Assembly: GCF_003473485.1 (NCBI RefSeq)
Contig: NC_053048.1
Span: 45,520,255 to 45,584,254 of the forward strand
Source of the DNA: Medicago truncatula
Lineage: Eukaryota > Streptophyta > Magnoliopsida > Fabales > Fabaceae
Reading direction: 5' to 3'
Length of the DNA stretch: 64,000 bases
The notes under the pieces were generated by a model that saw only the letters and a program-made list of their open reading frames with translations, made no database searches and was not told the origin of the DNA. Position numbers and translations under genes: made by a program. Positions 1-64,000 of the stretch are shown here, one piece after another (the stretch's first letter is position 1; every line of letters starts with the position of its first letter).

Positions 1-130
1 TACCTTTAAAAACTTTGAAGAACACTATTTTGTTTGTGTCATTCAAAAAGATAAGAATTCATATCATAATTGTTATATTGTTGGTTTTAATAAAAAAGAT
101 AAGTATAGTTTGTTACAATATCAAAGTGCA

Positions 131-435
131 AAATCAAAAGGGTTAATAGTGTTTTTCACCCCTGTAATATATGTCATTTTCGGTTTTCGCCCTTATAATT
201 TTTTTTTTTTTGATTTGCACCCTTGTAAAAAATTTATTTTCCGGAAAACACCCCTAATAGGCCATTTTCAGAATTTTTTTTCAAGATATTTTGGTTTTTG
301 AATGGCCTATTAAGGGTGTTTTCCGAAAAATAAAATTTTTACGAGGGTGCAAATCAAACCGAAAATTTTATAAGGGCGAAAACTGGAAATGGCATATATT
401 AAAGGGGTGAAAAACACTATTAACCCAAATCAAAA
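131..435. mobile_element. Mutator-type MITE with 9-bp target duplication (family 1, copy 1)
   Basis: The element itself is 140-426 (287 bp). It starts GGGTTAATAGTGTTTTTCACC and ends with the inverse, GGTGAAAAACACTATTAACCC. The inverted ends match for about 60 bp on each side. The nine bases AAATCAAAA occur at 131-139 and again at 427-435, a perfect target-site duplication. Long inverted ends plus a 9-bp duplication are the signature of Mutator-like elements. There is no coding capacity. A second, longer copy of the family lies at 34793-35607. Confidence 0.85.
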
Positions 436-492
436 TATGTATTATTTATATTTATAAGTTTAATCAAAATTAAATTAATTTTAATTAAAATT

Positions 493-983
493 GAGGAGGA
501 TGTTCATCATTTGTTCCTCTCGTGTAGCACATTTGGTACTCTGTGGCAGCTATTGCGGTTGTGGATCGGATTTGATGGTGTGGATTCTCAGGTGATTAGA
601 GATCATTTTCAGTAGTTCATTTATTACACAGGTGGCTTGGAATCACGACGATCTTTTCTTCAGTTGATTTGGTTACTATGTGCTTGGATTGTGTGGAATT
701 AGCGTAACAACATGGTATTTAAGCAGAAAGAAAATACTATGTTTCAATTATTAGAAAAAGTTAAGTCGTATTCTTTATGGTGACTTCAAGTTAAGAAAGT
801 CTATTTTATTTTTGGGACTCATATGTGGTGGTCGAGCCCGCTTGTATGTTTGGGCATTGGTTGATTTGTATCTATTTTCATGTGATGACTTTGTGAATTC
901 TTCGTGATCTCTTTGGTACACCTTGTACCAATGAGATTGGTTATCAGTGTTAGTATATATAATTTTTGCTTGTTAAAAAAAAT
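493..983 (+). pseudogene. LINE retrotransposon 3' end: zinc-binding RT C-terminal domain remnant
   Basis: One frame from 493 reads EEDVHHLFLSCSTFGTLW, then LIWLLCAWIVWN and FGTHMWWSSPLVCLGIG. This is the zf-RVT domain found at the C-terminus of plant LINE ORF2 proteins, with the HHLF-C signature. At least three in-frame stops interrupt it, so it is dead. It is followed by a typical LINE 3' untranslated stretch and a short A run at 974-983. The 5' part of the element, including the reverse transcriptase, is absent, as expected for a 5'-truncated insertion. Identification rests on family recall and the motif; confidence is good. Confidence 0.75.
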
Positions 984-990
984 TTGGGTC

Positions 991-1160
991 ATGTTAACTT
1001 GTGCCCTTAGGGTACATGTTAAACATTAATGTCATTCCATTAGTGGTAAGAATTTATTGAAAAAAAATTAATATTTTGAACAATAAATTAACACACTTTC
1101 CAATACATAATTTCTATTAGTGGAATTCTTAACATGTGCCCTAAAAGCACAAGTTAACAT
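991..1160. repeat. Short inverted-repeat MITE
   Basis: Arms of about 32 bp at 991-1022 and 1129-1160 are inverted copies with only a few mismatches; each contains TTAACTTGTGC and ACATGTTAA. The AT-rich centre has no coding potential. It sits directly at the LINE 3' end. No clear target duplication was found, so the superfamily is left open. A related TTAACAAGTG-type element occurs at 12265-12424. Confidence 0.6.
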
Positions 1161-2770
1161 TTACCAAAAAAATTAATTAAAATTTCATAAAATTATTGTC
1201 ATTAATTTATACGCATTAATGCAATTAATTCAAATTACTGTTCATAAAATTACTCTCTACATGCTAGAGACAACTAATTTGAATTGACGAATGTTATAAA
1301 TATTTATAGGAAGAAATGTCATATTCGAATTCACGCGGTTTCCCATAGGAGACATAGTTGCATAATGAGGTTTGAGTCCAACGGCAGTTAATTCCTCCGG
1401 TTTGCAGAATGGTAGTTAACTACCACCGAGAACATTTAAGTATTTTATTTGTGTCTTTATGAAATTTTTTATGTGAAAAAATCAATTTTCATGAGGTTTT
1501 CCTCAACAAAAATAAATAGTTGCATAATGAGTTGTTATCAACAATAGTAAATTGTCTCTTTCAAAACAATAGTAAATTGGCAAAAAATAAATTCAAGAAT
1601 AATAAGTTGGATGTGAGTTTCCTTCAAAAATAAAAGTTGGATGTGAGTTAGTATAAGAAAATGATGACTTTGCTTCTAAAATAAAAAAGTGACGTCTTTG
1701 CATACATAAATAAACGGCACATCGTAATTGAAACTGATGTTAGCTACACTGTGCATACACAAAGCAAATATTTTCTTTACATACGAAATAAGTTAATTTT
1801 AGTTCTGGCGATTAAGCAATCGACATTTCTAGTAAAACAGCACCCAAAGTGTTAAACTAAACATTGACCAGCTATAGATCTCGATTTTAAACTACTGGTG
1901 GATACCATTTATATTTTATTTAGGTGAATTCATACATGCATCTATATTTTTGTTTGAAAAACCTAAATTAATCCACTAAAATTAACATTGAAGAAAATCA
2001 AACTTAATCTTTTAGATGAACATATTCTAAAGTCTCAAGTCAACACTACTAGACCAACTCAGGTGAGTTTTTATTTGAGTTATATATACGTCTATATTAT
2101 ACACTTGATATACACTGTATGTCAAACTTTATAATTAAATTGCTTGTGTAAAAAAAATAAAATGACAGTACCTAGTTGTTTTTTTGTATGATTAAGGTAG
2201 AGAATAAAGTTCAAAGAGCGTCCCAAAGAGATTTATATAATAGAGTGAAGGAAGAATTGATAAATGATTGTCTTGTGACTTGTATCGAAAGCCATATATA
2301 GAAGAATATTGATAATGATTGTAATTTTTTTTTTTTTATCAAATTTTAATATTTTGTACCCCTACTAGAGTCTTGAATCCGCCTTTGTGGATGATATCTA
2401 TGGAAATCACAATGTCCATGCTGAAATGGAAGCAATGATTTTTAGAAAGACATTCTTAATTTATTTATGAGCTAATAAAACATAGCTATCTTTTATGTTA
2501 ATTTATAAATTTTTATCAAAAAAAATTGTATCTTCATAATCAATTTTTTATAAACTACATTAACAAACGTATAAATAATAAAAAAAAACTTATTTATTTT
2601 CATAAGTTGTTCTGTATAAACTCATAATAAGTCTTATCCAAACGTTCTCTCTTTTATAATCATTGTTTTTTTTATTGATTATGTTCTAGTTTGTTAGCAT
2701 TTGCTAGCCCTTGACTTTTCTTTTTAGACTTCATAGACCCCTTGTGGGATGTTGACCATAATCTATGTTG
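1161..2770. other. Intergenic, no gene seen
   Basis: AT-rich sequence with short runs of A and T. I see no coding region, RNA gene or well-bounded repeat. The right part is the upstream region of the P450 gene. Confidence 0.6.
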
Positions 2771-2773
2771 GAC

Positions 2774-2781
2774 TATATATA
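2774..2781 (+). promoter_or_regulatory. Probable TATA box of the CYP94 gene
   Basis: TATATATA lies about 130 bp before the chosen ATG at 2912, followed by a CT-rich leader. This fits a plant core promoter with a leader of roughly 100 bp. Confidence 0.5.
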
Positions 2782-2911
2782 CACGCACATATTGTTTCTT
2801 TCTCTTCACAAAACAAATCCAACATAAACCAAAAGTCTTCCCTTGTCTGCTTACCAATACTTGAATTATTTCATACACTTTCTTCCGTCTAAATTCTTGA
2901 ATTTTAGAACT

Positions 2912-4426
2912 ATGTTTGAAATGCTTCTTTTATATCTCTTACCTCTTCTCTTTTTAACCCTTCCCATACTATTCTTCTTAACAAAACCAAACAAGAAATC
3001 TTCAACCAAAAACAACATCACCATCCCAAAATCATACCCTCTAATTGGTTCCTACTTATCCATCCGAAACATTGGAAACCGCCGTATCCAATGGCTCTCC
3101 GACATCGTCCAAATAGCACCCTCCGCCACTTTCAACCTCAACCGTCCCTTAGGCACCCGCCAAATCATCACCGGAAACCCATCCACCGTTCAACACATCC
3201 TCAAAAACCAATTTACCAATTACCAAAAAGGCACCATCTTCACCAAAACCCTATCTGATTTCTTAGGCAATGGAATCTTCAACACAAACGGCGAGAATTG
3301 GAAGTTTCAACGTCAAGTTGCAAGCCACGAATTCAACACGAAATCACTACGAAAATTCGTGGAAGATGTGGTTGACACGGAACTCACCAACCGTTTAATC
3401 CCCATCCTCAGTTCATCAACACAAACCAAACAAATCCTTGATTTCCAAGACATTCTCCAACGTTTCACGTTTGACAATATCTGCAAAATCGCGTTTGGTT
3501 TCGATCCAGAATACTTAACTCCGTCGGCTAAAAGAACGAAATTCGCACAAGCTTTTGAAGATGCAACAGAAATCAGCAGCAGACGTTTCCGTTTACCGTT
3601 ACCAGTTATATGGAAAATGAAGAAACGTTTCAACATAGGTTCAGAAAAGCGTCTACGTGAAGCAGTAACAGAAATAAGAGAATACGCGAACAAAATAGTT
3701 CGCGAAAAAAAGAAAGAATTAAAAGAGAATGATTCACTTCATACACAAGACATGTTGTCACGATTTTTAAGTTCAGGTCATTCGGAGGAAGATTTCGTAA
3801 CGGATATAGTTATAAGTTTTATTTTAGCCGGTAAAGATACAACTTCTGCAGCGTTAACGTGGTTTTTTTGGTTATTGTGGAAAAATCCACGAGTTGAGGA
3901 GGAAATTTTGAAGGAAATAAATAAGAAATCTGAATCTTTGGATTATGATGAAGTGAAGACAATGGTTTATACACACGCCGCGCTGAGTGAGAGTATGAGA
4001 TTGTATCCACCTGTACCGATGGATAGTAAAGAAGCAATAAACGACGATGTTTTACCAGATGGAATAGTTGTGAAAAAGGGTACTATGATTACTTATCATG
4101 TGTATGCAATGGGGAGGATGGAGAGTTTATGGGGGGAGGATTGGGCCGAGTTTAAGCCCGAAAGGTGGTTGGAGAATGATGGATATGGGAAGCGGGCTTT
4201 TGTGCCGAGAGATCCTTTTACTTATCCGGTTTTTCAGGCTGGGCCGAGGATTTGTTTGGGGAAAGAAATGGCATTTATGCAAATGAAAAGGATTGTTGCT
4301 GGTATTGTTGGAAAGTTTAAGGTTGTGCCAGAACCTCATTTGGCCGAACATCCAAATTTCATTTCTTTCTTGAGTTCACAGATGGAAGGTGGTTTCCCTG
4401 TCACCATTAACAAAAGGATTTCTTAA
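2912..4426 (+). CDS. Cytochrome P450, CYP94 family (probable fatty-acid or JA-Ile omega-hydroxylase)
   Basis: Single-exon gene of 504 aa; lack of introns is typical of CYP94. An N-terminal hydrophobic anchor (about residues 4-22, Leu/Phe rich) places it on the ER membrane, followed by the proline-containing hinge IPKSYPLIG. The I-helix oxygen-binding motif AGKDTT is at 306-311, the ExxR pair is E360/R363 (ESMR), the PERW segment follows, and the haem loop FQAGPRICLG has its ligand at Cys448. All catalytic motifs are intact. The reading frame is open for 23 further codons upstream, but 2912 is the first ATG and begins the membrane anchor. CYP94 enzymes hydroxylate the omega end of fatty acids or of jasmonoyl-isoleucine. 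The sequence reads most like the legume CYP94A group from memory, so fatty acids are the likelier substrate; subfamily is inferred. AATAAA signals follow near 4470. Confidence 0.93.
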   Translation: MFEMLLLYLLPLLFLTLPILFFLTKPNKKSSTKNNITIPKSYPLIGSYLSIRNIGNRRIQWLSDIVQIAPSATFNLNRPLGTRQIITGNPSTVQHILKNQFTNYQKGTIFTKTLSDFLGNGIFNTNGENWKFQRQVASHEFNTKSLRKFVEDVVDTELTNRLIPILSSSTQTKQILDFQDILQRFTFDNICKIAFGFDPEYLTPSAKRTKFAQAFEDATEISSRRFRLPLPVIWKMKKRFNIGSEKRLREAVTEIREYANKIVREKKKELKENDSLHTQDMLSRFLSSGHSEEDFVTDIVISFILAGKDTTSAALTWFFWLLWKNPRVEEEILKEINKKSESLDYDEVKTMVYTHAALSESMRLYPPVPMDSKEAINDDVLPDGIVVKKGTMITYHVYAMGRMESLWGEDWAEFKPERWLENDGYGKRAFVPRDPFTYPVFQAGPRICLGKEMAFMQMKRIVAGIVGKFKVVPEPHLAEHPNFISFLSSQMEGGFPVTINKRIS

Positions 4427-6400
4427 TTAATCCATGATATCATTCACATTGGTTATTAATTAATAATTGAATAAATAAAGATGAAGTGATTGTTAGCTTC
4501 ATGTTTATAATTATATTATCCTATCTTAGGAGGCATGAATTTTAGGATTGACTTTTTGTGGTACATATTTATATAGCGTGTTTTGTTTTGTATTCTTTTG
4601 TCTGTTGTTGGATGTTTCTTGAGGGAGATGTAGTTGTTACTTATTTAAATTGGTATCTTTTGATTCACTTGTAAATTACATTTTATTTATTCATTGAACT
4701 ATTTTTAGTTGAATGGACCCAGAACTTGAATGATCCACCCTTTTTTTATCTTTGAGATAACAGCAATGAAAAAGTGTGAAATCTCTTTCTATTTTGTCTT
4801 TTAGTAAAATTTGCAGTAAATGTAGGAACCTTCCCTGCACTTGACATCAACTGCAAGAAATCCAGATCAAGTACAAGTACATTTTATTTTGAGAAATGAT
4901 ATTTTGACAACCATTTTGTGAGAACTTATTTGACAACTTTATCTCTCATATTCATATTATTTTTTTACTTTCTCTCTCAATTGTTTTGGTTTCCGTGTCA
5001 CTATCTACTTTCCTTTGTAAATTAATGGTTCTCACAAAAGTTATCATTCAATTGGTTGTTCAAATAACACACCTCTTTTATTTTACGGTACATCCATAAA
5101 AAACAACTTAATTTAATTTGTTGTCAAGGGTGAATTTTGCGTGACACTCTAACTTCTCCCTAAAGAAATCCGTGCCTAAATACAAGGGTCTCACATGTTA
5201 TTACACCTTTGTGGGGCTTCTCTTTTGGTGGCATTTAGAATGCACAAATACAAGATTTGTGCACCATACACAACTTGTGCATTGAAGGAAGGTGAAGGAT
5301 AGGTGGCGGTAAAAATTGATTTTTTACCTGCTGGAATATTTTAATGAAACATATTATATTGTAAAATATTTTATTTATTGTTTCTGCTGCTCACACCCCC
5401 CTAAAAAACAACCAGTTATCAGCAATAACTTGTACACCCCCTACTAAAATTGAAGCATAGAGTAGTAATTCAGATTTTCCTTCTTCACACGTGAAACACC
5501 ACTTTAAATCATTTTGAGCTTTGTTCATTTTTCTTCATCTCCATAGCCACCCATGTTCTTGACATTTCCAGATATGCTTTCTCCTTCATGCTTAACTTAA
5601 AGTTCTTCTTCATCAACAAAATTGTTCAACATTATTTCATTTTCCTTTATTGATCTGGAGATTGCAGCTTAGTTTGGTTTATAGATCTAGATTCATTTTC
5701 AACTTAAAGGTATGAATAAAACTTTGTTTATCATAGGTTGTGCAATCAAAGATTTGATGGCAAGAGGTTTGGTTAGGTTGGTGTCTGCTCATTCTAGTTA
5801 GCATATTTACACTGGAGCCACTAATACATAGGCGGTTTTGAGGTGTTTTTTATATTCCTGATTTTGTTTAGAGACAACATTATTATCAGGATGTGTTTGG
5901 TTTTCATGTTTTTGTCATTTTGTTGAAGGCAATTGTTGAAATTTTGTTTTAAATTAATGATGACAAGTTTAATTTTTGCTTTTATGAAGGAAAAAAAACC
6001 TACCCATTAACTTAAATTCTTCCTCATCAACACTTTTCATTGCTACAAAACTTAGGTAATAGGTAGTGTTTCACGATGAGTGAAAAAAAGTAGTAGTGTT
6101 TTCATGTGAGTATCCTTAATTTTGGGTACACAAATCATTAAATTCAGTATGAGATACTAAGATATCTTGAGATATATTCTTCTCACCAAACTCTTTAAAC
6201 GTGTGTGTATCCATTTTGAGATGAAATGTACGACTTTCTCATGATTTTTTTGGTGTGCATACAAGGTTTTGAGCTAAAACCCAAAAATGAAAGCTGTTAA
6301 TCACTTCAATCAATTTGAACAGCCAAATTAAGAAATTCACACTTTTTTGCTCTCTTTCAGTTTTTTTTTTTAATTGACGGGAGGGCTGCTTAAGCCCAAA
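4427..6400. other. Intergenic; one MITE-like segment and a possible 5' leader exon
   Basis: No coding region seen. About 4886-5075 looks like a MITE: the ends carry related inverted sequence around TTTGACAACCA and GTGAGAAC. Around 5500-5708 there is a CT-rich, leader-like stretch ending AAAG|GTATGAAT, which resembles a 5'UTR exon with a splice donor. It could belong to the bHLH gene 2.2 kb downstream, but this is a guess. Confidence 0.4.
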
Positions 6401-6412
6401 AAGAAAGAGAAA

Positions 6413-6740
6413 TTACATCTTAATCAAACGCGGAAAAGAAATCCATGTTTGATCAGCAATTAACAAATGACTAATTTGAGTCGGACAAAACTCGTAAAAC
6501 ACAATTCTGTAACCCATTCTACACACCATATTAGCTAAAGCATCAACACAATTATTTATTTCACGGTGCGAGTAAGAGTTGCCTAATCCTTTGAACAAGA
6601 CTCCTTCCAATCGAATTGATATCCTTCCCCTTCATAATTATGTTCACCACAACCAAAAAATCCACTTGTAATTCAACTGCTATAAACCCCATTCGTTTCG
6701 CACACCGGAGACCTTCCAAAATTCCACACATCTCCACTAT
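6413..6740 (-). pseudogene. LINE RNase H-domain remnant
   Basis: On the minus strand one frame reads VEMCGILEGLRCAKRMGF and another SYSHREINNCVDALANM followed by ISHLLIAD. This is the plant-LINE RNase H (RVT_3) domain, with the E-x-x-A helix and the terminal H-R-E-x-N-x-x-x-D-x-L-A-N motif. A frameshift near 6605 separates the halves, and the rest of the element is missing. It is not a host gene. Confidence 0.65.
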
Positions 6741-7878
6741 AAAAACTCTTTCTGATTAGTCTCCACCATATATACATCCTAAAAAACAAACATTTTTCAT
6801 TATTCTTTTGTTCTTCATGTCGCTAAATTATTTTAAAAAATTTAAATAAGTATATGAACTAAATTTTATTTGCTATATTCCCAATTTCATATTAGTAAAG
6901 TCTTATTCTCTCGTAATTTGAATGATTAATAAATAAAAAATTTCATATTACTAAAGTCTTATTCTCTCATGATTTAAATGATTAACAAATAAAAAATTTA
7001 TAAAAATATCATGCTAACATGTTTTAAGGACATTCTTTCAAAAAAAAAAAAAGTTTTACGGACATTATTTGATAGTTTTTATAAAAGAAAATTTATTTTA
7101 AAAATATAAGTCAAATATTACATTCTTTCGTAAAAATATGTTTTAAGAAAATTATTTAATAGTCTTTATAAATTAAAACTTATTTTAAAAATATAAGTCA
7201 AATATCAATCAAAGTCATAAATACAAATTTTTTTATGCATAAATTAATTCTTTTAATTGGTTAAACAATACTTAAGGCATTTGTGAACATTTTAAATATT
7301 TGAATTAAAAGTTTAAAAGATGAATTTTTAATTCAAAACAGAACAAAGAAAGAAAGAAAAAAAGTCTAAGAACTTATTAAAGATATTTTTTATTTTTTTT
7401 TGCATTGAGCACTTTAGTTTCAGATCTGAAGTTGGATCTATGTCCGTGACTCTATTCATTGTGAAGTTAAAGCTTTAGCACTTACTGTATACAAACACGT
7501 AGGAGGATAAACCCTAATATCTTCCTTTTTCAGGTAATTCCTCTATTTTCTCCTTCTTTGCTAATTCCCCAATTTAGCTATTTCCAATTACCTTCAATTT
7601 TTTTTTTTTTTTTTTTTTTAATTTTATTCACACCAAGATAGTTCATTTTTTTTTCTCTGATATTAATTAATTTAGCATCTTTTTTTTTATTTATTTTATC
7701 TTTGTTAGGTTTTTCAGAGACTATGCTTCTGAGCTTATATTTCAAGATTTGTTGAAGTTTTTGGTGAATGAATAGTTTGAAGTAATTCCTGCACAATTTG
7801 GAATTCTGGGTTCTGTTTAGAATTTCATTTTTTCCATAAAGTTTGGATTTTTAATAACTGAGGGTATAGTAGAGAAAG

Positions 7879-9390
7879 ATGGCTGGTGAGTGGTTTTGTA
7901 AGAATGAAGAAGACAAGGCTATGTTGGAATCTGTATTGGGTAATGAAGCTTTTGCATTTTTTAGCTCAGCAGTTAGTAAACATGTATTTTCGGATGTTAT
8001 TGTTCCGCCGAATCTTGACGTGACTATCCACCAAAGGTTGTGTCACATTGTTAAGGGTTCCAAGTGGAACTACGCGATTTTGTGGCAGGTTGCCGGTTTG
8101 AAATCCGGTGGCTATGTGTTGAAATATGGTGAGGGACACTGTCAGGATCCCAAAGGGGGTCCAAGGAATGAGCAGGAAAGGGAGAAAGATGATGTTAGGA
8201 GGAAGGTTTTGGGGAGGATTCATGGTTGCTGGGGTGGATCTAGCTCAGTTGAGAATATTTATAAGAAATTGGACAGTGTTTCGGATTTGTATATGCTTTA
8301 CTTGACCTCTGTCTATTATGTGTTTGGTTTTAATTCTCAGTATGGTCCTGGAAATTCTTTTAAGTGTGCTAAACCAAGTTGGTCTTCTGATGCTGGTAGT
8401 TGTTTAAATCAGTATGAATCGAGGTCGTTTCTGGCTAAATCGGCTGGTTTTCAAAGTGTTGCTTTTGTACCTCTTAAAGCCGGGGTTATAGAGCTTGGTT
8501 CGACGGAGATGGTGCCTGAAGAGCAAGGTTTTTTGGATATGGTTAAGGCAACTTTTGGAGAATCTATCTCTGGACAGGCTAAGGTTGCTCCGAAGATTTT
8601 TGGGCACGAGTTAAGCTTGGGGGATACAAAATCTCAGTCCATAACTATTAGTTTCTCCCCGAAAGTGGAAGATGATTCTGGTTTCACTTCCGACTCTTAC
8701 GAAGTACAAGCGCTTGGAGCAAACCATGCTTATGGTAATTCTTCCAATGGGGGTGTAGGAGACAGTAACGAGGCAAAAAAGTACCCTCAGTTAGGTCAAA
8801 TGATTCCTGGGAATTTTACTTCTCAAGCAAGAGTTTCTTCTATTGATTTGGGTAATGAAGACTCCTCCTCGCCTCTTGGAGAAGAGCGGAAGCCTAGAAA
8901 AAGAGGGAGAAAGCCTGCCAACGGACGAGAGGAACCACTGAATCATGTTGAAGCGGAGAGGCAAAGACGGGAGAAGCTTAACCAGAGATTTTACGCCTTA
9001 AGAGCTGTTGTTCCTAACATTTCTAAAATGGACAAGGCTTCTCTTCTTGGCGATGCTATTACCCATATCACTGATCTCCAGAAGAAGATCAAGCTTATGG
9101 AAACCGAAAAAAACATGGCTGACAATAAGGGCCAGCAATTGCCATTGCAAGATATTGATTTTCAGGCTCGACAGGATGATGCAGTTGTTAGAGTTAGCTG
9201 CCCCATGGATATCCACCCGGTTTCTGGAATTGTTAAAGTGTTCAGAGAGCATCAAATTGTAGCTCAAGAGGCCAATGTTTCAACTTCCCAGGATAAAGTA
9301 ATTCATACATTCTCTATCAGAACTCAAGGAGGGGAAGCATCTGCTATACAGTTGAAAGAAAAGCTTGAAGCATCTTTAGCCAAAAATTAA
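7879..9390 (+). CDS. bHLH transcription factor, subgroup IIId (bHLH3/JAM-like)
   Basis: Intronless, 503 aa, intact. The N-terminal bHLH-MYC_N domain spans about residues 10-205 ([21 protein letters not shown]). A middle block, [12 protein letters not shown] followed by [11 protein letters not shown], closely recalls Arabidopsis bHLH3 (JAM3). A basic nuclear-localisation stretch [14 protein letters not shown] precedes the bHLH domain at about 354-405. The DNA-contacting residues H356, E360 and R364 (HVEAERQRR) are the set that reads E-box/G-box sites. A C-terminal ACT-like region (about 425-503) probably mediates dimerisation. Subgroup IIId proteins bind JAZ repressors and act mainly as repressors that compete with MYC2 on jasmonate-responsive promoters. 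That function is established for Arabidopsis homologues and inferred here. The leader is pyrimidine-rich and may contain introns. Confidence 0.93.
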
Positions 9391-9678
9391 AGGTGAAAGT
9401 ATAGTTATTAACTTATGATGTAGTGTATATCTCAATGCAAACTATGGATGTATGTATGGTTGTTCACATGTCAGTGTTTCTAGGAAACTTTTTTATTATA
9501 TATTCTAAATTGTAAGATATGGAGGTAGAAATCTTTTTGAACTTCTCAAAAGGCCAAAATGATTAATATGTCTTTGATTATCTCTGAGCAAATGCATGAT
9601 TTGAACTTGAATTCAATGCAATATACTATGAACTTGTGAGGTATAACTATATAAAATGGTATATCATTGTAGCAGCCA

Positions 9679-9724
<46 letters not shown>

Positions 9725-11000
9725 TGTTTATTTTTTCCATTACTAGCTATTTAACTACATCATTGAGATACATTTGGTCTTTCAGTTCAGAGATATGCAT
9801 GTTTTATGATATTAAGATTTCATCTGTAGAAGTGTGTTCACAGTCCTTCATGGTTATGGCATTGTTGGGTTTCCCGTTGAGGAATTCAGCTGTAGATTAG
9901 AATGCTTTCACAGCCATAAGGATACGGACCTTTGTGTTATGGCTCCATGTTCCACTTGTTATCATTTTTCAAGTATCAGTTCACACTTTGGTGATTCCTG
10001 CAGAGTAGGGGCATTGTATTTCTAGCTACTGTTATTACTTGCTCGTATCAATGTAGACCTTAAGGGCACTTGCTAGCATTTCCCTTTTATTATCACTTCT
10101 TTTCTGTGGATAAATGATTTTATTCTTTACTTAGATTGGTCTATAAGTTCTTTTATGATCATTATTCATTCAACCATTTTGTTAAATGATATAACATTTT
10201 AAAAATACCTTTAAAGAGTCTTATCAGACAAACCAAGTTCCATTGCAAAATGTAATGTAACTTAGAAGGAAATTCCTTATGAGAAACTATATCAAATGCA
10301 TCTTTATATGTTAAATTGAAGCAAATTCATTATTCGACAATTGTCTGCCATTTTCATAGAGAAGTTAGTTTTTCTTCCACTTTGGAAGATGAGGAATCTA
10401 ATCAGCGCAAGAGCATGGCAATAAGACCTTACACCATCGTGACACATTATTGTCATCATCTTGGAGTAGAGCGAGAAAGAAGTCCGCAGAGGATAGGATA
10501 CCATTGATTTTCGCAACAAGCTACTAGATTAGCCTGGTTGAAGTGGGTTTTGGTGACGTTGCAGTGAAGTGTGGATATCATTTTGGGTCTTCAATTTGCC
10601 TTCATATGGAGGGGGATTGGTTGTCCTTGGCGAGGGAAAGGACAAGGCTAAAGGTTGGGTGAGGGAGTGGACCATGGAGAAGGTTGTTCCAAGTGAATAA
10701 CAGACAATTTTACAATAAACAAATTACACAGTTCAGTTCGTTAGTATAACTAGTCAATTCTTTCAAACTGGCTCCTCCAAACAAAAGGCCAATGCATAAT
10801 TTTCATTTTCAAATTGGCTCCTCCCAATTTGGCCTCCAAGTACTCTTTTGATATAATTCCGATATTCTTACGTGCAATTGCATAAACTAAGGCTTGTTTA
10901 TTTTGTAAAATCTTTTTTATTTCTATTTACTAAGAGCTATTTTGGGAAATTTTCATTTTGTTCATGTACTGGGAAATTGTTTTATAAATTCCTATTACTA
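9391..11000. other. Intergenic, 3' flank of the bHLH gene; long T tract
   Basis: No coding region seen. A run of 43 T residues at 9681-9723 is the main landmark. Short open frames here have no recognisable family. Confidence 0.5.
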
Positions 11001-11590
11001 TACTTGTCGGTTTTTAAAGTTGGAATAGAGGGTGATTTTTAAGTAACATTTTTTTAAAAGGAAAAAACATTTGTATAACAGTTTTTTTTACAACTTCTTG
11101 AATAATCTTTTTATTTGACAACAATAGAGCGTAAGAACAATATAAGAGTACGAGAGAATTGATAAAAAAAATTATCCTAAAATGATTGTTCAAATATCAT
11201 TTGCGTAGAGCACTTGATATCAAAACTCACAAGCATTAGACATAAATTATGGTTTTAAATCGCAATCAATCACGTCTCGATTCCTTGATAATATACTTGT
11301 CGGTTTTTAAAGTTGGAATAGAGGGTGATTTTTAAGTAACATTTTTTTTAAAGGAAAAAACATTTGTATAACAGTTTTTTTTACAACTTCTTGAATAATC
11401 TTTTTATTTGACAAAAACAATAGAGCGTAAGAACAATATAAGAGTACGAGAGAATTGATAAAAAAAATTATCCTAAAATGATTGTTCAAATATCATTTGC
11501 GTTGAGCACTTGATATCAAAACTCACAAGCATTAGACATAAATTATGGTTTTAAATCGCAATCAATCACGTCTCGATTCCTTGATAATAT
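11001..11590. repeat. Tandem direct duplication, 293-bp unit, two copies
   Basis: Copy 1 is 11001-11293 and copy 2 is 11294-11590. Both run from TACTTGTCGG to CCTTGATAATAT and differ by only a few indels and substitutions: a T-run length change, ACAACAAT against ACAAAAACAAT, and GTAGAG against GTTGAG. The unit contains a MITE-like TTATTTGACAACAATAGAG segment. It is non-coding. Confidence 0.85.
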
Positions 11591-11644
11591 AATGTGCGAA
11601 ATTGCAAGCAAACGTTGTTGATGCATTCTAATATGCACGATCAT

Positions 11645-12063
11645 GTTGTTGACATGGGCGGAGTTAGTGTGAAACATGGTGTGGCAGCTGCCACACCAGA
11701 TTCTAATCTATTTTTTTTTTTTTTATATGCATAATTCATAAATATAAGGCCTGGCATGGGAGAAAGAAATTGAAAATTGAAAAACATACAGACAAACACC
11801 TTTATTCTCCTCTTCTCCTCCTCTTCTCATTCATTCTACTCTCCTCTTCTCCTCTTCTCAAAAATCACAATTCACAATCAATGAATCAAATATCTTCTGC
11901 CGTTAGTCCGACGAGTTATGGATGTGTCTTACACCCTCTCGACGATGAATAATATTTGCCGTAAAAAAATGTTATATATTATTTTTAGTATAATTGTATT
12001 ATAGTTTCTTTAAAAATTTTGCCACACTAATATGCAATGTCTAGATCCGCCCCTGGTTGTTGA
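11645..12063. mobile_element. Non-autonomous hAT element with 8-bp target duplication
   Basis: The element is 11653-12055 (403 bp). Its right terminus, read inwards, is CAGGGGCGGATCTAG and its left terminus is CATGGGCGGAGTTAG, so the inverted ends share GGGCGGA and TAG. The eight bases GTTGTTGA occur at 11645-11652 and 12056-12063. An 8-bp duplication and CA(G)GGG-type ends indicate the hAT superfamily. The interior carries a short CT-rich stretch with no transposase. Confidence 0.75.
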
Positions 12064-12264
12064 TAAACAAAGATCACGATTATGTTGAAGTTGTAGAAAT
12101 GTAAAAAAAATAAAATTCACAATGTATATTGTAGTTCGAACCTTTATTTATGACTTTGGTGATATTGTCTTGAAAATGTTGTTAATTGTAATTTAAGAGT
12201 GTGTTTGATACAATTTACTTACATAAAGATCAAATCTAAGCTTATTTATAAAGATAAGAGAAAT

Positions 12265-12424
12265 GTTAACAAGTGTCCTTGTTAGAATGTCTAAAGAAGA
12301 AATTTTGTTTTAAAAATTGTGTATTTAATGCATTGAAACTTTAAAAAGTAACTTTTTATATTTAAAATTTATCAATTATTTCTATTTTTGTATCCTTAAC
12401 AAGTGCCCGTAAAACACTTGTTAG
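12265..12424. repeat. MITE-like inverted repeat
   Basis: The left end has GTTAACAAGTGTCC and the right end, inverted, has CTAACAAGTGTTTTACGGGC. The centre is AT-rich. A truncated relative appears at about 22335-22440. No target duplication could be assigned. Confidence 0.45.
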
Positions 12425-13400
12425 TCAGACCCATTTAAAGTTTTTCTATTTGCACCTTGTGATAACTCAGTTGGATGAAAAGAGGGGTCCGGTCCGTGAG
12501 GGTGAAGTAGTCCAGTCGTGGTCAATGCTGTTCATCAATTAACCCTCTTCCTATGTTGCTTCCTTTTCTTTTGAATTAATATTTTTTTTCCGCAACTTTG
12601 TTATGAATTCTTCCTTTAGAGTCACGTCTTAATTTGAAGCATTCCAAGTTCTAACTCATTCAATACTTGAATTGTGAAACATGAATGGCCTAAGCCATGC
12701 ATATAATATATGATTTTCTTTCTTATTTTTTGTTTTAAAAAATTGAGGACATGATATGTCAATGATATATCATGTTCTCGATTGAAAAATTGTGATTTTA
12801 TAGGGATTAAAAACATATTTAACTCAATATTTTATAGTCTTATCAACGATAAGTCATAAAAAAATGTCGTTAGAATCATTTTTTTTTTAAAGGAAAAATG
12901 TCGTTAGAATCATAAAACGTGAACTTTTGAAAATGGAATATTTAGATGAACCAAAAATTGAAGAATTTTTTTTGAGAAATTAAAACGAAAATTTAATATA
13001 TTTCAAGCGATAAAAACATATTTAACTTGTTAAATAAAGTTACATTTTAGACCTCATGTCTTGCTAGTTATAGAAATTTTAGTTGAGAAATAAAAACCAA
13101 CATTGCAAGTCTAGCTATATTTTTTCTTATCATATTAAAAGTTTTGAACAAATTGAATAAGAAAACAAAATGAATTTAAAATTTTCATATAAAAATATTT
13201 AAAATATTTTGGAACGCAATTTTTTTTTATGCATAAACAACCTTTAACCACAATTAAAATATTATTCTATAAACAAATAAAAAACCTTATTAATTTCTTT
13301 TGGTGTGCGTAAACAACCTTTAAACACAATTAAAAAAAAGGAGGTTGTATTTCTTTTGGTTTGTACGAAATGAAAAATAATACTACATGAAAACTCGCAC
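12425..13400. other. Intergenic, AT-rich
   Basis: No gene is visible. Around 13230-13440 there are two imperfect copies of a segment containing CCTTATTAATTTCTT and CAACCTTTAAACACAATTAAA, a small local duplication. Confidence 0.4.
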
Positions 13401-13409
13401 ACGAAATAA

Positions 13410-14100
13410 AAAGCCTTATTAATTTCTTCAAACCCTCTTGATTTTGACTGGATCAACGCTTACGTGGCTCCTAATTGGACATCACGTAGGAAAATTTTAA
13501 ATTAAAAATAAATGAAAAAGCCACGCGTATAGTTTATGAATTTAAAAGAAAAAAAAGAAAAAAGGAATGGCACGTGAGATCATCATGTTCTTGTTCAACT
13601 TCTTCACCCAACACCTCCATATTTTATTGATGTTGTGTTTCTTTCTGATTCAGAAACACTTGAAGCTGGATAATGATGTTGAGCTCTATGCTTTGGGAAC
13701 TACTTCCAACTATCATCATACTCATCTCTGAAATTTTGAACCGCAATAGAATGTGCAATTGAGAAAAGTGTAGAGTCATCCACTGTTGATGCAAAGGAAC
13801 TCTAAAGTGTGGAGGCATCCACTATTGCAAACTACGTACCCTCCCTCTGTCTTGTGTTTTACAACTTATTGTTGTTGTTTTTATTGATCTGTATTGATGA
13901 TAAATCACGTGTTCCTTCCTTTTCCATTTTCTTTTTTGTTTTTTTAATTAAACAAATACATGCGTGGCTTTTTCATTTATTTTTAATTTAAAATTTTCCT
14001 ACGTGGTGTCCAGCTAGGAGCCACGTAAGCGTTGATCCAGTCAAAATCAAGGGGGTTTTGTTGCAAAAGGGGGAAAACTTAAGGGGCTGGAAAGTGATTT
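13410..14100. mobile_element. Long terminal-inverted-repeat element (Mutator-like or foldback)
   Basis: Arms of about 100 bp, 13432-13536 and 13963-14062, are inverted copies. Each contains TTGATTTTGACTGGATCAAC and the CTTACGTGGCTCC block. The right arm extends outward to an end-like stretch near 14100, while the left arm looks truncated there, so the outer limits are approximate. The interior (about 13560-13940) is less AT-rich, begins with a CACGTG, and does not match the arms; it may be captured host sequence. No transposase is present. Confidence 0.6.
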
Positions 14101-14106
14101 TTTTTA

Positions 14107-14925
14107 GGGAACTTCTACGGTACACTCACAAAATGAAGTGTACCGGTACTCCGGTTCCTTAATTTTATAAATGAACGATCATTTTTTATGTAGTAAATAG
14201 TTATTTGTCAATATTTATATTTTATAGAATAACATTTCATAAGAAAAAACATCATTTAATTATTTATAAGAATCATAGTAACTTTTTTTTTACATATTAT
14301 CGTAAAAAATAATGAATGTTCTCAATTATAAGTGATAAAAATTTAAAAAAAATAAAAAATTATTTCGTTGACACTTTTGATGAATAAGATTTAGTTATTA
14401 TAATCATAAATGATAAAAAATACTACATTTTCTCTCAAAAAAAAAAAAAATACTACATTCATCATCAGTAAGTAAACGCACTTTTGACCCCCTAACTTTG
14501 TCATAGTTGCAATTTTGACTCCCTATTAAAAAAAAAGGCAAATTCTACAGTACATCCACTATATTTGAGTGTACCGGTACACTTACTCTTTAAATTCATG
14601 GTTAAATGAGTTGTTTTTTTGAAGAAAAATATTATTTTTTATCATTTATAATTATAATAACTAAATCTTATTCATCAAAAGTGTCAACGAAATAATTTTT
14701 TTATTTTTTTAAATTTTTATCACTTATAATTGAGAACATTCATAAAATAATTAGTATGATTCTTATAAACAGTTAAATGATGTTTTTTCTTATGAAATGT
14801 TGTTCTATAAAATATAAATATTGACAAATAACTATTTACCACATAAAAAATGATCGTTCATTTATAAAATTAAAAAACAGGAGTACCGGTACACCTCATT
14901 TTGTAAGTGTATAGTAGAAATTCCC
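14107..14925. repeat. Large foldback (palindromic) element
   Basis: Sequence from GGGAACTTCTAC at 14107 is repeated inverted at the right end, GTAGAAATTCCC at 14925. The two arms are each about 300 bp (14107-14410 and 14590-14925), with several shared blocks such as GTACCGGTAC, AAATGAACGATCATTTTTTA and GTCAACGAAATAATTTTTTA. The centre (about 14450-14590) contains extra sequence, including another TCTACAGTAC end, so two MITEs of one family may have inserted head to head. A transcript would form a long hairpin. Confidence 0.75.
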
Positions 14926-15189
14926 ATATCAAATATATTAATTTTCATTGGCAAGTGTGTCTCATGTAAAACAAACTGTAGATAACAATTACTATCTTTT
15001 TGAATGGATTAATAAGTACTAACCTAGAAACATATGACACTGTTTACTCTTTCTTGTTCAATATTTTGACATAGTCATGTTTTAGTGATATGGGTGTGTT
15101 TGGAGTCCAAGGTATTGCTATTCCAATTTTTCAATATTCAAACCTTTCACAGTCAAAGCAAAACAATAAACATTTTAATTCCACTCCTC

Positions 15190-15198
15190 TATATAAAT
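15190..15198 (+). promoter_or_regulatory. TATA box of peptide gene A
   Basis: TATATAAAT lies 154 bp before the ATG and is conserved exactly at 22935-22943 in copy C. A (CATAT)n run in the leader differs by one unit between A and C. Confidence 0.6.
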
Positions 15199-15351
15199 GA
15201 GTTATGCCACCCCCTCCTTTCATCAAAACACATTAACATATCACAATTTAATTTCATCATATCATATCATATAGTTTGTGAGAATTAATAAACTCCTTCA
15301 AAGCACAACAACAGTTCATAGATTGATATTAGTTGAATCAAACAAACATAC

Positions 15352-15567
15352 ATGGCTTTCTCTTATAGTAGAATAATCCTCTTCAAAGTTCTTCTCTATG
15401 TACTAATCATCTTCAACATATTCGTTACACCTCAATCAGGAGGAGTAGATTGCAGGCCATTGTCATTGAATTATTATCAATGGTCTTGGGATCATGGACT
15501 TATTTTGCAATCACTTCCAAATGGTAATGCACCTGGATCAGGAGGAGGAGATCCTACTCATCCCTAA
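15352..15567 (+). CDS. Small secreted peptide precursor, copy A (71 aa)
   Basis: The gene starts at the ATG in ACATACATGGCT. Residues 1-28 form a hydrophobic signal peptide (Leu/Ile/Phe rich), then PQSGGVDCRPL, a central NYYQWSWDHGL and a C-terminal GNAPGSGGGDPTHP directly before the stop. There is a single cysteine after the signal. Such a layout, a short precursor with a conserved Gly/Pro-rich C-terminal tail, is that of post-translationally processed plant signalling peptides (CLE, CEP, IDA and PIP types). The tail does not fit any of those consensus motifs exactly, so I do not name a family. The protein is identical to copy C. It is expected in the secretory pathway and apoplast. Real-gene support comes from conservation of frame, signal and tail in the diverged paralogue at 29727. 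Confidence 0.8.
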   Translation: MAFSYSRIILFKVLLYVLIIFNIFVTPQSGGVDCRPLSLNYYQWSWDHGLILQSLPNGNAPGSGGGDPTHP

Positions 15568-15912
15568 TTAAGCTGCACATATATGCATTCAAATTAATTG
15601 GAACTTAATTAGGAAGCTTTACAAAGAAGAAACTATTTTTGATTTTTTTATATAGTTCTACAACGATATAGTAATGACATTAACTCTCGTTGTTGAAGTT
15701 CCACGTCTCAGTGGTTTGTATCAATTTTTTAATTTTTTTTTAGTTGCATGTCCCACATGCAATTTTTTTATATGGTATTCCGTATAATCTTGTATTCATA
15801 TTCTATTTCAATCACCTCACAGAATATATCTGAAAAAATTAGATATATTCGTATAGACTGTAGTATGTAAATTTTGACTAAAATCTAAATAAACAACTCT
15901 CTTTTTTAATGG

Positions 15913-16340
15913 TTTGCATTAGTTTACCAATACCACTTGGCGCCTAATAAGTGCGACAAACACTTATCTTGTACATAGTTTGATGTATGCAAATATTTTC
16001 CTTTGCATGCTATCTACGTGTCCTTCATATTTTAATTGATCTGTGATTTTATAAACATTATTTTAGGATTAATGGGACAATGGGGCATTTCGATTGATTA
16101 GAGAAGAGATGAGCTATAGTTTGAAAACAAATTTTTAATCGTCGTGGGACTAAATTGATTTATTTATGGACTACTAATAGAAGCCTTAACATGAAGTTTA
16201 AGAGATTAAATGTGGGATGGAATAATAGTTTATAGACCTTTAAGATAATTATATTAGTTTAAAGACTAAACTGATGAAAGAGTGATAGTTTAGAAATTAA
16301 ACTGACCGTTTATAATAGTTTAGAGACCTTTTAGCTGTTA
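15913..16340 (+). repeat. Dispersed non-coding repeat unit, uninterrupted copy
   Basis: This block (CACTTGGCGCCTAATAAG, then CTTCATATTTTAATTGATCTG, then phrases like GATAGTTTAGAAATTAAACTG) recurs at 18495-20470, where it is split by two insertions. Parts recur near 20865-21065 and 21820-21890. It therefore provides the empty-site version for the Mutator-like element at 18638 and the solo LTR at 19673. Confidence 0.7.
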
Positions 16341-17400
16341 GATTTGGTACCTTGTTTATGGCATGTGTGACTCAAAGGTAGCTCATACCTAAGATTTGAA
16401 GATAAATTCGAGTGTGTTTTCAGAAAACACAAAACACGCGCTATTGTAAGTGTTTAAACTTTAAACTAGAGGGGAATGGATTCTATCATATTGAATTGAA
16501 CTAAAACACTAGGGTTTAAAATAACATTAGTGAGTAAAATTTGAGATAAAAAACATGAAATTCATGATAACTCTTCTATCAGTAAGCTTAGCGAGGGAAT
16601 AAAAGTATGTATATAATCAAAATCACGAATGAGACAAAATTGATTGGCCAGATCTGAATATAAAACCTTTTTTCTCCCTTCTATCTTGTATGGATTTGTT
16701 TGCCAAATTAGTTAAAAGAAATAACATTTGTTCAACTATATTTGAGATAATTTTTGGGACAATATTTTCTGCCCTCTTCTTTGGGGACAAAAATAATAGA
16801 TAGAGAAAAGGGAGATAGAGATAGAATAAAAATACAATATGAATATAAAAGAAAAAATATATTGTTCCAAAATAATCGTGTAAATATCACGTTTCATCAT
16901 ATAAACTGTCCACAAATACACAATGAGGAATGTTATTATAATCCACCACAAATTTCCTATCATATAGTAGATTTAATCTCGAAATAAATTTATTGAAGAG
17001 CGATTTACAAGAGAAAACAATCACTTTTGAAGGATCATTTCCTTTCAAAATCAATATTTATGCATCATTCAAAGAGTCATTTATTTAGATTTTAGTCAAA
17101 ATTTACGTACTACAACCTATATGAATATATTTCAGTTTTTTCAGATATATTATGTAAGGTGATTGAAATTGAATGTGAATACAAGAATATAAGGAGTACC
17201 ATATAAATTTTTTGCATGTGAGGCATGCAACTAAAAAAATTAAAAAATTGATGCAACCCACTGACACGTGGAACTTCAACAACGATTGTTAATGTTATTA
17301 CTACTTGGATCGAACTATATAAAAAAAAAAAAAAACTAATTTCTTATTTGTAAAGCTTCCTAAGTTTCAATTAATTTGAAGGCATATATGTGCAGCTTAA

Positions 17401-17616
17401 TTAGGGATGAGTAGGATCTCCTCCTCTTGATCCAGGTGCTTTACCATTTGGAAGTGATTGCAAAATAAGTCCATGATCCCAAGACCATTGATAATAATTC
17501 AATGACAATGGCCTGCAATCTACTCCTCCTGATTGAGGTGTAACGAATATGTTGAAGATGATTAGTACATAGAGAAGAACTTTGAAGAGGATTATTCTAC
17601 TATAAGAGAAAGCCAT
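17401..17616 (-). CDS. Small secreted peptide precursor, copy B (71 aa)
   Basis: The gene has the same length and signal peptide as copy A and differs by two residues, both in the C-terminal tail: Asn to Lys and Gly to Arg, giving GKAPGSRGGDPTHP. It is read from the minus strand, in inverted orientation to A. A TATA box (TATATATA, 17768-17775) and the leader are conserved, so it should still be expressed. Two replacements in the presumed mature peptide and none in the signal peptide or spacer is notable. The product is presumed secreted; receptor and role are unknown. Confidence 0.78.
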   Translation of the reverse strand: MAFSYSRIILFKVLLYVLIIFNIFVTPQSGGVDCRPLSLNYYQWSWDHGLILQSLPNGKAPGSRGGDPTHP

Positions 17617-17767
17617 GTATGTTTGTTTGATTCAACTAATATCAATCTATGAACTGTTGTTGTGCTTTGAAGGAGTTTATTAATTCTCACAAACTATATG
17701 ATATGATATGATGAAATTAAATTGTGATATGTTAATGTGTTTTGATGGAAGGAGGGGTGGCAACTCA

Positions 17768-17775
17768 TATATATA
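17768..17775 (-). promoter_or_regulatory. TATA box of peptide gene B
   Basis: TATATATA on the minus strand, at the position equivalent to the TATATAAAT of copies A and C. Confidence 0.5.
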
Positions 17776-17965
17776 GGGAGTGGAATTTGAAGTGTTTATT
17801 GTTTTACTTTGACTTTGAATATTTGAATATCAATACCTTGGACTCCAAACACACCCATATTTACGCGCGACCCATAACACTAAAACACGACCATGTCAAA
17901 AAATTGAACAAGAAAGAGTAAGCAGTGTAATATGTTTCTATGTTAATTAATTCAGATATAGTTAC

Positions 17966-18494
17966 TAGTATTTAATTAAATTTAAATTCTTAGATTATTT
18001 ATTGATAATAGTTATAATTACAAGGTAAAAAAAAATGACATACAGCCAAAAATTTAAGAAAATGTCAAATTACTTGACTTTGTCAAATTGAGTGGATGGA
18101 AGGTTCAAGGTTCTTTTATCCGAGTGCAACAGTTTTACCAAATTAAATTATCGATCTATTATAGTGACAAAATTATTTACCAAAATGGGGTAAGTTGTAT
18201 TACGGAGATAATTATCGATATATACAAGCTTGCTTCCATTGTTCATAAACCCTTTTAAAACAATTTTGTAGAAACAATAATGTATTTTAAGAAGCTCTTT
18301 GAGAATGACCATATTCTGAAGATCGAAAGCCAACAACATAAAACTAACTTTGTTACAATATTATAATATACCTTTGCTTTATTATTCTAAATTGAATATT
18401 TTGTAGATGATGATTATGATTGTATATAGTTCTCACCAATGTGTTAGGTTTTGCTATTGTATCTTCAGAGAGGACCCTTGGGACTATTGTTCCA
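17966..18494. other. Intergenic, AT-rich
   Basis: No gene or bounded repeat is visible between the promoter side of peptide copy B and the next repeat unit. Confidence 0.4.
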
Positions 18495-18628
18495 GTTTTA
18501 TTTTGGTTTGGTTAATAGTTTAGTTCACCAATATCACTTGGCACCTAGTAAGGGCCACAAACATTTATCTTGTACATATTTTGATGCACGTAAACATTTT
18601 CCTCTCCGTGATATCTTGGTGTCCTTCA

Positions 18629-19420
18629 TATTTTAATGAGTAAATTACACTCCCCTCTCCTTAAAGATGCTTGAATTACACTCTCCTCCCCTCTTAAGTT
18701 AAAATATACACTTTACTCCAATTTCTTTTTTTTTTTTTTATGTTAAAATTTATACTCCCATCCCTTATAAGATGCTTGAATAACAAACTTCTCCCTTAAT
18801 AATTAAATATGCACTACACTTTAATCTATTTGAACATAAATAAATATTCTTATAATATATATTAATTTTGAATCACCATTTAAGAAAAATTAATTCATTT
18901 CTTTATAGTTTAAATGTAAATGATAATTAAATTTAAATATATTGTTATTGATTTTATAAATTAGAGTATAAAATTAACTTTTAAATAATCATGCTTTAAT
19001 GATTTTAGTAATTTTTCACATATTTTAATTTTGTTTTGGGTTGTTTCATATTTTATAATAGGGTTTAAAACTACATGTTAATGAAATTGTGAATAAATAA
19101 TAGCGAAAAATATGTATTCAATTTTTTATTATATTAAAATAGACCCGCAATACTATTTTTTTTTTTAAGTGTGTTAAATTATTATTTTTTGCTAGATTAT
19201 TAGAAATAATAAAAATGAATATTGAGGGAGTAAAGTGTAGATTTTAACATAAGAGGGGAGGGGGATGTAATTCAACCTTCTCTTAGGAGAGGAGAGTGAA
19301 ATTTTTTCTAATATGTTTTGAAAAAGAGGGGAGGGTAGTGTATATTTTAACTTAAGAGGGGAGGGGAGTGTAATTCAAGCATCTTTGAGGAGAGGGGAGT
19401 GTAACTTACTCTATTTTAAT
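18629..19420. mobile_element. Mutator-like TIR element with 9-bp target duplication
   Basis: The element is 18638-19411 (774 bp). The left end begins GAGTAAATTACACTCCCC and the right end, inverted, begins GAGTAAGTTACACTCCCC. Inverted ends match for about 75 bp. The nine bases TATTTTAAT are duplicated at 18629-18637 and 19412-19420. The homologous uninterrupted block at 16028-16036 has a single TATTTTAAT, an empty site. The interior is AT-rich and non-coding. Confidence 0.88.
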
Positions 19421-19672
19421 TTATCTGTGATTTTATAAACATTATTTTATGATTAGTTATATAGGTTTGACCAATGGAACATTGGAAAATTTCAATTGAT
19501 TAGAGATGAGATGAGGTATAATTTGAAATTGAAATTTTAAATGTAGAGGGACTAAATTGATGTATTTTCATATTTTAGGGACTAAGAGACTAAATGTTGA
19601 ATGGAATAGTAATTTAGTGACCTTTTAGTTGATTATAATAGTTTAAGGACTTAATTGCTGAGATAGTGATAG

Positions 19673-20448
19673 TGTTGTGAATTCGGACTCAAAATCACAC
19701 CAATACAAACTATGATGTGTGGAGCAAAGGAAAATAGTAACAAAAATCAAAGTGAACACAAGCAACGACAATAATGACAACACCTAGATCAAATCTAGTA
19801 ATCAAAGTGAAAAGCTCAAAACCACAAGCAAAAGATAAGGAGAGAAGAGAGAAACAAACACACCAAAGATTGTTGACCCAGTTCGGTCCAACTTGACCTA
19901 ATATGGGGGAGAGATAGATCTCTCCAATCCACTATCAATGAGTTCTTACAAAGGGATACAAATGGGTTACAATAAATTAGCTTAAACAAGCTCACAAAGA
20001 ACAACCCTAATTTCTACCCATTTTCCCAATCTCACAAATGAACAAGACACTCAATGATTTTCGCTCACCCAAGGTGTTTACAATGTTTCCCAACCCAAGA
20101 GAACTCTAATCAAAGACCCTCAACCCTAAAGTTACCTCCTTTGATTTCCCAAGTTTTCCTCTCTTGAAGTTCTCTCTCTTCTTCCTTCAAAAATGAGCTG
20201 AAACACTTAAATAGTACAAAGTGACAGACAAAATCGCGCCGCGCTAGTGAAAATCGCACCACGGTTGAAGCGTACGACCCAAGGCACGACAACCTTATCC
20301 ACAAATTGCGTCACGCCTGCACAAAATCGCGCCACGATTTGCTTTAGTAAAAACCATCCATTCTGCCAGCAAAATCGCGCCACGCCTTTGAAAATCGCGC
20401 CACGATTTTCAGCTTTCACAACATCACAATTTGAAGACAATTTCAACA
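19673..20448 (-). mobile_element. Probable solo LTR of a retrotransposon
   Basis: The 776-bp segment starts TGTTGTGAATTC and ends ATTTCAACA, i.e. TG...CA with matching TGTTG/CAACA ends. It interrupts a repeat unit that is continuous at about 16284. Flanks GATAG (19668-19672) and GTTAG (20449-20453) look like a decayed 5-bp duplication. On the minus strand a TATA-like CTATTTAAG follows a block with six copies of a CGTGGCGCGATTTT-like motif, so transcription probably ran leftwards. There is no internal domain, hence a solo LTR. Confidence 0.7.
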
Positions 20449-20470
20449 GTTAGAAATTAAATTGACCGTT

Positions 20471-21064
20471 TTTTCTGTTTGTTTTATTGTCAAATAAAAA
20501 TATGAATTTTTTTTTCCTTCATAAAAAATTATGTATTTGTTTCACAAGGATAACTTTATAATTTAAATAGAATATATTTTTTTATCATGTCAATAGCACG
20601 TGTGCACCAAACGCAGGATAGGATAAAATAACACTATCATCTTTTTTTTCTTCAAGTGTGCACCAAACGCATGATATGATAATGGTTATCCTGTCACTAT
20701 CATTGCCCATCCTCATCCAACTTCTTATCATATCATGTCTATATTATTGCGCACTAAATAGGCCCTTAATTCTTTTGCATCAAATTGATCTAAAACACTC
20801 AGTAAAATTTGAGATAAAAAAAATGAAATTTGTGATAAATCTCCTATGAGTGATAAAGTTAAGGCGTCTCAATTGATTAGATAAGAGAAGATATATAACG
20901 TATTCAATTACAAATTTTTAAAAGTTAGAGGACTAATTTGTTATTTTTTATGATAGTTTGAAGACTAAATTGATGTATTTTTTAGTTTTGGGGACTACAA
21001 ATAGACAGCTTAACGGAAAACTTAATTAGGTGGCTATGGTTGGATGGAAGAATAGTTTAGAGCA
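20471..21064. other. Non-coding repeats
   Basis: Contains two copies of GTGTGCACCAAACGCA (near 20600 and 20655) around a TATCCTG/GATAGGATA inverted arrangement. From about 20800 it holds another diverged copy of the dispersed repeat unit. No gene is seen. Confidence 0.4.
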
Positions 21065-21806
21065 ATGACAAATGAACAAAAAATATTTGACACAAATTCA
21101 ACATCATGGATAGTTTGGACATTTCACTCATAAAACAGGGACAGTTTTGTCAAAGCCTCACACTCCAAGGTCAGGAACTGTCTTCTTTCTCTCTCTGTCC
21201 GCCATTTTCAACAAAGGGCAGTAGGCCACCGCCAACACTTCACCGACCGTTTCTCCACCGACTGAGTGATGATCCTCCGTCAGACTTCGATTCCTTCGTT
21301 GCTGAACGTCTCCGGCAGATAGTAATAGTGACTAATGTCGAAATCGGAATGAAAATCTAGGTCCGTTTTCGGTTAGTCATTAAATGCAGATGTTAGTTAG
21401 ATTATGAATATCTTTCATTATCTGAATTCTAATCTTGTGGAACTAAGAAAAAATTCATAAGGAGAAGATGATGTGGTTGGTGTGAGTTTTGATGAATCAA
21501 TGCTTGATTGATTGTAATTATTTATTTTTAAGAAAAATAAAAAATAAAGAAATAAAATTGCAGAAGAACGAGTATTTGTCATGTCAGCGTGGGTGATGGC
21601 AGTGGAGCATTCCTTGGTGTTTTGTATGACACTGGAAGTGGAGCAACAATGGAGTGGTGCGAACGAAGGGAAATGAAAAAGAAAAGAAAAAATAGAAAGG
21701 AAAATAGAGTATAAAGTAACAGTGTAAACAAATGGGAAATACATTATAATTATATAGTGGTGTCTGTATTGTGTTTAAAAAATTGTGTTCATTTATCATT
21801 TTTGAA
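21065..21806. mobile_element. Mutator-like TIR element with GC-richer interior
   Basis: The left end AATGACAAATGAACA and the right end TGTTCATTTATCATT are inverted copies. Matching continues inwards for about 40 bp (ACACAA, GACACCAC-like). It interrupts the dispersed repeat unit. The interior 21106-21360 is open, CT-rich and includes a Pro/Ser/Leu-rich frame (CPPFSTKGSRPPPTLHRPF) that looks like captured gene sequence, source not recognised. The exact target duplication could not be fixed. Confidence 0.6.
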
Positions 21807-21989
21807 TGAGCTTATGATCATTTTAGTTGATTATAGTAGCTTAGAGTCTAAATTGATGATAGAGTGGAAGTTTAGTGACGAAATTGATTGTTTATTAGAA
21901 GAAAAAAAACGTTTAAAATTTTATTAAAGAAGTAACTAAGAACAACATTAAAAATCTTTAAAAAAAAAAAAGAACAACATTAAAAAAAA

Positions 21990-22600
21990 GCATTAAAAGC
22001 CTTACAAACATACAAAAATTCCAAACAGTGCAATCAAGAGGATATAAACCGAGGCACATTCTCATATTAGTTTTTTTTTTTAGTTAGTCATATCTTATAA
22101 CATTTTGTTGAATTCTTCCAGCCCAGATACAAAGTTATTGACTACAATGAATAATTTGTCATTTTCGTTATAATCAGAAAAAAAAAATTCATTGAACAGC
22201 CAAAGACGGTGAGCACAAGAAATCCAAAGATCAGAGCGAAAAAGCATAAACATGAAAATAAAACCCATAGGCTTCATGTATTACTACAATAGCCGCAAGA
22301 AAAGTGCTTGCATATCTGTGGTTTTTTAATAGGAAAATGTTAACAAGTGTTTGAGAAGCACTCTTTAAAAATCATAATTAATAATTTTTTATGGTACATT
22401 CAATGCATTATATAAATTGAAATAATCTCTTTTAATAGTTCTAGCTTTTAACCGGCAGCCCAAGAAGTATAAGAGAAAATCAAATTGTATTACTATTAGA
22501 ATAATAATGCAGAGGGATATTAGAATATTGTAGCAAAGTCTCGACGGTATAGAAAATATTATTGTTTCTACAACTTCTTTTTAAGAGAGTTTATGAAGAT
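21990..22600. repeat. Duplicated non-coding block (partner at 25860-26380)
   Basis: Shared landmarks in the same order in both copies are ACAAAGTTATTGACTA, AATAGCCGCAAGAAA, GTGGTTTTTTAA, GAGAAAATCAAA and GTATAGAAAATATT-like sequence. The copies have diverged by many indels. It lies just before peptide copy C. Confidence 0.65.
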
Positions 22601-22934
22601 GATATTGGTACAACCATTCAATAACAATTTTGTGACATTTTATTGGTAAAAACAACATAGAAAAAAAAAAAAGACAAAATATGAAAATAATATGAGTATG
22701 AGAGAGTTGTAGAAAAGTTGTCACAAAATAACCGATGTTATTTTTTTTTTGTGAACAATGACACATAGGCACATGTTACACTGTTTACTCTTTCTTGTTC
22801 AGTTTTTTGACATGGTCATATTCTAGTGATATGGGTCGCGGGTTTGGAGTCCAAGTTATTGCTATTCAAATTTTTCAATATTCAAAAGCCTTCACAGTCA
22901 AAGCAAAACAATAAACATTTTAATTCCACTCCTC

Positions 22935-22943
22935 TATATAAAT
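22935..22943 (+). promoter_or_regulatory. TATA box of peptide gene C
   Basis: TATATAAAT within CTCCTCTATATAAATGAG, identical to copy A. Confidence 0.6.
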
Positions 22944-23101
22944 GAGTTATGCCACCCCCTCCTTTCATCAAAACACATTAACATATCACAATTTAATTTC
23001 ATCATATCATATCATATCATATAGTTTGTGAGAATTAATAAACTCCTTCAAAGCACAACAACAGTTCATAGATTGATATTAGTTGAATCAAACAAACATA
23101 C

Positions 23102-23317
23102 ATGGCTTTCTCTTATAGTAGAATAATCCTCTTCAAAGTTCTTCTCTATGTACTAATCATCTTCAACATATTCGTTACACCTCAATCAGGAGGAGTAGAT
23201 TGCAGGCCATTGTCATTGAATTATTATCAATGGTCTTGGGATCATGGACTTATTTTGCAATCACTTCCAAATGGTAATGCACCTGGATCAGGAGGAGGAG
23301 ATCCTACTCATCCCTAA
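23102..23317 (+). CDS. Small secreted peptide precursor, copy C (71 aa)
   Basis: The encoded protein is identical to copy A: signal peptide about residues 1-28, PQSGGVDCRPL, and the C-terminal tail APGSGGGDPTHP. The promoter is nearly the same as A for more than 250 bp, with one extra CATAT unit in the leader and small changes further upstream. Identity of protein against visible divergence of the 3' flank fits recent duplication with selection on the protein, or gene conversion. Function is not known; a secreted signalling peptide is the best reading. Confidence 0.8.
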   Translation: MAFSYSRIILFKVLLYVLIIFNIFVTPQSGGVDCRPLSLNYYQWSWDHGLILQSLPNGNAPGSGGGDPTHP

Positions 23318-24206
23318 TTAATTGGAAGAAGCTTTACAACGAAGAAAATTAATCTTCATTTTTTTATATATATAGTTCGATTAATGACATTAACTCTCAT
23401 GTGAAGTTCCACGTGTTAGTGGGCTATATAGTATGGTATTTTTTTTAGTTGCATGTTTCACAATCACATGCAATATTTTTAGATGGGTATTTCTTATATT
23501 CTTGTATATATTCACATTCAAATTCAATTATATCACAGATTATACCTGAAAAAATTTAGATATATTCTTTTAAGTTGTAGTATGTAAATTTTGACTAAAA
23601 TCTAAATAAACGACTCTTTCAATTTGGTGCATAAATATTGATTTTAAAAGGGGTTTTGCTCCTTCAAATGTGATCGCTTCTTGTCAATGAATATGTTGCC
23701 CATGTTCAAAATTGACTAGGTGTATCCATATATTTTTAATTCCCCATATATAAACTTATATAATGGTTGAACTTTGGCAAACAAATACAGTTACCAAAAT
23801 TTAGAGATGAAAATATATGATTCCCTCACTAAGCTTACTGATGGAAAAACATACGACGTTTCATATTTTTTTATCTCAAATTTTAGTTGCAAGTGTTGTT
23901 TTTTATAAGAAAAATTGTGGATGATGTTCAACACAAGGAATTCTTAGGAGGTCACTAGTTTAAGTGTTTATGGGTCAAGTTTTAAGTGTTCAGTTCAATC
24001 TAATAAAATAGAATCCCTTAGGTTTAAGCCCTTATAAGGACACGTGATTTATGAGAACACAATTGAATTTGTCTTCAAATCTTAAGTTTGAACTAGTTGT
24101 GTATCACATTCAATAAACAATGTAGCAAATAGTACAAAACAAATTTTTTTTATATAAAAATAGGAAAAATAAAAAGAAAATAAACTAAGGAATAAGACCA
24201 GGTGTA

Positions 24207-24530
24207 CTACGGGTAAAGATCCTCTCCATTTATAAAAGTAAATGGAAGACACAACTTCCAAATGGAGACACAACTTCGGGGTTCGGAAAGAGTATCAAAA
24301 AAAGTCCAAAAGAAATTATTATCATGACCAAAATTGGCAAGAAAATCAGCACAAATGTTGACTTCTCTGTAAATGTGTGCAAGAGAGACATTCTTATTAG
24401 GAGCACGAAGCATGCAAAGCGCATCAACAATGAGAGATCAGAGGAAGGCAGTAGTACAAAATCCGTTGTTTACAAAGTTAACTACACTCACGTAATCAAC
24501 TTGAGGAAATGTGGAGGCGACTAGCAGGCT
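24207..24530 (-). pseudogene. LINE RNase H-domain remnant
   Basis: The minus strand reads VDYVSVVNFVNNGF, a stop, then NVSLAHIYREVNICADFLAN. The H-I-Y-R-E-x-N-x-x-A-D-x-L-A-N block is the end of the LINE RNase H (RVT_3) domain. One in-frame stop and both ends truncated show it is dead. Confidence 0.7.
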
Positions 24531-24696
24531 TTAAGCTATAATAAAGACACCACAACTCAGCATGAACAATCGAGAAGGTTTTTATATTACAATGTAAACT
24601 TTTAATGAAATGATCTGGATGATTTCTATTATTACAAAATCAAATATTCACGGTATAAAAAGAAAACACTTATTAATTAAAACTTGAAAGTTATGA

Positions 24697-25785
24697 TAAA
24701 ATAAATGTTAAATTATATTTTTGGTCCCTTAACTATTTAATTGATTTCGGTTTGGTCCCTTAACTAAATTTTGATTTATTTTGGTCTCTTAACTTTCTCT
24801 CTGTTACACGTTTTGGTCATTTCCGTTAAATTTAATTAAAAACGTTAGGGTTTAATAAAAAAATATTAACTGCTGTACACATGTCATTATAACATTGGTT
24901 CTGGAAAATTTTATTATATTTTTTCCTTATCTTCAACTTCTTCATTAAAATTTCCGGATTTGTTTCACATTTTTCAGATCTTCATCTTCTCACAGCAAAA
25001 AAAAAATCTCTTTTCTTCTCTTCTCTTTTCAACAATAACATATACCCAATCTCAATTTCAACAACAACAATTCCATCAAATCATTTAAGCAACAACAATT
25101 CCAACAATTCCAGCAATTTCTTTCTCAAATCGTAAATTGTTGAATTCGTTTTCCCCAATTCTGGAACCCTAATCGTTTTTCCATTTTCCCCAATTTAAGA
25201 ACCATAATCAATTTCGTTTTCCCCGATTGATATGTTTTCTGTGTTATGATTATTGAGAGTGTGATTTGTGTGCGGTTTGCTGTGTTTGTTGTCATGGATG
25301 TGGTGCAATTTGTGTGCCTCATTTGTTATTTTTCTATTTGGTCTTTGGACTTATGGTTTTGGGTTATGATTATTGAGAGTTGAAAGATGATGATGATTAT
25401 GATTTTTGTTTATGCTTTTGGAATTTGTATGGAAAAGATAATTGGAAGATGAGTTAGAAATAATTTTTCTTGTTTATGGTTTTTGTTATAAAATTTGGAT
25501 TTCTTTTTGTTTATGAAGTTCTGAGTTTGTGAATGAATTTTATGAGTTTCTGGATTTTTTTCTTGTTGTTGTTGATGGTGTTGTTGCTGAGTTTTTAAAC
25601 CCTAACGTTTTTTAATTAAATTTAATGGGAAGGATCAAAATGTATAACGGAGAGAAAGTTAAGGGACCAAAATAATTCAAAAGAGAAAGTTAAGGGATCA
25701 AAATAAATCAAAATTTAGTTAAGGGACCAAACCGAAACCAATTAAATAGTTAAGGGACCAAAAAGGTAATTTAGCCTAAAATAAA
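24697..25785. mobile_element. Mutator-like TIR element, 1071 bp, 9-bp target duplication
   Basis: The element is 24706-25776. The nine bases TAAAATAAA stand at 24697-24705 and 25777-25785. Inverted ends of about 160 bp carry repeated TGGTCCCTTAACTA phrases and AACGTTAGGGTTTAA. The interior (about 24960-25580) is leader-like: CT-rich, then CAACAACAATTCC repeats, then a stretch resembling a 5'UTR. It may be captured host sequence. No transposase frame is present. Confidence 0.85.
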
Positions 25786-25859
25786 AGTTACAAGAATAAA
25801 CCAAGTACGATCAAATCTTTACAATTTATAAAAAAAAAAAAAAATCTTTACAAACATAG

Positions 25860-26380
25860 AACATTTTAAACAATGTGTGATCGAAAGGATCTAAAATGAG
25901 GCTCGTTCTCAATTTCTCATAATTTGAATGGTTCAAATTGTTAGTCATATCTTCCAGCCCTGATACAAAGTTATTGACTAAATTGAATAATTTTTCAAAT
26001 TTTTTGAATAATCAAAATAAATTAACCCATTGAACAAAATGTCACAGAACACTGATATCAGAATCAAAAGATAAAAAGTATCATCAAGAAATTAAAATAC
26101 AACAGTATGCTTCATTTACAATACCCCCAAAATTGAAGTGAACAATAGCCGCAAGAAAGGGGATTGCATTGTGGTTTTTTAAAAATCCTTGCTTAACTTG
26201 CAACTCAAGAAATATATAATAATCCGATTAAGAGAAAATCAAAGTGTTTTAGAATAATGAAGCAGGGGGACTTTTCCAAAGTGTACTAGAATCATGCAGC
26301 AAAATCTTGATAGTGTAGAAAATATTGTTTAATTGTAAAAAAAAAAAAAAAAAAACTTCTTAGTATGAATAACCCTCTTG
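25860..26380. repeat. Duplicated non-coding block (partner at 21990-22600)
   Basis: Collinear with 21990-22600, including the AATAGCCGCAAGAAA and GTGGTTTTTTAA landmarks. It ends at a poly-A tract near 26335-26354. Confidence 0.6.
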
Positions 26381-26782
26381 GCATAAACCTCAGTCATTAA
26401 AAACGATTGCAATAGTTAAATAAAAGTAATATTTTTAACCTAGTTCACATGTGCAAATTTTTGTGAGATTTACCACTACTTTATCAAATAGCACAAGGGT
26501 TACATTAATGATAAAAATCTCCCAAGTATTTTTGGTCCCCTGTATTACTATACTAGGTTTTTACCGACTCACGAAAGCAAATGGCTGCCTTTGAGAGCTT
26601 ATGTCAAACAAGTACAAGTATAACATTAACTCTATTTTATTTTTTGGTGGTAGTTATTTTGGTCTTTAAATGTATAATGATTGGTTAAAATAGTCAAAAC
26701 TTTTCAAAATACTACTAATGATTGGTCATTAAAATCTTAGAACGGACCCTGACCTAGTTTAGCAAGTATATATTTGCAAGTC

Positions 26783-26949
26783 TCGTTTAATTCCATTTTT
26801 TTTTTTTTTTGTAGATAGACGAAATGGCAAAGCCATTATAAACTCACACACACAAGTGGAGGTACTGGGGTTCAAACCCCGGTCATGGCATCTGACCTAA
26901 CTATTTCTACATTTTGCCAATTGAGCTAGGACTTCTAGATCGTTTAATT
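26783..26949 (-). mobile_element. tRNA-derived SINE with target duplication
   Basis: The element is 26793-26939 on the minus strand. Its head AGTCCTAGCTCAATTGG contains a pol III A box (TAGCTCAATTGG), and GGGGTTTGAACCCC about 35 bp on is a B box. The body ends in a T run on the + strand (26796-26810), the poly-A tail. TCGTTTAATT is repeated at 26783-26792 and 26940-26949. It is not a functional tRNA gene: the acceptor stem and anticodon arm cannot be formed. Confidence 0.8.
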
Positions 26950-28440
26950 AACTCTTTAAAGTCTTGCTTTTAAAATAAATAAAAACCTCTTTAAAGTCTC
27001 CTTAAAGTCTCGTTTAATTCCTCTAATCCACTTCATTTTTTTTGTTGAATGGGACTTGTGACTTACAAATGAAGGTCTTATTACGCTAGAACACAGAATG
27101 TAGGACTATGTCGTACGGTGTTATTCTCTCACGCGTATCTTCAAAATTAACTTGTTGAGACGTGTAACATGATTTTTTATATTTTGGTCTCAGGGACTTG
27201 TTCTAACTTTTCAATCTTCTTTATTTTTAATAATTTCTCTTTTGATTTTGTATATAATATATTGTTGTAGATGGAATGTAAATTTTAATAAGGCCATTCT
27301 ACACACAAAAATTTACAAGCCCAGAATATATAATAGAAATAGAAATGTTACTAATTAGGAAACATATTTCTTCTATATCCAACATTATAAAAAAAAAATT
27401 AAAAAAAAACATTTTTTTTTAAAATTATAACAAAGTGATATGGAGTCCCCTCCCATCCTTATGGAACGAAAAATCAGAATGAGGGATAATATATAAAAGT
27501 TAAAATATTTATGATATCAAAGAAATACTTGTAAATTATTAAATTTTCAAGTATTACATGCATTTACAATTATTTCTTTTGTAAATGCATGTAAAACTAA
27601 CTGCATGGAAATTTAATATTTTATTCAATAAATTTGAACTACAGCTTGACTTTCTCCTTTGACTCATACTTAATTAGATGTTTGGCGCGTCCAAGTTACT
27701 TGTTTAAGATTCAGTTTTAATTAAAAGTCAATTTAAATATCTTCAAACCACGAGCAGTTAACAAGTCAAACCAACATGGTAGTGTTCATTCTAGCTAAGG
27801 ATTTATTTATTCTTTTGGTTTCACACATGTTCATTTCACGGGAGATATATCTTCAAGTACTCGCTTAGATGCAAAATGTGTGCATTAGAATTTTATGTGT
27901 TTGTTTTATTTAATATGTTATTATAAATCGGCGTTCAGACAAAAAATGGACAGAATTGAATAGATCTAATTCAGAACCGTTTGATAGATTTAAATCTTCT
28001 ATATCTTATGAATATATCACGAGATAAATAATCCGTCTGTCTGCTTTTTATTGTTTTTAATTGTATGTTTATTTTATCACATATGTATATATTAGTTCTT
28101 GTTGAACAGCGGAATTGTTTCTATTTTAATGGGACTAAACTGATTTTGTTTAGAAAAATCTTTAAATATTTTAATAAAGATAAAATTGTGAATACAATAA
28201 TTTAAATAAATGATATAATTAAAATAGGGAAATATCTAGCTTAAACTCATTTATTTTCGATATAGATTTTAATATTACACGTCGATGAGTAACTATTCGT
28301 TTAGTGCAGATGCATTTGATGTTTTAAAGAGTAAGTATTTGACATAAAAGCACAAGACAGAACAACACCATATAAGATAGAACAATATAATGAATAACTT
28401 TTGGTCTTATACAATTTTTGATAGACAATACTATTTTGGT
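26950..28440. other. Intergenic, AT-rich
   Basis: No gene, RNA gene or clear repeat is seen. The phrase GTCTCGTTTAATTCC occurs both at about 26780 and 27007, a small local duplication around the SINE. Confidence 0.4.
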
Positions 28441-28444
28441 ATTT

Positions 28445-28878
28445 TTAGGCTTTGTTTGCGAGTTTGAAGAGAGAAGGGAATGGAATGAATAGCTTTGGGG
28501 GGTGAGGGGGGATATAGGGAAAATTTGATAAATCTTTCACATTTTTTGAAAGTGTATTTTTTAAGAGAGTGATAAATTAATGGTTTTTTTTAGTGATAAA
28601 TTATTGCTTATGATTAATATATTTTTAATTTTAAGAATATTATGACGACATATTATATTTGAAGAATTCATATAAACCCGCCCAAAAATCCCCCAAAACT
28701 TTCTACCAATACAATTATTTAGTTCCCCAAATAGGAAGAGTTTTATATTTTGAAGAAAAATAAACCCCTATAGCCCTCTCCTCCCAATGTCCTATATTTC
28801 TTCCACTCATTCCTTCCTTTTTTTTTTCTTTCCAAACTCTCAATTCCCTTCTCCTCCAGACTCACAAACAAAGCTTTA
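28445..28878. mobile_element. Tourist-like (PIF/Harbinger) MITE
   Basis: The element is 28448-28875, flanked by TTA on both sides (28445-28447 and 28876-28878). The ends are GGCTTTGTTTGCGAGT and, inverted, AGCTTTGTTTGTGAGT, followed by related purine-rich inner sequence. TTA duplication with GGC(C/T)TTGTTTG-type ends is diagnostic of Tourist MITEs. It is non-coding. Confidence 0.75.
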
Positions 28879-29720
28879 GACAATTTATAAATGGGACAAA
28901 ATTTCAGTTTTTGTCCAATATCTTGCCTTCAATTTATATCCCGTCCCTAAAATAGTTTTAAGATTCAAACACCATACAATTAGATTTGTAATGTTATGTC
29001 GTTCCTTTTTGTAGTAGACGAAATGCACCCGGAGAGACACGTTTGTGGCAATTAAATTGCTATAATTCGGATATTTAGCTTTCAAAAGCTAAAGGCCAAT
29101 ATGCAACCTAATAGTGAAATTTTTCGTCGGTACATCCCTTGTCTACTCTTCATAATGGTCGAATTTATTCTGTCACTATGTCGATTGATTCTTATCAATT
29201 TGCACAAATCTTGTTTGTATTGAGAGAATCCCTTTTTTAAAATAAGTAAATAAATAACATTTTAGAGAACTAAAATGAACATTAATCTGGTATGTAAAAA
29301 GGTTTACGTGCAGTGCTAAAATTCAATAATATAGGAAATAATCTATATACACTAGTGAAAGTTTTGCAAAGGAGATTAATGTAATTACTAATTACTCCAA
29401 CCTCATGCGAGCTCTTAAGAATTTGAGGTTAATCGCGATTGATTTGTAAGTGTGTATATGCAGCAATAAAAAATGAACTTATGCCTATGTACAAATTAAA
29501 TCACTCTAATAATAAATTGTACCAAAAAAACATTTAATCGCAAATGAATACATTTTTTTTTTTTATTACAAAAGGGATCGAAGCCAACAAATTAATACAT
29601 CTTATTTCAAGTTAGTTCGGTTAGTGAACTATAAGCAACACTGAATGAACTTAATTTAAGTCAGAAGTTCAAAAAAATTAATGTAACCATTAATTTACAA
29701 ACTTTTGTCTATATGGAAAA
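28879..29720. other. Intergenic, 3' flank of peptide gene D
   Basis: No gene is seen. The sequence near 28890-28960 resembles a degenerate dispersed repeat (phrases like CCCGTCCCTAAAATAG). Confidence 0.35.
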
Positions 29721-29726
29721 AATGAT

Positions 29727-29939
29727 TCAGGGATGAGTGGGTTCTCCTCCGCCGGACGGTGGCGCAGGGCTGTTTGCAAGCAATTGCCAAACAAGCCCAT
29801 ATTCACTCGACCATTGATCATTATGTACTAACAATGGTCTGCAAGCAACTCCAGATTGAGGAGAAGCAATAAAAATGGTAAACAAGATCAACAAAATCTG
29901 TTGAACTGTGAAAAGCATCTTCTTATGAGAGAAAGCCAT
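29727..29939 (-). CDS. Small secreted peptide precursor, diverged copy D (70 aa)
   Basis: A paralogue of the three peptide genes upstream. The signal peptide starts MAFSHKKMLFTV, followed by SPQSGVACRPL, QWSSEYGLVWQLL and the terminal NSPAPPSGGGEPTHP. The conserved parts are exactly PQSG-x-x-CRPL, QWS, GL-x-x-Q-L and the Pro-Ser-Gly-Gly-Gly-[Asp/Glu]-Pro-Thr-His-Pro tail, while the linker has changed. Retention of tail and signal across that divergence supports a functional secreted peptide family. The tail resembles the Pro-Ser-Gly core of CLE/IDA/PIP peptides without matching any consensus. The gene is on the minus strand, and its flanks are not part of the recent duplications. Confidence 0.8.
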   Translation of the reverse strand: MAFSHKKMLFTVQQILLILFTIFIASPQSGVACRPLLVHNDQWSSEYGLVWQLLANSPAPPSGGGEPTHP

Positions 29940-30087
29940 GTATCTTCTCTTCCAAAGTAAGTCAATAAAACAAATTAATTAAAGAAGGAAAAAAGGTTCC
30001 TTTTGTATTTTGTAGTAATGTGATTAATTATTTTGGTATAGAACTGCAATATTAATGAGTTTGTGATATGAAATGTTATGAAGGGAT

Positions 30088-30096
30088 CTTTATATA
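30088..30096 (-). promoter_or_regulatory. TATA box of peptide gene D
   Basis: TATATAAAG on the minus strand, about 150 bp before the ATG, a spacing close to that in copies A to C. Confidence 0.55.
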
Positions 30097-30099
30097 GAC

Positions 30100-31740
30100 C
30101 TGTCTCCGATGTTGTTTCCTTAACATAACATTGTTTGAAACGTTTATTTGACCGCGAATGGTTTCATTTTAAGGTATGTATGCTGTAGCCTATAGTCCAC
30201 GCGTACCAAATGTTTGAAAATCAAGAAGACTAAATACTTTCTTTATTTTAGAAAAAACCAGTTGAATGTTAGAATAAATTTTGCAATAATTTTCATACAT
30301 CGTATCTTTTAAGTTTTGGTATTATATAGTACATACTACAATTTTTGACACTCTTGTTTGTGATGAATATATGCTCTTATACATAATTCTCATGCAGTCG
30401 TATATTTCAAAAATTACAATGTACATTTTTGAAGTTATTGGTCTACATTTTGTAACATTACTTTTGTATATATGTGTCTTATAACCTCTTTTTGATATGT
30501 GTATAAAACCTTTTTTTTTGCTTGTAAGTGGAATTTGATATGAATAACTGGTTATTAAATTATTTAAACATCTAAAACTATTTTAAAAAAAAAACAATAA
30601 GAAAAGGTCAAGTCATACTTTAAAGTAAAATACTACAATCGTTTTGAATATAAGACGAATACTACAATTCTGAAAAATATTGGTAGTCGTTAACATATTC
30701 TAAAACAAAAACTAAGAAGGTGATGATGGTTCATGACTTTGGGGTCAATTTCATCCTTTGATAATAGTGTACGAATGCAAGAAGGATCCTACAGAGAATC
30801 ACAAGAAGAATACTTCATCAAAAATAAAGAAACAACGACGTTTAAATTTGCTTAAACTAGTATATGATCAAGAATCGGTTATATGACTTGGTCTGAGTCA
30901 ATTATTGGACTAAGAATGAATGAAAACCAATTTGACTCCAACGATTTTGTGTAAAACTGGAAAACCCAACTACTCATTCATTTTTTTTTCTTTCTTCATG
31001 TATACATCATTTTTACAGGACTGTAAATAGTTTATACAGTATTTTATTTTGAAACAAAATCCTCATACATGATAAAACCTTTTTGATGATTTATTTTACT
31101 GAAGTTTTTGTTATGTTAAATGACAAACGATTCTAAATGATATTCTGCATTAAAACAATCAAATTAAAATTACAAAAATATATGCTTAACCAAATTTTAT
31201 AATATGCTTCGGTATTTAACACTTATAACATATGATGAATGACCTTTTTAGATTCAGAAACATTCCTATCAGTTGTCCTGTTAAGAAGGATAAGATGGGA
31301 GAGGTGCGCCAAGTAGAACTACATTCTTTTTATCGGTACATTGGCTAAAGAATGAAAGAAGAAAAACCAAAAACAGATAAAAAAAACTAAGCTCGAGGGT
31401 GCAGCACCCTTCGCGGGTCAGACAAGGATGATCTCAACTCCTTTATCTACTTTATCTCAAAAGTTTAAAATAAAGTAACAATTTACAAGTCACAATTATT
31501 TATATATCCATCCATTACAATATATTCATTTTCAGTACTTCAGGTTTAACACGCTTCAATAATAGCTGATCAATATGCATATTTATACGGTATCAGCTAA
31601 TACAAAATGAACTATATATCCTGATCAAGTCAAGAGATGTACTAAACACAGAAATATACAAATATAAGCCACCTACATGGAACCCGGTGGTCAAATGAAG
31701 TGCTGCACAATGAATTTGGCAGAGATGCCTAAACTATAAA
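30100..31740. other. Intergenic and probable 3'UTR of the F-box/kelch gene
   Basis: AT-rich, with no coding region seen. The last few hundred bases before 31759 are likely 3' untranslated sequence of the minus-strand gene to the right. Confidence 0.4.
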
Positions 31741-31758
31741 AATAAGATGTACCACAAT

Positions 31759-34578
31759 TCACAGACCAATTGTGCTCAATACAGCACTAGTAATATCTAC
31801 ACGGCGAGTGAAAGGCGATTTTGTGACCATTGTTCTCCATGCCTTCCTTTTCGGATTATAGATTTGAAAGCACATTGTTCCTGTCTTCTTATAGGATCTG
31901 GACCTTCGACTTTCTGTGAAATCATCATCATATAAATGTGTCAATACATACAGCTCGCCAGCTACTACAACAACACCAAAGGCTGAACCACGGGGAGGTC
32001 TTTTTGGCACACAAGTCTCGTATACCCAACGATTTGAGGACATTTCATATCTGCAAGTTGTATCAATAAAAAAGTGAATCACAGATTTGCAACTTCAGAA
32101 GTTCTGGAATTGTAATTTGCAAGCAAACAAAGCAAAGCCTTAGCCATCAAGGATATTGTATGCTCTACTATGTACACGGGTTGCAAGAAGTTCAAACAAC
32201 ACAGTACATGGATTTATATGAATGGGTAAAAAATATATTAAAAAGCACAAAAACCAATCAGGATGTGTGTAAACAACATAGTGATGGATCCAATTGGCCC
32301 TAACGAAGAGCAATGTAAATTGGCAACCATTCCATTTTTGGTTCGCTAGATGATCGATAAGCAAATTAATTAAACAAAAAGGTTAACTATCTCAGTCTCA
32401 ATTTTCTAGCAAAGCTTCATCATCCATTTTCCTATACAGTGTTGAATCAATGGAGCATTGTAAATTGGCAACCATTCCATTTTTGGTTCGCTAGATGATC
32501 GATAAGCAAATTAATTAAACAAAAAGGTTAACTATCTCAGTCTCAATTTTCTACCAAAGCTTCATCATCCATTTTCCTATACAGTGTTGAATCAATGGAG
32601 CATTGGTTGTATCTCAAATCGACTGGTGAAAGGTAAGGTAGGACCATTCTCCACCACATAATCATGGACCAGTAAAGCATAGCTTTGGTTATGCATGTCT
32701 CGTCTATACATTGATCAAGATCCACAGAAGGAAAAATGTTCAAGTTCAATAAAACACAATACTTCACACATACCAAAGTAATAAATGCGATTGCAAGCAT
32801 TTGTCTTAAATTTCTATTATTCTATATGCCAGCACCTGGTCTCCATAATTGAGAATCTCATGTGCATCAAATTATTTCAATATCACAAACATCTCAACGT
32901 TTATGCTTCATACTACAGTATTAATTTAAGAATACACATTGTCTGCACCAGAAGTAATGAACAAATAAATACTGTGAATGACAAACACATGAAGCAATAC
33001 ACCTACATGATGTACTTTTTTATCCTAATAATTTATGCACATTGCCACAATTAGTTACAGGCTTACAGCGCTTAGAATATAAGTATTAACATGATGTAAG
33101 CAGTCCCACATCTACTAACATTCTTTTGTCATATCCGAATCAAAGCCTAAATCTCTACAACCCAATCCCGCCCAACCATTTAATAGTATGACATTGATCA
33201 CACTTCCGGTCAGGAAATGACATTGATCACAAAACACATGTCATCACGTCATCTAAGAAATAATCATTTGTCTTGATACCTGATTATTGGAACAAAGCTA
33301 TGAACAAGTTGAATGGGAAATGTCGGTCTAAGAAATTCCAACACATGTCCAAATGCGTTAAGTGTTAAAAGACAACAAGGAATTCAAAATATATCTTGAT
33401 TTCACGCTGAATTGTTTCCGGTCAGCAATGCATAACATGGGAGGAAATGTTACAAATCAAAGCCTAAACATACCAAACTTAATAGTATGAAATTCATACA
33501 CAAATCAACAACATTGAAGCAAAATCTAACAAGCATATGATTCAGAGAAGTGCTTAATACTTATAGCAACAAATTAATTAACCAAACCCAAAATGAGCAA
33601 GTACCTGAAAATCTCGTTGACATCAAGCATGAAAACCAAAGGAGAACCACAATCATCATCACCAACAACAATCTTCCCAGCCCTAACATTCTCCCCATCG
33701 CCCCACACATCTCCAACCTCACGCCACAAACCATCCTCCAATCCCATCACCACCGCATCTCTACAATACTCATCCACCGGAAACACCCCCGAAACCGTCA
33801 TGGAACCACTATAACCACCAACCACCCTAAACTCCCTCTCTCCCCTCTCCACAAATCCAACACACCCGGCACGAAAACACGGCAACGGATCCATTTCCTC
33901 CCACCGATCCTCCTCCACATCGTAACGCTCCACCGCCCTAATCCTCGATCCCGCCGCTCCAAATACCAAATGCCGGGATCCACCTCCGGCAACCACAATC
34001 TCACCCGGATTCGAAATCACCGCATAAGCGAAACTTCCACGAGGTGAAATCATGGAAGCACGATTCTCCCACGAAAAATCACGAAAATTGAAACGAAACA
34101 CCAACGAGGAAGACGAAGGACGATTAATCGGAAAAGAGCGAGTATCGAAAACCGATCCACCGATGATGTAAACATGAGAACCAAACGGAACGGCGGCGAA
34201 GTTACACAAACCGTAAACGTGAGGGTTACACGGCATAGGAGGAAGTGGACACCACGCAACGGCGTTAACGTCGAAGAGATACGGCGTGGAAATTGAAGGA
34301 TCTTGAGGGAAAATACAAATAACACTGTTGCGGTTATGAAGTAAGAGATTGTTGAGAAATGATTTTGATGAAAGTGCAGATTTCCATGATTTGGAAATTG
34401 ATTTCAGACGAGCGTGATGTGCGTAAGGAATCATTGAAAGGATTGTTCGTGAAACTTCGTTTGGAAGATTTGGGATTAGGACTGATGATGGTGGTGATGG
34501 TGGTGGTGGTGGTGGTGGTGATGAATCCTCCGTTGTCGACAATGGAGGGATATCGCCAGAATTCTCATCGGAATTCAT
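31759..34578 (-). CDS. OR23: F-box/kelch-repeat protein, OR23-like (two exons)
   Basis: Coding sequence is complement(33605-34578, 31759-32050), 421 aa, with one 1554-bp intron (GT at 33604, AG before 32050) that splits an Arg codon. After a Ser/Pro-rich head with a run of seven prolines, an F-box follows at about 34-75 (LIPNLPNEVSRTILSMIPYA). Kelch-type beta-propeller repeats come next, with their Gly-Gly pairs: VYIIGGS, IVVAGGGSRH, FRVVGGYSG. The blocks CIFPQDPSI, CNPHVYGLCNF and SGVFPVDEY and the tail IYNPKRKAW match Arabidopsis OR23 as I remember it. The F-box recruits the protein to SKP1-CUL1 ubiquitin ligases; the propeller binds substrate, which is unknown. The gene appears complete and intact. 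Confidence 0.92.
32315..32605. repeat. 145-bp tandem duplication inside the OR23-like intron
   Basis: Copies 32315-32459 and 32460-32605 both run from TGTAAATTGGCAACC-like sequence to GAATCAATGGAGCATTG and are almost identical (TCTAGC against TCTACC). It lies wholly in the intron. Confidence 0.85.
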
Positions 34579-34783
34579 TTTGTTTTTGTTACTATTTTTT
34601 TTTTGTCAACGCTGGTTTTATTATGTTGTGTTCATTTTATTTACTTTTTGTGGTAGCGTCGTTTTCTCACTTTTTCTTCTTGGACAAGATAATGTAAGTG
34701 GGGTCACTACACATTACTTGTCTTTTTCGTTTAATAATCTTTTTGGATTTCTTCTTTATCCACAAATTGGATTTTCTTAATTG

Positions 34784-35616
34784 TTAAATAAAGGGTTAAT
34801 AGTGTTTTCAGCCTGTAATATATGTCATTTTCAATTTTCGCTCGTATAAATCTGAAAATATAATCAAATTTTTCTGAAATTTAATTTTTAAAATATGAAA
34901 AAAAACAAATTTTTAAAATTAAAAAAGGTCAGATTTTTTTAAAAAAATATTCTGTAAAAAATTTGGATACAAATTTAGAGGGTTTTGCCATCATTGTGGA
35001 AAAATGATTTTTTTTTTTCCAATATTTTATAAAAATTGTGGAATAAAAATTTTCAAATAATAAATATGAATTTTTTCAAAATTTGAATACAGATTTTTTA
35101 AATTAAAATTTTTTACAGAAATATTTTTTTAAAAATCTGACCTTTTTTTTATTTTGAAAATTAAATTCCAAAATTTAAAAATCTTTTTAATTTAAAAAAA
35201 ATTGAATATATTTTCTGATTTTTTCTAATTTTAAAAAAATCCTATCTGATTTTAAAATTTTTGAGAACAAATCTAATTTTTTTTTAAAAATCTGACTATT
35301 TTTCTGTTTTTTATACTTCATAAAAAATTTCAATTTTTTTAATTTTTTGAAAAAAATCTTAATATTTTTATGATTTTTTTATTTTTAAAAAAATATCGGA
35401 TGTGAAATTTTTTTTTACACATGGCCAATTAAAAAATGAAAAAAAAATGTCAAATTAGCGCCACATCAACGTATTTGCTGAGTTGGATGGAGGAGGGGGT
35501 ATTCTGGAAGAAAAAAAAATTACGAAGGTGCAAATCAAACCGAAAATTTTATAGAGACGAAAATCGGAAATGACATATATTAAAGGGGTAAAAAACACTA
35601 TTAACCCTTAAATAAA
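34784..35616. mobile_element. Mutator-type MITE with 9-bp target duplication (family 1, copy 2)
   Basis: The element is 34793-35607 (815 bp), with GGGTTAATAGTGTTTT and inverted AACACTATTAACCC ends as in the copy at 140-426. TTAAATAAA is duplicated at 34784-34792 and 35608-35616. The interior is longer and consists of T/A-rich imperfect repeats of TTTTTTAAAAATCTGA type that themselves fold back. It lies about 215 bp upstream of the OR23-like start codon, so it may sit in that gene's promoter. Confidence 0.85.
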
Positions 35617-35619
35617 TTT

Positions 35620-36110
35620 GATCGGATTATATGGGTGATCTTATTGATAAAATACATTAAATTTTGCAACTTATAAAAATTATGAGTAGAATTCAATACA
35701 TCTTAATTGTAAGATCATTCATACAATCCAAGTAATTTTCTTAATAATTGAGAGGATTCAAATCTCTTTTATCAAAAGAAAATTGTTTTTTTAATGTAAA
35801 TATAACCATCATATTTTTGCCGTTATCGAATGAAAAAAAAAAAAAAAAAAACTAAACTAAACAGACTTTTAAAAAGTTCATACCAAATCTTATAAATGAA
35901 CTTATAATAGATAATATTTCACTCTTAAAAATGATTCACTGCGGACTAATGCTTAAAAATGTTTAAAAATTCAGCGACGATAGATGTTGCCTCTTGGGAT
36001 TAACTCTTAAGATGAGAAGCTTGAAAAATTCTACCATGACAATCTCAAATAAAAATGATTAAGATTAAGCCAAACCCGTCGAAGTGGATGTTCTCCCGTA
36101 AAATTCGGGT
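35620..36110. other. Intergenic
   Basis: No gene or bounded repeat seen. Confidence 0.35.
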
Positions 36111-36114
36111 CAAA

Positions 36115-36560
36115 TGAGAGAAAGGTTTTAACTTTATTTCATTTGATTTCGATTCATTACATTTTCGATTGTATCAAACAATTATAAAATGACTTGGCTT
36201 CAATTTTTAGTTTGCCTTCTCTCTTTTCTTCAAAAGGGTTCCCGATTAATTTTACCCAAAAAGATTTCAATATTGTATGATTCATGGGTGCCCATAGTCT
36301 TTGCAAGTTGGACTATGAACAAAGTCCAAAATTTTGTCACGGTTAACCTCTACACATCAATTTAAATCGCATAAGAGGTAAAATTATCTAAAATAAACTA
36401 AACAAGGTTAAACATTATAATCTCCGTGAGCGTAACTTTGTTGACGGAGACGTTGCAGTATGTAGAGACTGGGGTTTATATCCTGCACTGGAGTTAAGAT
36501 TGGGCAGGACCCTCATGTGGCATGAGAGGATCCGTGTCCATAACATATAGACTTTCCCTT
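36115..36560 (+). repeat. Dispersed direct repeat, copy 1 (partner 45090-45600), ending in a SINE-like tail
   Basis: Collinear with 45090-45600. Shared landmarks are TCGTATCAAACAAT-like sequence, GGCTTCAA, GCCTTCTCTC, AAAGGGTTCCC, ATGATTCATGGGTGCCCATAG, CAACCCCTACACATC-like sequence and CGTGAGC(A/G)TAACT. The other copy has an extra block of about 60 bp after GTCATGGTTAA. The end of the block (GTGAGCGTAACTTTGTTGACGGAGACGTTG, in part) resembles a decayed tRNA-derived SINE head. It is non-coding. Confidence 0.7.
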
Positions 36561-36738
36561 GAAGAAAATAGACTTTAAAAAGACCTTAACTATAATTTTG
36601 CTTCAAACCTCAAAAAGACGTTGACCAAATCCATTTCAGAAAATAAAATTATGAAAGTATATAAACAAAACAATCTAAAGTTTATGAATCTAAATACTTA
36701 ATAAAATCTATTTCAAACGTTGAATCTTTGATGACATA

Positions 36739-38480
36739 CTAATCAGCAATCCTTCCAAAGCTCACCTTCTTTTTATTGGACAGCATAGTTGCATCATGAA
36801 ATTCATTGTTTTCACCTGCTGTTCTAGCAAACAGTTGGTCCAAACGACAGAGGAACATTTTTTCCAGATTTCAATTGCTTCTTCACCTGAAATCAATATT
36901 GAAATAATCAAAACTACTAGCATTTTTCCTGCAAAATTACTAATTAATAATCTGTTCATAATCAAGATTTGTTAAAAATTCATTTTCAACTGAAATCTAA
37001 TTGCGACACTATAGATCACAAATAAGGTTTTAACAAAAACTCCTCTTAGCTGATGCGTAACAAAGATAGTTGATATTTATTCTATAAGATATGCATGCAT
37101 TATAGCAAATAATAAAATGTATTAAGAGAACTCAATATCATAAAACTTATTCAATTGTTAAAACTCCTGGCTTACATTCAATTCCTCAAATAGAATTTTA
37201 TCATCAAGAACATCTATAAGAAGAAATAGAAAAATGGGGGGTCTAAAATTTTACGCCCTGTGCGGTGGCTCCTCCCGCACATGTCCTCCATATCGCCATT
37301 GGTCATAGTTACAAATTTATTTAAATAAACATACCGTATCAGGACGCATGAAAGGCACTTCAACCACTTTGCTCTCTTCGTCTATTGGTTGTTTGAGTGT
37401 TTTAGAACCTTGGTCTATTGAAACCTTATTTCTACAGCATGCAAACCATAAATTGTCATGATAATCCAAAAAGTAACGTTTCAGTTTTAACACTAATCAG
37501 AATGCAATGTTATTCATGCTATACTTACTCATCTTCATTGTTTGAAGGCCTTTGTACGGCTGGCACAACATTCATTTGCATTCCTTTATAGAAAAACCCA
37601 TCTAAATTTTCTTTTTAATACATGGTTGATGATGGCACGTAAAAGATAAAGAGTCGACAGGGATCAAAAACTGTTCTCTTTTTAATAACAAGAGACTCTG
37701 GTGGTATTATAACTGGTGTAACAGTGAATTCTTAGGCGAAGTCATTATTTGCAGGACCATAATCGAAATCCAAAGGCACCAGCTGAGAACATAATAATAG
37801 AGTGGTTTGAGTTTGAGTAATAAAATATTAAATCATTACATGAAAGTAATCATAGATGTGTCAATGTAAGTTCTGTTGAAACATTGAACAGCTTCCTGAG
37901 CTTCATGGTCCGTTCCAAATTCAATGAAAGCAAATAGGCTGAATCTGAGTTTAGACAATGAAATTATCAACACAAAACAAGTAAATTAAAAGTGGGATAG
38001 CTAGCTAGGGTTAGGTATGATTTGAGGAGGTAGGTACCTGATGTTATGCATAAGTTTGACATCAATGATTTCTCCTTTACGAGAAAATAACTCTCTTAGT
38101 CGATCTGGCCTAACATATTCTGGGATATCTTTCACAATTATCCTCCAAGACGACCTGTAGGTATAACCAAATCATCATCTAAATAGCATATCGTTCAATT
38201 GTGTTTTTATTAAGACATAACCAAGTATTTGTGCTCAAGTGGTTAAAGAGCGGTAACCAAAAAAAGTGGTTAAAGAGCTATACAAAAGAACAAATTGAGA
38301 GAACCTAATTCAACAATTCTTGATCACGTCATCATACTTACTTACCAGACCAAAATCCCGATTATTATTAGGACCACTTTCTCTTGGATCGGAGAATTAA
38401 CACAAAAACAAATATAAAATATATAATAAGACAACATAGATGGATGAATGAATGCCATGTTTGCACTTACATGATTCCTC
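36739..38480 (-). pseudogene. Broken multi-exon gene beginning with an MRD1-like RRM
   Basis: On the minus strand the start codon is split by an intron: AT at 38472-38471, G at 38154. Exon 38154-38038 reads MSSWRIIVKDIPEYV and RELFSRKGEIIDVKLM, and exon 37944 onward reads FSLFAFIEFG and HEAQEAVQCFNRTYIDT. This is an RNA-recognition motif with RNP2 (IIVKDI) and an RNP1-like FAFIEF, closest to RRM1 of the rRNA-processing factor MRD1/RBM19. The frame reaches a stop at 37836-37838. Further exon-like pieces follow: LVPLDFDYGPANNDFA then a stop (about 37783-37730), PAVQRPSNNEDE (about 37560-37523), KVSIDQGSKTLKQP, and a last piece ending KKKVSFGRIAD at 36739. These are not MRD1-like and I do not recognise them. 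Stops and frameshifts suggest a pseudogene. A TATA-like TATATATG sits at about 38604-38611. Confidence 0.6.
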
Positions 38481-38656
38481 CTAACGATGGAGAGGTAATA
38501 GAGGATTAGAATTGGGATAAGTCACCGCACCGTGGTGTATTCAGAGGGTGGGTTTTTATATTATGTTCATTCTCTTTGTACAATTTTACTTTTCTTTCTT
38601 TTCATATATAAACAAATTATAGGGTTGTGCCTTGGCGATCAAGATTCAGATACACA

Positions 38657-38685
38657 CTAGCGTAGTTACCCGGCGTTGCCCGGGT
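38657..38685 (-). mobile_element. Helitron-type 3' terminus on the minus strand
   Basis: Read on the minus strand: hairpin ACCCGGGCAACGCCGGGT (38685-38668), then AACTACG and a terminal CTAG ending at 38657, followed by T. A short GC-rich hairpin about 10 bp before CTRR, with T next, is the Helitron 3' signature. The element body would extend to the right. Confidence 0.6.
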
Positions 38686-38904
38686 TACATATATAGTATC
38701 ACATTATTATTTAGGTTATGTATAACATTTATTTAAAATTCATATGTCTTATAGATAATAATAAAATGATTTTTTTTTTACAAAGTTAATTAAATGATTT
38801 ATTAACATCTATCTAAAATCTTATTTATAAAAGGTCTTAAGTTGTCTTAAACATCTTTTTGGAGCCAAAATTTGAGGTTAATTTTGTCATTTTAATATTG
38901 ACGT

Positions 38905-38907
<3 letters not shown>

Positions 38908-38979
<72 letters not shown>
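38908..38979. repeat. (ATT)n microsatellite
   Basis: About 24 uninterrupted ATT units, likely polymorphic between individuals. Confidence 0.95.
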
Positions 38980-38989
38980 TAATATTTAA

Positions 38990-39760
38990 TATATATTTAA
39001 GAAATTGAACAATAATCTTAGTTTGTTTTTTTTTCGTTTTTTTTTCTTTCATAATTTTATTTTGTTTTTCTTTCACATTATTATTTAATAATAATAATTT
39101 ATATTTAATTATTTAATAATAATAATTTATATTTAAGCAATTGAACAAACCTTTGTTATATTTATGCCATAAACTACTAAATATATATTTAAGCAATTGA
39201 ACAAACTTTCGCTAAATTTGTACCATAAACTACTAAATACACTTTTAAGCAATTGAACAAACTTTCGCTAAATTTGTGCCATAAACTACTAAATACGTGT
39301 TTTTTTCTTCCATAATCTTAGTTAGTTTTTTTTTTTTTTTTTTCGTTTTTTTTCTTTCAAAATTTTATTTCGTTTTTCTTTCACGTTATTATTTAATAAT
39401 TTATATTTAAGCAATTGAACAAACCTTTGTTATATTTATGCCATAAACTACTAAATACGTTTTTTTTTCTTCCATAATCTTAGTTTGTTTTTTTTGTTCT
39501 TTTTTCGTTTTTTTTTTCTTTCAAAATTTTATTTTGTTTTTCTTTCACGTTATTATTTAATAATTTTTATTTAAGCAATTGAACAAACCTTTTTTATATT
39601 TATGCCATAAACTACTAAATACGTTTTTTTTTCTTCCATAATCTTAGTTTGTTTTTTTGTTTTTTTTTTCTTTCATAATCTTATTTTGTTTTTTGTTAGA
39701 TGGAAATCATAGTTTGTTTTCTATTTTCTCTATTTTTTTTGTAGTGTTATTTTCTCTATT
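38990..39760 (+). repeat. Imperfect tandem repeats with T-rich spacers
   Basis: The phrases AAGCAATTGAACAAAC and CCATAAACTACTAAATAC recur at least five times (near 39137, 39193, 39248, 39410 and 39572). They are separated in the later copies by TTTCTTCCATAATCTTAGTTTG and TTTTTCTTTCA-type sequence, giving units of about 55 and about 165 bp. It is probably an internal array of the Helitron. Confidence 0.75.
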
Positions 39761-40192
39761 TATTTGGCAATATAACCACCGATCCCATATGTTTTTTTTG
39801 TTTTTGTTAACTATGTTTTTCTAAACAAACTTTTGTTGAAAAAAATTCTCATTAAATTTGTGCCAACAAAGAAAAAAAAAACTCATCTAACGTTTGTCTT
39901 TGGTAATTAACTCTGTCTACATCTGTGTCACTTTATGTCAAACAAATCATCTCTCAACTCTCTATATAAGTAACATCAAATAGTATTTATAAGTCATACT
40001 TTATCCTTCATCTTACGATTAAATCATCTTGCTTCAAATTAATCGTACCGTATTTTTTTGCTTTGAATCTCTTTTTTTATTTCTAACTTCTTATTTATAT
40101 CAACGATTAAAATATCTCTCTATTAATATATATTTTTAACTTTGTCTACCTTTCTATGATTTATTTCTTTTCAATTCTATGTAGGTTGAATA

Positions 40193-41703
40193 GTGGCTTC
40201 TCATATTACTGATATTGATGACATTGTTGCTAGAAAAATCGATTGGAAGATACGTGTTCGTATAATTAATCTTTGGAAAATTCCTGATTTCAACAAACCA
40301 AAAGAGGTATCCAGTATTGAATTACTTTTGCTAGATGAAAAGGTATGGGTCATGTATATGGTCCTGTTGTACCTATAAATTTTGTTATTAAAGATCTTTG
40401 ATTTATTCATATATTTCACAATTTAAATATTCTGTTTTTCATCACAAGTAAATTTAGCCTATTAAATTAAAAGAACCATATATGAACGTGTTAGTAAAAC
40501 AATTAGCCTATTAAATTTAAAGGTGGTGATTTATTTGTTTTGGTTGTTGCTCTGCACTATAATCTTCTTTGTTATTTTGAGTTCACTACACTTTCTATTT
40601 GGGTGGCTCTGGTTTAATATAATATGTCTTTCAAAAAAAGTTTTATAAATTGATAATAAAAGAAATTTTTTTAATTTGATTCATGACTGTCCATACATGG
40701 ACGTGTTGATATGATTATATTATTGTTTTTTTTTGTTTCACCTTTATTTATTTTTTGAAAGAATTTGTTTCAGGTTTATAATTCTCATTATCTTTTTATT
40801 CACATAAATTCACATAATATTTTTATTTATTTCAGCTGTCAAAGATACAAGCTTCTATTAAAAGCAAGGATTTCAAACAACTTGGAGATTCTATTGAAGA
40901 GGGTGCTTCATATACTATCGAAAAATACAAGCTAACTTTAAGCCAACAAATCACAAATACAAGCTAACTTTGATAGGAAGCACTATTATAACCAAAACAT
41001 CTTATGATAAAATTCCTGCAAATTTGTTTAACTTCACAAAATTTCAGCACATTATTGGTGGTACTGATAACGGTGTTTTAATGGGTTAGTACTTTATACT
41101 AAACTTACAAATTAAATATTAACTTATTTTTAGATTTTTATGATTTCTTTTTTATGATTCTACAACCATGTTTATTTGTAGATGTCATTGGGCATGTGGT
41201 TGGAATGACTGACATTAAGGATGTTCAAGTAAAAGGAAAAATGACTAAAATCTTGGACTTGACTTTTGAATACCTTGAGTTAGTGGATTTTTTATTTTTT
41301 TTTTATTTTTTAATCTTTGTTTTAACTACGTATATAGATGTTTTTTTTAATTATTATTCTTACTGTAATGAATATTATTTTGTAAATTTCAGGAGCAATA
41401 CAATCATTTGTACTTTATGGGGTCATTTTGCCGAACAAATGAATAGCTATATGAGCACAAATGGAAATACTTTTTCAATTGTAGTTGTTATGCATCTATG
41501 TCGACTTAATGTTTTTGGTGGTAATTAGATTATCTTTTTAAAAGTAATTATTTTTAATTTCTTTGTATTGTTAATGATATATATCACTAATACCTTTTGG
41601 TGTATCGTTTTAATTGGTATGTATGGGATTGCCAATGCATTCAATGAAACCAAGTTGCTTATAAATCCCAACATTGAAGAATGTTGCAACTACAAGAAAG
41701 GGT
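40193..41703 (+). pseudogene. RPA70-like (DUF223) gene remnant of a Helitron
   Basis: The pieces in order are: SHITDIDDIVARKIDWKIRV with LWKIPDFNKPKE (from 40193), then LSKIQASIKSKDFKQLGDSI (about 40836), then LFNFTKFQHIIGGTDNGVLM, then DVIGHVVGMTDIKDVQVKG, then IICTLWGHFAEQMN, then NAFNETKLLINPNIEE (about 41640). This is the replication-protein-A large-subunit-like OB-fold protein that plant Helitrons carry beside their helicase. The exons alternate with AT-rich introns. The expected start Met is GTG (aGTGgcttct), and a stop and duplicated phrase (AAATACAAGCTAACTTT twice near 40925-40970) disrupt it. It would bind single-stranded DNA if intact; here it looks dead. Confidence 0.72.
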
Positions 41704-41844
41704 ATGCACTAACCTATCGTTATTACACATATATTATATATTGATAATTATTGGAATTAATTTTTTTTTTGGTTAAGTATGATTTTCTTATATTTTACTA
41801 TTGGATGAAAACTGGCAATGCATCTTTGACCCAATTTCTTCAAT

Positions 41845-42562
41845 TGTTAATAGCACATATCCATCACTTTTGGAGAATATGAGTGATATTTCATTTTTTT
41901 TAAGATAGGGCAATTTTAGCACCTACCAATGATATTGTTGATTCACTAAACAATTACATTTTATCGATGATTTCTGGTGAGAAAAAAACATACTTAAGTG
42001 CTGATAGTCCGTCTACACAGGATGAAAATATTAATGGTCCTGATCAGATTCTCACTCCATAATTTTTGAACACCGTCAAATCTTCAGGTGTGCCAAACCA
42101 TGAGTTAAATCTCAAGGTTGGAGTTCCAATTATGTTATTGAGAAATATTGATCAACCGTTAGGATTATCCAATGGTACGCGCCTTATAATTACACAAATG
42201 GGGAATTTCGTACTTGAGGCAAAGATAACATCAGGAAACAGTATTGGACAAAAGGTATATATCCCAAGATTGACTTTGTCTCCATCTCCATCTGATACAA
42301 AACTTCCTTTCACGTTTCAACGTAAACAGTTTCCTATTATGGTCTCATTTCCGATGACTATCAATAAGAGCCAACGAAAACTCTTAAAAATGTTGGAATA
42401 TATCTTCCAAAACCCATATTTTCACACGGACAGTTATATGTTGCTCTTTCACGCGTTACTTCACGTGCTGGGCTGAAGATGCTAATTTGCGATGACGAAG
42501 GACGTGTCTCCAACAAAACTAATAATGTTTTCTACAAAGAAGTCTTTCAGAATTTAAGATAG
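41845..42562 (+). pseudogene. PIF1-type helicase C-terminus, Helitron remnant
   Basis: The frame reads RAILAPTNDIVDSLNNYIL, then a stop at the LTP site near 42060. It continues LKVGVPIMLLRNIDQPLGLS and NGTRLIITQMG, then FPIMVSFPMTINKSQ. After a frameshift come GQLYVALSRVTSRAGLKM and a natural stop at 42560-42562. These are helicase motifs IV to VI of the PIF1-like domain of Helitron Rep/helicase proteins (the VSFPMTINKSQ and VALSRVTS signatures). The Rep and Walker A parts are missing. It follows the RPA-like remnant on the same strand, the usual order for plant Helitrons. Confidence 0.82.
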
Positions 42563-43212
42563 GTAATTTACACATATACATATCCGTATATATTTTCTAT
42601 TTGTTTATTGTTGCGTGCATCTAGCTATGTTTTTCAAAGCACTTTTATCTAGCTATATATATATATATATATATCTGTGGGTGTGGGCGCACACGTGTGT
42701 GTAAGAAATAATATTTAGAATTTTGTTGTTGACAAAAAAGCCAAAACTTATCAACTAAATTTGTTTCACAAATTAACAATATATTATGCATTTTTCTTAT
42801 ACTTTTTTATATGGTTATGTAATTTGTATTTCTCCTTATGCCATTTAAATTAATCGTGTATAATCATACAAATTTATTTTATTTCATGTCAGGTTGATCA
42901 TCATCTTTATGATGAATTTTCAATTTGGAATCAGCAAAAATCATGGACACAAAACTTAGTTTTACCGATTCAATTGTTGAGAATTGATACGTCTTTATTA
43001 TCCACAAATTTGTATATTATTACTCAAGCCAAACTTATATTAGTAGTTGCATTTGGTTATTTTTATTTGGTTATCCGATGTAATAACGAGAATTCTAAAT
43101 TACTTCAAGTTTTTATTGGTTTTATTTTGGACACGTTAATTCATGCTCACTTACAACTATTATTGTTTCATTTACGATTACCTTATTTATTAATCAATGT
43201 CATATCTAACTT

Positions 43213-43241
43213 CCTGTGCATTGCACGGGTCTAAATACTAG
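43213..43241 (+). mobile_element. Helitron 3' terminus on the plus strand
   Basis: Hairpin CCTGTGCATTGCACGGG (43213-43229), then TCTAAATA and CTAG (43238-43241), followed by T. It is correctly placed and oriented to end the element that carries the RPA-like and helicase remnants. Confidence 0.78.
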
Positions 43242-45089
43242 TGAATATATATAATGGACACATGTAAGAACAAAATTTCGTATATATAAAATTGATTAAA
43301 TAAATAATTTAATTTTAACCAAATAATTATTTAAAGTTTTCTCTATCCATATATTATTTAAAAAATAAATTATCTATTAAAAAAATTTGGTCATAAAAAG
43401 TTTAGGTAACCTCGAGGTGTTCACCAGGGTCATGGAAAACCTCGAGTTTGCATAGAATTAGGGTAGCCGAGTTTGTAAACGTATTAAATAAGTGTACAAC
43501 AATTTGTCAAAAAAAAAAAAACTATAGAAACAGTAGATATATACAGACGATGACACAACATGATAGGAATGAAAAGCTCAGTGAGGAGAGGTAAATTTGT
43601 TGGGTTAAATTGCTGCTAACCTAATGCAGCATTTTAGAGGGAAATTATTAGGTTAAGTTGCTGCAGACCTAATAAACTTAATAAATAAGGATAAATTAAA
43701 ATATATTTTTTTTAATAAAATGAGAATAACTAATTTTATTTGAAATTTTTTTCGTTACCTGAAAAAAGAAAATTGAGAGTACAATTGCAAAACATTGCCC
43801 CACCTGTTTTTATGCTTTTTTTTTTTTTTTTACGTTATTTTTATTCTCCAAAAGAAATAGATTATGAATTATTGAAAGTCTTCACCACAATAAAGAAATA
43901 AAAAATTCCAGCCAAAAACAACATCAACCTTTATCGAAAGTAATTTCAATGAATATAATATAGTGGTCGTTAAGTTAGCTTAAAAAACAGTCACATTCCC
44001 AATGAAAAATAATAACCAACAATTGAAGCTATAAAATACCAAAAAAAATGCCATAACAAGAAGAGCAACCATTTGTATTACGCTTAAATCAAACACAATG
44101 AGGAGCTTTCTCACTCACCTTAATAATTGAAGGAGCTTTTCTAGGATGACTGTGAATTGAAAATAGTGGTGCAAATACGACCACAACAAAAAGACACAGT
44201 GAAGTACCTCTTAATTAGATAATAGATTCGAAATCTAGTTGAGTTGGTCTACTATTGTTGGCTTAATACCTTGGAGTATGTTTCTCTCAAGGTTTTAAAT
44301 TTGATTTTAATTGGTGTCAATTTTGGTTAGCTAAGTCCATATATAAAGCTATGATCTAACCTTAAATAGGGTATCGCAAGTGGTCAATTAGATTAAATCC
44401 CCTGAATTAGTTGATCCTTCCACCAGATATCGAATTTTCAAAAAATGATATAATGGAGATTGGTAACCTTATTATGAAGGCGAAATTGATTTCTATGGAA
44501 CAAAATTGCACTAGAGAGACGTTAATAGTTATTTTCAAGAGCCAACATAACAGGATGAAGGTTCCAAGACAATGAAGAGTTCTGAACTGGATGGTCCATA
44601 TTTTCTTATGCAATCTTGATCGAATGATATTTAGGATGAGTTCATCATGATAAGGTCCAAAATTCAATTTTTAAAAATGAAGACTAAAACATCAATTTTT
44701 ATAAAATAGAAGGAAAAAATGTATATAACCGAAAAAAAAAAATATATTTATGTCGGAGTTTAAAGACCAGGTTTCCCTACTTGTAGACACGCATTCATGC
44801 ATTGAAAACCGAGTAATGAAAATCAGTCCAAATTAAAACTCGATAGTTTAAATTATAAAATAAAAATCAAATATTTTTTTTCTTTCTTAAATCGTACAAT
44901 CAATATCCAATGGTTATAATCAACCTACGTGAATGCGTGTTTTGATTGGCGGAAGAAAAGCCATATTAGAAGTTTAGGAAGTTTAAGGGCTCCAGTTATT
45001 TCTAAAAATAAAAATACACAAACCCTCTAATTTATTTTTAGAATAAATTAAAAGGTTGCTTATCATAGCGGCTTAAACTCACCTTTGTT
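43242..45089. other. Intergenic; possible decayed SINE
   Basis: No gene is seen. Around 44225-44380, CTAGTTGAGTTGGTC and CTCAAGGTTTTAAATTTGA resemble degenerate pol III A and B boxes of a tRNA-derived SINE, at low confidence. Short similar signals occur at about 45975-46090 (CTTAACTCAATTTGTAG). Confidence 0.35.
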
Positions 45090-45600
45090 TGATGCTCCTA
45101 AAGAGAAAAGTTATAACTTTCTTTCATTTGATTTAGTTTCGTTATATTTCCAATCGTATCAAACAATATAAAATGACCTGGCTTCAAATTTTAGCATGCC
45201 TTCTCTCTTTTCTTTAAAAGGGTTCCCAGTTAATTTTGACCAAATTCTTTTTAATTGAGTCCCAAATTTCAATATTGTATGATTCATGGGTGCCCATAGC
45301 CTATGCAAGCCGGACTATCGAACAAAGTCCACAATTTTGTCATGGTTAAACCATGGCTAATTAGGGGCCCTCAACGCATTGGCCACATTTCAAAGGTGAC
45401 TAATTTCAACCCCTACACATCAATTTAAATAATCGCTTTGGTGCTAAAATTATATAAAATAAACTAAGGTTAAACATTTACATTAATTCCCGTGAGCATA
45501 ACTAGTTGGCAGAGACGTTGTAGCGTGCAAGGATTGTGGTTTGTACTCTGGATTCTCCACTTATTCGTAGTGAATTTTTAGCCACTAGACTATTTCATAC
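45090..45600 (+). repeat. Dispersed direct repeat, copy 2 (partner 36115-36560)
   Basis: Same order of landmarks as the first copy, with an extra block of about 60 bp near 45350-45410 (GGGGCCCTCAACGCATTGGCC). It ends in a SINE-like GAGCATAACTAGTTGGCAGAGACG head. The two copies lie in the same orientation about 9 kb apart. Confidence 0.7.
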
Positions 45601-47010
45601 AAAAAAAAAGTTAAACGTTATAAAATGCTAATATCAATGTTGCTCTTTCAAGGTCGTAAAGAATTAGACCATCAACAATGAGACTATCCTAACTCCATAA
45701 GCATAAGTACTTGCAAGGTCGTCAAGACTTAGAGTTAGATCACCCACAATGGAAGTATCCTAACTCCATAAACATCAGTACTTAATAGGGTGTACTCTCT
45801 TTCTGGAGAAAAGAAGATGTATACCTAATGAGAAGAGTAAGAGTGTATCAAATAGGTACCCTCTCTTTGCGGTTCTACTATTTTTAAAGATTAAAATATT
45901 GAAATAAATCACATAAAAAGTAGCAACTACTCGTCACAGTAAAAACAACATTTGACACTATAAAAAGTGTCTTATGTGTCCCCATGACCTTAACTCAATT
46001 TGTAGAGACAATGCGCGAACCACAGACACTCCAGTTTTCCACATTTAAAATGTGTGAGCTCCAACCACTAGGATACTTGGAAAAAAAAGTGTCTTTTTTG
46101 CAAAAAGATATTTGATCCTATTATATATAAAAATTTGATATATTTATATACAATTAAGCGTAAAAATAAAATAAAATAATAATAATAAGCATAGGAGAAA
46201 AACTGATAAAAATGGTGTAGCACGCTTATTAGCAAGAGCAACGGTTATAGCTATAATCCCCAAAATAATTAGCATCCACCACTTTGTTTTTCCCACATTA
46301 TTAAGATTGTATCGAGACATGAATTAAGCTCTGAATGTTTCTTCATTCTTATTTTTTAAAGTTATTGTAATATGATGATCTTCGGGATATGTTTGTCTAT
46401 TTATTATCACATTTAAATCAGATACCAAAACAATACATACAATAAAAAGGTCGTTGCCCTATCAAGTTCAGCACATATATATTCTTGGTCTCATGGTCTG
46501 CAGGTCCAATGACGAATACAAAACAGTACAATTTACTATCAGAATTAAAGCTCTCGAATCGGTATGTAGTTTCCAAGCCACCAAAACGTTTACTATGGAA
46601 CATAACAACTAATTTTAATAGTCCAAATATTTAGAAAATAAAAAACTTCTAAACGTAAGTATTAAGGAGCGAAAACACAATCAACCAGAAAAAACAGCAT
46701 GTGAAACAAAACTCAATATATAGGTTCAAGCATCAAATTCTCTAAAGAAAAAAAAGGTTCAAGCATCAAACTGCATCCTTCTGTCCTGCAAAAGTAGTAT
46801 ACATGGGGAAGGCGTAACCAACAAATGAAAAATCAGTGACATGCACATGCAAATATAGTTGACAGAAAGTTGCCAAAAAATAATAATAATAATAATAATA
46901 ATATTTTATGGAAAAAACAATAAGGATTGTTTACCATAAATCTAGAGATTTAATTTAAAAGCGAATGATTGAAAATTACAAAGGCACTTGAACATTTAAA
47001 TTGGTAAAAC
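45601..47010. other. Intergenic and 3' flank of the first IST1-like gene
   Basis: Two near-identical phrases, CAAGGTCGT(A/C)AAGA...TTAGA and ATCCTAACTCCATAA, occur at about 45650-45710 and 45715-45780, a small tandem duplication. No gene is seen. Confidence 0.4.
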
Positions 47011-47017
47011 TTACATG

Positions 47018-48688
47018 TTACATTGAAACGTCATTCGCAAAAACAAAAAACGTTTTGTCTTGATTAAGAGAAGATGTGGTGTCTTCATCAAGAGAACGAG
47101 GAATCCAGTCCAACTCGAACTGATTATCAATTTCCTTTATAAGTTTGTTTCGTTCCTCAACTAGTTTTTCCTTCAACCCAAACTGATTAGCAATTTCTCT
47201 TATAAGTTTGTTTCGTTCCTCAACTAGTGGCTTCGGAACGAACAATGATATTATCTGCAATTGAATCCATATAAGACGTTGTATCCGCAAAAAACAAAAC
47301 ACAAATGAAAACTGTATAAGACGTTTTATCCTCAAAACACAAAACACAAAGGAAGTTTGAAATATTCATAGAACCTGTTCTTTGACGCCATCTTCCATTA
47401 ACATGTTGACTTTAAATATATAATCTTCTCCGTATTTTAAAGAAAATTGTGACATAAGCTTCTTCAAAACTGGAAGTTCCTTATACCTTGATTCAACATA
47501 ACATAAACTAGCTATAGGTTCCTTCACTTCTGGGAGAACTTTCCTGAACAACATTGAGACTTTAGATACCAAATTCTAGAGTAGCAGTTTGTCTTTTGTA
47601 CTTTTATTACAACTATGGTGGAATGTTGATTATAAACATTCACCTAAAACTATAAAAAAAAATAAAAAAAAATAAATTAAAACTACTTAAACAAGTGTAA
47701 AAAGTTTAATTTAACATGGTGTTGACTTATCGAGGCAAAGATATTTAAATTAAATTTTGTTCCCCAACAATTAATTTTTCTACTCACAACTATCTAAAAC
47801 GATGGACCTAGATCCCCTGTTGTAACTGCTTCACGCAGTGGTCGATCTCAGCCATTAAATATTGATCCAACGGTGTCAATTTTCACATACTTATATGCCC
47901 ACTTTGCCCAAATATTTCTTTGGTTTGTAAACTGCACCAAGTGTTTCTAATTACACAAATGTATTAGGATCTTTCCTATCTAATATATAGATAGTGTTAC
48001 TCCATATATTTAAAGAATGTGGACTGCGCTGCTTAGGTGATTGGCAGAGTCAGAAGGTTAGCATGATGATAAAATCACACGTTATCATACAAATCCAATG
48101 AAATGATAAGCTAGTAAACAATATTTACGTTTAAAACATACCTTCGTGATTCAATGTAAGGAAGATGATGAACAATTTGTTGAGAAAAATATGTAATATA
48201 TCGTAGAATCTGACACAAATTTTTCTGATCAAGAAGATATTCTGCCTGCAAAAATAACCATGTCAAGAAAAACGTTTCAAAATAAGAAATGCCCAAAGAC
48301 TTCCATTCTATCTCTATCTCCTAAGACATTGGTTTAAAATTCTTAAATATAAAGAGATGCAAGAGTAGATGGGTATACCACAGTGTAAGCTTCAATTTTA
48401 TACCGATACACGAGTAGCTGAAAAATGCTATCTCGCATATCATCCATCTTCTTCTCCTTTGTGTTAATAAGAGATTGTGCATCTACAATTGTCTTTTCCA
48501 GCAAAGACTTGCTGAAATGTAAGATTTACAGATAAATAATTTTATTAAATAGGGTGTAACACTTTCCATTTTATTGTTTAGGGAAAGAAAAATACATTCA
48601 AAAGGTCAAATGTATATAAACATTACCAGGTGGAGATCTCGAATTGCTTGTTGTTAGAACATGGGATCTTGTTAAAAAGCATCAACAT
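47018..48688 (-). CDS. IST1-like protein (ESCRT-III regulator), gene 1, five exons
   Basis: Exons are complement(48627-48688, 48379-48511, 48142-48245, 47375-47543, 47018-47254). All junctions are GT-AG and the frame is open for 234 aa. The order of motifs follows the Ist1 domain: CKSLLEKTI (the KCK helix), AEYLLDQKNLCQILRYI, then IESRRKVLPEVKEPIASLCY, ELPVLKKLMSQFSLKYGE and VPKPLVEERNKLIREIANQF. IST1 proteins bind LIP5 and the VPS4/SKD1 ATPase and tune ESCRT-III disassembly in multivesicular-body sorting. This one is short, and I see no obvious C-terminal MIT-binding motif. Exon 5 contains an in-frame 63-bp duplication. ATG 48688 is chosen; a second ATG at 48682 would also serve. Gene 2 lies 355 bp upstream in tandem. 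Confidence 0.8.
47105..47230 (-). repeat. In-frame 63-bp tandem duplication in exon 5 of IST1-like gene 1
   Basis: The block coding LVEERNKLIREIANQFGLKEK is followed at once by LVEERNKLIKEIDNQFELDW. Gene 2 has this block only once (SIEKRNKLIKQIANRFVFNW), so the duplication arose in gene 1. Confidence 0.85.
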
Positions 48689-50744
48689 TGAGTGGATTTT
48701 TATCTACATCATGGGAAAAGATCATGTTAAAGAAACGGTAATGACGTACGAGATTTAAAAACATTAAAAAAGAAACCATAATCAATTTATTCTTTTGAAA
48801 ACTAATCTCTAAAGCTCACCAACCATTAAAAACCCCGTTTATTAAGCAGTCAGTATAGAGAGGAAGCATTATGAAACAAACATATGAAGAGCAGTGAAAG
48901 ATATAAACCAAATACACATGCACATGCAAATATAATTGAACAAAAAAATTCCAGAGAAAATAAATTTGCTTAATGTAGTAAATTGTAAGGATTATTTACC
49001 ACAAATCTAAAGTTTTAAAATAAAATAGGTTAATGATTAAAAATTATAAAGACATTTGCAAAGACAGTCCAACATTTGAATTGGTAAAACATACATGTGA
49101 CATTGGGTCTTCATAGGCAGAAGACGCATTGTTTATAACAGAGATTGGATCCCAGTTAAACACAAACCGATTGGCTATTTGCTTTATAAGTTTGTTTCGT
49201 TTCTCAATTGATGGCTTCGGAACTAACAATAACTCTATTACCTGCAGCAAAACTGTATGTATAAGATGTTTTATCCACAAAGAGAAAAACATAAAAGAAG
49301 CTTAATATTCACATAACCTCCTCCTTAACACCACAATCTGCCTTGAACTTGTTAACTTCATCTATATATTCTTCACCGTATTTTAAAGAAAATTGTGACA
49401 TAACCATCTTCAAAGCTGGAAGTTCATTATACCATGAACCAATGTAACATAAGCTAGCGATATCGTCGTTCACTTCTGGGGGAACTTCCCTGAACAACAT
49501 TGAGACTTTAGATACAAAATTTTAGAGTAATGGTTTGCTTTTTGTACTTACAATTGCAGCAAAAACAAAAACCAAGTTTAGCCTATTAAGTGGGATCATA
49601 TACATGGATCAAATTAGGTCATAACTTCTATTATAAATTAAAAAAAAAAAAAAAAAAAAAAACCAAAATAAGTGTAAAACAAAAATAATTGAACATAGTT
49701 TTGACTTATTAATTAAGGTGTTGGAAAATAATAAAATTAAACAATATTCCTAATTTTTATTAAGTACAACTATGATACCGATACAAAAATATTTTCATGC
49801 AACTCACTTCCCCGACAATAAATTTACAACCCAATAAGGCAACAACTACCCAAAAAACTAAACCTTCACTAGACCAAATATTACTTGGGATACCTTCTCG
49901 CTCCACCAATAAACTCTAATCCCTTTCTTCCTCATAACATCACTATGGTCCTAAATGGAAGGGTAAAGTTTCTTCTTTAACATCTTTTCCCGTATTTTCA
50001 AGAACTATAAATAAACCTCTAAATATTTACCCTTTACAAACTGGATGGATCTAAGAGTGCAATTCTTAAGCTAAGACTACAACCAAACTACTTTTCATAC
50101 AAAGTCCTAAACGGGCCCTACAAAACATGATCCTCAATGGTTTTGTTTTGTGAAGGGGATGTTAGATTCGCTGCAGTACATTCAAACTTCTCTGGTGCCC
50201 CTACTTCCACACAGGCAGCCTTTTGGCTGCGAATGGGCGTGTGTTTATGGGATTTGCATTTTGGTGATTTTGGTGACTCTAGTGTATTTTAGATGAGAGA
50301 GAACATGAGTGATTAAAATTAATTATTTTGATGAAAGAGAATTATTGGTTAGAAGAGATATAGAAACAAAGTCACCAAATTCAAGATCATCTAAGTGTTA
50401 CCGGTGTATTTATAGTCAAATAAGGCATTGATGGTGTCCACATGATACAACGTATCTGTTTTGAATCGACCGATAAATCTTTGGTTTCTAATTACACAAT
50501 TCTACCTGGTTCTTTCCTTTCTAATATAATAAACATTGTTACTCCCTTAAAGAATGCCAACATGGGTGATTGGGAGAGTGAGAAGGATAGCTTGACGATA
50601 AAATCACATGCTATTATGTTTATGTTTAAAATATACCATTGGGATCCAATGAGATAAAGGTGATTAGCAACTCGATCACAAAAGTATTCAATATACTCTA
50701 GAACAGCAATCAAGTTTCTCTGATCCATAAGACATTCCACTACA

Positions 50745-51082
50745 AGGAACATTGCCTTTTGCCAGGGGCAAAATCCCTGTCAAAAGGACAAAAGCCCTGG
50801 CAAATGGGACATTTGTGAGGGAAAAAACGAGGGGCAGATGGCCTGGCAAAAGCGCTCATCGCAAACGCTTTGCCAGGGGCTACACCCCTGGCAGAAAAAC
50901 GAGGGGCAGAACCCCTGGCAAAAGGCAACGCTTTCTCCCTGGCAGAACCCCTGGCATGTCCCCTCACTTTCGTCTGCAGCTTTCCCGCACCACTGACACG
51001 ACTGACACCTCTGCGCCGGCACTGACTGAAGTGACAACAGCAAAAAACGAGGGACAAAGCGAGGGGTTTAACCCCTGGCAAA
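50745..51082. repeat. CACTA subterminal repeats, left end
   Basis: At least ten copies, in both orientations, of a GCCAGGGG(C/T)-like motif (CCCCTGGCA inverted), often beside AAAACGAGGGGCAG. The array is GC-richer than its surroundings. Open frames through it are by-products of the repeats. Confidence 0.85.
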
Positions 51083-51469
51083 TGTCCATATTTTTTAAAA
51101 AAAAATATATTATTTTAATGAAAACGTTTTTTTTTTATTAATTAATAAAATATATTTAAATTAATTTAAAAATCGTTTTTTTTAATTGTTTTTTGTAATA
51201 CAATTAAATGGTTAAAAAATCAATTTAATTAAAAAATATATATTTAAAAAATTAATTTTTTTTAAAACACAATTAAATGCATATCAATAAAGTTTAATCA
51301 CACAAACACTAATAAATCTAATTAAAATGCATGAAATAGAAAGTGTACTTAATAATATTACAAACCGTGCAGGAAAATAAATATTGTGCCGGGAAGCATG
51401 GAAAACCTCCCAAAATCATACAAACCATAATATAATAGTAAAGAAAACACACAACAAGCATCATAAGCA

Positions 51470-51974
51470 TCAATCATCCATCTCGAGGTCGTCGACATCA
51501 TCATCCTCTTCGCCCTCACCATACACTTCATAGGGGTCATCCGCATCATCATCACACACTGGAGGAGCCCTCACACTCTCTCGGCTTCCACTCTGCTGCC
51601 CAACACCTTGCTCATTCATATTCCAGCCTTGCTCTTGCCTAAATGTGTCCAACTGAGAGTCTAGGAATTCTCGTTGCTTCCTAACCACCTCATGGATCAG
51701 GTCCTGCTGGGTTTGCATATGGGCAGCAAGCTGTTCTTGAGTCAACCTAGTGATCAGATCCCGCATTTCTGGAGTGAGCTCAGGTTGCCGAGAAGAGCCC
51801 TCCCCAGCATTAAGGGTCAACTTTAGAGTGGTAGCAACACCCTTGCGGTAGTTTCCAGCTAGGTTTCCTGCACCGTACAATCGCCCCTTCTTCTTCTCAC
51901 CAGCAACTTTCGTCCATGCACGAAGTGTGAGAGCTTCATCAACAGAGCATCCACGGGAGAGCGCCTCCGATAGC
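51470..51974 (-). pseudogene. TNPA-type C-terminal region of the CACTA element
   Basis: The minus-strand frame reads YDRQLSEALSRGCSVDEALT, RAWTKVAGEKKKGRLYGAGN, then a Gln-rich helix region (LTQEQLAAHMQTQQDLIHEV) and an acidic tail (DDDVDDLEMDD). This corresponds to the plant transposase (Ptta/En/Spm) domain and its coiled coil, which bind subterminal repeats. It follows the transposase-associated frame directly but in another frame. Confidence 0.75.
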
Positions 51975-51980
51975 TGACGA

Positions 51981-52694
51981 TCATACTCCTCCTAACTTCA
52001 TCACCAACCTCTTCGCAGCATGATAATTCATTGGCAGATTATCTTTGAACGGAGTCACGGCCTTCAACATCTTCGTAATATCATCCATACCATCATCAGG
52101 ATTAAGATAATTCGACTTATGAGATAAAAGCCACACACACATAGATAGCTTAGAGTGCGAAGACCCTTCATACAAAGGTGTATTACTTTCACTCAACAAT
52201 CGGTAAAATCTTTGCGCCTTCTCATTCGGGGGTTGTTCCTCTTCATCATCTTCAACATCTTCACCGTAAGACAATTCCACCCCTAAAGCATCCGCAACCA
52301 TATCATCCATCATGTTGAATTGTTCTGTGTTGACATCTTCATTGTATTCCACATTTGTTTCCACATTTGTTTCACCATGGCTAGTAGAAGCTTGTGCATT
52401 GACCCCTACCCCAAAATTCTGAAACATTTCACCATTATATGTCCAAACCCAATAATTAGGCATAAAACCAACTTTTTTTAGGTGTTTCTTCACATCTCCA
52501 GGATCGGTAATTATATGTCTACACCTACATTTTAGACACGGACATCTAATTCCTCCCTCATCTCTACATATTTCTTGCTCCCATGCCCATGAAATAAATC
52601 CGTCAACTCCTTCGACAAATTGCGGTTTTAGTCCAGTTCTTCTCGGAAACGTCCTATCGTACATCCAACGACGATAATATTCATAATACTCCAT
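51981..52694 (-). pseudogene. CACTA transposase-associated domain (TNPD N-terminus), truncated
   Basis: The minus-strand ATG at 52694 opens 237 codons. The N-terminus MEYYEYYRRWMYDRTF, the Cys/His cluster CPCLKCRCRH at about 53-62 and FMPNYWVWTYNGE form the transposase-associated domain of En/Spm elements. An acidic linker and AQRFYRLLSESNTPLYEG with SKLSMCVWLLSHKSNYL follow; in full elements these lead into the TNP2 catalytic core. Here the frame stops shortly after the join to TNPA sequence, so no catalytic region is left. Confidence 0.85.
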
Positions 52695-53659
52695 CTTCTA
52701 CACGTTCCGCAACTTCATTGACATATTCCACGTCGTCAAAAATAAATTATTACTCGACGGAGATAACTAACATTACGCGCAAAAAAAAATCCCGCTCAAA
52801 CAATAAAATATAAGTTTACGCGCAAACAAATTAAATTTTTAACTCGCAAATTAAACATATAATAATTAATTATTAAATAATTGTAACATAGTTTTAATTT
52901 TCATCGATAAACAACTTTCTTGTACTATACTATTTTTGAGTCCCTCCTTTTTAAACAATATGCATTATTATATTATATTGTTTTATTTTATAAAAATAAT
53001 AATTATAACATTTTAGACACGAATATCAAACATATTTTAATTTATTAAAAAAAATTACATTTTAACAAAGTTTTAATTTTAAAAAAAAAACTGATTTTTA
53101 ATACACTATTTTAATAAATCGTTTTCCAAGAACTTTTTAGTGTAGTATTTTTTATGTAGTATTTTTATTTTCCTACGCTTTAATTAGTTTTAATTTATAA
53201 AAATAATAATTATAACATAATTATAATTTCAATATAAAAACAGATTTTTAAATATAAAAACATATTTTAATTTCATAAAAAACAGCATTAGGTTTAAAAA
53301 TCTGTTTTTATAATTTAAAAACTGGTTTTTATATGGTATTAACTAAACTAAATTATATTTATAAAAACCAGTTATTAAAATTTAAAAAAAATATATATTT
53401 TTAATAACAGATTTAGTTTAACAAACAATTTTACTTTTAAAACAATATTCCCTTATTTTGTTATTTTAAAACAGTACCGAAAGGTACACTTGCTAAAATT
53501 AATTAAATTTGTCCTATTTTTCTTTCTTATTTTTCTTTTAAACAATTAAATAAGTTTATTATTTAAAAAAAATACAGAATATAAGCAATAAGTGTTTGAC
53601 CATATTTTTTTTAACATTCTACTACAACATACATATATATTACATTTTATAAAAAAAAA

Positions 53660-53880
53660 AAAAAAAAAAGACAGCATGCATATATTTCATTTTATCACAA
53701 TAAAAACAACATGCATATATTTCATTTCATCACAAAAAATAAACATGCATATATATATTTCATTTTATCACAACAAATAAAAAAACATGCATACATATAT
53801 ATATTTCATTTTATTACAACAAATAAAAAAACATGCATACATTTCATTTTTTCACAAAAAAAGCATGGATATATTTCTCA
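53660..53880. repeat. Short tandem repeats inside the CACTA element
   Basis: Five to six copies of a unit of about 40 bp containing ACATGCATATATTTCATTTT and ATCACAA, with A-run spacers of varying length. Open frames here (His/Phe/Ile rich) are repeat artefacts. Confidence 0.85.
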
Positions 53881-54363
53881 AATTCGAATAAATAAACCAA
53901 CAATATTCATGCATAATAATATATATGAAGAAAAAAAAATTTACATGATTATATTAAATATTTTAAATTTTCGGAAAAAAAAAATACCAAACAGTCATCA
54001 TATATTTTTACAACATATCATCAAAATGTATAATTTTTAGGCCAAAAAAATTACCAAACAGTCAGCATATATTGTTATGAGGAAAAAAAATCACTAACTT
54101 GTTGAAGCTTTACACTAGAAGATCTCCAATGCAATCCAAAAACAACAACAGTTGAAGCAATAGCTGACCACAGGAGGCAGATAAGTAACACAACTGCAAA
54201 TAACATAGAAAATAGATAAGATTAATAGGTGTTAAAAATTAATATCATGATAAAACATATAAGAAATGAAGTATTTTTTACCAAAGAAATGAAGTTTGAT
54301 GAAAGTGTTGAGTTTTAAGAGAAGAAAATTTTCTAACTTGCTTCCCTGAGACCGGTGCAACTC

Positions 54364-54372
54364 TTATATAGG
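54364..54372 (-). promoter_or_regulatory. Probable TATA box of the CACTA transcript
   Basis: CTATATAAG on the minus strand, inside the 5' (right) end of the element and upstream of both coding remnants. Confidence 0.5.
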
Positions 54373-54449
54373 GAGGGGAAAAAGCCACGGCTTCTGCGAC
54401 GGCCTGACCCCTGGTTTATCCGGTCAAATCCTACCCAGCTAGGCGCAGC

Positions 54450-54832
54450 GGTAGGGCACAGAACGGCTTGCAAAAAGCCACGGATTTATGCAATTTCCGA
54501 CGGGTTCTGCCCCTGGCAAGCCTGCAGCACATCACCTTTCCCAGGCCCTTGTCAAGTCAACTGAAAAAGCAGCAGGAATCTTTGAAAACGCGTGCATCCG
54601 AGGGGCTTTCCCTCGCATAAGCCCTCGGTTTTTTTCTGAAATTGCAGAATTTGCACAGCTTTTGAAATTTCAAACTGGCGCCTAAATGTTTGCCACGGCT
54701 TTGGACAAAAAACGAGGGGCAAAGTCCCTGGCTTTTTTGCCAGCGGTTGTCCCTGGCATTTTCCCTGGCAAATTTGCCAGGGGTTTCAAACCTTGACAAA
54801 ATCCCTGGCAAAACGCAATGTTTCTTGTAGTG
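54450..54832. repeat. CACTA subterminal repeats, right end
   Basis: Multiple GCCAGGG / CCCTGGCA motifs, densest at 54700-54832, plus AAAAACGAGGGGCA as at the left end. This is the promoter-proximal end of the element. Confidence 0.8.
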
Positions 54833-55231
54833 TTCAACCTGCAAAAATAGACAACAAAATTCTATTGTATTTGTATATCCTAAACCAATTGTTTAAAAAT
54901 TTTAAATAGAAAAGGATGGAAAGTGAATGGGTATACCAGAATATGGGCATCGTTTAATTGCTGATTTGTGATTAGCTTATAAATTTCCTTGCACATAGCA
55001 TCATCACAATCGGTCTTTGTTTCAAGCAGTGATCGTTCATCTACAATCAACTTTTCCAGCAACCTTTCGCTGAAATATAATATTTATAGACAAATAATCA
55101 GTTTTCAACACAACCATTTTCTTGTTCAAAAGGTCAAATACAAATTTAAAAGGTCATTACCAGGTGGAAACATTGAACTGATTGTTGTTGGTAGAACAGA
55201 AACAGGCGATCTTGCTAAAAAGCGTCAACAT

Positions 55232-56200
55232 ATTGGTGGTTTCTATCTACAACATATACAGGAAAGGAACAATGATTATGAGAATCAAACATGTAAAAAA
55301 ACAAAACATTATTTTCTTTTTTTGAAAAGGTTAAATTAATGTTTTTTATTTTAACTTTTTAACTGCCAAAATAAAATTAGAACACCACATCACAGGACAA
55401 GACGTGATGGGAGGGACAGGGATACAAAAACAAAGATCTCCATGGTACCAAGACCTAGAGGGAACAGCATAAATACAACAACAAAACAGCACAAAACTCA
55501 CAAGCTGAAAAACCTCCAACTAAAAAAGAGTACAAAACCTGCAACCAAAAGAAAGAAAGAAAGAAAACTCCTCCAAAACAAAACTAAAAACACGTCCCCA
55601 TATCTCCAAGCCCACAATCAGCAGAAAACAGAACGGCCTAATACAATCATAAAGCATGCACCTAGAGACAAAAACACCCAACTTAAAGACTCCGACCAAA
55701 CCTTAGCCCACCCTAAGGGAACCCAAATCCACAACAATTCCCTCCTATCAGTAAGGACCAACAGCCGCTGAGACCACAAAGAGATCAACCCTAAACCATG
55801 ATCTATCTACCAGTATTATTCTAATGAAAATGGAGCTATCAAGCTTGTAAACTCTAACAAAAACCCCATTATTATCAAACAAAACAAAACAAAACAAAAC
55901 AAGAATCGAAAACCCAAACCTCTCAACAAAAAAAGTCGAAAACCCTAACCTGTTTCTTTTCTCTTGTTGGCAAAGCTGCTAAGCTGTTAGGGTAAATTCC
56001 TTTTATAGAGTAACGGTTTGGCTAACTTTGTGCTCTTTTATTTATTACTCCTCCGTTCCTTTTCAACTGTTTTTTAGGGTGAATTTTTCGTTCCTATTTA
56101 ACTATCGTTTTGGTATTTTAAGCTACGATTTGTCGATTATACCCTCGTATGCACTGCCTTCGTAACATCTATTATTCTCCTTTATTTTAATTATTGATGC
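55232..56200. other. Leader region of IST1-like gene 2 and a possible non-LTR tail
   Basis: No coding region is supported. On the minus strand about 55850-55370 reads like a LINE-type 3' untranslated stretch (GGTCTTGGTACCATGGAGATC, CATCACGTCTTGTCC). (AAAAC)n is at about 55877-55900. The promoter of IST1-like gene 2 probably lies near 56000. Confidence 0.35.
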
Positions 56201-56207
56201 ATTGTAG

Positions 56208-58141
56208 GTGCAAAAAGAACTTGAAAATTTAAGAGACAAGCTTCGACATCTGAAGATGCAGTATAACAAAGAGAAAGAGAGGATTGATGAGATTTGAAGG
56301 CTGAAACATACGTGAAGAGCTCCTCTTTGCACTACAGGAGGCTGAGAGGTGGTATGATCTTGAAAAGGTGGAAAATGCAATAAAAAATCTTGAAGGTAGC
56401 ACTGATGGAAACAAAGATGATAACTTGATGCTGACAGAAACTGTTGGACCAGACCATATAGCTAAGGTTGTTAGCCGATGGACCGGTACACCGGTGACTC
56501 GTCTAGTGCAAAATGATAAAGAAAGGTTGGTTGGACTTGGTGACAAATTGCACAGTAGAGTTGTGGGACAAGACCAAGCAGTTAAAGTTTTTGCTGGGGC
56601 TGTAGTGAGATCGAGAGTTGGTTTAAGAAGACCTCAAAAACCAACTGGTCCCTTCCTATTCCTTGGTCCAAATAGTGTTGGTAAAACAGAACTTGCTAAG
56701 GCTCTTGCTCAATAACTCTTTGCTGATGAAAATCATATGATTAGACTCGACATGTCGGAATACATGGAAAAAGACTCTATCAAGATTGATTGGTGCACCA
56801 CCAGGGTAAGATATTGTATCAACAACTGCATTTGATTATAGTAAAGGCCTAAATTATACTTGGAGATAAAACATTTAATATGTTTGGTCCATGGGAAAGA
56901 GCTACAAATTTGGTCTTTAAATATTTCAAATGTCGGTCACATTAGTCATTTATAAAGTCTCTGTTGAGATTTATTTAACCTGCATTTGAAATTTGGTTTT
57001 TCAGACTTCATTGAATGCGAGTTGTTTTTTCCTTTCGATTCTTGTTTAGACTTATAGTCTTTTACTTATCGTAAATTTAAAATATGCATCTCAGGTGTCA
57101 CTGATTGTGAAATGATTTTTCAGGTATACAGTCATTATCATGACCTCAAACCTTGGTGCCGAGCATCTCATAAGTGGACTTTCAGGAAAATGCACCATGC
57201 AAGTTGCTCGTGATCGAGTAATGCAGGAAGTAAAAAAACATTTCAGACCAGAATTGTTGAATTCGCTGGATGAAGTTGTTGTATTTGATCATCTATCTCA
57301 TGAGTAATTGAGGAAGGTTGCAAGGTTGAAAATGAAGGATGTAGCTAGTCGTCTTGCTGAGAGAGGAATTGCACTGGCAGTTACAGATCCAGCACTAGAT
57401 TAGATTATATACTTGCTGAAAGCTATGATCCTGTAAGTGTTATTCTATAATCATCATCTTAATCATTTTCTTATAGAAAAAATGTTGGTTTAAATATATA
57501 TGCTTGAAGCCCTCGAGAATACACCATATTTTTACTTTTAATCCCAGTAAAAAGTATTTTTTGTTTTTGTTTTATTCATTGCAAATACATCATATTACGT
57601 GTTTTGTTTCGGTCATTGCAAACTTGTTCATTTTGAAATTGGTCCTTGAAAATATATCATATTTTGCTTTAGGCCTGATAATATTCATTTTAACCCTGGA
57701 GAGGCTAAAATCGAATATTCTACATATTCTGGCCTACAACTGCAAGTACCAAATAAAACATTTTACAAAGACCAAACTAAAATAAAAAATGTTATATTTG
57801 AGGGGGCTAAAAGCATATTTAAAAAACAAAAATAATACTAACTATGTTATATTATTGTGTAGGTGTATGGTGCTAGACCAATTAGAAGGTGGCTTGAGAA
57901 GAATGTGGTGAGTGAGCTGGCTATGATGTATATAAAGGAAAAAATTGATGAGAACACAACTGTATACATTGATGTTGGTCCTAAGGGAAGTGACTTGTCA
58001 TACCGTGTGGAAAAGAATGGAGAGATTGTTAATGCTGAAACTGGGGTGAAGTCAGATATTTTGATACAGATACCAACTTGACCAAAAACTGTCGGTGAAA
58101 ATGGATATGAGGTCATTGGTGATGATGAAACGGAAGATTAA
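56208..58141 (+). pseudogene. HSP101/ClpB pseudogene, C-terminal half
   Basis: Exon-like segments are 56208-56800, about 57124-57432 and 57864-58141, separated by intron-like sequence, so it is a genomic copy and not a processed one. Recognised pieces are ELENLRDKLRHLKMQYNKEK (ClpB middle domain), VSRWTGTPV, the NBD2 Walker A region [50 protein letters not shown] and VYGARPIRRWLEKNVV (sensor 2). Stops occur at 56295-56297, 56713-56715, 57305-57307, about 57402 and 58079. The stretch from after MSEYMEKDS to IIMTSNLG, which holds NBD2 Walker B, is absent. The parent is the cytosolic disaggregase HSP101 of heat-stress recovery. The product would be inactive. Confidence 0.88.
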
Positions 58142-59225
58142 GCTTTATTAGTTGTAACTAAGTTTTTAAGTGAATGTCTTGGGCTATGTCACTTTAGTTC
58201 TTGAATGCATCGAAATTGCAAACATATTCACAAGTATCTCTTTTATTAGTTCTTTTGGCCCTCAAATATGTTTTAACTTTTAAGGGAATCAATTTAGTAG
58301 ATATGTCTCGGGTTATAACTATGAGATATCATATATCTAGCAATTCGATCTGAACCTCCAGGACTTATCTATCGGACATCATTTCTTTTTATTATACCAT
58401 GAACTAATACTTCTAAAAGATATCGATTGCACCCATGAACTAATACTTCGAAAGGTATTTAATTGATCCATGTGTACTTCTAAAGCATATAAATGACCAA
58501 TAAACCTAATGCCTTAAGATTTTGATTGAATGTGGTATCTGCAATGGTAGGTGGTCTGGGAACCTCTATTTTCCTGGCAAAATTCTTTATGAGATCAACT
58601 AAATCCATTTTCTTAAGGACTTTAATAAACCATTCTACAAGAGTCCTCTGGTGAATTACTACACACTTCTATGGTTTCATGGTGTTGAACAACTGTTAGT
58701 GGGATTACCACATCAGATGTTAGATGTTTTAGTGAAGGGTTGGTTTGTTCAGAAGTAGGTGAGGGACAGGGACAGGGACAGAGTCAGAAACCATACCTTG
58801 AGCTATCTCAGGTGTTAGCTTCTGAGCTGCCTTTGTTTGTAGCTTATGAGTGTCCGGCCTTGTCAGCCTCTGATGCGACATTCTTTGATTTGATATAACA
58901 AACTCTAACACATTGATGTGTGCTGGTGGTTCACGATAAGGAGAGAATGAAAGAGGGACACATATATGTATACAGGCTCGCCATAAAACTGGTTCACGAT
59001 AAAACTAGTAGTTACGTCCAGTTAAGAAATCTCATGCTATGGCGACAACGAGGAAAGTAACGACGATCTCATTGAGTAATTATTTGATAGATTGTCAAAC
59101 GTTTGCCATATGGAATGTGGTGACCCTTTTTTATGAATTCCCACAACTTGAAAAAATGGGAAAGGCCGAGAGGAAACATTTGAAACCTTGGATCAAAATA
59201 ACATGAAAAAAAAAGATGAAATACC
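58142..59225. other. Intergenic, unassigned
   Basis: No supported gene. A less AT-rich stretch at about 58720-58900 with GGGACA repeats does not match a family I know. Confidence 0.35.
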
Positions 59226-60420
59226 AAATTGTTATCTGAAATTAAGTTAATGGACCAAAATCACTTTATTATTTTCTTATCACGCAAGCAGCTGACTTTG
59301 GAATTTGGTGATGCAAATAGTGGTTTGGATCTAGAGGCCGAAGAAGATGTCGATCGATGGGATGTCCAGTTATCATCAACTCCAGGAGAAAATAACATAA
59401 GAGTTTTTTATCACTCTCGACTGTTTTTGTCCATAATCTGCCATTTACAACCACGTACGTATGCATTTTTTTTTCTTTTCGAAGAAAGAATGATTCTTAA
59501 TTTCAACAATTATCTGCTTTACTAATATCTAGATGTATAAACTTTTGTTATAGTGAGAAGGAAGTAGAAGAGGTCTTAAGCCGCTTTGGTACTGTCGCAA
59601 AAGTTCATGTATTTTGGGGACTCACTGTTGTTCATTTCTCTATTCAAGAATTTGGAGCCAGGTAATTAACAGTTGCATAGAATTGTTGTCTGTCTCACCT
59701 TTATTTTTACTATTATTATTGGAAATCTTTCTTTTGCAATTCAAGTTGTAGGATCAATATGGTACTATGTATGTTTTTTATGCCTAATTATGTTGTTTTA
59801 TTTTGAAAGAAACTTTATATCTAAAAAGTTATACAAGATTCTAAGTTATATGATGATGTTTTGTTTTGTCCAATTAATCAGAGTAGGTTGGAAATATATA
59901 ATTCCATTGCCAATTGAATTATACCTACAACATCATTAGACTCCAGATAGCTGCTACATTTTCTAACTCTAATACTATCAAAACTTTTGCAGATAGTCGT
60001 CATCAGTCGATAATGTCTTGTTTTACCTTCAATGTATGCAACATTTTGATCATAACTATTTAACAGGGTGAGAGCAAGTATAAATTGGAACGACTTTAAA
60101 GGAAGACATGTGATTGTCGTCCCAGACATACAAAGGTCTTCAAATAATGAAGATGATTAAGTATAGCATGAACATTGCATTGTGGTCAGTGTTAAAACTG
60201 AAAATGTTACTTTTTGGATTATCATTACAATTTATGGGTTGCAATGTGTAGGGACATCGTTTCAATATATCAAGATTTTAAAACACTCAACTGCAGAGAG
60301 AGGAAGAGAGCAAAGTGGCTGAAGCGAGTTTCATGCGTCCCGACACAGTATGTTTATTTAAATGTTATAAATTGCTATGCTAACTGTGATTATATTGTTT
60401 CAGCTTCTGTAATATATTGA
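59226..60420 (+). pseudogene. Second copy of the RRM-linked gene fragment
   Basis: Pieces are KQLTLEFGDANSGLDLEAEED (about 59287), SEKEVEEVLSRFGTVAKVHV (about 59551), SINWNDFKGRHVIVVPDIQR followed by SSNNEDD and a stop (about 60077-60159), and a next segment at 60252-60350. The 60110-60350 stretch matches the minus strand at 37570-37370 nearly base for base in places. Shared points are TACAAAGG, CTTCAAA, AATGAAGATGA, then TAAGTATAGCATG, TTTTTGGATTATCAT and CATGCGTCC. So both are copies of one gene of unknown family with the same exon order. Stops and frame changes mark this copy as broken. Confidence 0.55.
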
Positions 60421-61569
60421 AATTCTGAATAGTGCTTATTATATCTTTATTATTTGAGGAAACATTTTAGTGAACACACGAAAGATGAAAGAGGCAAATA
60501 GAGACATTTTACATCTTACTTTTTGCGACTTGCTGTTTTTTATATTTTGTGTTCATTGATGTCTTGAATAATCATCAATTTGATGATATTTCTGCTCCCA
60601 CGTTTCTTTCCGCTGTAGCTAAAAATAATCAATGCGAATATGCGATATTTTATGTTTTGATTTATTTGTGTAAAAACTATTTTACCTATTGATGTGGATT
60701 TAGTTTACATGAGATGATCGATCTAAGAAAGTAATTTCTTCTGATCAATTATCACGGTATCCGTATCAAATAACAACGAAAAGAAGAAGAAAAAAACACA
60801 CACACGGAGTCGGAGAAGAGGATGGTGAAATGTGCCACTACCTAGAAGATTGATAGACCAATGATGATGATTCAAAACAATGGTAAGGATGTCATTGGTA
60901 AAAATTAATTAAGTTTCAATTGAAGAAAAAAAAAATGAGACAAAGTCACTCACCATTTTCATAACTCTCATATTTTCAGATGAACTAAACCTTAATAATC
61001 TAAAGTTTGATTGAGATTTATGTAAATATCAATAATTGTTATTCACCATTCATCATTAACGGAAGTTCATTAAACTATTATTATAATAATTTTAATTAAT
61101 TAAGGTGAATAATTAAATTGTTAAAATCAATTTAATAAAAAATAAAATAAGTGCATATTGCATTTCTTTTTAAGGGTATGTTGGGTAAAACTAGAACAAC
61201 CAGCCAATATGACATTTTGAGTTGGGTAAATGAGTGCCCGTGGTTTGCAAAATTGATTTCTTAAATTAATTCTTTATTTGAAAGTAGTATGGTAACTGAT
61301 TTTTAAGACAGAAAAAAAAAAAAAAAATTAAATTAAAGAATAGGATGATCAATTAAACCTTTGGCTACTCCAGAATTTTTTAAAGTAAGGGCGTGAAGGG
61401 CTTTAATTTGTGGGGTAAAATTTAGGAGTATAAAGATCTAGTGTGCTCGCCCCTAAAAAGTTTTGAGTCCCTAACTATTCTAACACCTGAACTCGCCGAT
61501 CGCCTCCGTCAGACCCACCACCGTCTTCATAAGCCCACACTCTCTTCTCACAATTTTGTTAATCGCTCT
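60421..61569. other. Intergenic and leader of the DOHH gene
   Basis: No gene is seen. A poly-A tract lies near 61312-61327. The region from about 61440 is probably 5'UTR, open in the frame of the next gene but with no earlier in-frame ATG. Confidence 0.4.
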
Positions 61570-63332
61570 ATGTCTGCGAATTCGCTAAACGACGTTGCTT
61601 CGTGCTCATCAGAGATGGAGAAGTTCCTGTGCGAGTTGCTGTTGGACTCAACCCAGCCAATCTCCGAACGCTTCAGAGCACTCTTCTCTCTTCGCAACCT
61701 CAAAGGCCCCGCCCCTCGCACCGCCCTTATTCTCGGTTACTCACTTTTCCTTTTCTCTTCAATTTTACAGCTTGCGCAAATATCTTATGAGTTATTTTCG
61801 ACATAGTTTGTGCAGACAACTTACTCCTTCCAGAATGAAACATAAGCAAAAGTTGATGTATTTCATCTAAAATCTAAACCATTTACTTAAACTTTTCAAG
61901 TACCTTTTTGTTTATAGTTCATTGCGGAGGAGTATAGCTTATAATTAAAAGTTGATCTTTTGTTATAGAAATAACTTATACACAATCACTTGTAAGATAA
62001 GTTGTTTATCCAAATAGGGCCTTAACATAGAAATAACTTATACACAATCACTTATAAGATAAATGCTTAATTAAGTTGTTTATCCAAATAGGGACTTAAT
62101 CAATGATTGTTGTTAAGTGTATTATTGCATGGATTCTGAACCAGCTCTTCTTTCTCTTTGGCAGCGACAAGAGATTCATCAAATTTGTTGGCACACGAAG
62201 CTGCATTTGCATTAGGGCAAATGCAAGAACTCGAAGCCATACCTGCTTTAACCTCAGTTCTTAATGATCTTTCCTTGCATCCCATTGTTCGCCATGAGGT
62301 AGTACCGTAGTAGCCTTCTATTTCTTCCTTTTCTGAATGTGTCGCTTTTTTCTGTTTCAATTTTAAGATGATGATTGTGTTTGTTTCAATCTTGCTTAGG
62401 CAGCTGAAGCACTAGGCGCTATTGGTTCAGATAGTAATGTTTCTCTTTTGAAGCATAGTTTGGATTCTGATCCAGCTCAAGAGGTTCGAGAAACATGTCA
62501 ATTAGCTCTTCAACGTATTCTCAATTTAAAACATGCTGCTGCTACTGATGATTCGACCGCACCTGGTATTTCTCCGTTTAAGTCTGTTGATCCTGCGGCA
62601 CCGGCCAGCTCTTGTTCTTCAGTTAGTCAACTAAGGTTTGTTTGGTTCATGCTGTTAGAAACACTCTTGTTAACTAGAGAGAGTAATTTGTATGTTGCTA
62701 ACTCGGTTTTAAATTAATAATATTAGGGATTTACTTCTCGATGAGGAAAAAGGGATGTATGAGCGCTATGCAGCTCTTTTTTCACTTCGAAATGATGGCG
62801 GAAATGAAGCTGTTGCTGCTATTGTTGATTCCTTGGGTTCCAAGAGTGCTTTACTGAAACATGAGGTTTGATAAGTACACTTTTATGTCAATAAACGTTG
62901 TCTGCATTCAGTATGTTTTGTATGAACTGCACATAAGTGATAAGATATGCACTTCACATGAGAAAACATCAGGTCAATCTAGAGGGTTCCATATCGTTCG
63001 TACTTTTAAATGTTGAACCATTATATTCCTTGGAGCAGAATAAGCATGTAATTGTCATGTCAAAAGAAGTCAGTTGTTCTTCAGTAGTTTAATAAAACAA
63101 TAATTCAAATAATATCATACGACTGCCTTAATGTTGCTGCTTAACTTTGAGTACACATGTTTGATACTCTGAATTTTTTAACAACTGTATTTGCTGAAAT
63201 TTTAGGTTGCATATGTTTTGGGCCAATTGCAAGACAAAGCTGCTTCAGCTGCTCTATCCAATATACTTAGAGATGTGAATGAGCATCCAATGGTTAGACA
63301 TGAGGCTGCTGAAGCTCTTGGTTCAATTGCAG
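61570..63332 (+). CDS. DOHH: Deoxyhypusine hydroxylase, exons 1-5 (3' end beyond window)
   Basis: Exons are join(61570-61735, 62165-62298, 62400-62635, 62727-62865, 63206-63332), all with GT-AG borders and consistent phase, coding 267 residues so far. The enzyme hydroxylates deoxyhypusine on eIF5A, the last step of hypusine formation, using a di-iron centre held by HEAT-like repeats. All four His-Glu iron-ligand pairs are visible: [37 protein letters not shown] and [13 protein letters not shown]. Other matches to the plant enzyme are [35 protein letters not shown] and [16 protein letters not shown] 61570 is the first in frame; 61615 is an alternative. The last exon, about 45-50 residues by comparison with Arabidopsis, lies right of 64000. 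Confidence 0.95.
61964..62101. repeat. Tandem duplication in DOHH intron 1
   Basis: Two copies of a unit of about 65-73 bp with ATAGAAATAACTTATACAC and AAGTTGTTTATCCAAATAGGG. The second copy has a small insertion (AATGCTTAATT). Confidence 0.75.
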
Positions 63333-64000
63333 GTATTGCATTTAAAACCACATACTATGGAATCATGTGACCTATGTTGCAGTCAATAATATATGGTATT
63401 AATATTGCTTTGTGGTGTCATCCATATATAAAAAGATAAATGCAAGCATATTGTGTAGTGTCTAGAATTCATGAATAGATAGTAATGTAGCAGTCTAAGT
63501 AAATGTTCTTTTTGGTAATGAGCATTGAACAGTTCAACTTAACTTAGGTTGCAGCTTTTAGTATTTATGGTGACTCGGTTCATATCTGTATGGTTTTGAC
63601 TGGTCAAAACTCAAACATAAGCTCATTCTCTTAGTTTGCAAATAAAAAAGTAGAGGTGTTGGAGAAGGCACCTGTTAGTTTTTACTATTCAAAGTGATTT
63701 TAAAGTTTTATGCTTCTTGGTTGGATTTGGTCGAGATATATTATGCATCAATTTGAAGAGCGTCTAACTATTAGTTCATGGGTGCAGTCAATATCTTTTA
63801 GTTAGAGATGTAATTCTTTTTCTCACTAAAACCTTTCTATTCTTTTAATACGTTTGATATTTATTTTTTACTTTTATCAGTTGTGTTATGATATTAATTT
63901 TCTGAGTTTGTGGTGGAGGCCCTCCGAAAAATAATGTTTCTGTGCACCTATGCCCTTCCATCTCTTTTATATCTTGCAACAAAATATCTCGTCTTTATTA
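63333..64000 (+). other. DOHH intron 5, continuing past the window
   Basis: Starts GTATTGC after the fifth exon. No further DOHH coding sequence appears before the edge. Confidence 0.6.

Follow-up and report, generated by a model that had tools for sequence, protein, structure and literature searches.

Four small genes in a 64,000-nucleotide stretch of Medicago truncatula DNA (the window) probably encode precursors of secreted peptide ligands, which would form a legume-specific, shortened and cysteine-free branch of the CTNIP/SCREW family. The genes belong to a family conserved in many legumes, and its kinship with CTNIP/SCREW was detected through two non-legume intermediate proteins.

Organization of the Gene Cluster

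An earlier note on this DNA had described a cluster of four small genes with precursors of 70–71 aa, and all four open reading frames (ORFs) were recovered. Copy A (15352..15567, + strand) encodes a 71-aa precursor with a signal-peptide-like start, RPLSLNYYQWSWDHGLILQSLPNGNAPGSGGGDPTHP. The 71-aa precursor of copy B (17401..17616, − strand) differs from it at 2 of 216 coding bases, each of which replaces a tail residue (N to K and G to R), and copy C (23102..23317, + strand, 71 aa) has the same coding sequence as A. Copy D (29727..29939, − strand, 70 aa, tail APPSGGGEPTHP) is only 51% identical to A and falls into an older, separate clade, which agrees with the claim of one older copy keeping tail and signal. 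All four ORFs begin like a signal peptide, contain CRPL and close with (D/E)PTHP, which confirms the described combination of a signal-peptide-like start and a conserved tail; the tails read GSGGGDPTHP, GSRGGDPTHP and PSGGGEPTHP. The block given as PQSG-x-x-CRPL has two intervening residues in the fourth copy (PQSG-VA-CRPL) but three in the others (PQSG-GVD-CRPL). Copy A has a TATA-box-like TATATA at −162 from its ATG (15190..15195, + strand), and the corresponding elements of B, C, and D lie at −159, −167, and −157, respectively. A CTY-like stretch located right after the stop codons of A and B might have been a remnant of the CTNIP core, but this idea was dropped, as the stretch was noticed post hoc and is missing from C and D.

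The duplicated segment around copy A covers approximately 14992..15891 (+ strand), its likeness to B and C fading at about 360 bases before and 540 bases after the ATG. In the coding part and about 120 bases upstream, most comparisons of copies A, B, and C in 60-base bins gave 97–100% identity, the lowest values (91–93%, gapped) being those of the coding-end bins, whereas in the outer flanks identity drops to roughly 70–93% before similarity is lost. The description of these copies as recent is therefore too simple. As the coding and near-upstream parts are alike and the flanks have diverged, A, B, and C appear to be older duplicates whose likeness was maintained by gene conversion or by equally strong constraint.

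Distribution and Conservation of the Family

Four further intact paralogues and one broken copy were identified on another contig of the Medicago genome (the C1 cluster). Among the best candidates scored, genome matches at E < 0.01 were confined to the window cluster and this single C1 cluster. A dispersed multi-copy occurrence, as expected of a transposon-encoded frame (the origin that the earlier note had named as one that would speak against its reading), was not seen among these matches. A search of public proteins, in line with the proteome search also proposed there, revealed 64 family rows (one of them being copy D), which places the family beyond chance. All of the named rows come from legumes (17 genera), a restriction that applies to named rows, many others being from unnamed sources.

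For analysis of the mature part, six over-long gene models were removed from the 64 rows and window copies A and B were added, giving 60 sequences. None of the 60 contains a cysteine in its mature part; two of the six dropped models, P0046 and P0059, do carry cysteines, located in the additional stretch at their C-terminus. The penultimate residue is His in 47 sequences, as in the IDA peptide, and the chain ends mostly with THP, IHP or RP. The Arg of RPL is invariant (37 of 37 aligned rows) and the residue preceding RPL is small (Cys, Ser, Gly or Ala) in all 58 among the rows listed. Conservation runs from RPL to the last His and is no weaker in the precursor middle than in the tail, which is unlike typical peptide hormones and counts against the ligand reading. 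The predicted structure (mean pLDDT of 64) consists of a helix at residues 3–25, a short low-confidence helix at 47–54 and a disordered tail. Comparison of copies A and D (dN of 0.265 and dS of 0.834 in the mature part; dN/dS of 0.36 for the whole frame) indicates constraint on the mature part. One comparison points the other way: between A and the C1 copy the mature-part ratio, taken over 36 codons, is above 1 (0.774/0.418).

A Pfam scan of the window copies and of a selection of relatives and CTNIPs gave no family above the cut-off, only weak chance matches; protein P0007 carries the precomputed Pfam label PF27884.1. With low-complexity masking on, window ORFs of at least 80 codons had no match at E ≤ 1e-4 in the 100 kb around the C1 cluster, a comparison uninformative on the peptides themselves, as three of the four peptide ORFs are below the 80-codon cut.

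Relationship to CTNIP/SCREW Peptides

The CTNIP/SCREW peptides act as ligands for HSL3/NUT, a receptor kinase, and according to PMC9191895 their cysteine part is required for HSL3 binding and co-receptor recruitment. The same source reports that MtHSL3 expressed in N. benthamiana responded to MtCTNIP, which indicates that the CTNIP-HSL3 module is present in Medicago. The legume family shares with CTNIP/SCREW a short, putatively secreted precursor, an Arg directly after the putative signal peptide, the LLLQSLxxGPxxxSG block and a proline/glycine-rich C-terminal half. It differs in the lack of the CxxIPG...C core and of any mature cysteine, as well as in the restriction of its named rows to legumes. 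It thus retains the RPL...LLLQSL..GP.PPSG half of CTNIP and stops about where the cysteine core starts.

A legume-only profile of 15 members was run against 5.77 billion proteins (64 rows at E ≤ 10), and the only named non-legume rows found with the legume profile were P0065 of Tripterygium (E of 1.9e-5) and P0066 of Eucalyptus (E of 0.08). Both have CT(Y/N)IPG and two cysteines 10–11 residues apart, and therefore fall within the 9–11 spacing by which CTNIPs were filtered in PMC9191895. P0065 matched PDB chain 9w1s_C (8.8e-7) and the probable MtCTNIP locus (2.2e-9). A CTNIP profile built without these two proteins (from two Medicago loci and a PDB stretch, themselves found with P0065) scored P0065 at 70.1 and P0066 at 44.5 bits, compared with 4.2 and 8.9 bits for a three-sequence IDA-like profile. 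With the mature-only legume profile they reached 32.2 and 28.2 bits, values attained by none of 3000 shuffles, the best of six IDA-like sequences scoring 19.2 bits. When the tree was rooted on CTNIPs, Senna was the first legume branch, and its sequence scored 28.9 bits against P0065 and 6.0 against the best IDA-like protein; four CTNIP rows were split from 61 legume rows with support of 98/92.

Kinship with known CTNIP/SCREW members was detected only via P0065 and P0066. Against individual relatives, the scores of the window copies are low (at best 10.5 bits for D and 17.6 for A), the PDB search with the legume-only profile returned no CTNIP chain at E ≤ 10, and the two C-terminal cysteines with 9–11 spacing used as the CTNIP filter occur in 0 of 60 mature sequences. 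The finding by which the earlier note would be refuted, a clear match of every member to a named family, exists only at the level of the entire family and only through intermediates. Of that proposal, an undescribed signalling-peptide family, the conserved multi-copy family of small precursors is well supported, but by way of its earliest-branching legume members and the two non-legume relatives it is linked to a named family, CTNIP/SCREW, which was absent from the note's list.

In a partial literature search, no mention was found of the tail strings or of six genes, looked up by name, from soybean, bean and lupin. CTNIP combined with legume or Medicago gave general reviews only, the soybean matches among those listed being irrelevant. 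No description of the family was found in the portions covered of the CTNIP, SCREW, HSL3, and phytocytokine literature (including PMC9191895, PMC11331138, PMC13056886, and PMC12907539). As described in PMC9191895, the confident CTNIP set of that survey was filtered on two cysteines, so cysteine-free descendants would be missed by design; its relaxed set might hold such legume sequences.

Comparison with Other Peptide Families and Alternative Explanations

PMC4526919 defines IDA/IDL peptides by an S(G,A,V)PS core and a subsequent (R/K)(R/K)HN, PIP/PIPL by an SGPS core with a terminal GxGH, and CEP by a terminal SPG(I/V)GH. In agreement with the earlier note, the four window copies fit none of these printed motifs. 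They share with PIP/PIPL and CEP a Pro/Ser/Gly-rich C-terminal ligand region with His at or near the end, but lack the SGPS core, the GxGH end and the SPG(I/V)GH end. Similarities to IDA/IDA-LIKE include an LPxGPxPPSG-like block, the near-terminal His and the conserved Arg after the signal peptide, while the window copies end in His-Pro at the stop codon, with no variable C-terminal extension. Features of the CLE consensus such as Arg at position 1, Gly-Pro at positions 6–7 and a terminal HN or HH were not seen in the window copies; some family tails (e.g., SVPDPTHG) show the P-x-x-(D/N)-P-x-H spacing of CLE.

The main rival is that the family represents a diverged IDA-LIKE (or PIP-like) branch, in which SGPSKRHN became SGGDPTHP and is still read by HAE/HSL2-type receptors; we regard this as unlikely. 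It holds this rank because small profiles lacking the two bridging proteins cannot separate CTNIP from IDA-like: three-sequence profiles gave hhalign E-values of 9e-6 (CTNIP) and 2e-5 (IDA-like), and CTNIP scored higher for only 33 of 60 members, a near tie in which 27 were no better with CTNIP. No gap is needed to align the family consensus LPNGPAPPSGGDPTHP with LPKGPVPPSAPSQCHN of the Medicago IDA-like L037, His falling at the same position, and L037 (14.5 bits with the family profile) exceeds all 3000 of its own shuffles. The E-value of hhalign to six IDA-like sequences was 3.2e-6, P0007 fitted the IDA-like profile better than the CTNIP one (17.0 against 5.7), and the Arg after the signal peptide is an IDL/PIP feature as well (PMC4526919). 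The idea was first prompted by the C1 tail FLPRGTPSKPSTPSPIHP, and was demoted from first idea to rival because the wider search returned CTNIP-type proteins and head-to-head scores favoured CTNIP. Among the rows at E ≤ 10 in the public-protein searches none was IDA-like by sequence (the word prefilter could miss such proteins), the best IDA-like score stayed well below that of P0065, the window copies lack the defining [RK][RK]HN and S(G,A,V)PS, and the first-branching Senna sequence scored 1.9 with IDA-like against 15.5 with CTNIP. A point against CTNIP descent is that, with the family profile, the Medicago IDA-like L042 (19.2 bits) was level with Medicago CTNIP L012 (19.3) and above the probable MtCTNIP (12.4).

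Another explanation, compatible with CTNIP descent and thus overlapping with the preferred one, is that the peptide keeps the N-terminal CTNIP half and competes at HSL3 without BAK1 recruitment, as a modulator or antagonist. The conserved part does span the stretch just before and around the CTNIP GPxPPSG, the part needed for binding and co-receptor recruitment is missing, and the module exists in Medicago; but in PMC9191895 the cysteines were needed for receptor binding itself, and a cysteine-free form may not bind at all. We consider this role rather improbable. We attach a similarly low probability to the whole mature chain of about 35 residues being the active unit, e.g., a short antimicrobial or wall-associated peptide: conservation spread from RPL to the final His and the short helix at 47–54 would suit it, but the low mean pLDDT, the disordered tail, the lack of mature cysteines and, by eye, of any strongly cationic stretch, and the kinship with known ligands argue against it. 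It seems very improbable that the window ORFs are relics without function or frames carried by transposons, even though the C1 cluster holds a broken fifth copy, since the four window and four C1 copies are intact, matches are confined to two clusters, relatives occur in many legumes, the whole-frame A–D ratio indicates constraint, and the neighbouring genes include P450, bHLH, and F-box/kelch genes.

Proposed Mode of Action and Significance

Under the preferred reading, a cysteine-free branch of CTNIP/SCREW, we infer secretion, processing, receptor and function of the legume peptides from their sequences. Cleavage of the signal peptide ahead of the conserved RPL would yield a propeptide of about 35 residues that lacks cysteines, and a protease cut near LPNG|xAPxSxGGDPTHP would free a proline/serine/glycine-rich C-terminal peptide, possibly hydroxyproline-bearing, that may act extracellularly through a leucine-rich-repeat receptor kinase. 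As the HSL3-binding cysteines are gone, HSL3 is most likely not activated in the known way, and the family probably consists of secreted ligands that have given up this use of HSL3; signalling could proceed via another receptor of the HAE/HSL type or a diverged form of HSL3, or by modulating HSL3 without activating it. A bolder scenario, which we put forward only tentatively, starts from a CTNIP/SCREW gene whose cysteine core was lost and whose tail converged on an IDA/CLE-like form with penultimate His; after a receptor switch within the HAE/HSL clade, the family would now carry a legume-only signal in homogenised tandem clusters.

According to PMC9191895, grasses have kept HSL3 with no clear CTNIP; descendants missed for a reason like that cysteine filter could explain this too, which is speculation. 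Other peptide hormones, CLE and CEP, regulate nodulation in legumes, as stated in a general review, and if the peptides described here are active, they would constitute a signal restricted to legumes. A family that is present in many legumes and has the first half of the ligand without its cysteines offers a natural test of the cysteine role and of how a ligand changes its receptor.

Genomic organization of the precursor genes

The four window copies of the small secreted-peptide precursor gene are open reading frames of 71 codons (A, 15352-15567, plus strand; B, 17401-17616, minus strand; and C, 23102-23317, plus strand) or 70 codons (D, 29727-29939, minus strand). They share a common layout, i.e., a hydrophobic N-terminal stretch, CRPL, a tryptophan-bearing middle and (D/E)PTHP directly at the stop codon, and a TATA-box-like element is located 157-167 bases 5' of the start codon in each case. 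The coding sequences of A and C are identical, B carries two base differences, each changing a residue in the tail, and D shows 51% identity with A.

Pfam searches identified neighboring genes for a cytochrome P450 (2828-4426), a bHLH-MYC transcription factor (7873-9390) and an F-box/kelch protein (33574-34605), as well as a frame with a transposase-associated domain (PF13963, 51981-52697), which therefore marks a DNA transposon remnant in the right half of the window. Neighboring inverted repeats just upstream of A (13430-14925; arms of 133-182 nt, 88-92% complementary) resemble a folded-back mobile element, and two direct repeats of 99% identity were found at 11120-11591 (176 nt, spacing 296) and 32308-32597 (145 nt, head to tail). 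Directly past the stop codon of A (15568-15597) and B, an in-frame CTNIP-core-like stretch, LSCTYM(H/P)SN, can be read, which is absent behind C and D; an in-frame CTY appeared in 24 of 20,000 shuffles and the resemblance is probably due to chance.

Searching the whole genome (429.9 Mb, 42 contigs; the window lies on contig C7) with A as a query retrieved, besides the four copies in the window, four intact relatives that lie in approximately 15 kb of contig C1. A C1 protein used as a query found the same eight, a fifth, fragmented C1 copy, and three further matches elsewhere at chance level (E 1.5-3). The fifth copy (C1:34939846-34940047) has internal stops, and its open piece still ends with FLPRGPSKPTTPDGIHHP. 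Among the intact C1 copies, three of four encode the same protein, the first differing by two bases from each of the other two, and this protein is identical to P0007, named as a Medicago truncatula protein, whose record bears the precomputed Pfam label PF27884.1.

In both clusters, the genes are near-identical, and most of their flanks are less alike. A and C show no differences over 216 coding bases and no substitution (one 5-base indel) in the upstream 200 bases, and 79-85% identity at 240-480 bases past the ATG. When L006 is compared with L007 (both C1 copies), identity amounts to 99% in the bins that hold the gene and to about 50% in most bins of the flanks, while L007 and L008 look like a more recent pair, because 94-98% identity persists in most of their downstream bins. 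This pattern fits gene conversion homogenizing older duplicates; alternatively, it could reflect constraint on every base.

The dN/dS values (NG86) for A and D were 0.334/0.919 for the whole frame and 0.265/0.834 for the mature part, and for D and a C1 copy 0.351/0.784. The mature parts of A and a C1 copy gave 0.774/0.418, i.e., a ratio above 1, over 36 gapped codons. Overall, the values fit purifying selection, with some uncertainty. The most constant columns among 37 aligned rows were RPL, the GL..Q.L motif, the Pro-x-Ser core and the final His. Such a conserved middle is unusual, as in peptide-hormone precursors this part is described, in the available text of PMC4526919, as usually variable.

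A legume family with a cysteine-free mature part

Protein searches returned 3, 34 and 64 rows, and pooling the last two gave 64 family rows (D among them) and two others. All named family rows originate from legumes of 17 genera (Medicago, Lathyrus, Vicia, Glycine, Vigna, Phaseolus, Cajanus, Canavalia, Flemingia, Psophocarpus, Mucuna, Sphenostylis, Lupinus, Crotalaria, Sesbania, Arachis and Senna). As several of the names are neighboring locus tags (e.g., Canavalia VNO77_17384, 17385 and 17387; Mucuna CR513_56814 and 56815), tandem clusters seem to be common. In one Senna tora protein (P0034) the RPL...L.LQSLQR unit is present twice, which resembles a fusion of two propeptides.

In a tree of 65 rows rooted on CTNIP rows (23 of 62 inner branches well supported; C omitted because of its identity to A), Senna was the first branch among legume rows, the fork joining the other 60 having 90/90 support, which is under the tool's star level. 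A and B grouped with sequences from Vicia and Lathyrus, and D fell into a separate clade that also holds one Lathyrus sequence; therefore, the divergence between the A-C line and the D line seems to predate the origin of Medicago.

The mature part was analyzed in 60 sequences (64 rows without six over-long gene models, plus window A and B), none of which contains a cysteine there; in two of the six omitted models, the extra stretch does contain cysteines. Of the 60 sequences, 47 have His as the penultimate residue, as does the IDA peptide PIPPSAPSKRHN, and 43 end with Pro. The cysteine of the CRPL block highlighted in the earlier note directly precedes the invariant R of RPL. This position is occupied by Cys, Ser, Gly or Ala in all 58 listed rows (alanine in P0065, a Tripterygium protein) and therefore probably corresponds to position -1 of the signal peptide, with which it would be removed. 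In the AlphaFold model (mean pLDDT 64), the only helices are the N-terminal one and a short one of low confidence at 47-54.

Relationship to CTNIP/SCREW and IDA-like peptides

Two non-legume proteins connect the family with CTNIP/SCREW, a family of stress phytocytokines. With the legume-only profile, P0065 was found at E 1.9e-5 and P0066 (Eucalyptus) at E 0.08; they read RPLGGEEWFKKDGLLLQSLQRGPVTGSGPNPCTYIPGRGTGTC and RILHENGQLPIEEGLLLQSLQRGAVPSSGASSCTNIPGSGGSTSC, respectively, which are CTNIP/SCREW signatures. Their two cysteines are separated by 10 and 11 residues, and the confident CTNIP set was restricted to members with two cysteines at a spacing of 9-11 residues (available text of PMC9191895). 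Compared with the PDB, P0065 matched chains 9w1s_C (8.8e-7) and 9wum_B (0.028), and the letters CTNIP can be read in each of the two chains. In the joint alignment, the legume tails parallel CTNIP as far as approximately its first cysteine, where they end: against SGPNPCTYIPG... of CTNIP stand SSPNPIHS in Senna, SSPDPIRP in Glycine and SKGDPTHP in Canavalia.

The genome search also revealed CTNIP-like loci at C1:17.18 Mb (L011, by inferred identity probably the published MtCTNIP, Medtr1g044470), two at C1:36.66 Mb, and divergent ones at C1:39.74 Mb (L010) and C7:54.70 Mb (L013). The last two carry NPCSTVPGRS(R/K)GRC, reach 36 and 39 bits when scored against a CTNIP profile built without them, and possibly form a separate CTNIP subgroup. 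Thus, Medicago holds genuine CTNIPs and the cysteine-free family alike.

The family profile, with the signal peptide removed, gave 32.2 bits for P0065, 28.2 for P0066, 19.3 for the CTNIP-like locus L012 and 12.4 for L011 (none of 3000 shuffles reaching any of them), and 10.0 and 7.0 bits for L010 and L013 (reached by 0-1 of 3000). Six IDA-like sequences (five from Medicago, one from Arabidopsis) scored 8.2-19.2 bits, and among those tested, the score of the Medicago locus L037 was reached by none and that of Arabidopsis IDA by 0-2 of 3000 shuffles. A CTNIP profile built without the two intermediates assigned 70.1 bits to P0065 and 44.5 to P0066, versus 4.2 and 8.9 with a three-sequence IDA-like profile; its members had been found with P0065 as a query, so this shows P0065 to be a CTNIP relative, yet is no independent draw. 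For the basal Senna member, P0065 scored 28.9 bits and the best IDA-like sequence 6.0, and for Glycine P0055, 24.9 and 16.7.

Other results speak against the CTNIP link: with three-sequence profiles, CTNIP was better for only 33 of 60 members (P0007 and P0029 being among those scoring higher with IDA-like), hhalign with such profiles gave close values (CTNIP 9e-6, IDA-like 2e-5), and the legume-only profile retrieved no CTNIP chain from the PDB at E<=10. Six-sequence profiles gave 5.2e-7 for CTNIP, whose set contains P0065 and P0066, versus 3.2e-6 for IDA-like, and adding both intermediates to the family profile brought one CTNIP chain from the PDB at 0.22. A GPxPPSGPS-type core is common to IDA-like and CTNIP peptides (L037, L012); the PSGP core was used to put CLE, CTNIP, PIP, CEP and IDA together (PMC11331138, in part), and the available text of a review describes CTNIPs as sequence-unrelated to IDA, CEP and PIP (PMC12907539). 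Therefore, the case for descent from CTNIP depends on the intermediates, and descent from IDA-like peptides is possible; taken by itself, we consider CTNIP descent quite likely. One further ORF, L047 (C2:5234888-5235085), combines an IDA-like SAPSKRGN with a PIP/CEP-like SVPSPGAGH end, possibly representing a double-ligand precursor.

Proposed function

The genes encode small, conserved precursors whose first residues resemble a signal peptide, are arranged in tandem clusters and are kin to a ligand family. The precursor would be secreted and cleaved near LPNG, its prolines may be hydroxylated, and the peptide would be perceived by an HAE/HSL-group receptor kinase. CTNIPs act as HSL3 ligands (Rhodes et al. 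2022, PMC9191895), and the available text of that paper states that their activity, receptor binding and BAK1 recruitment all require the two conserved cysteines; therefore, activation of HSL3 in the known way is unlikely for the family. A changed receptor appears rather doubtful, and that the family is both a CTNIP offshoot and a source of secreted ligands is moderately favored; the alternatives overlap with one another and with this combined reading.

The proposal of a real, unusual peptide family in the earlier note was borne out, and it was right that the IDA, PIP and CEP motifs are not matched. Literature searches covering open-licence papers only, in the text available, yielded no published description of the family. 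Kinship with CTNIPs was found and the cysteines were not, and the family is therefore called CTNIP-related and not classed as CTNIP. It is better regarded as a legume branch close to CTNIP/SCREW that lacks the cysteines than as a family with no relatives.
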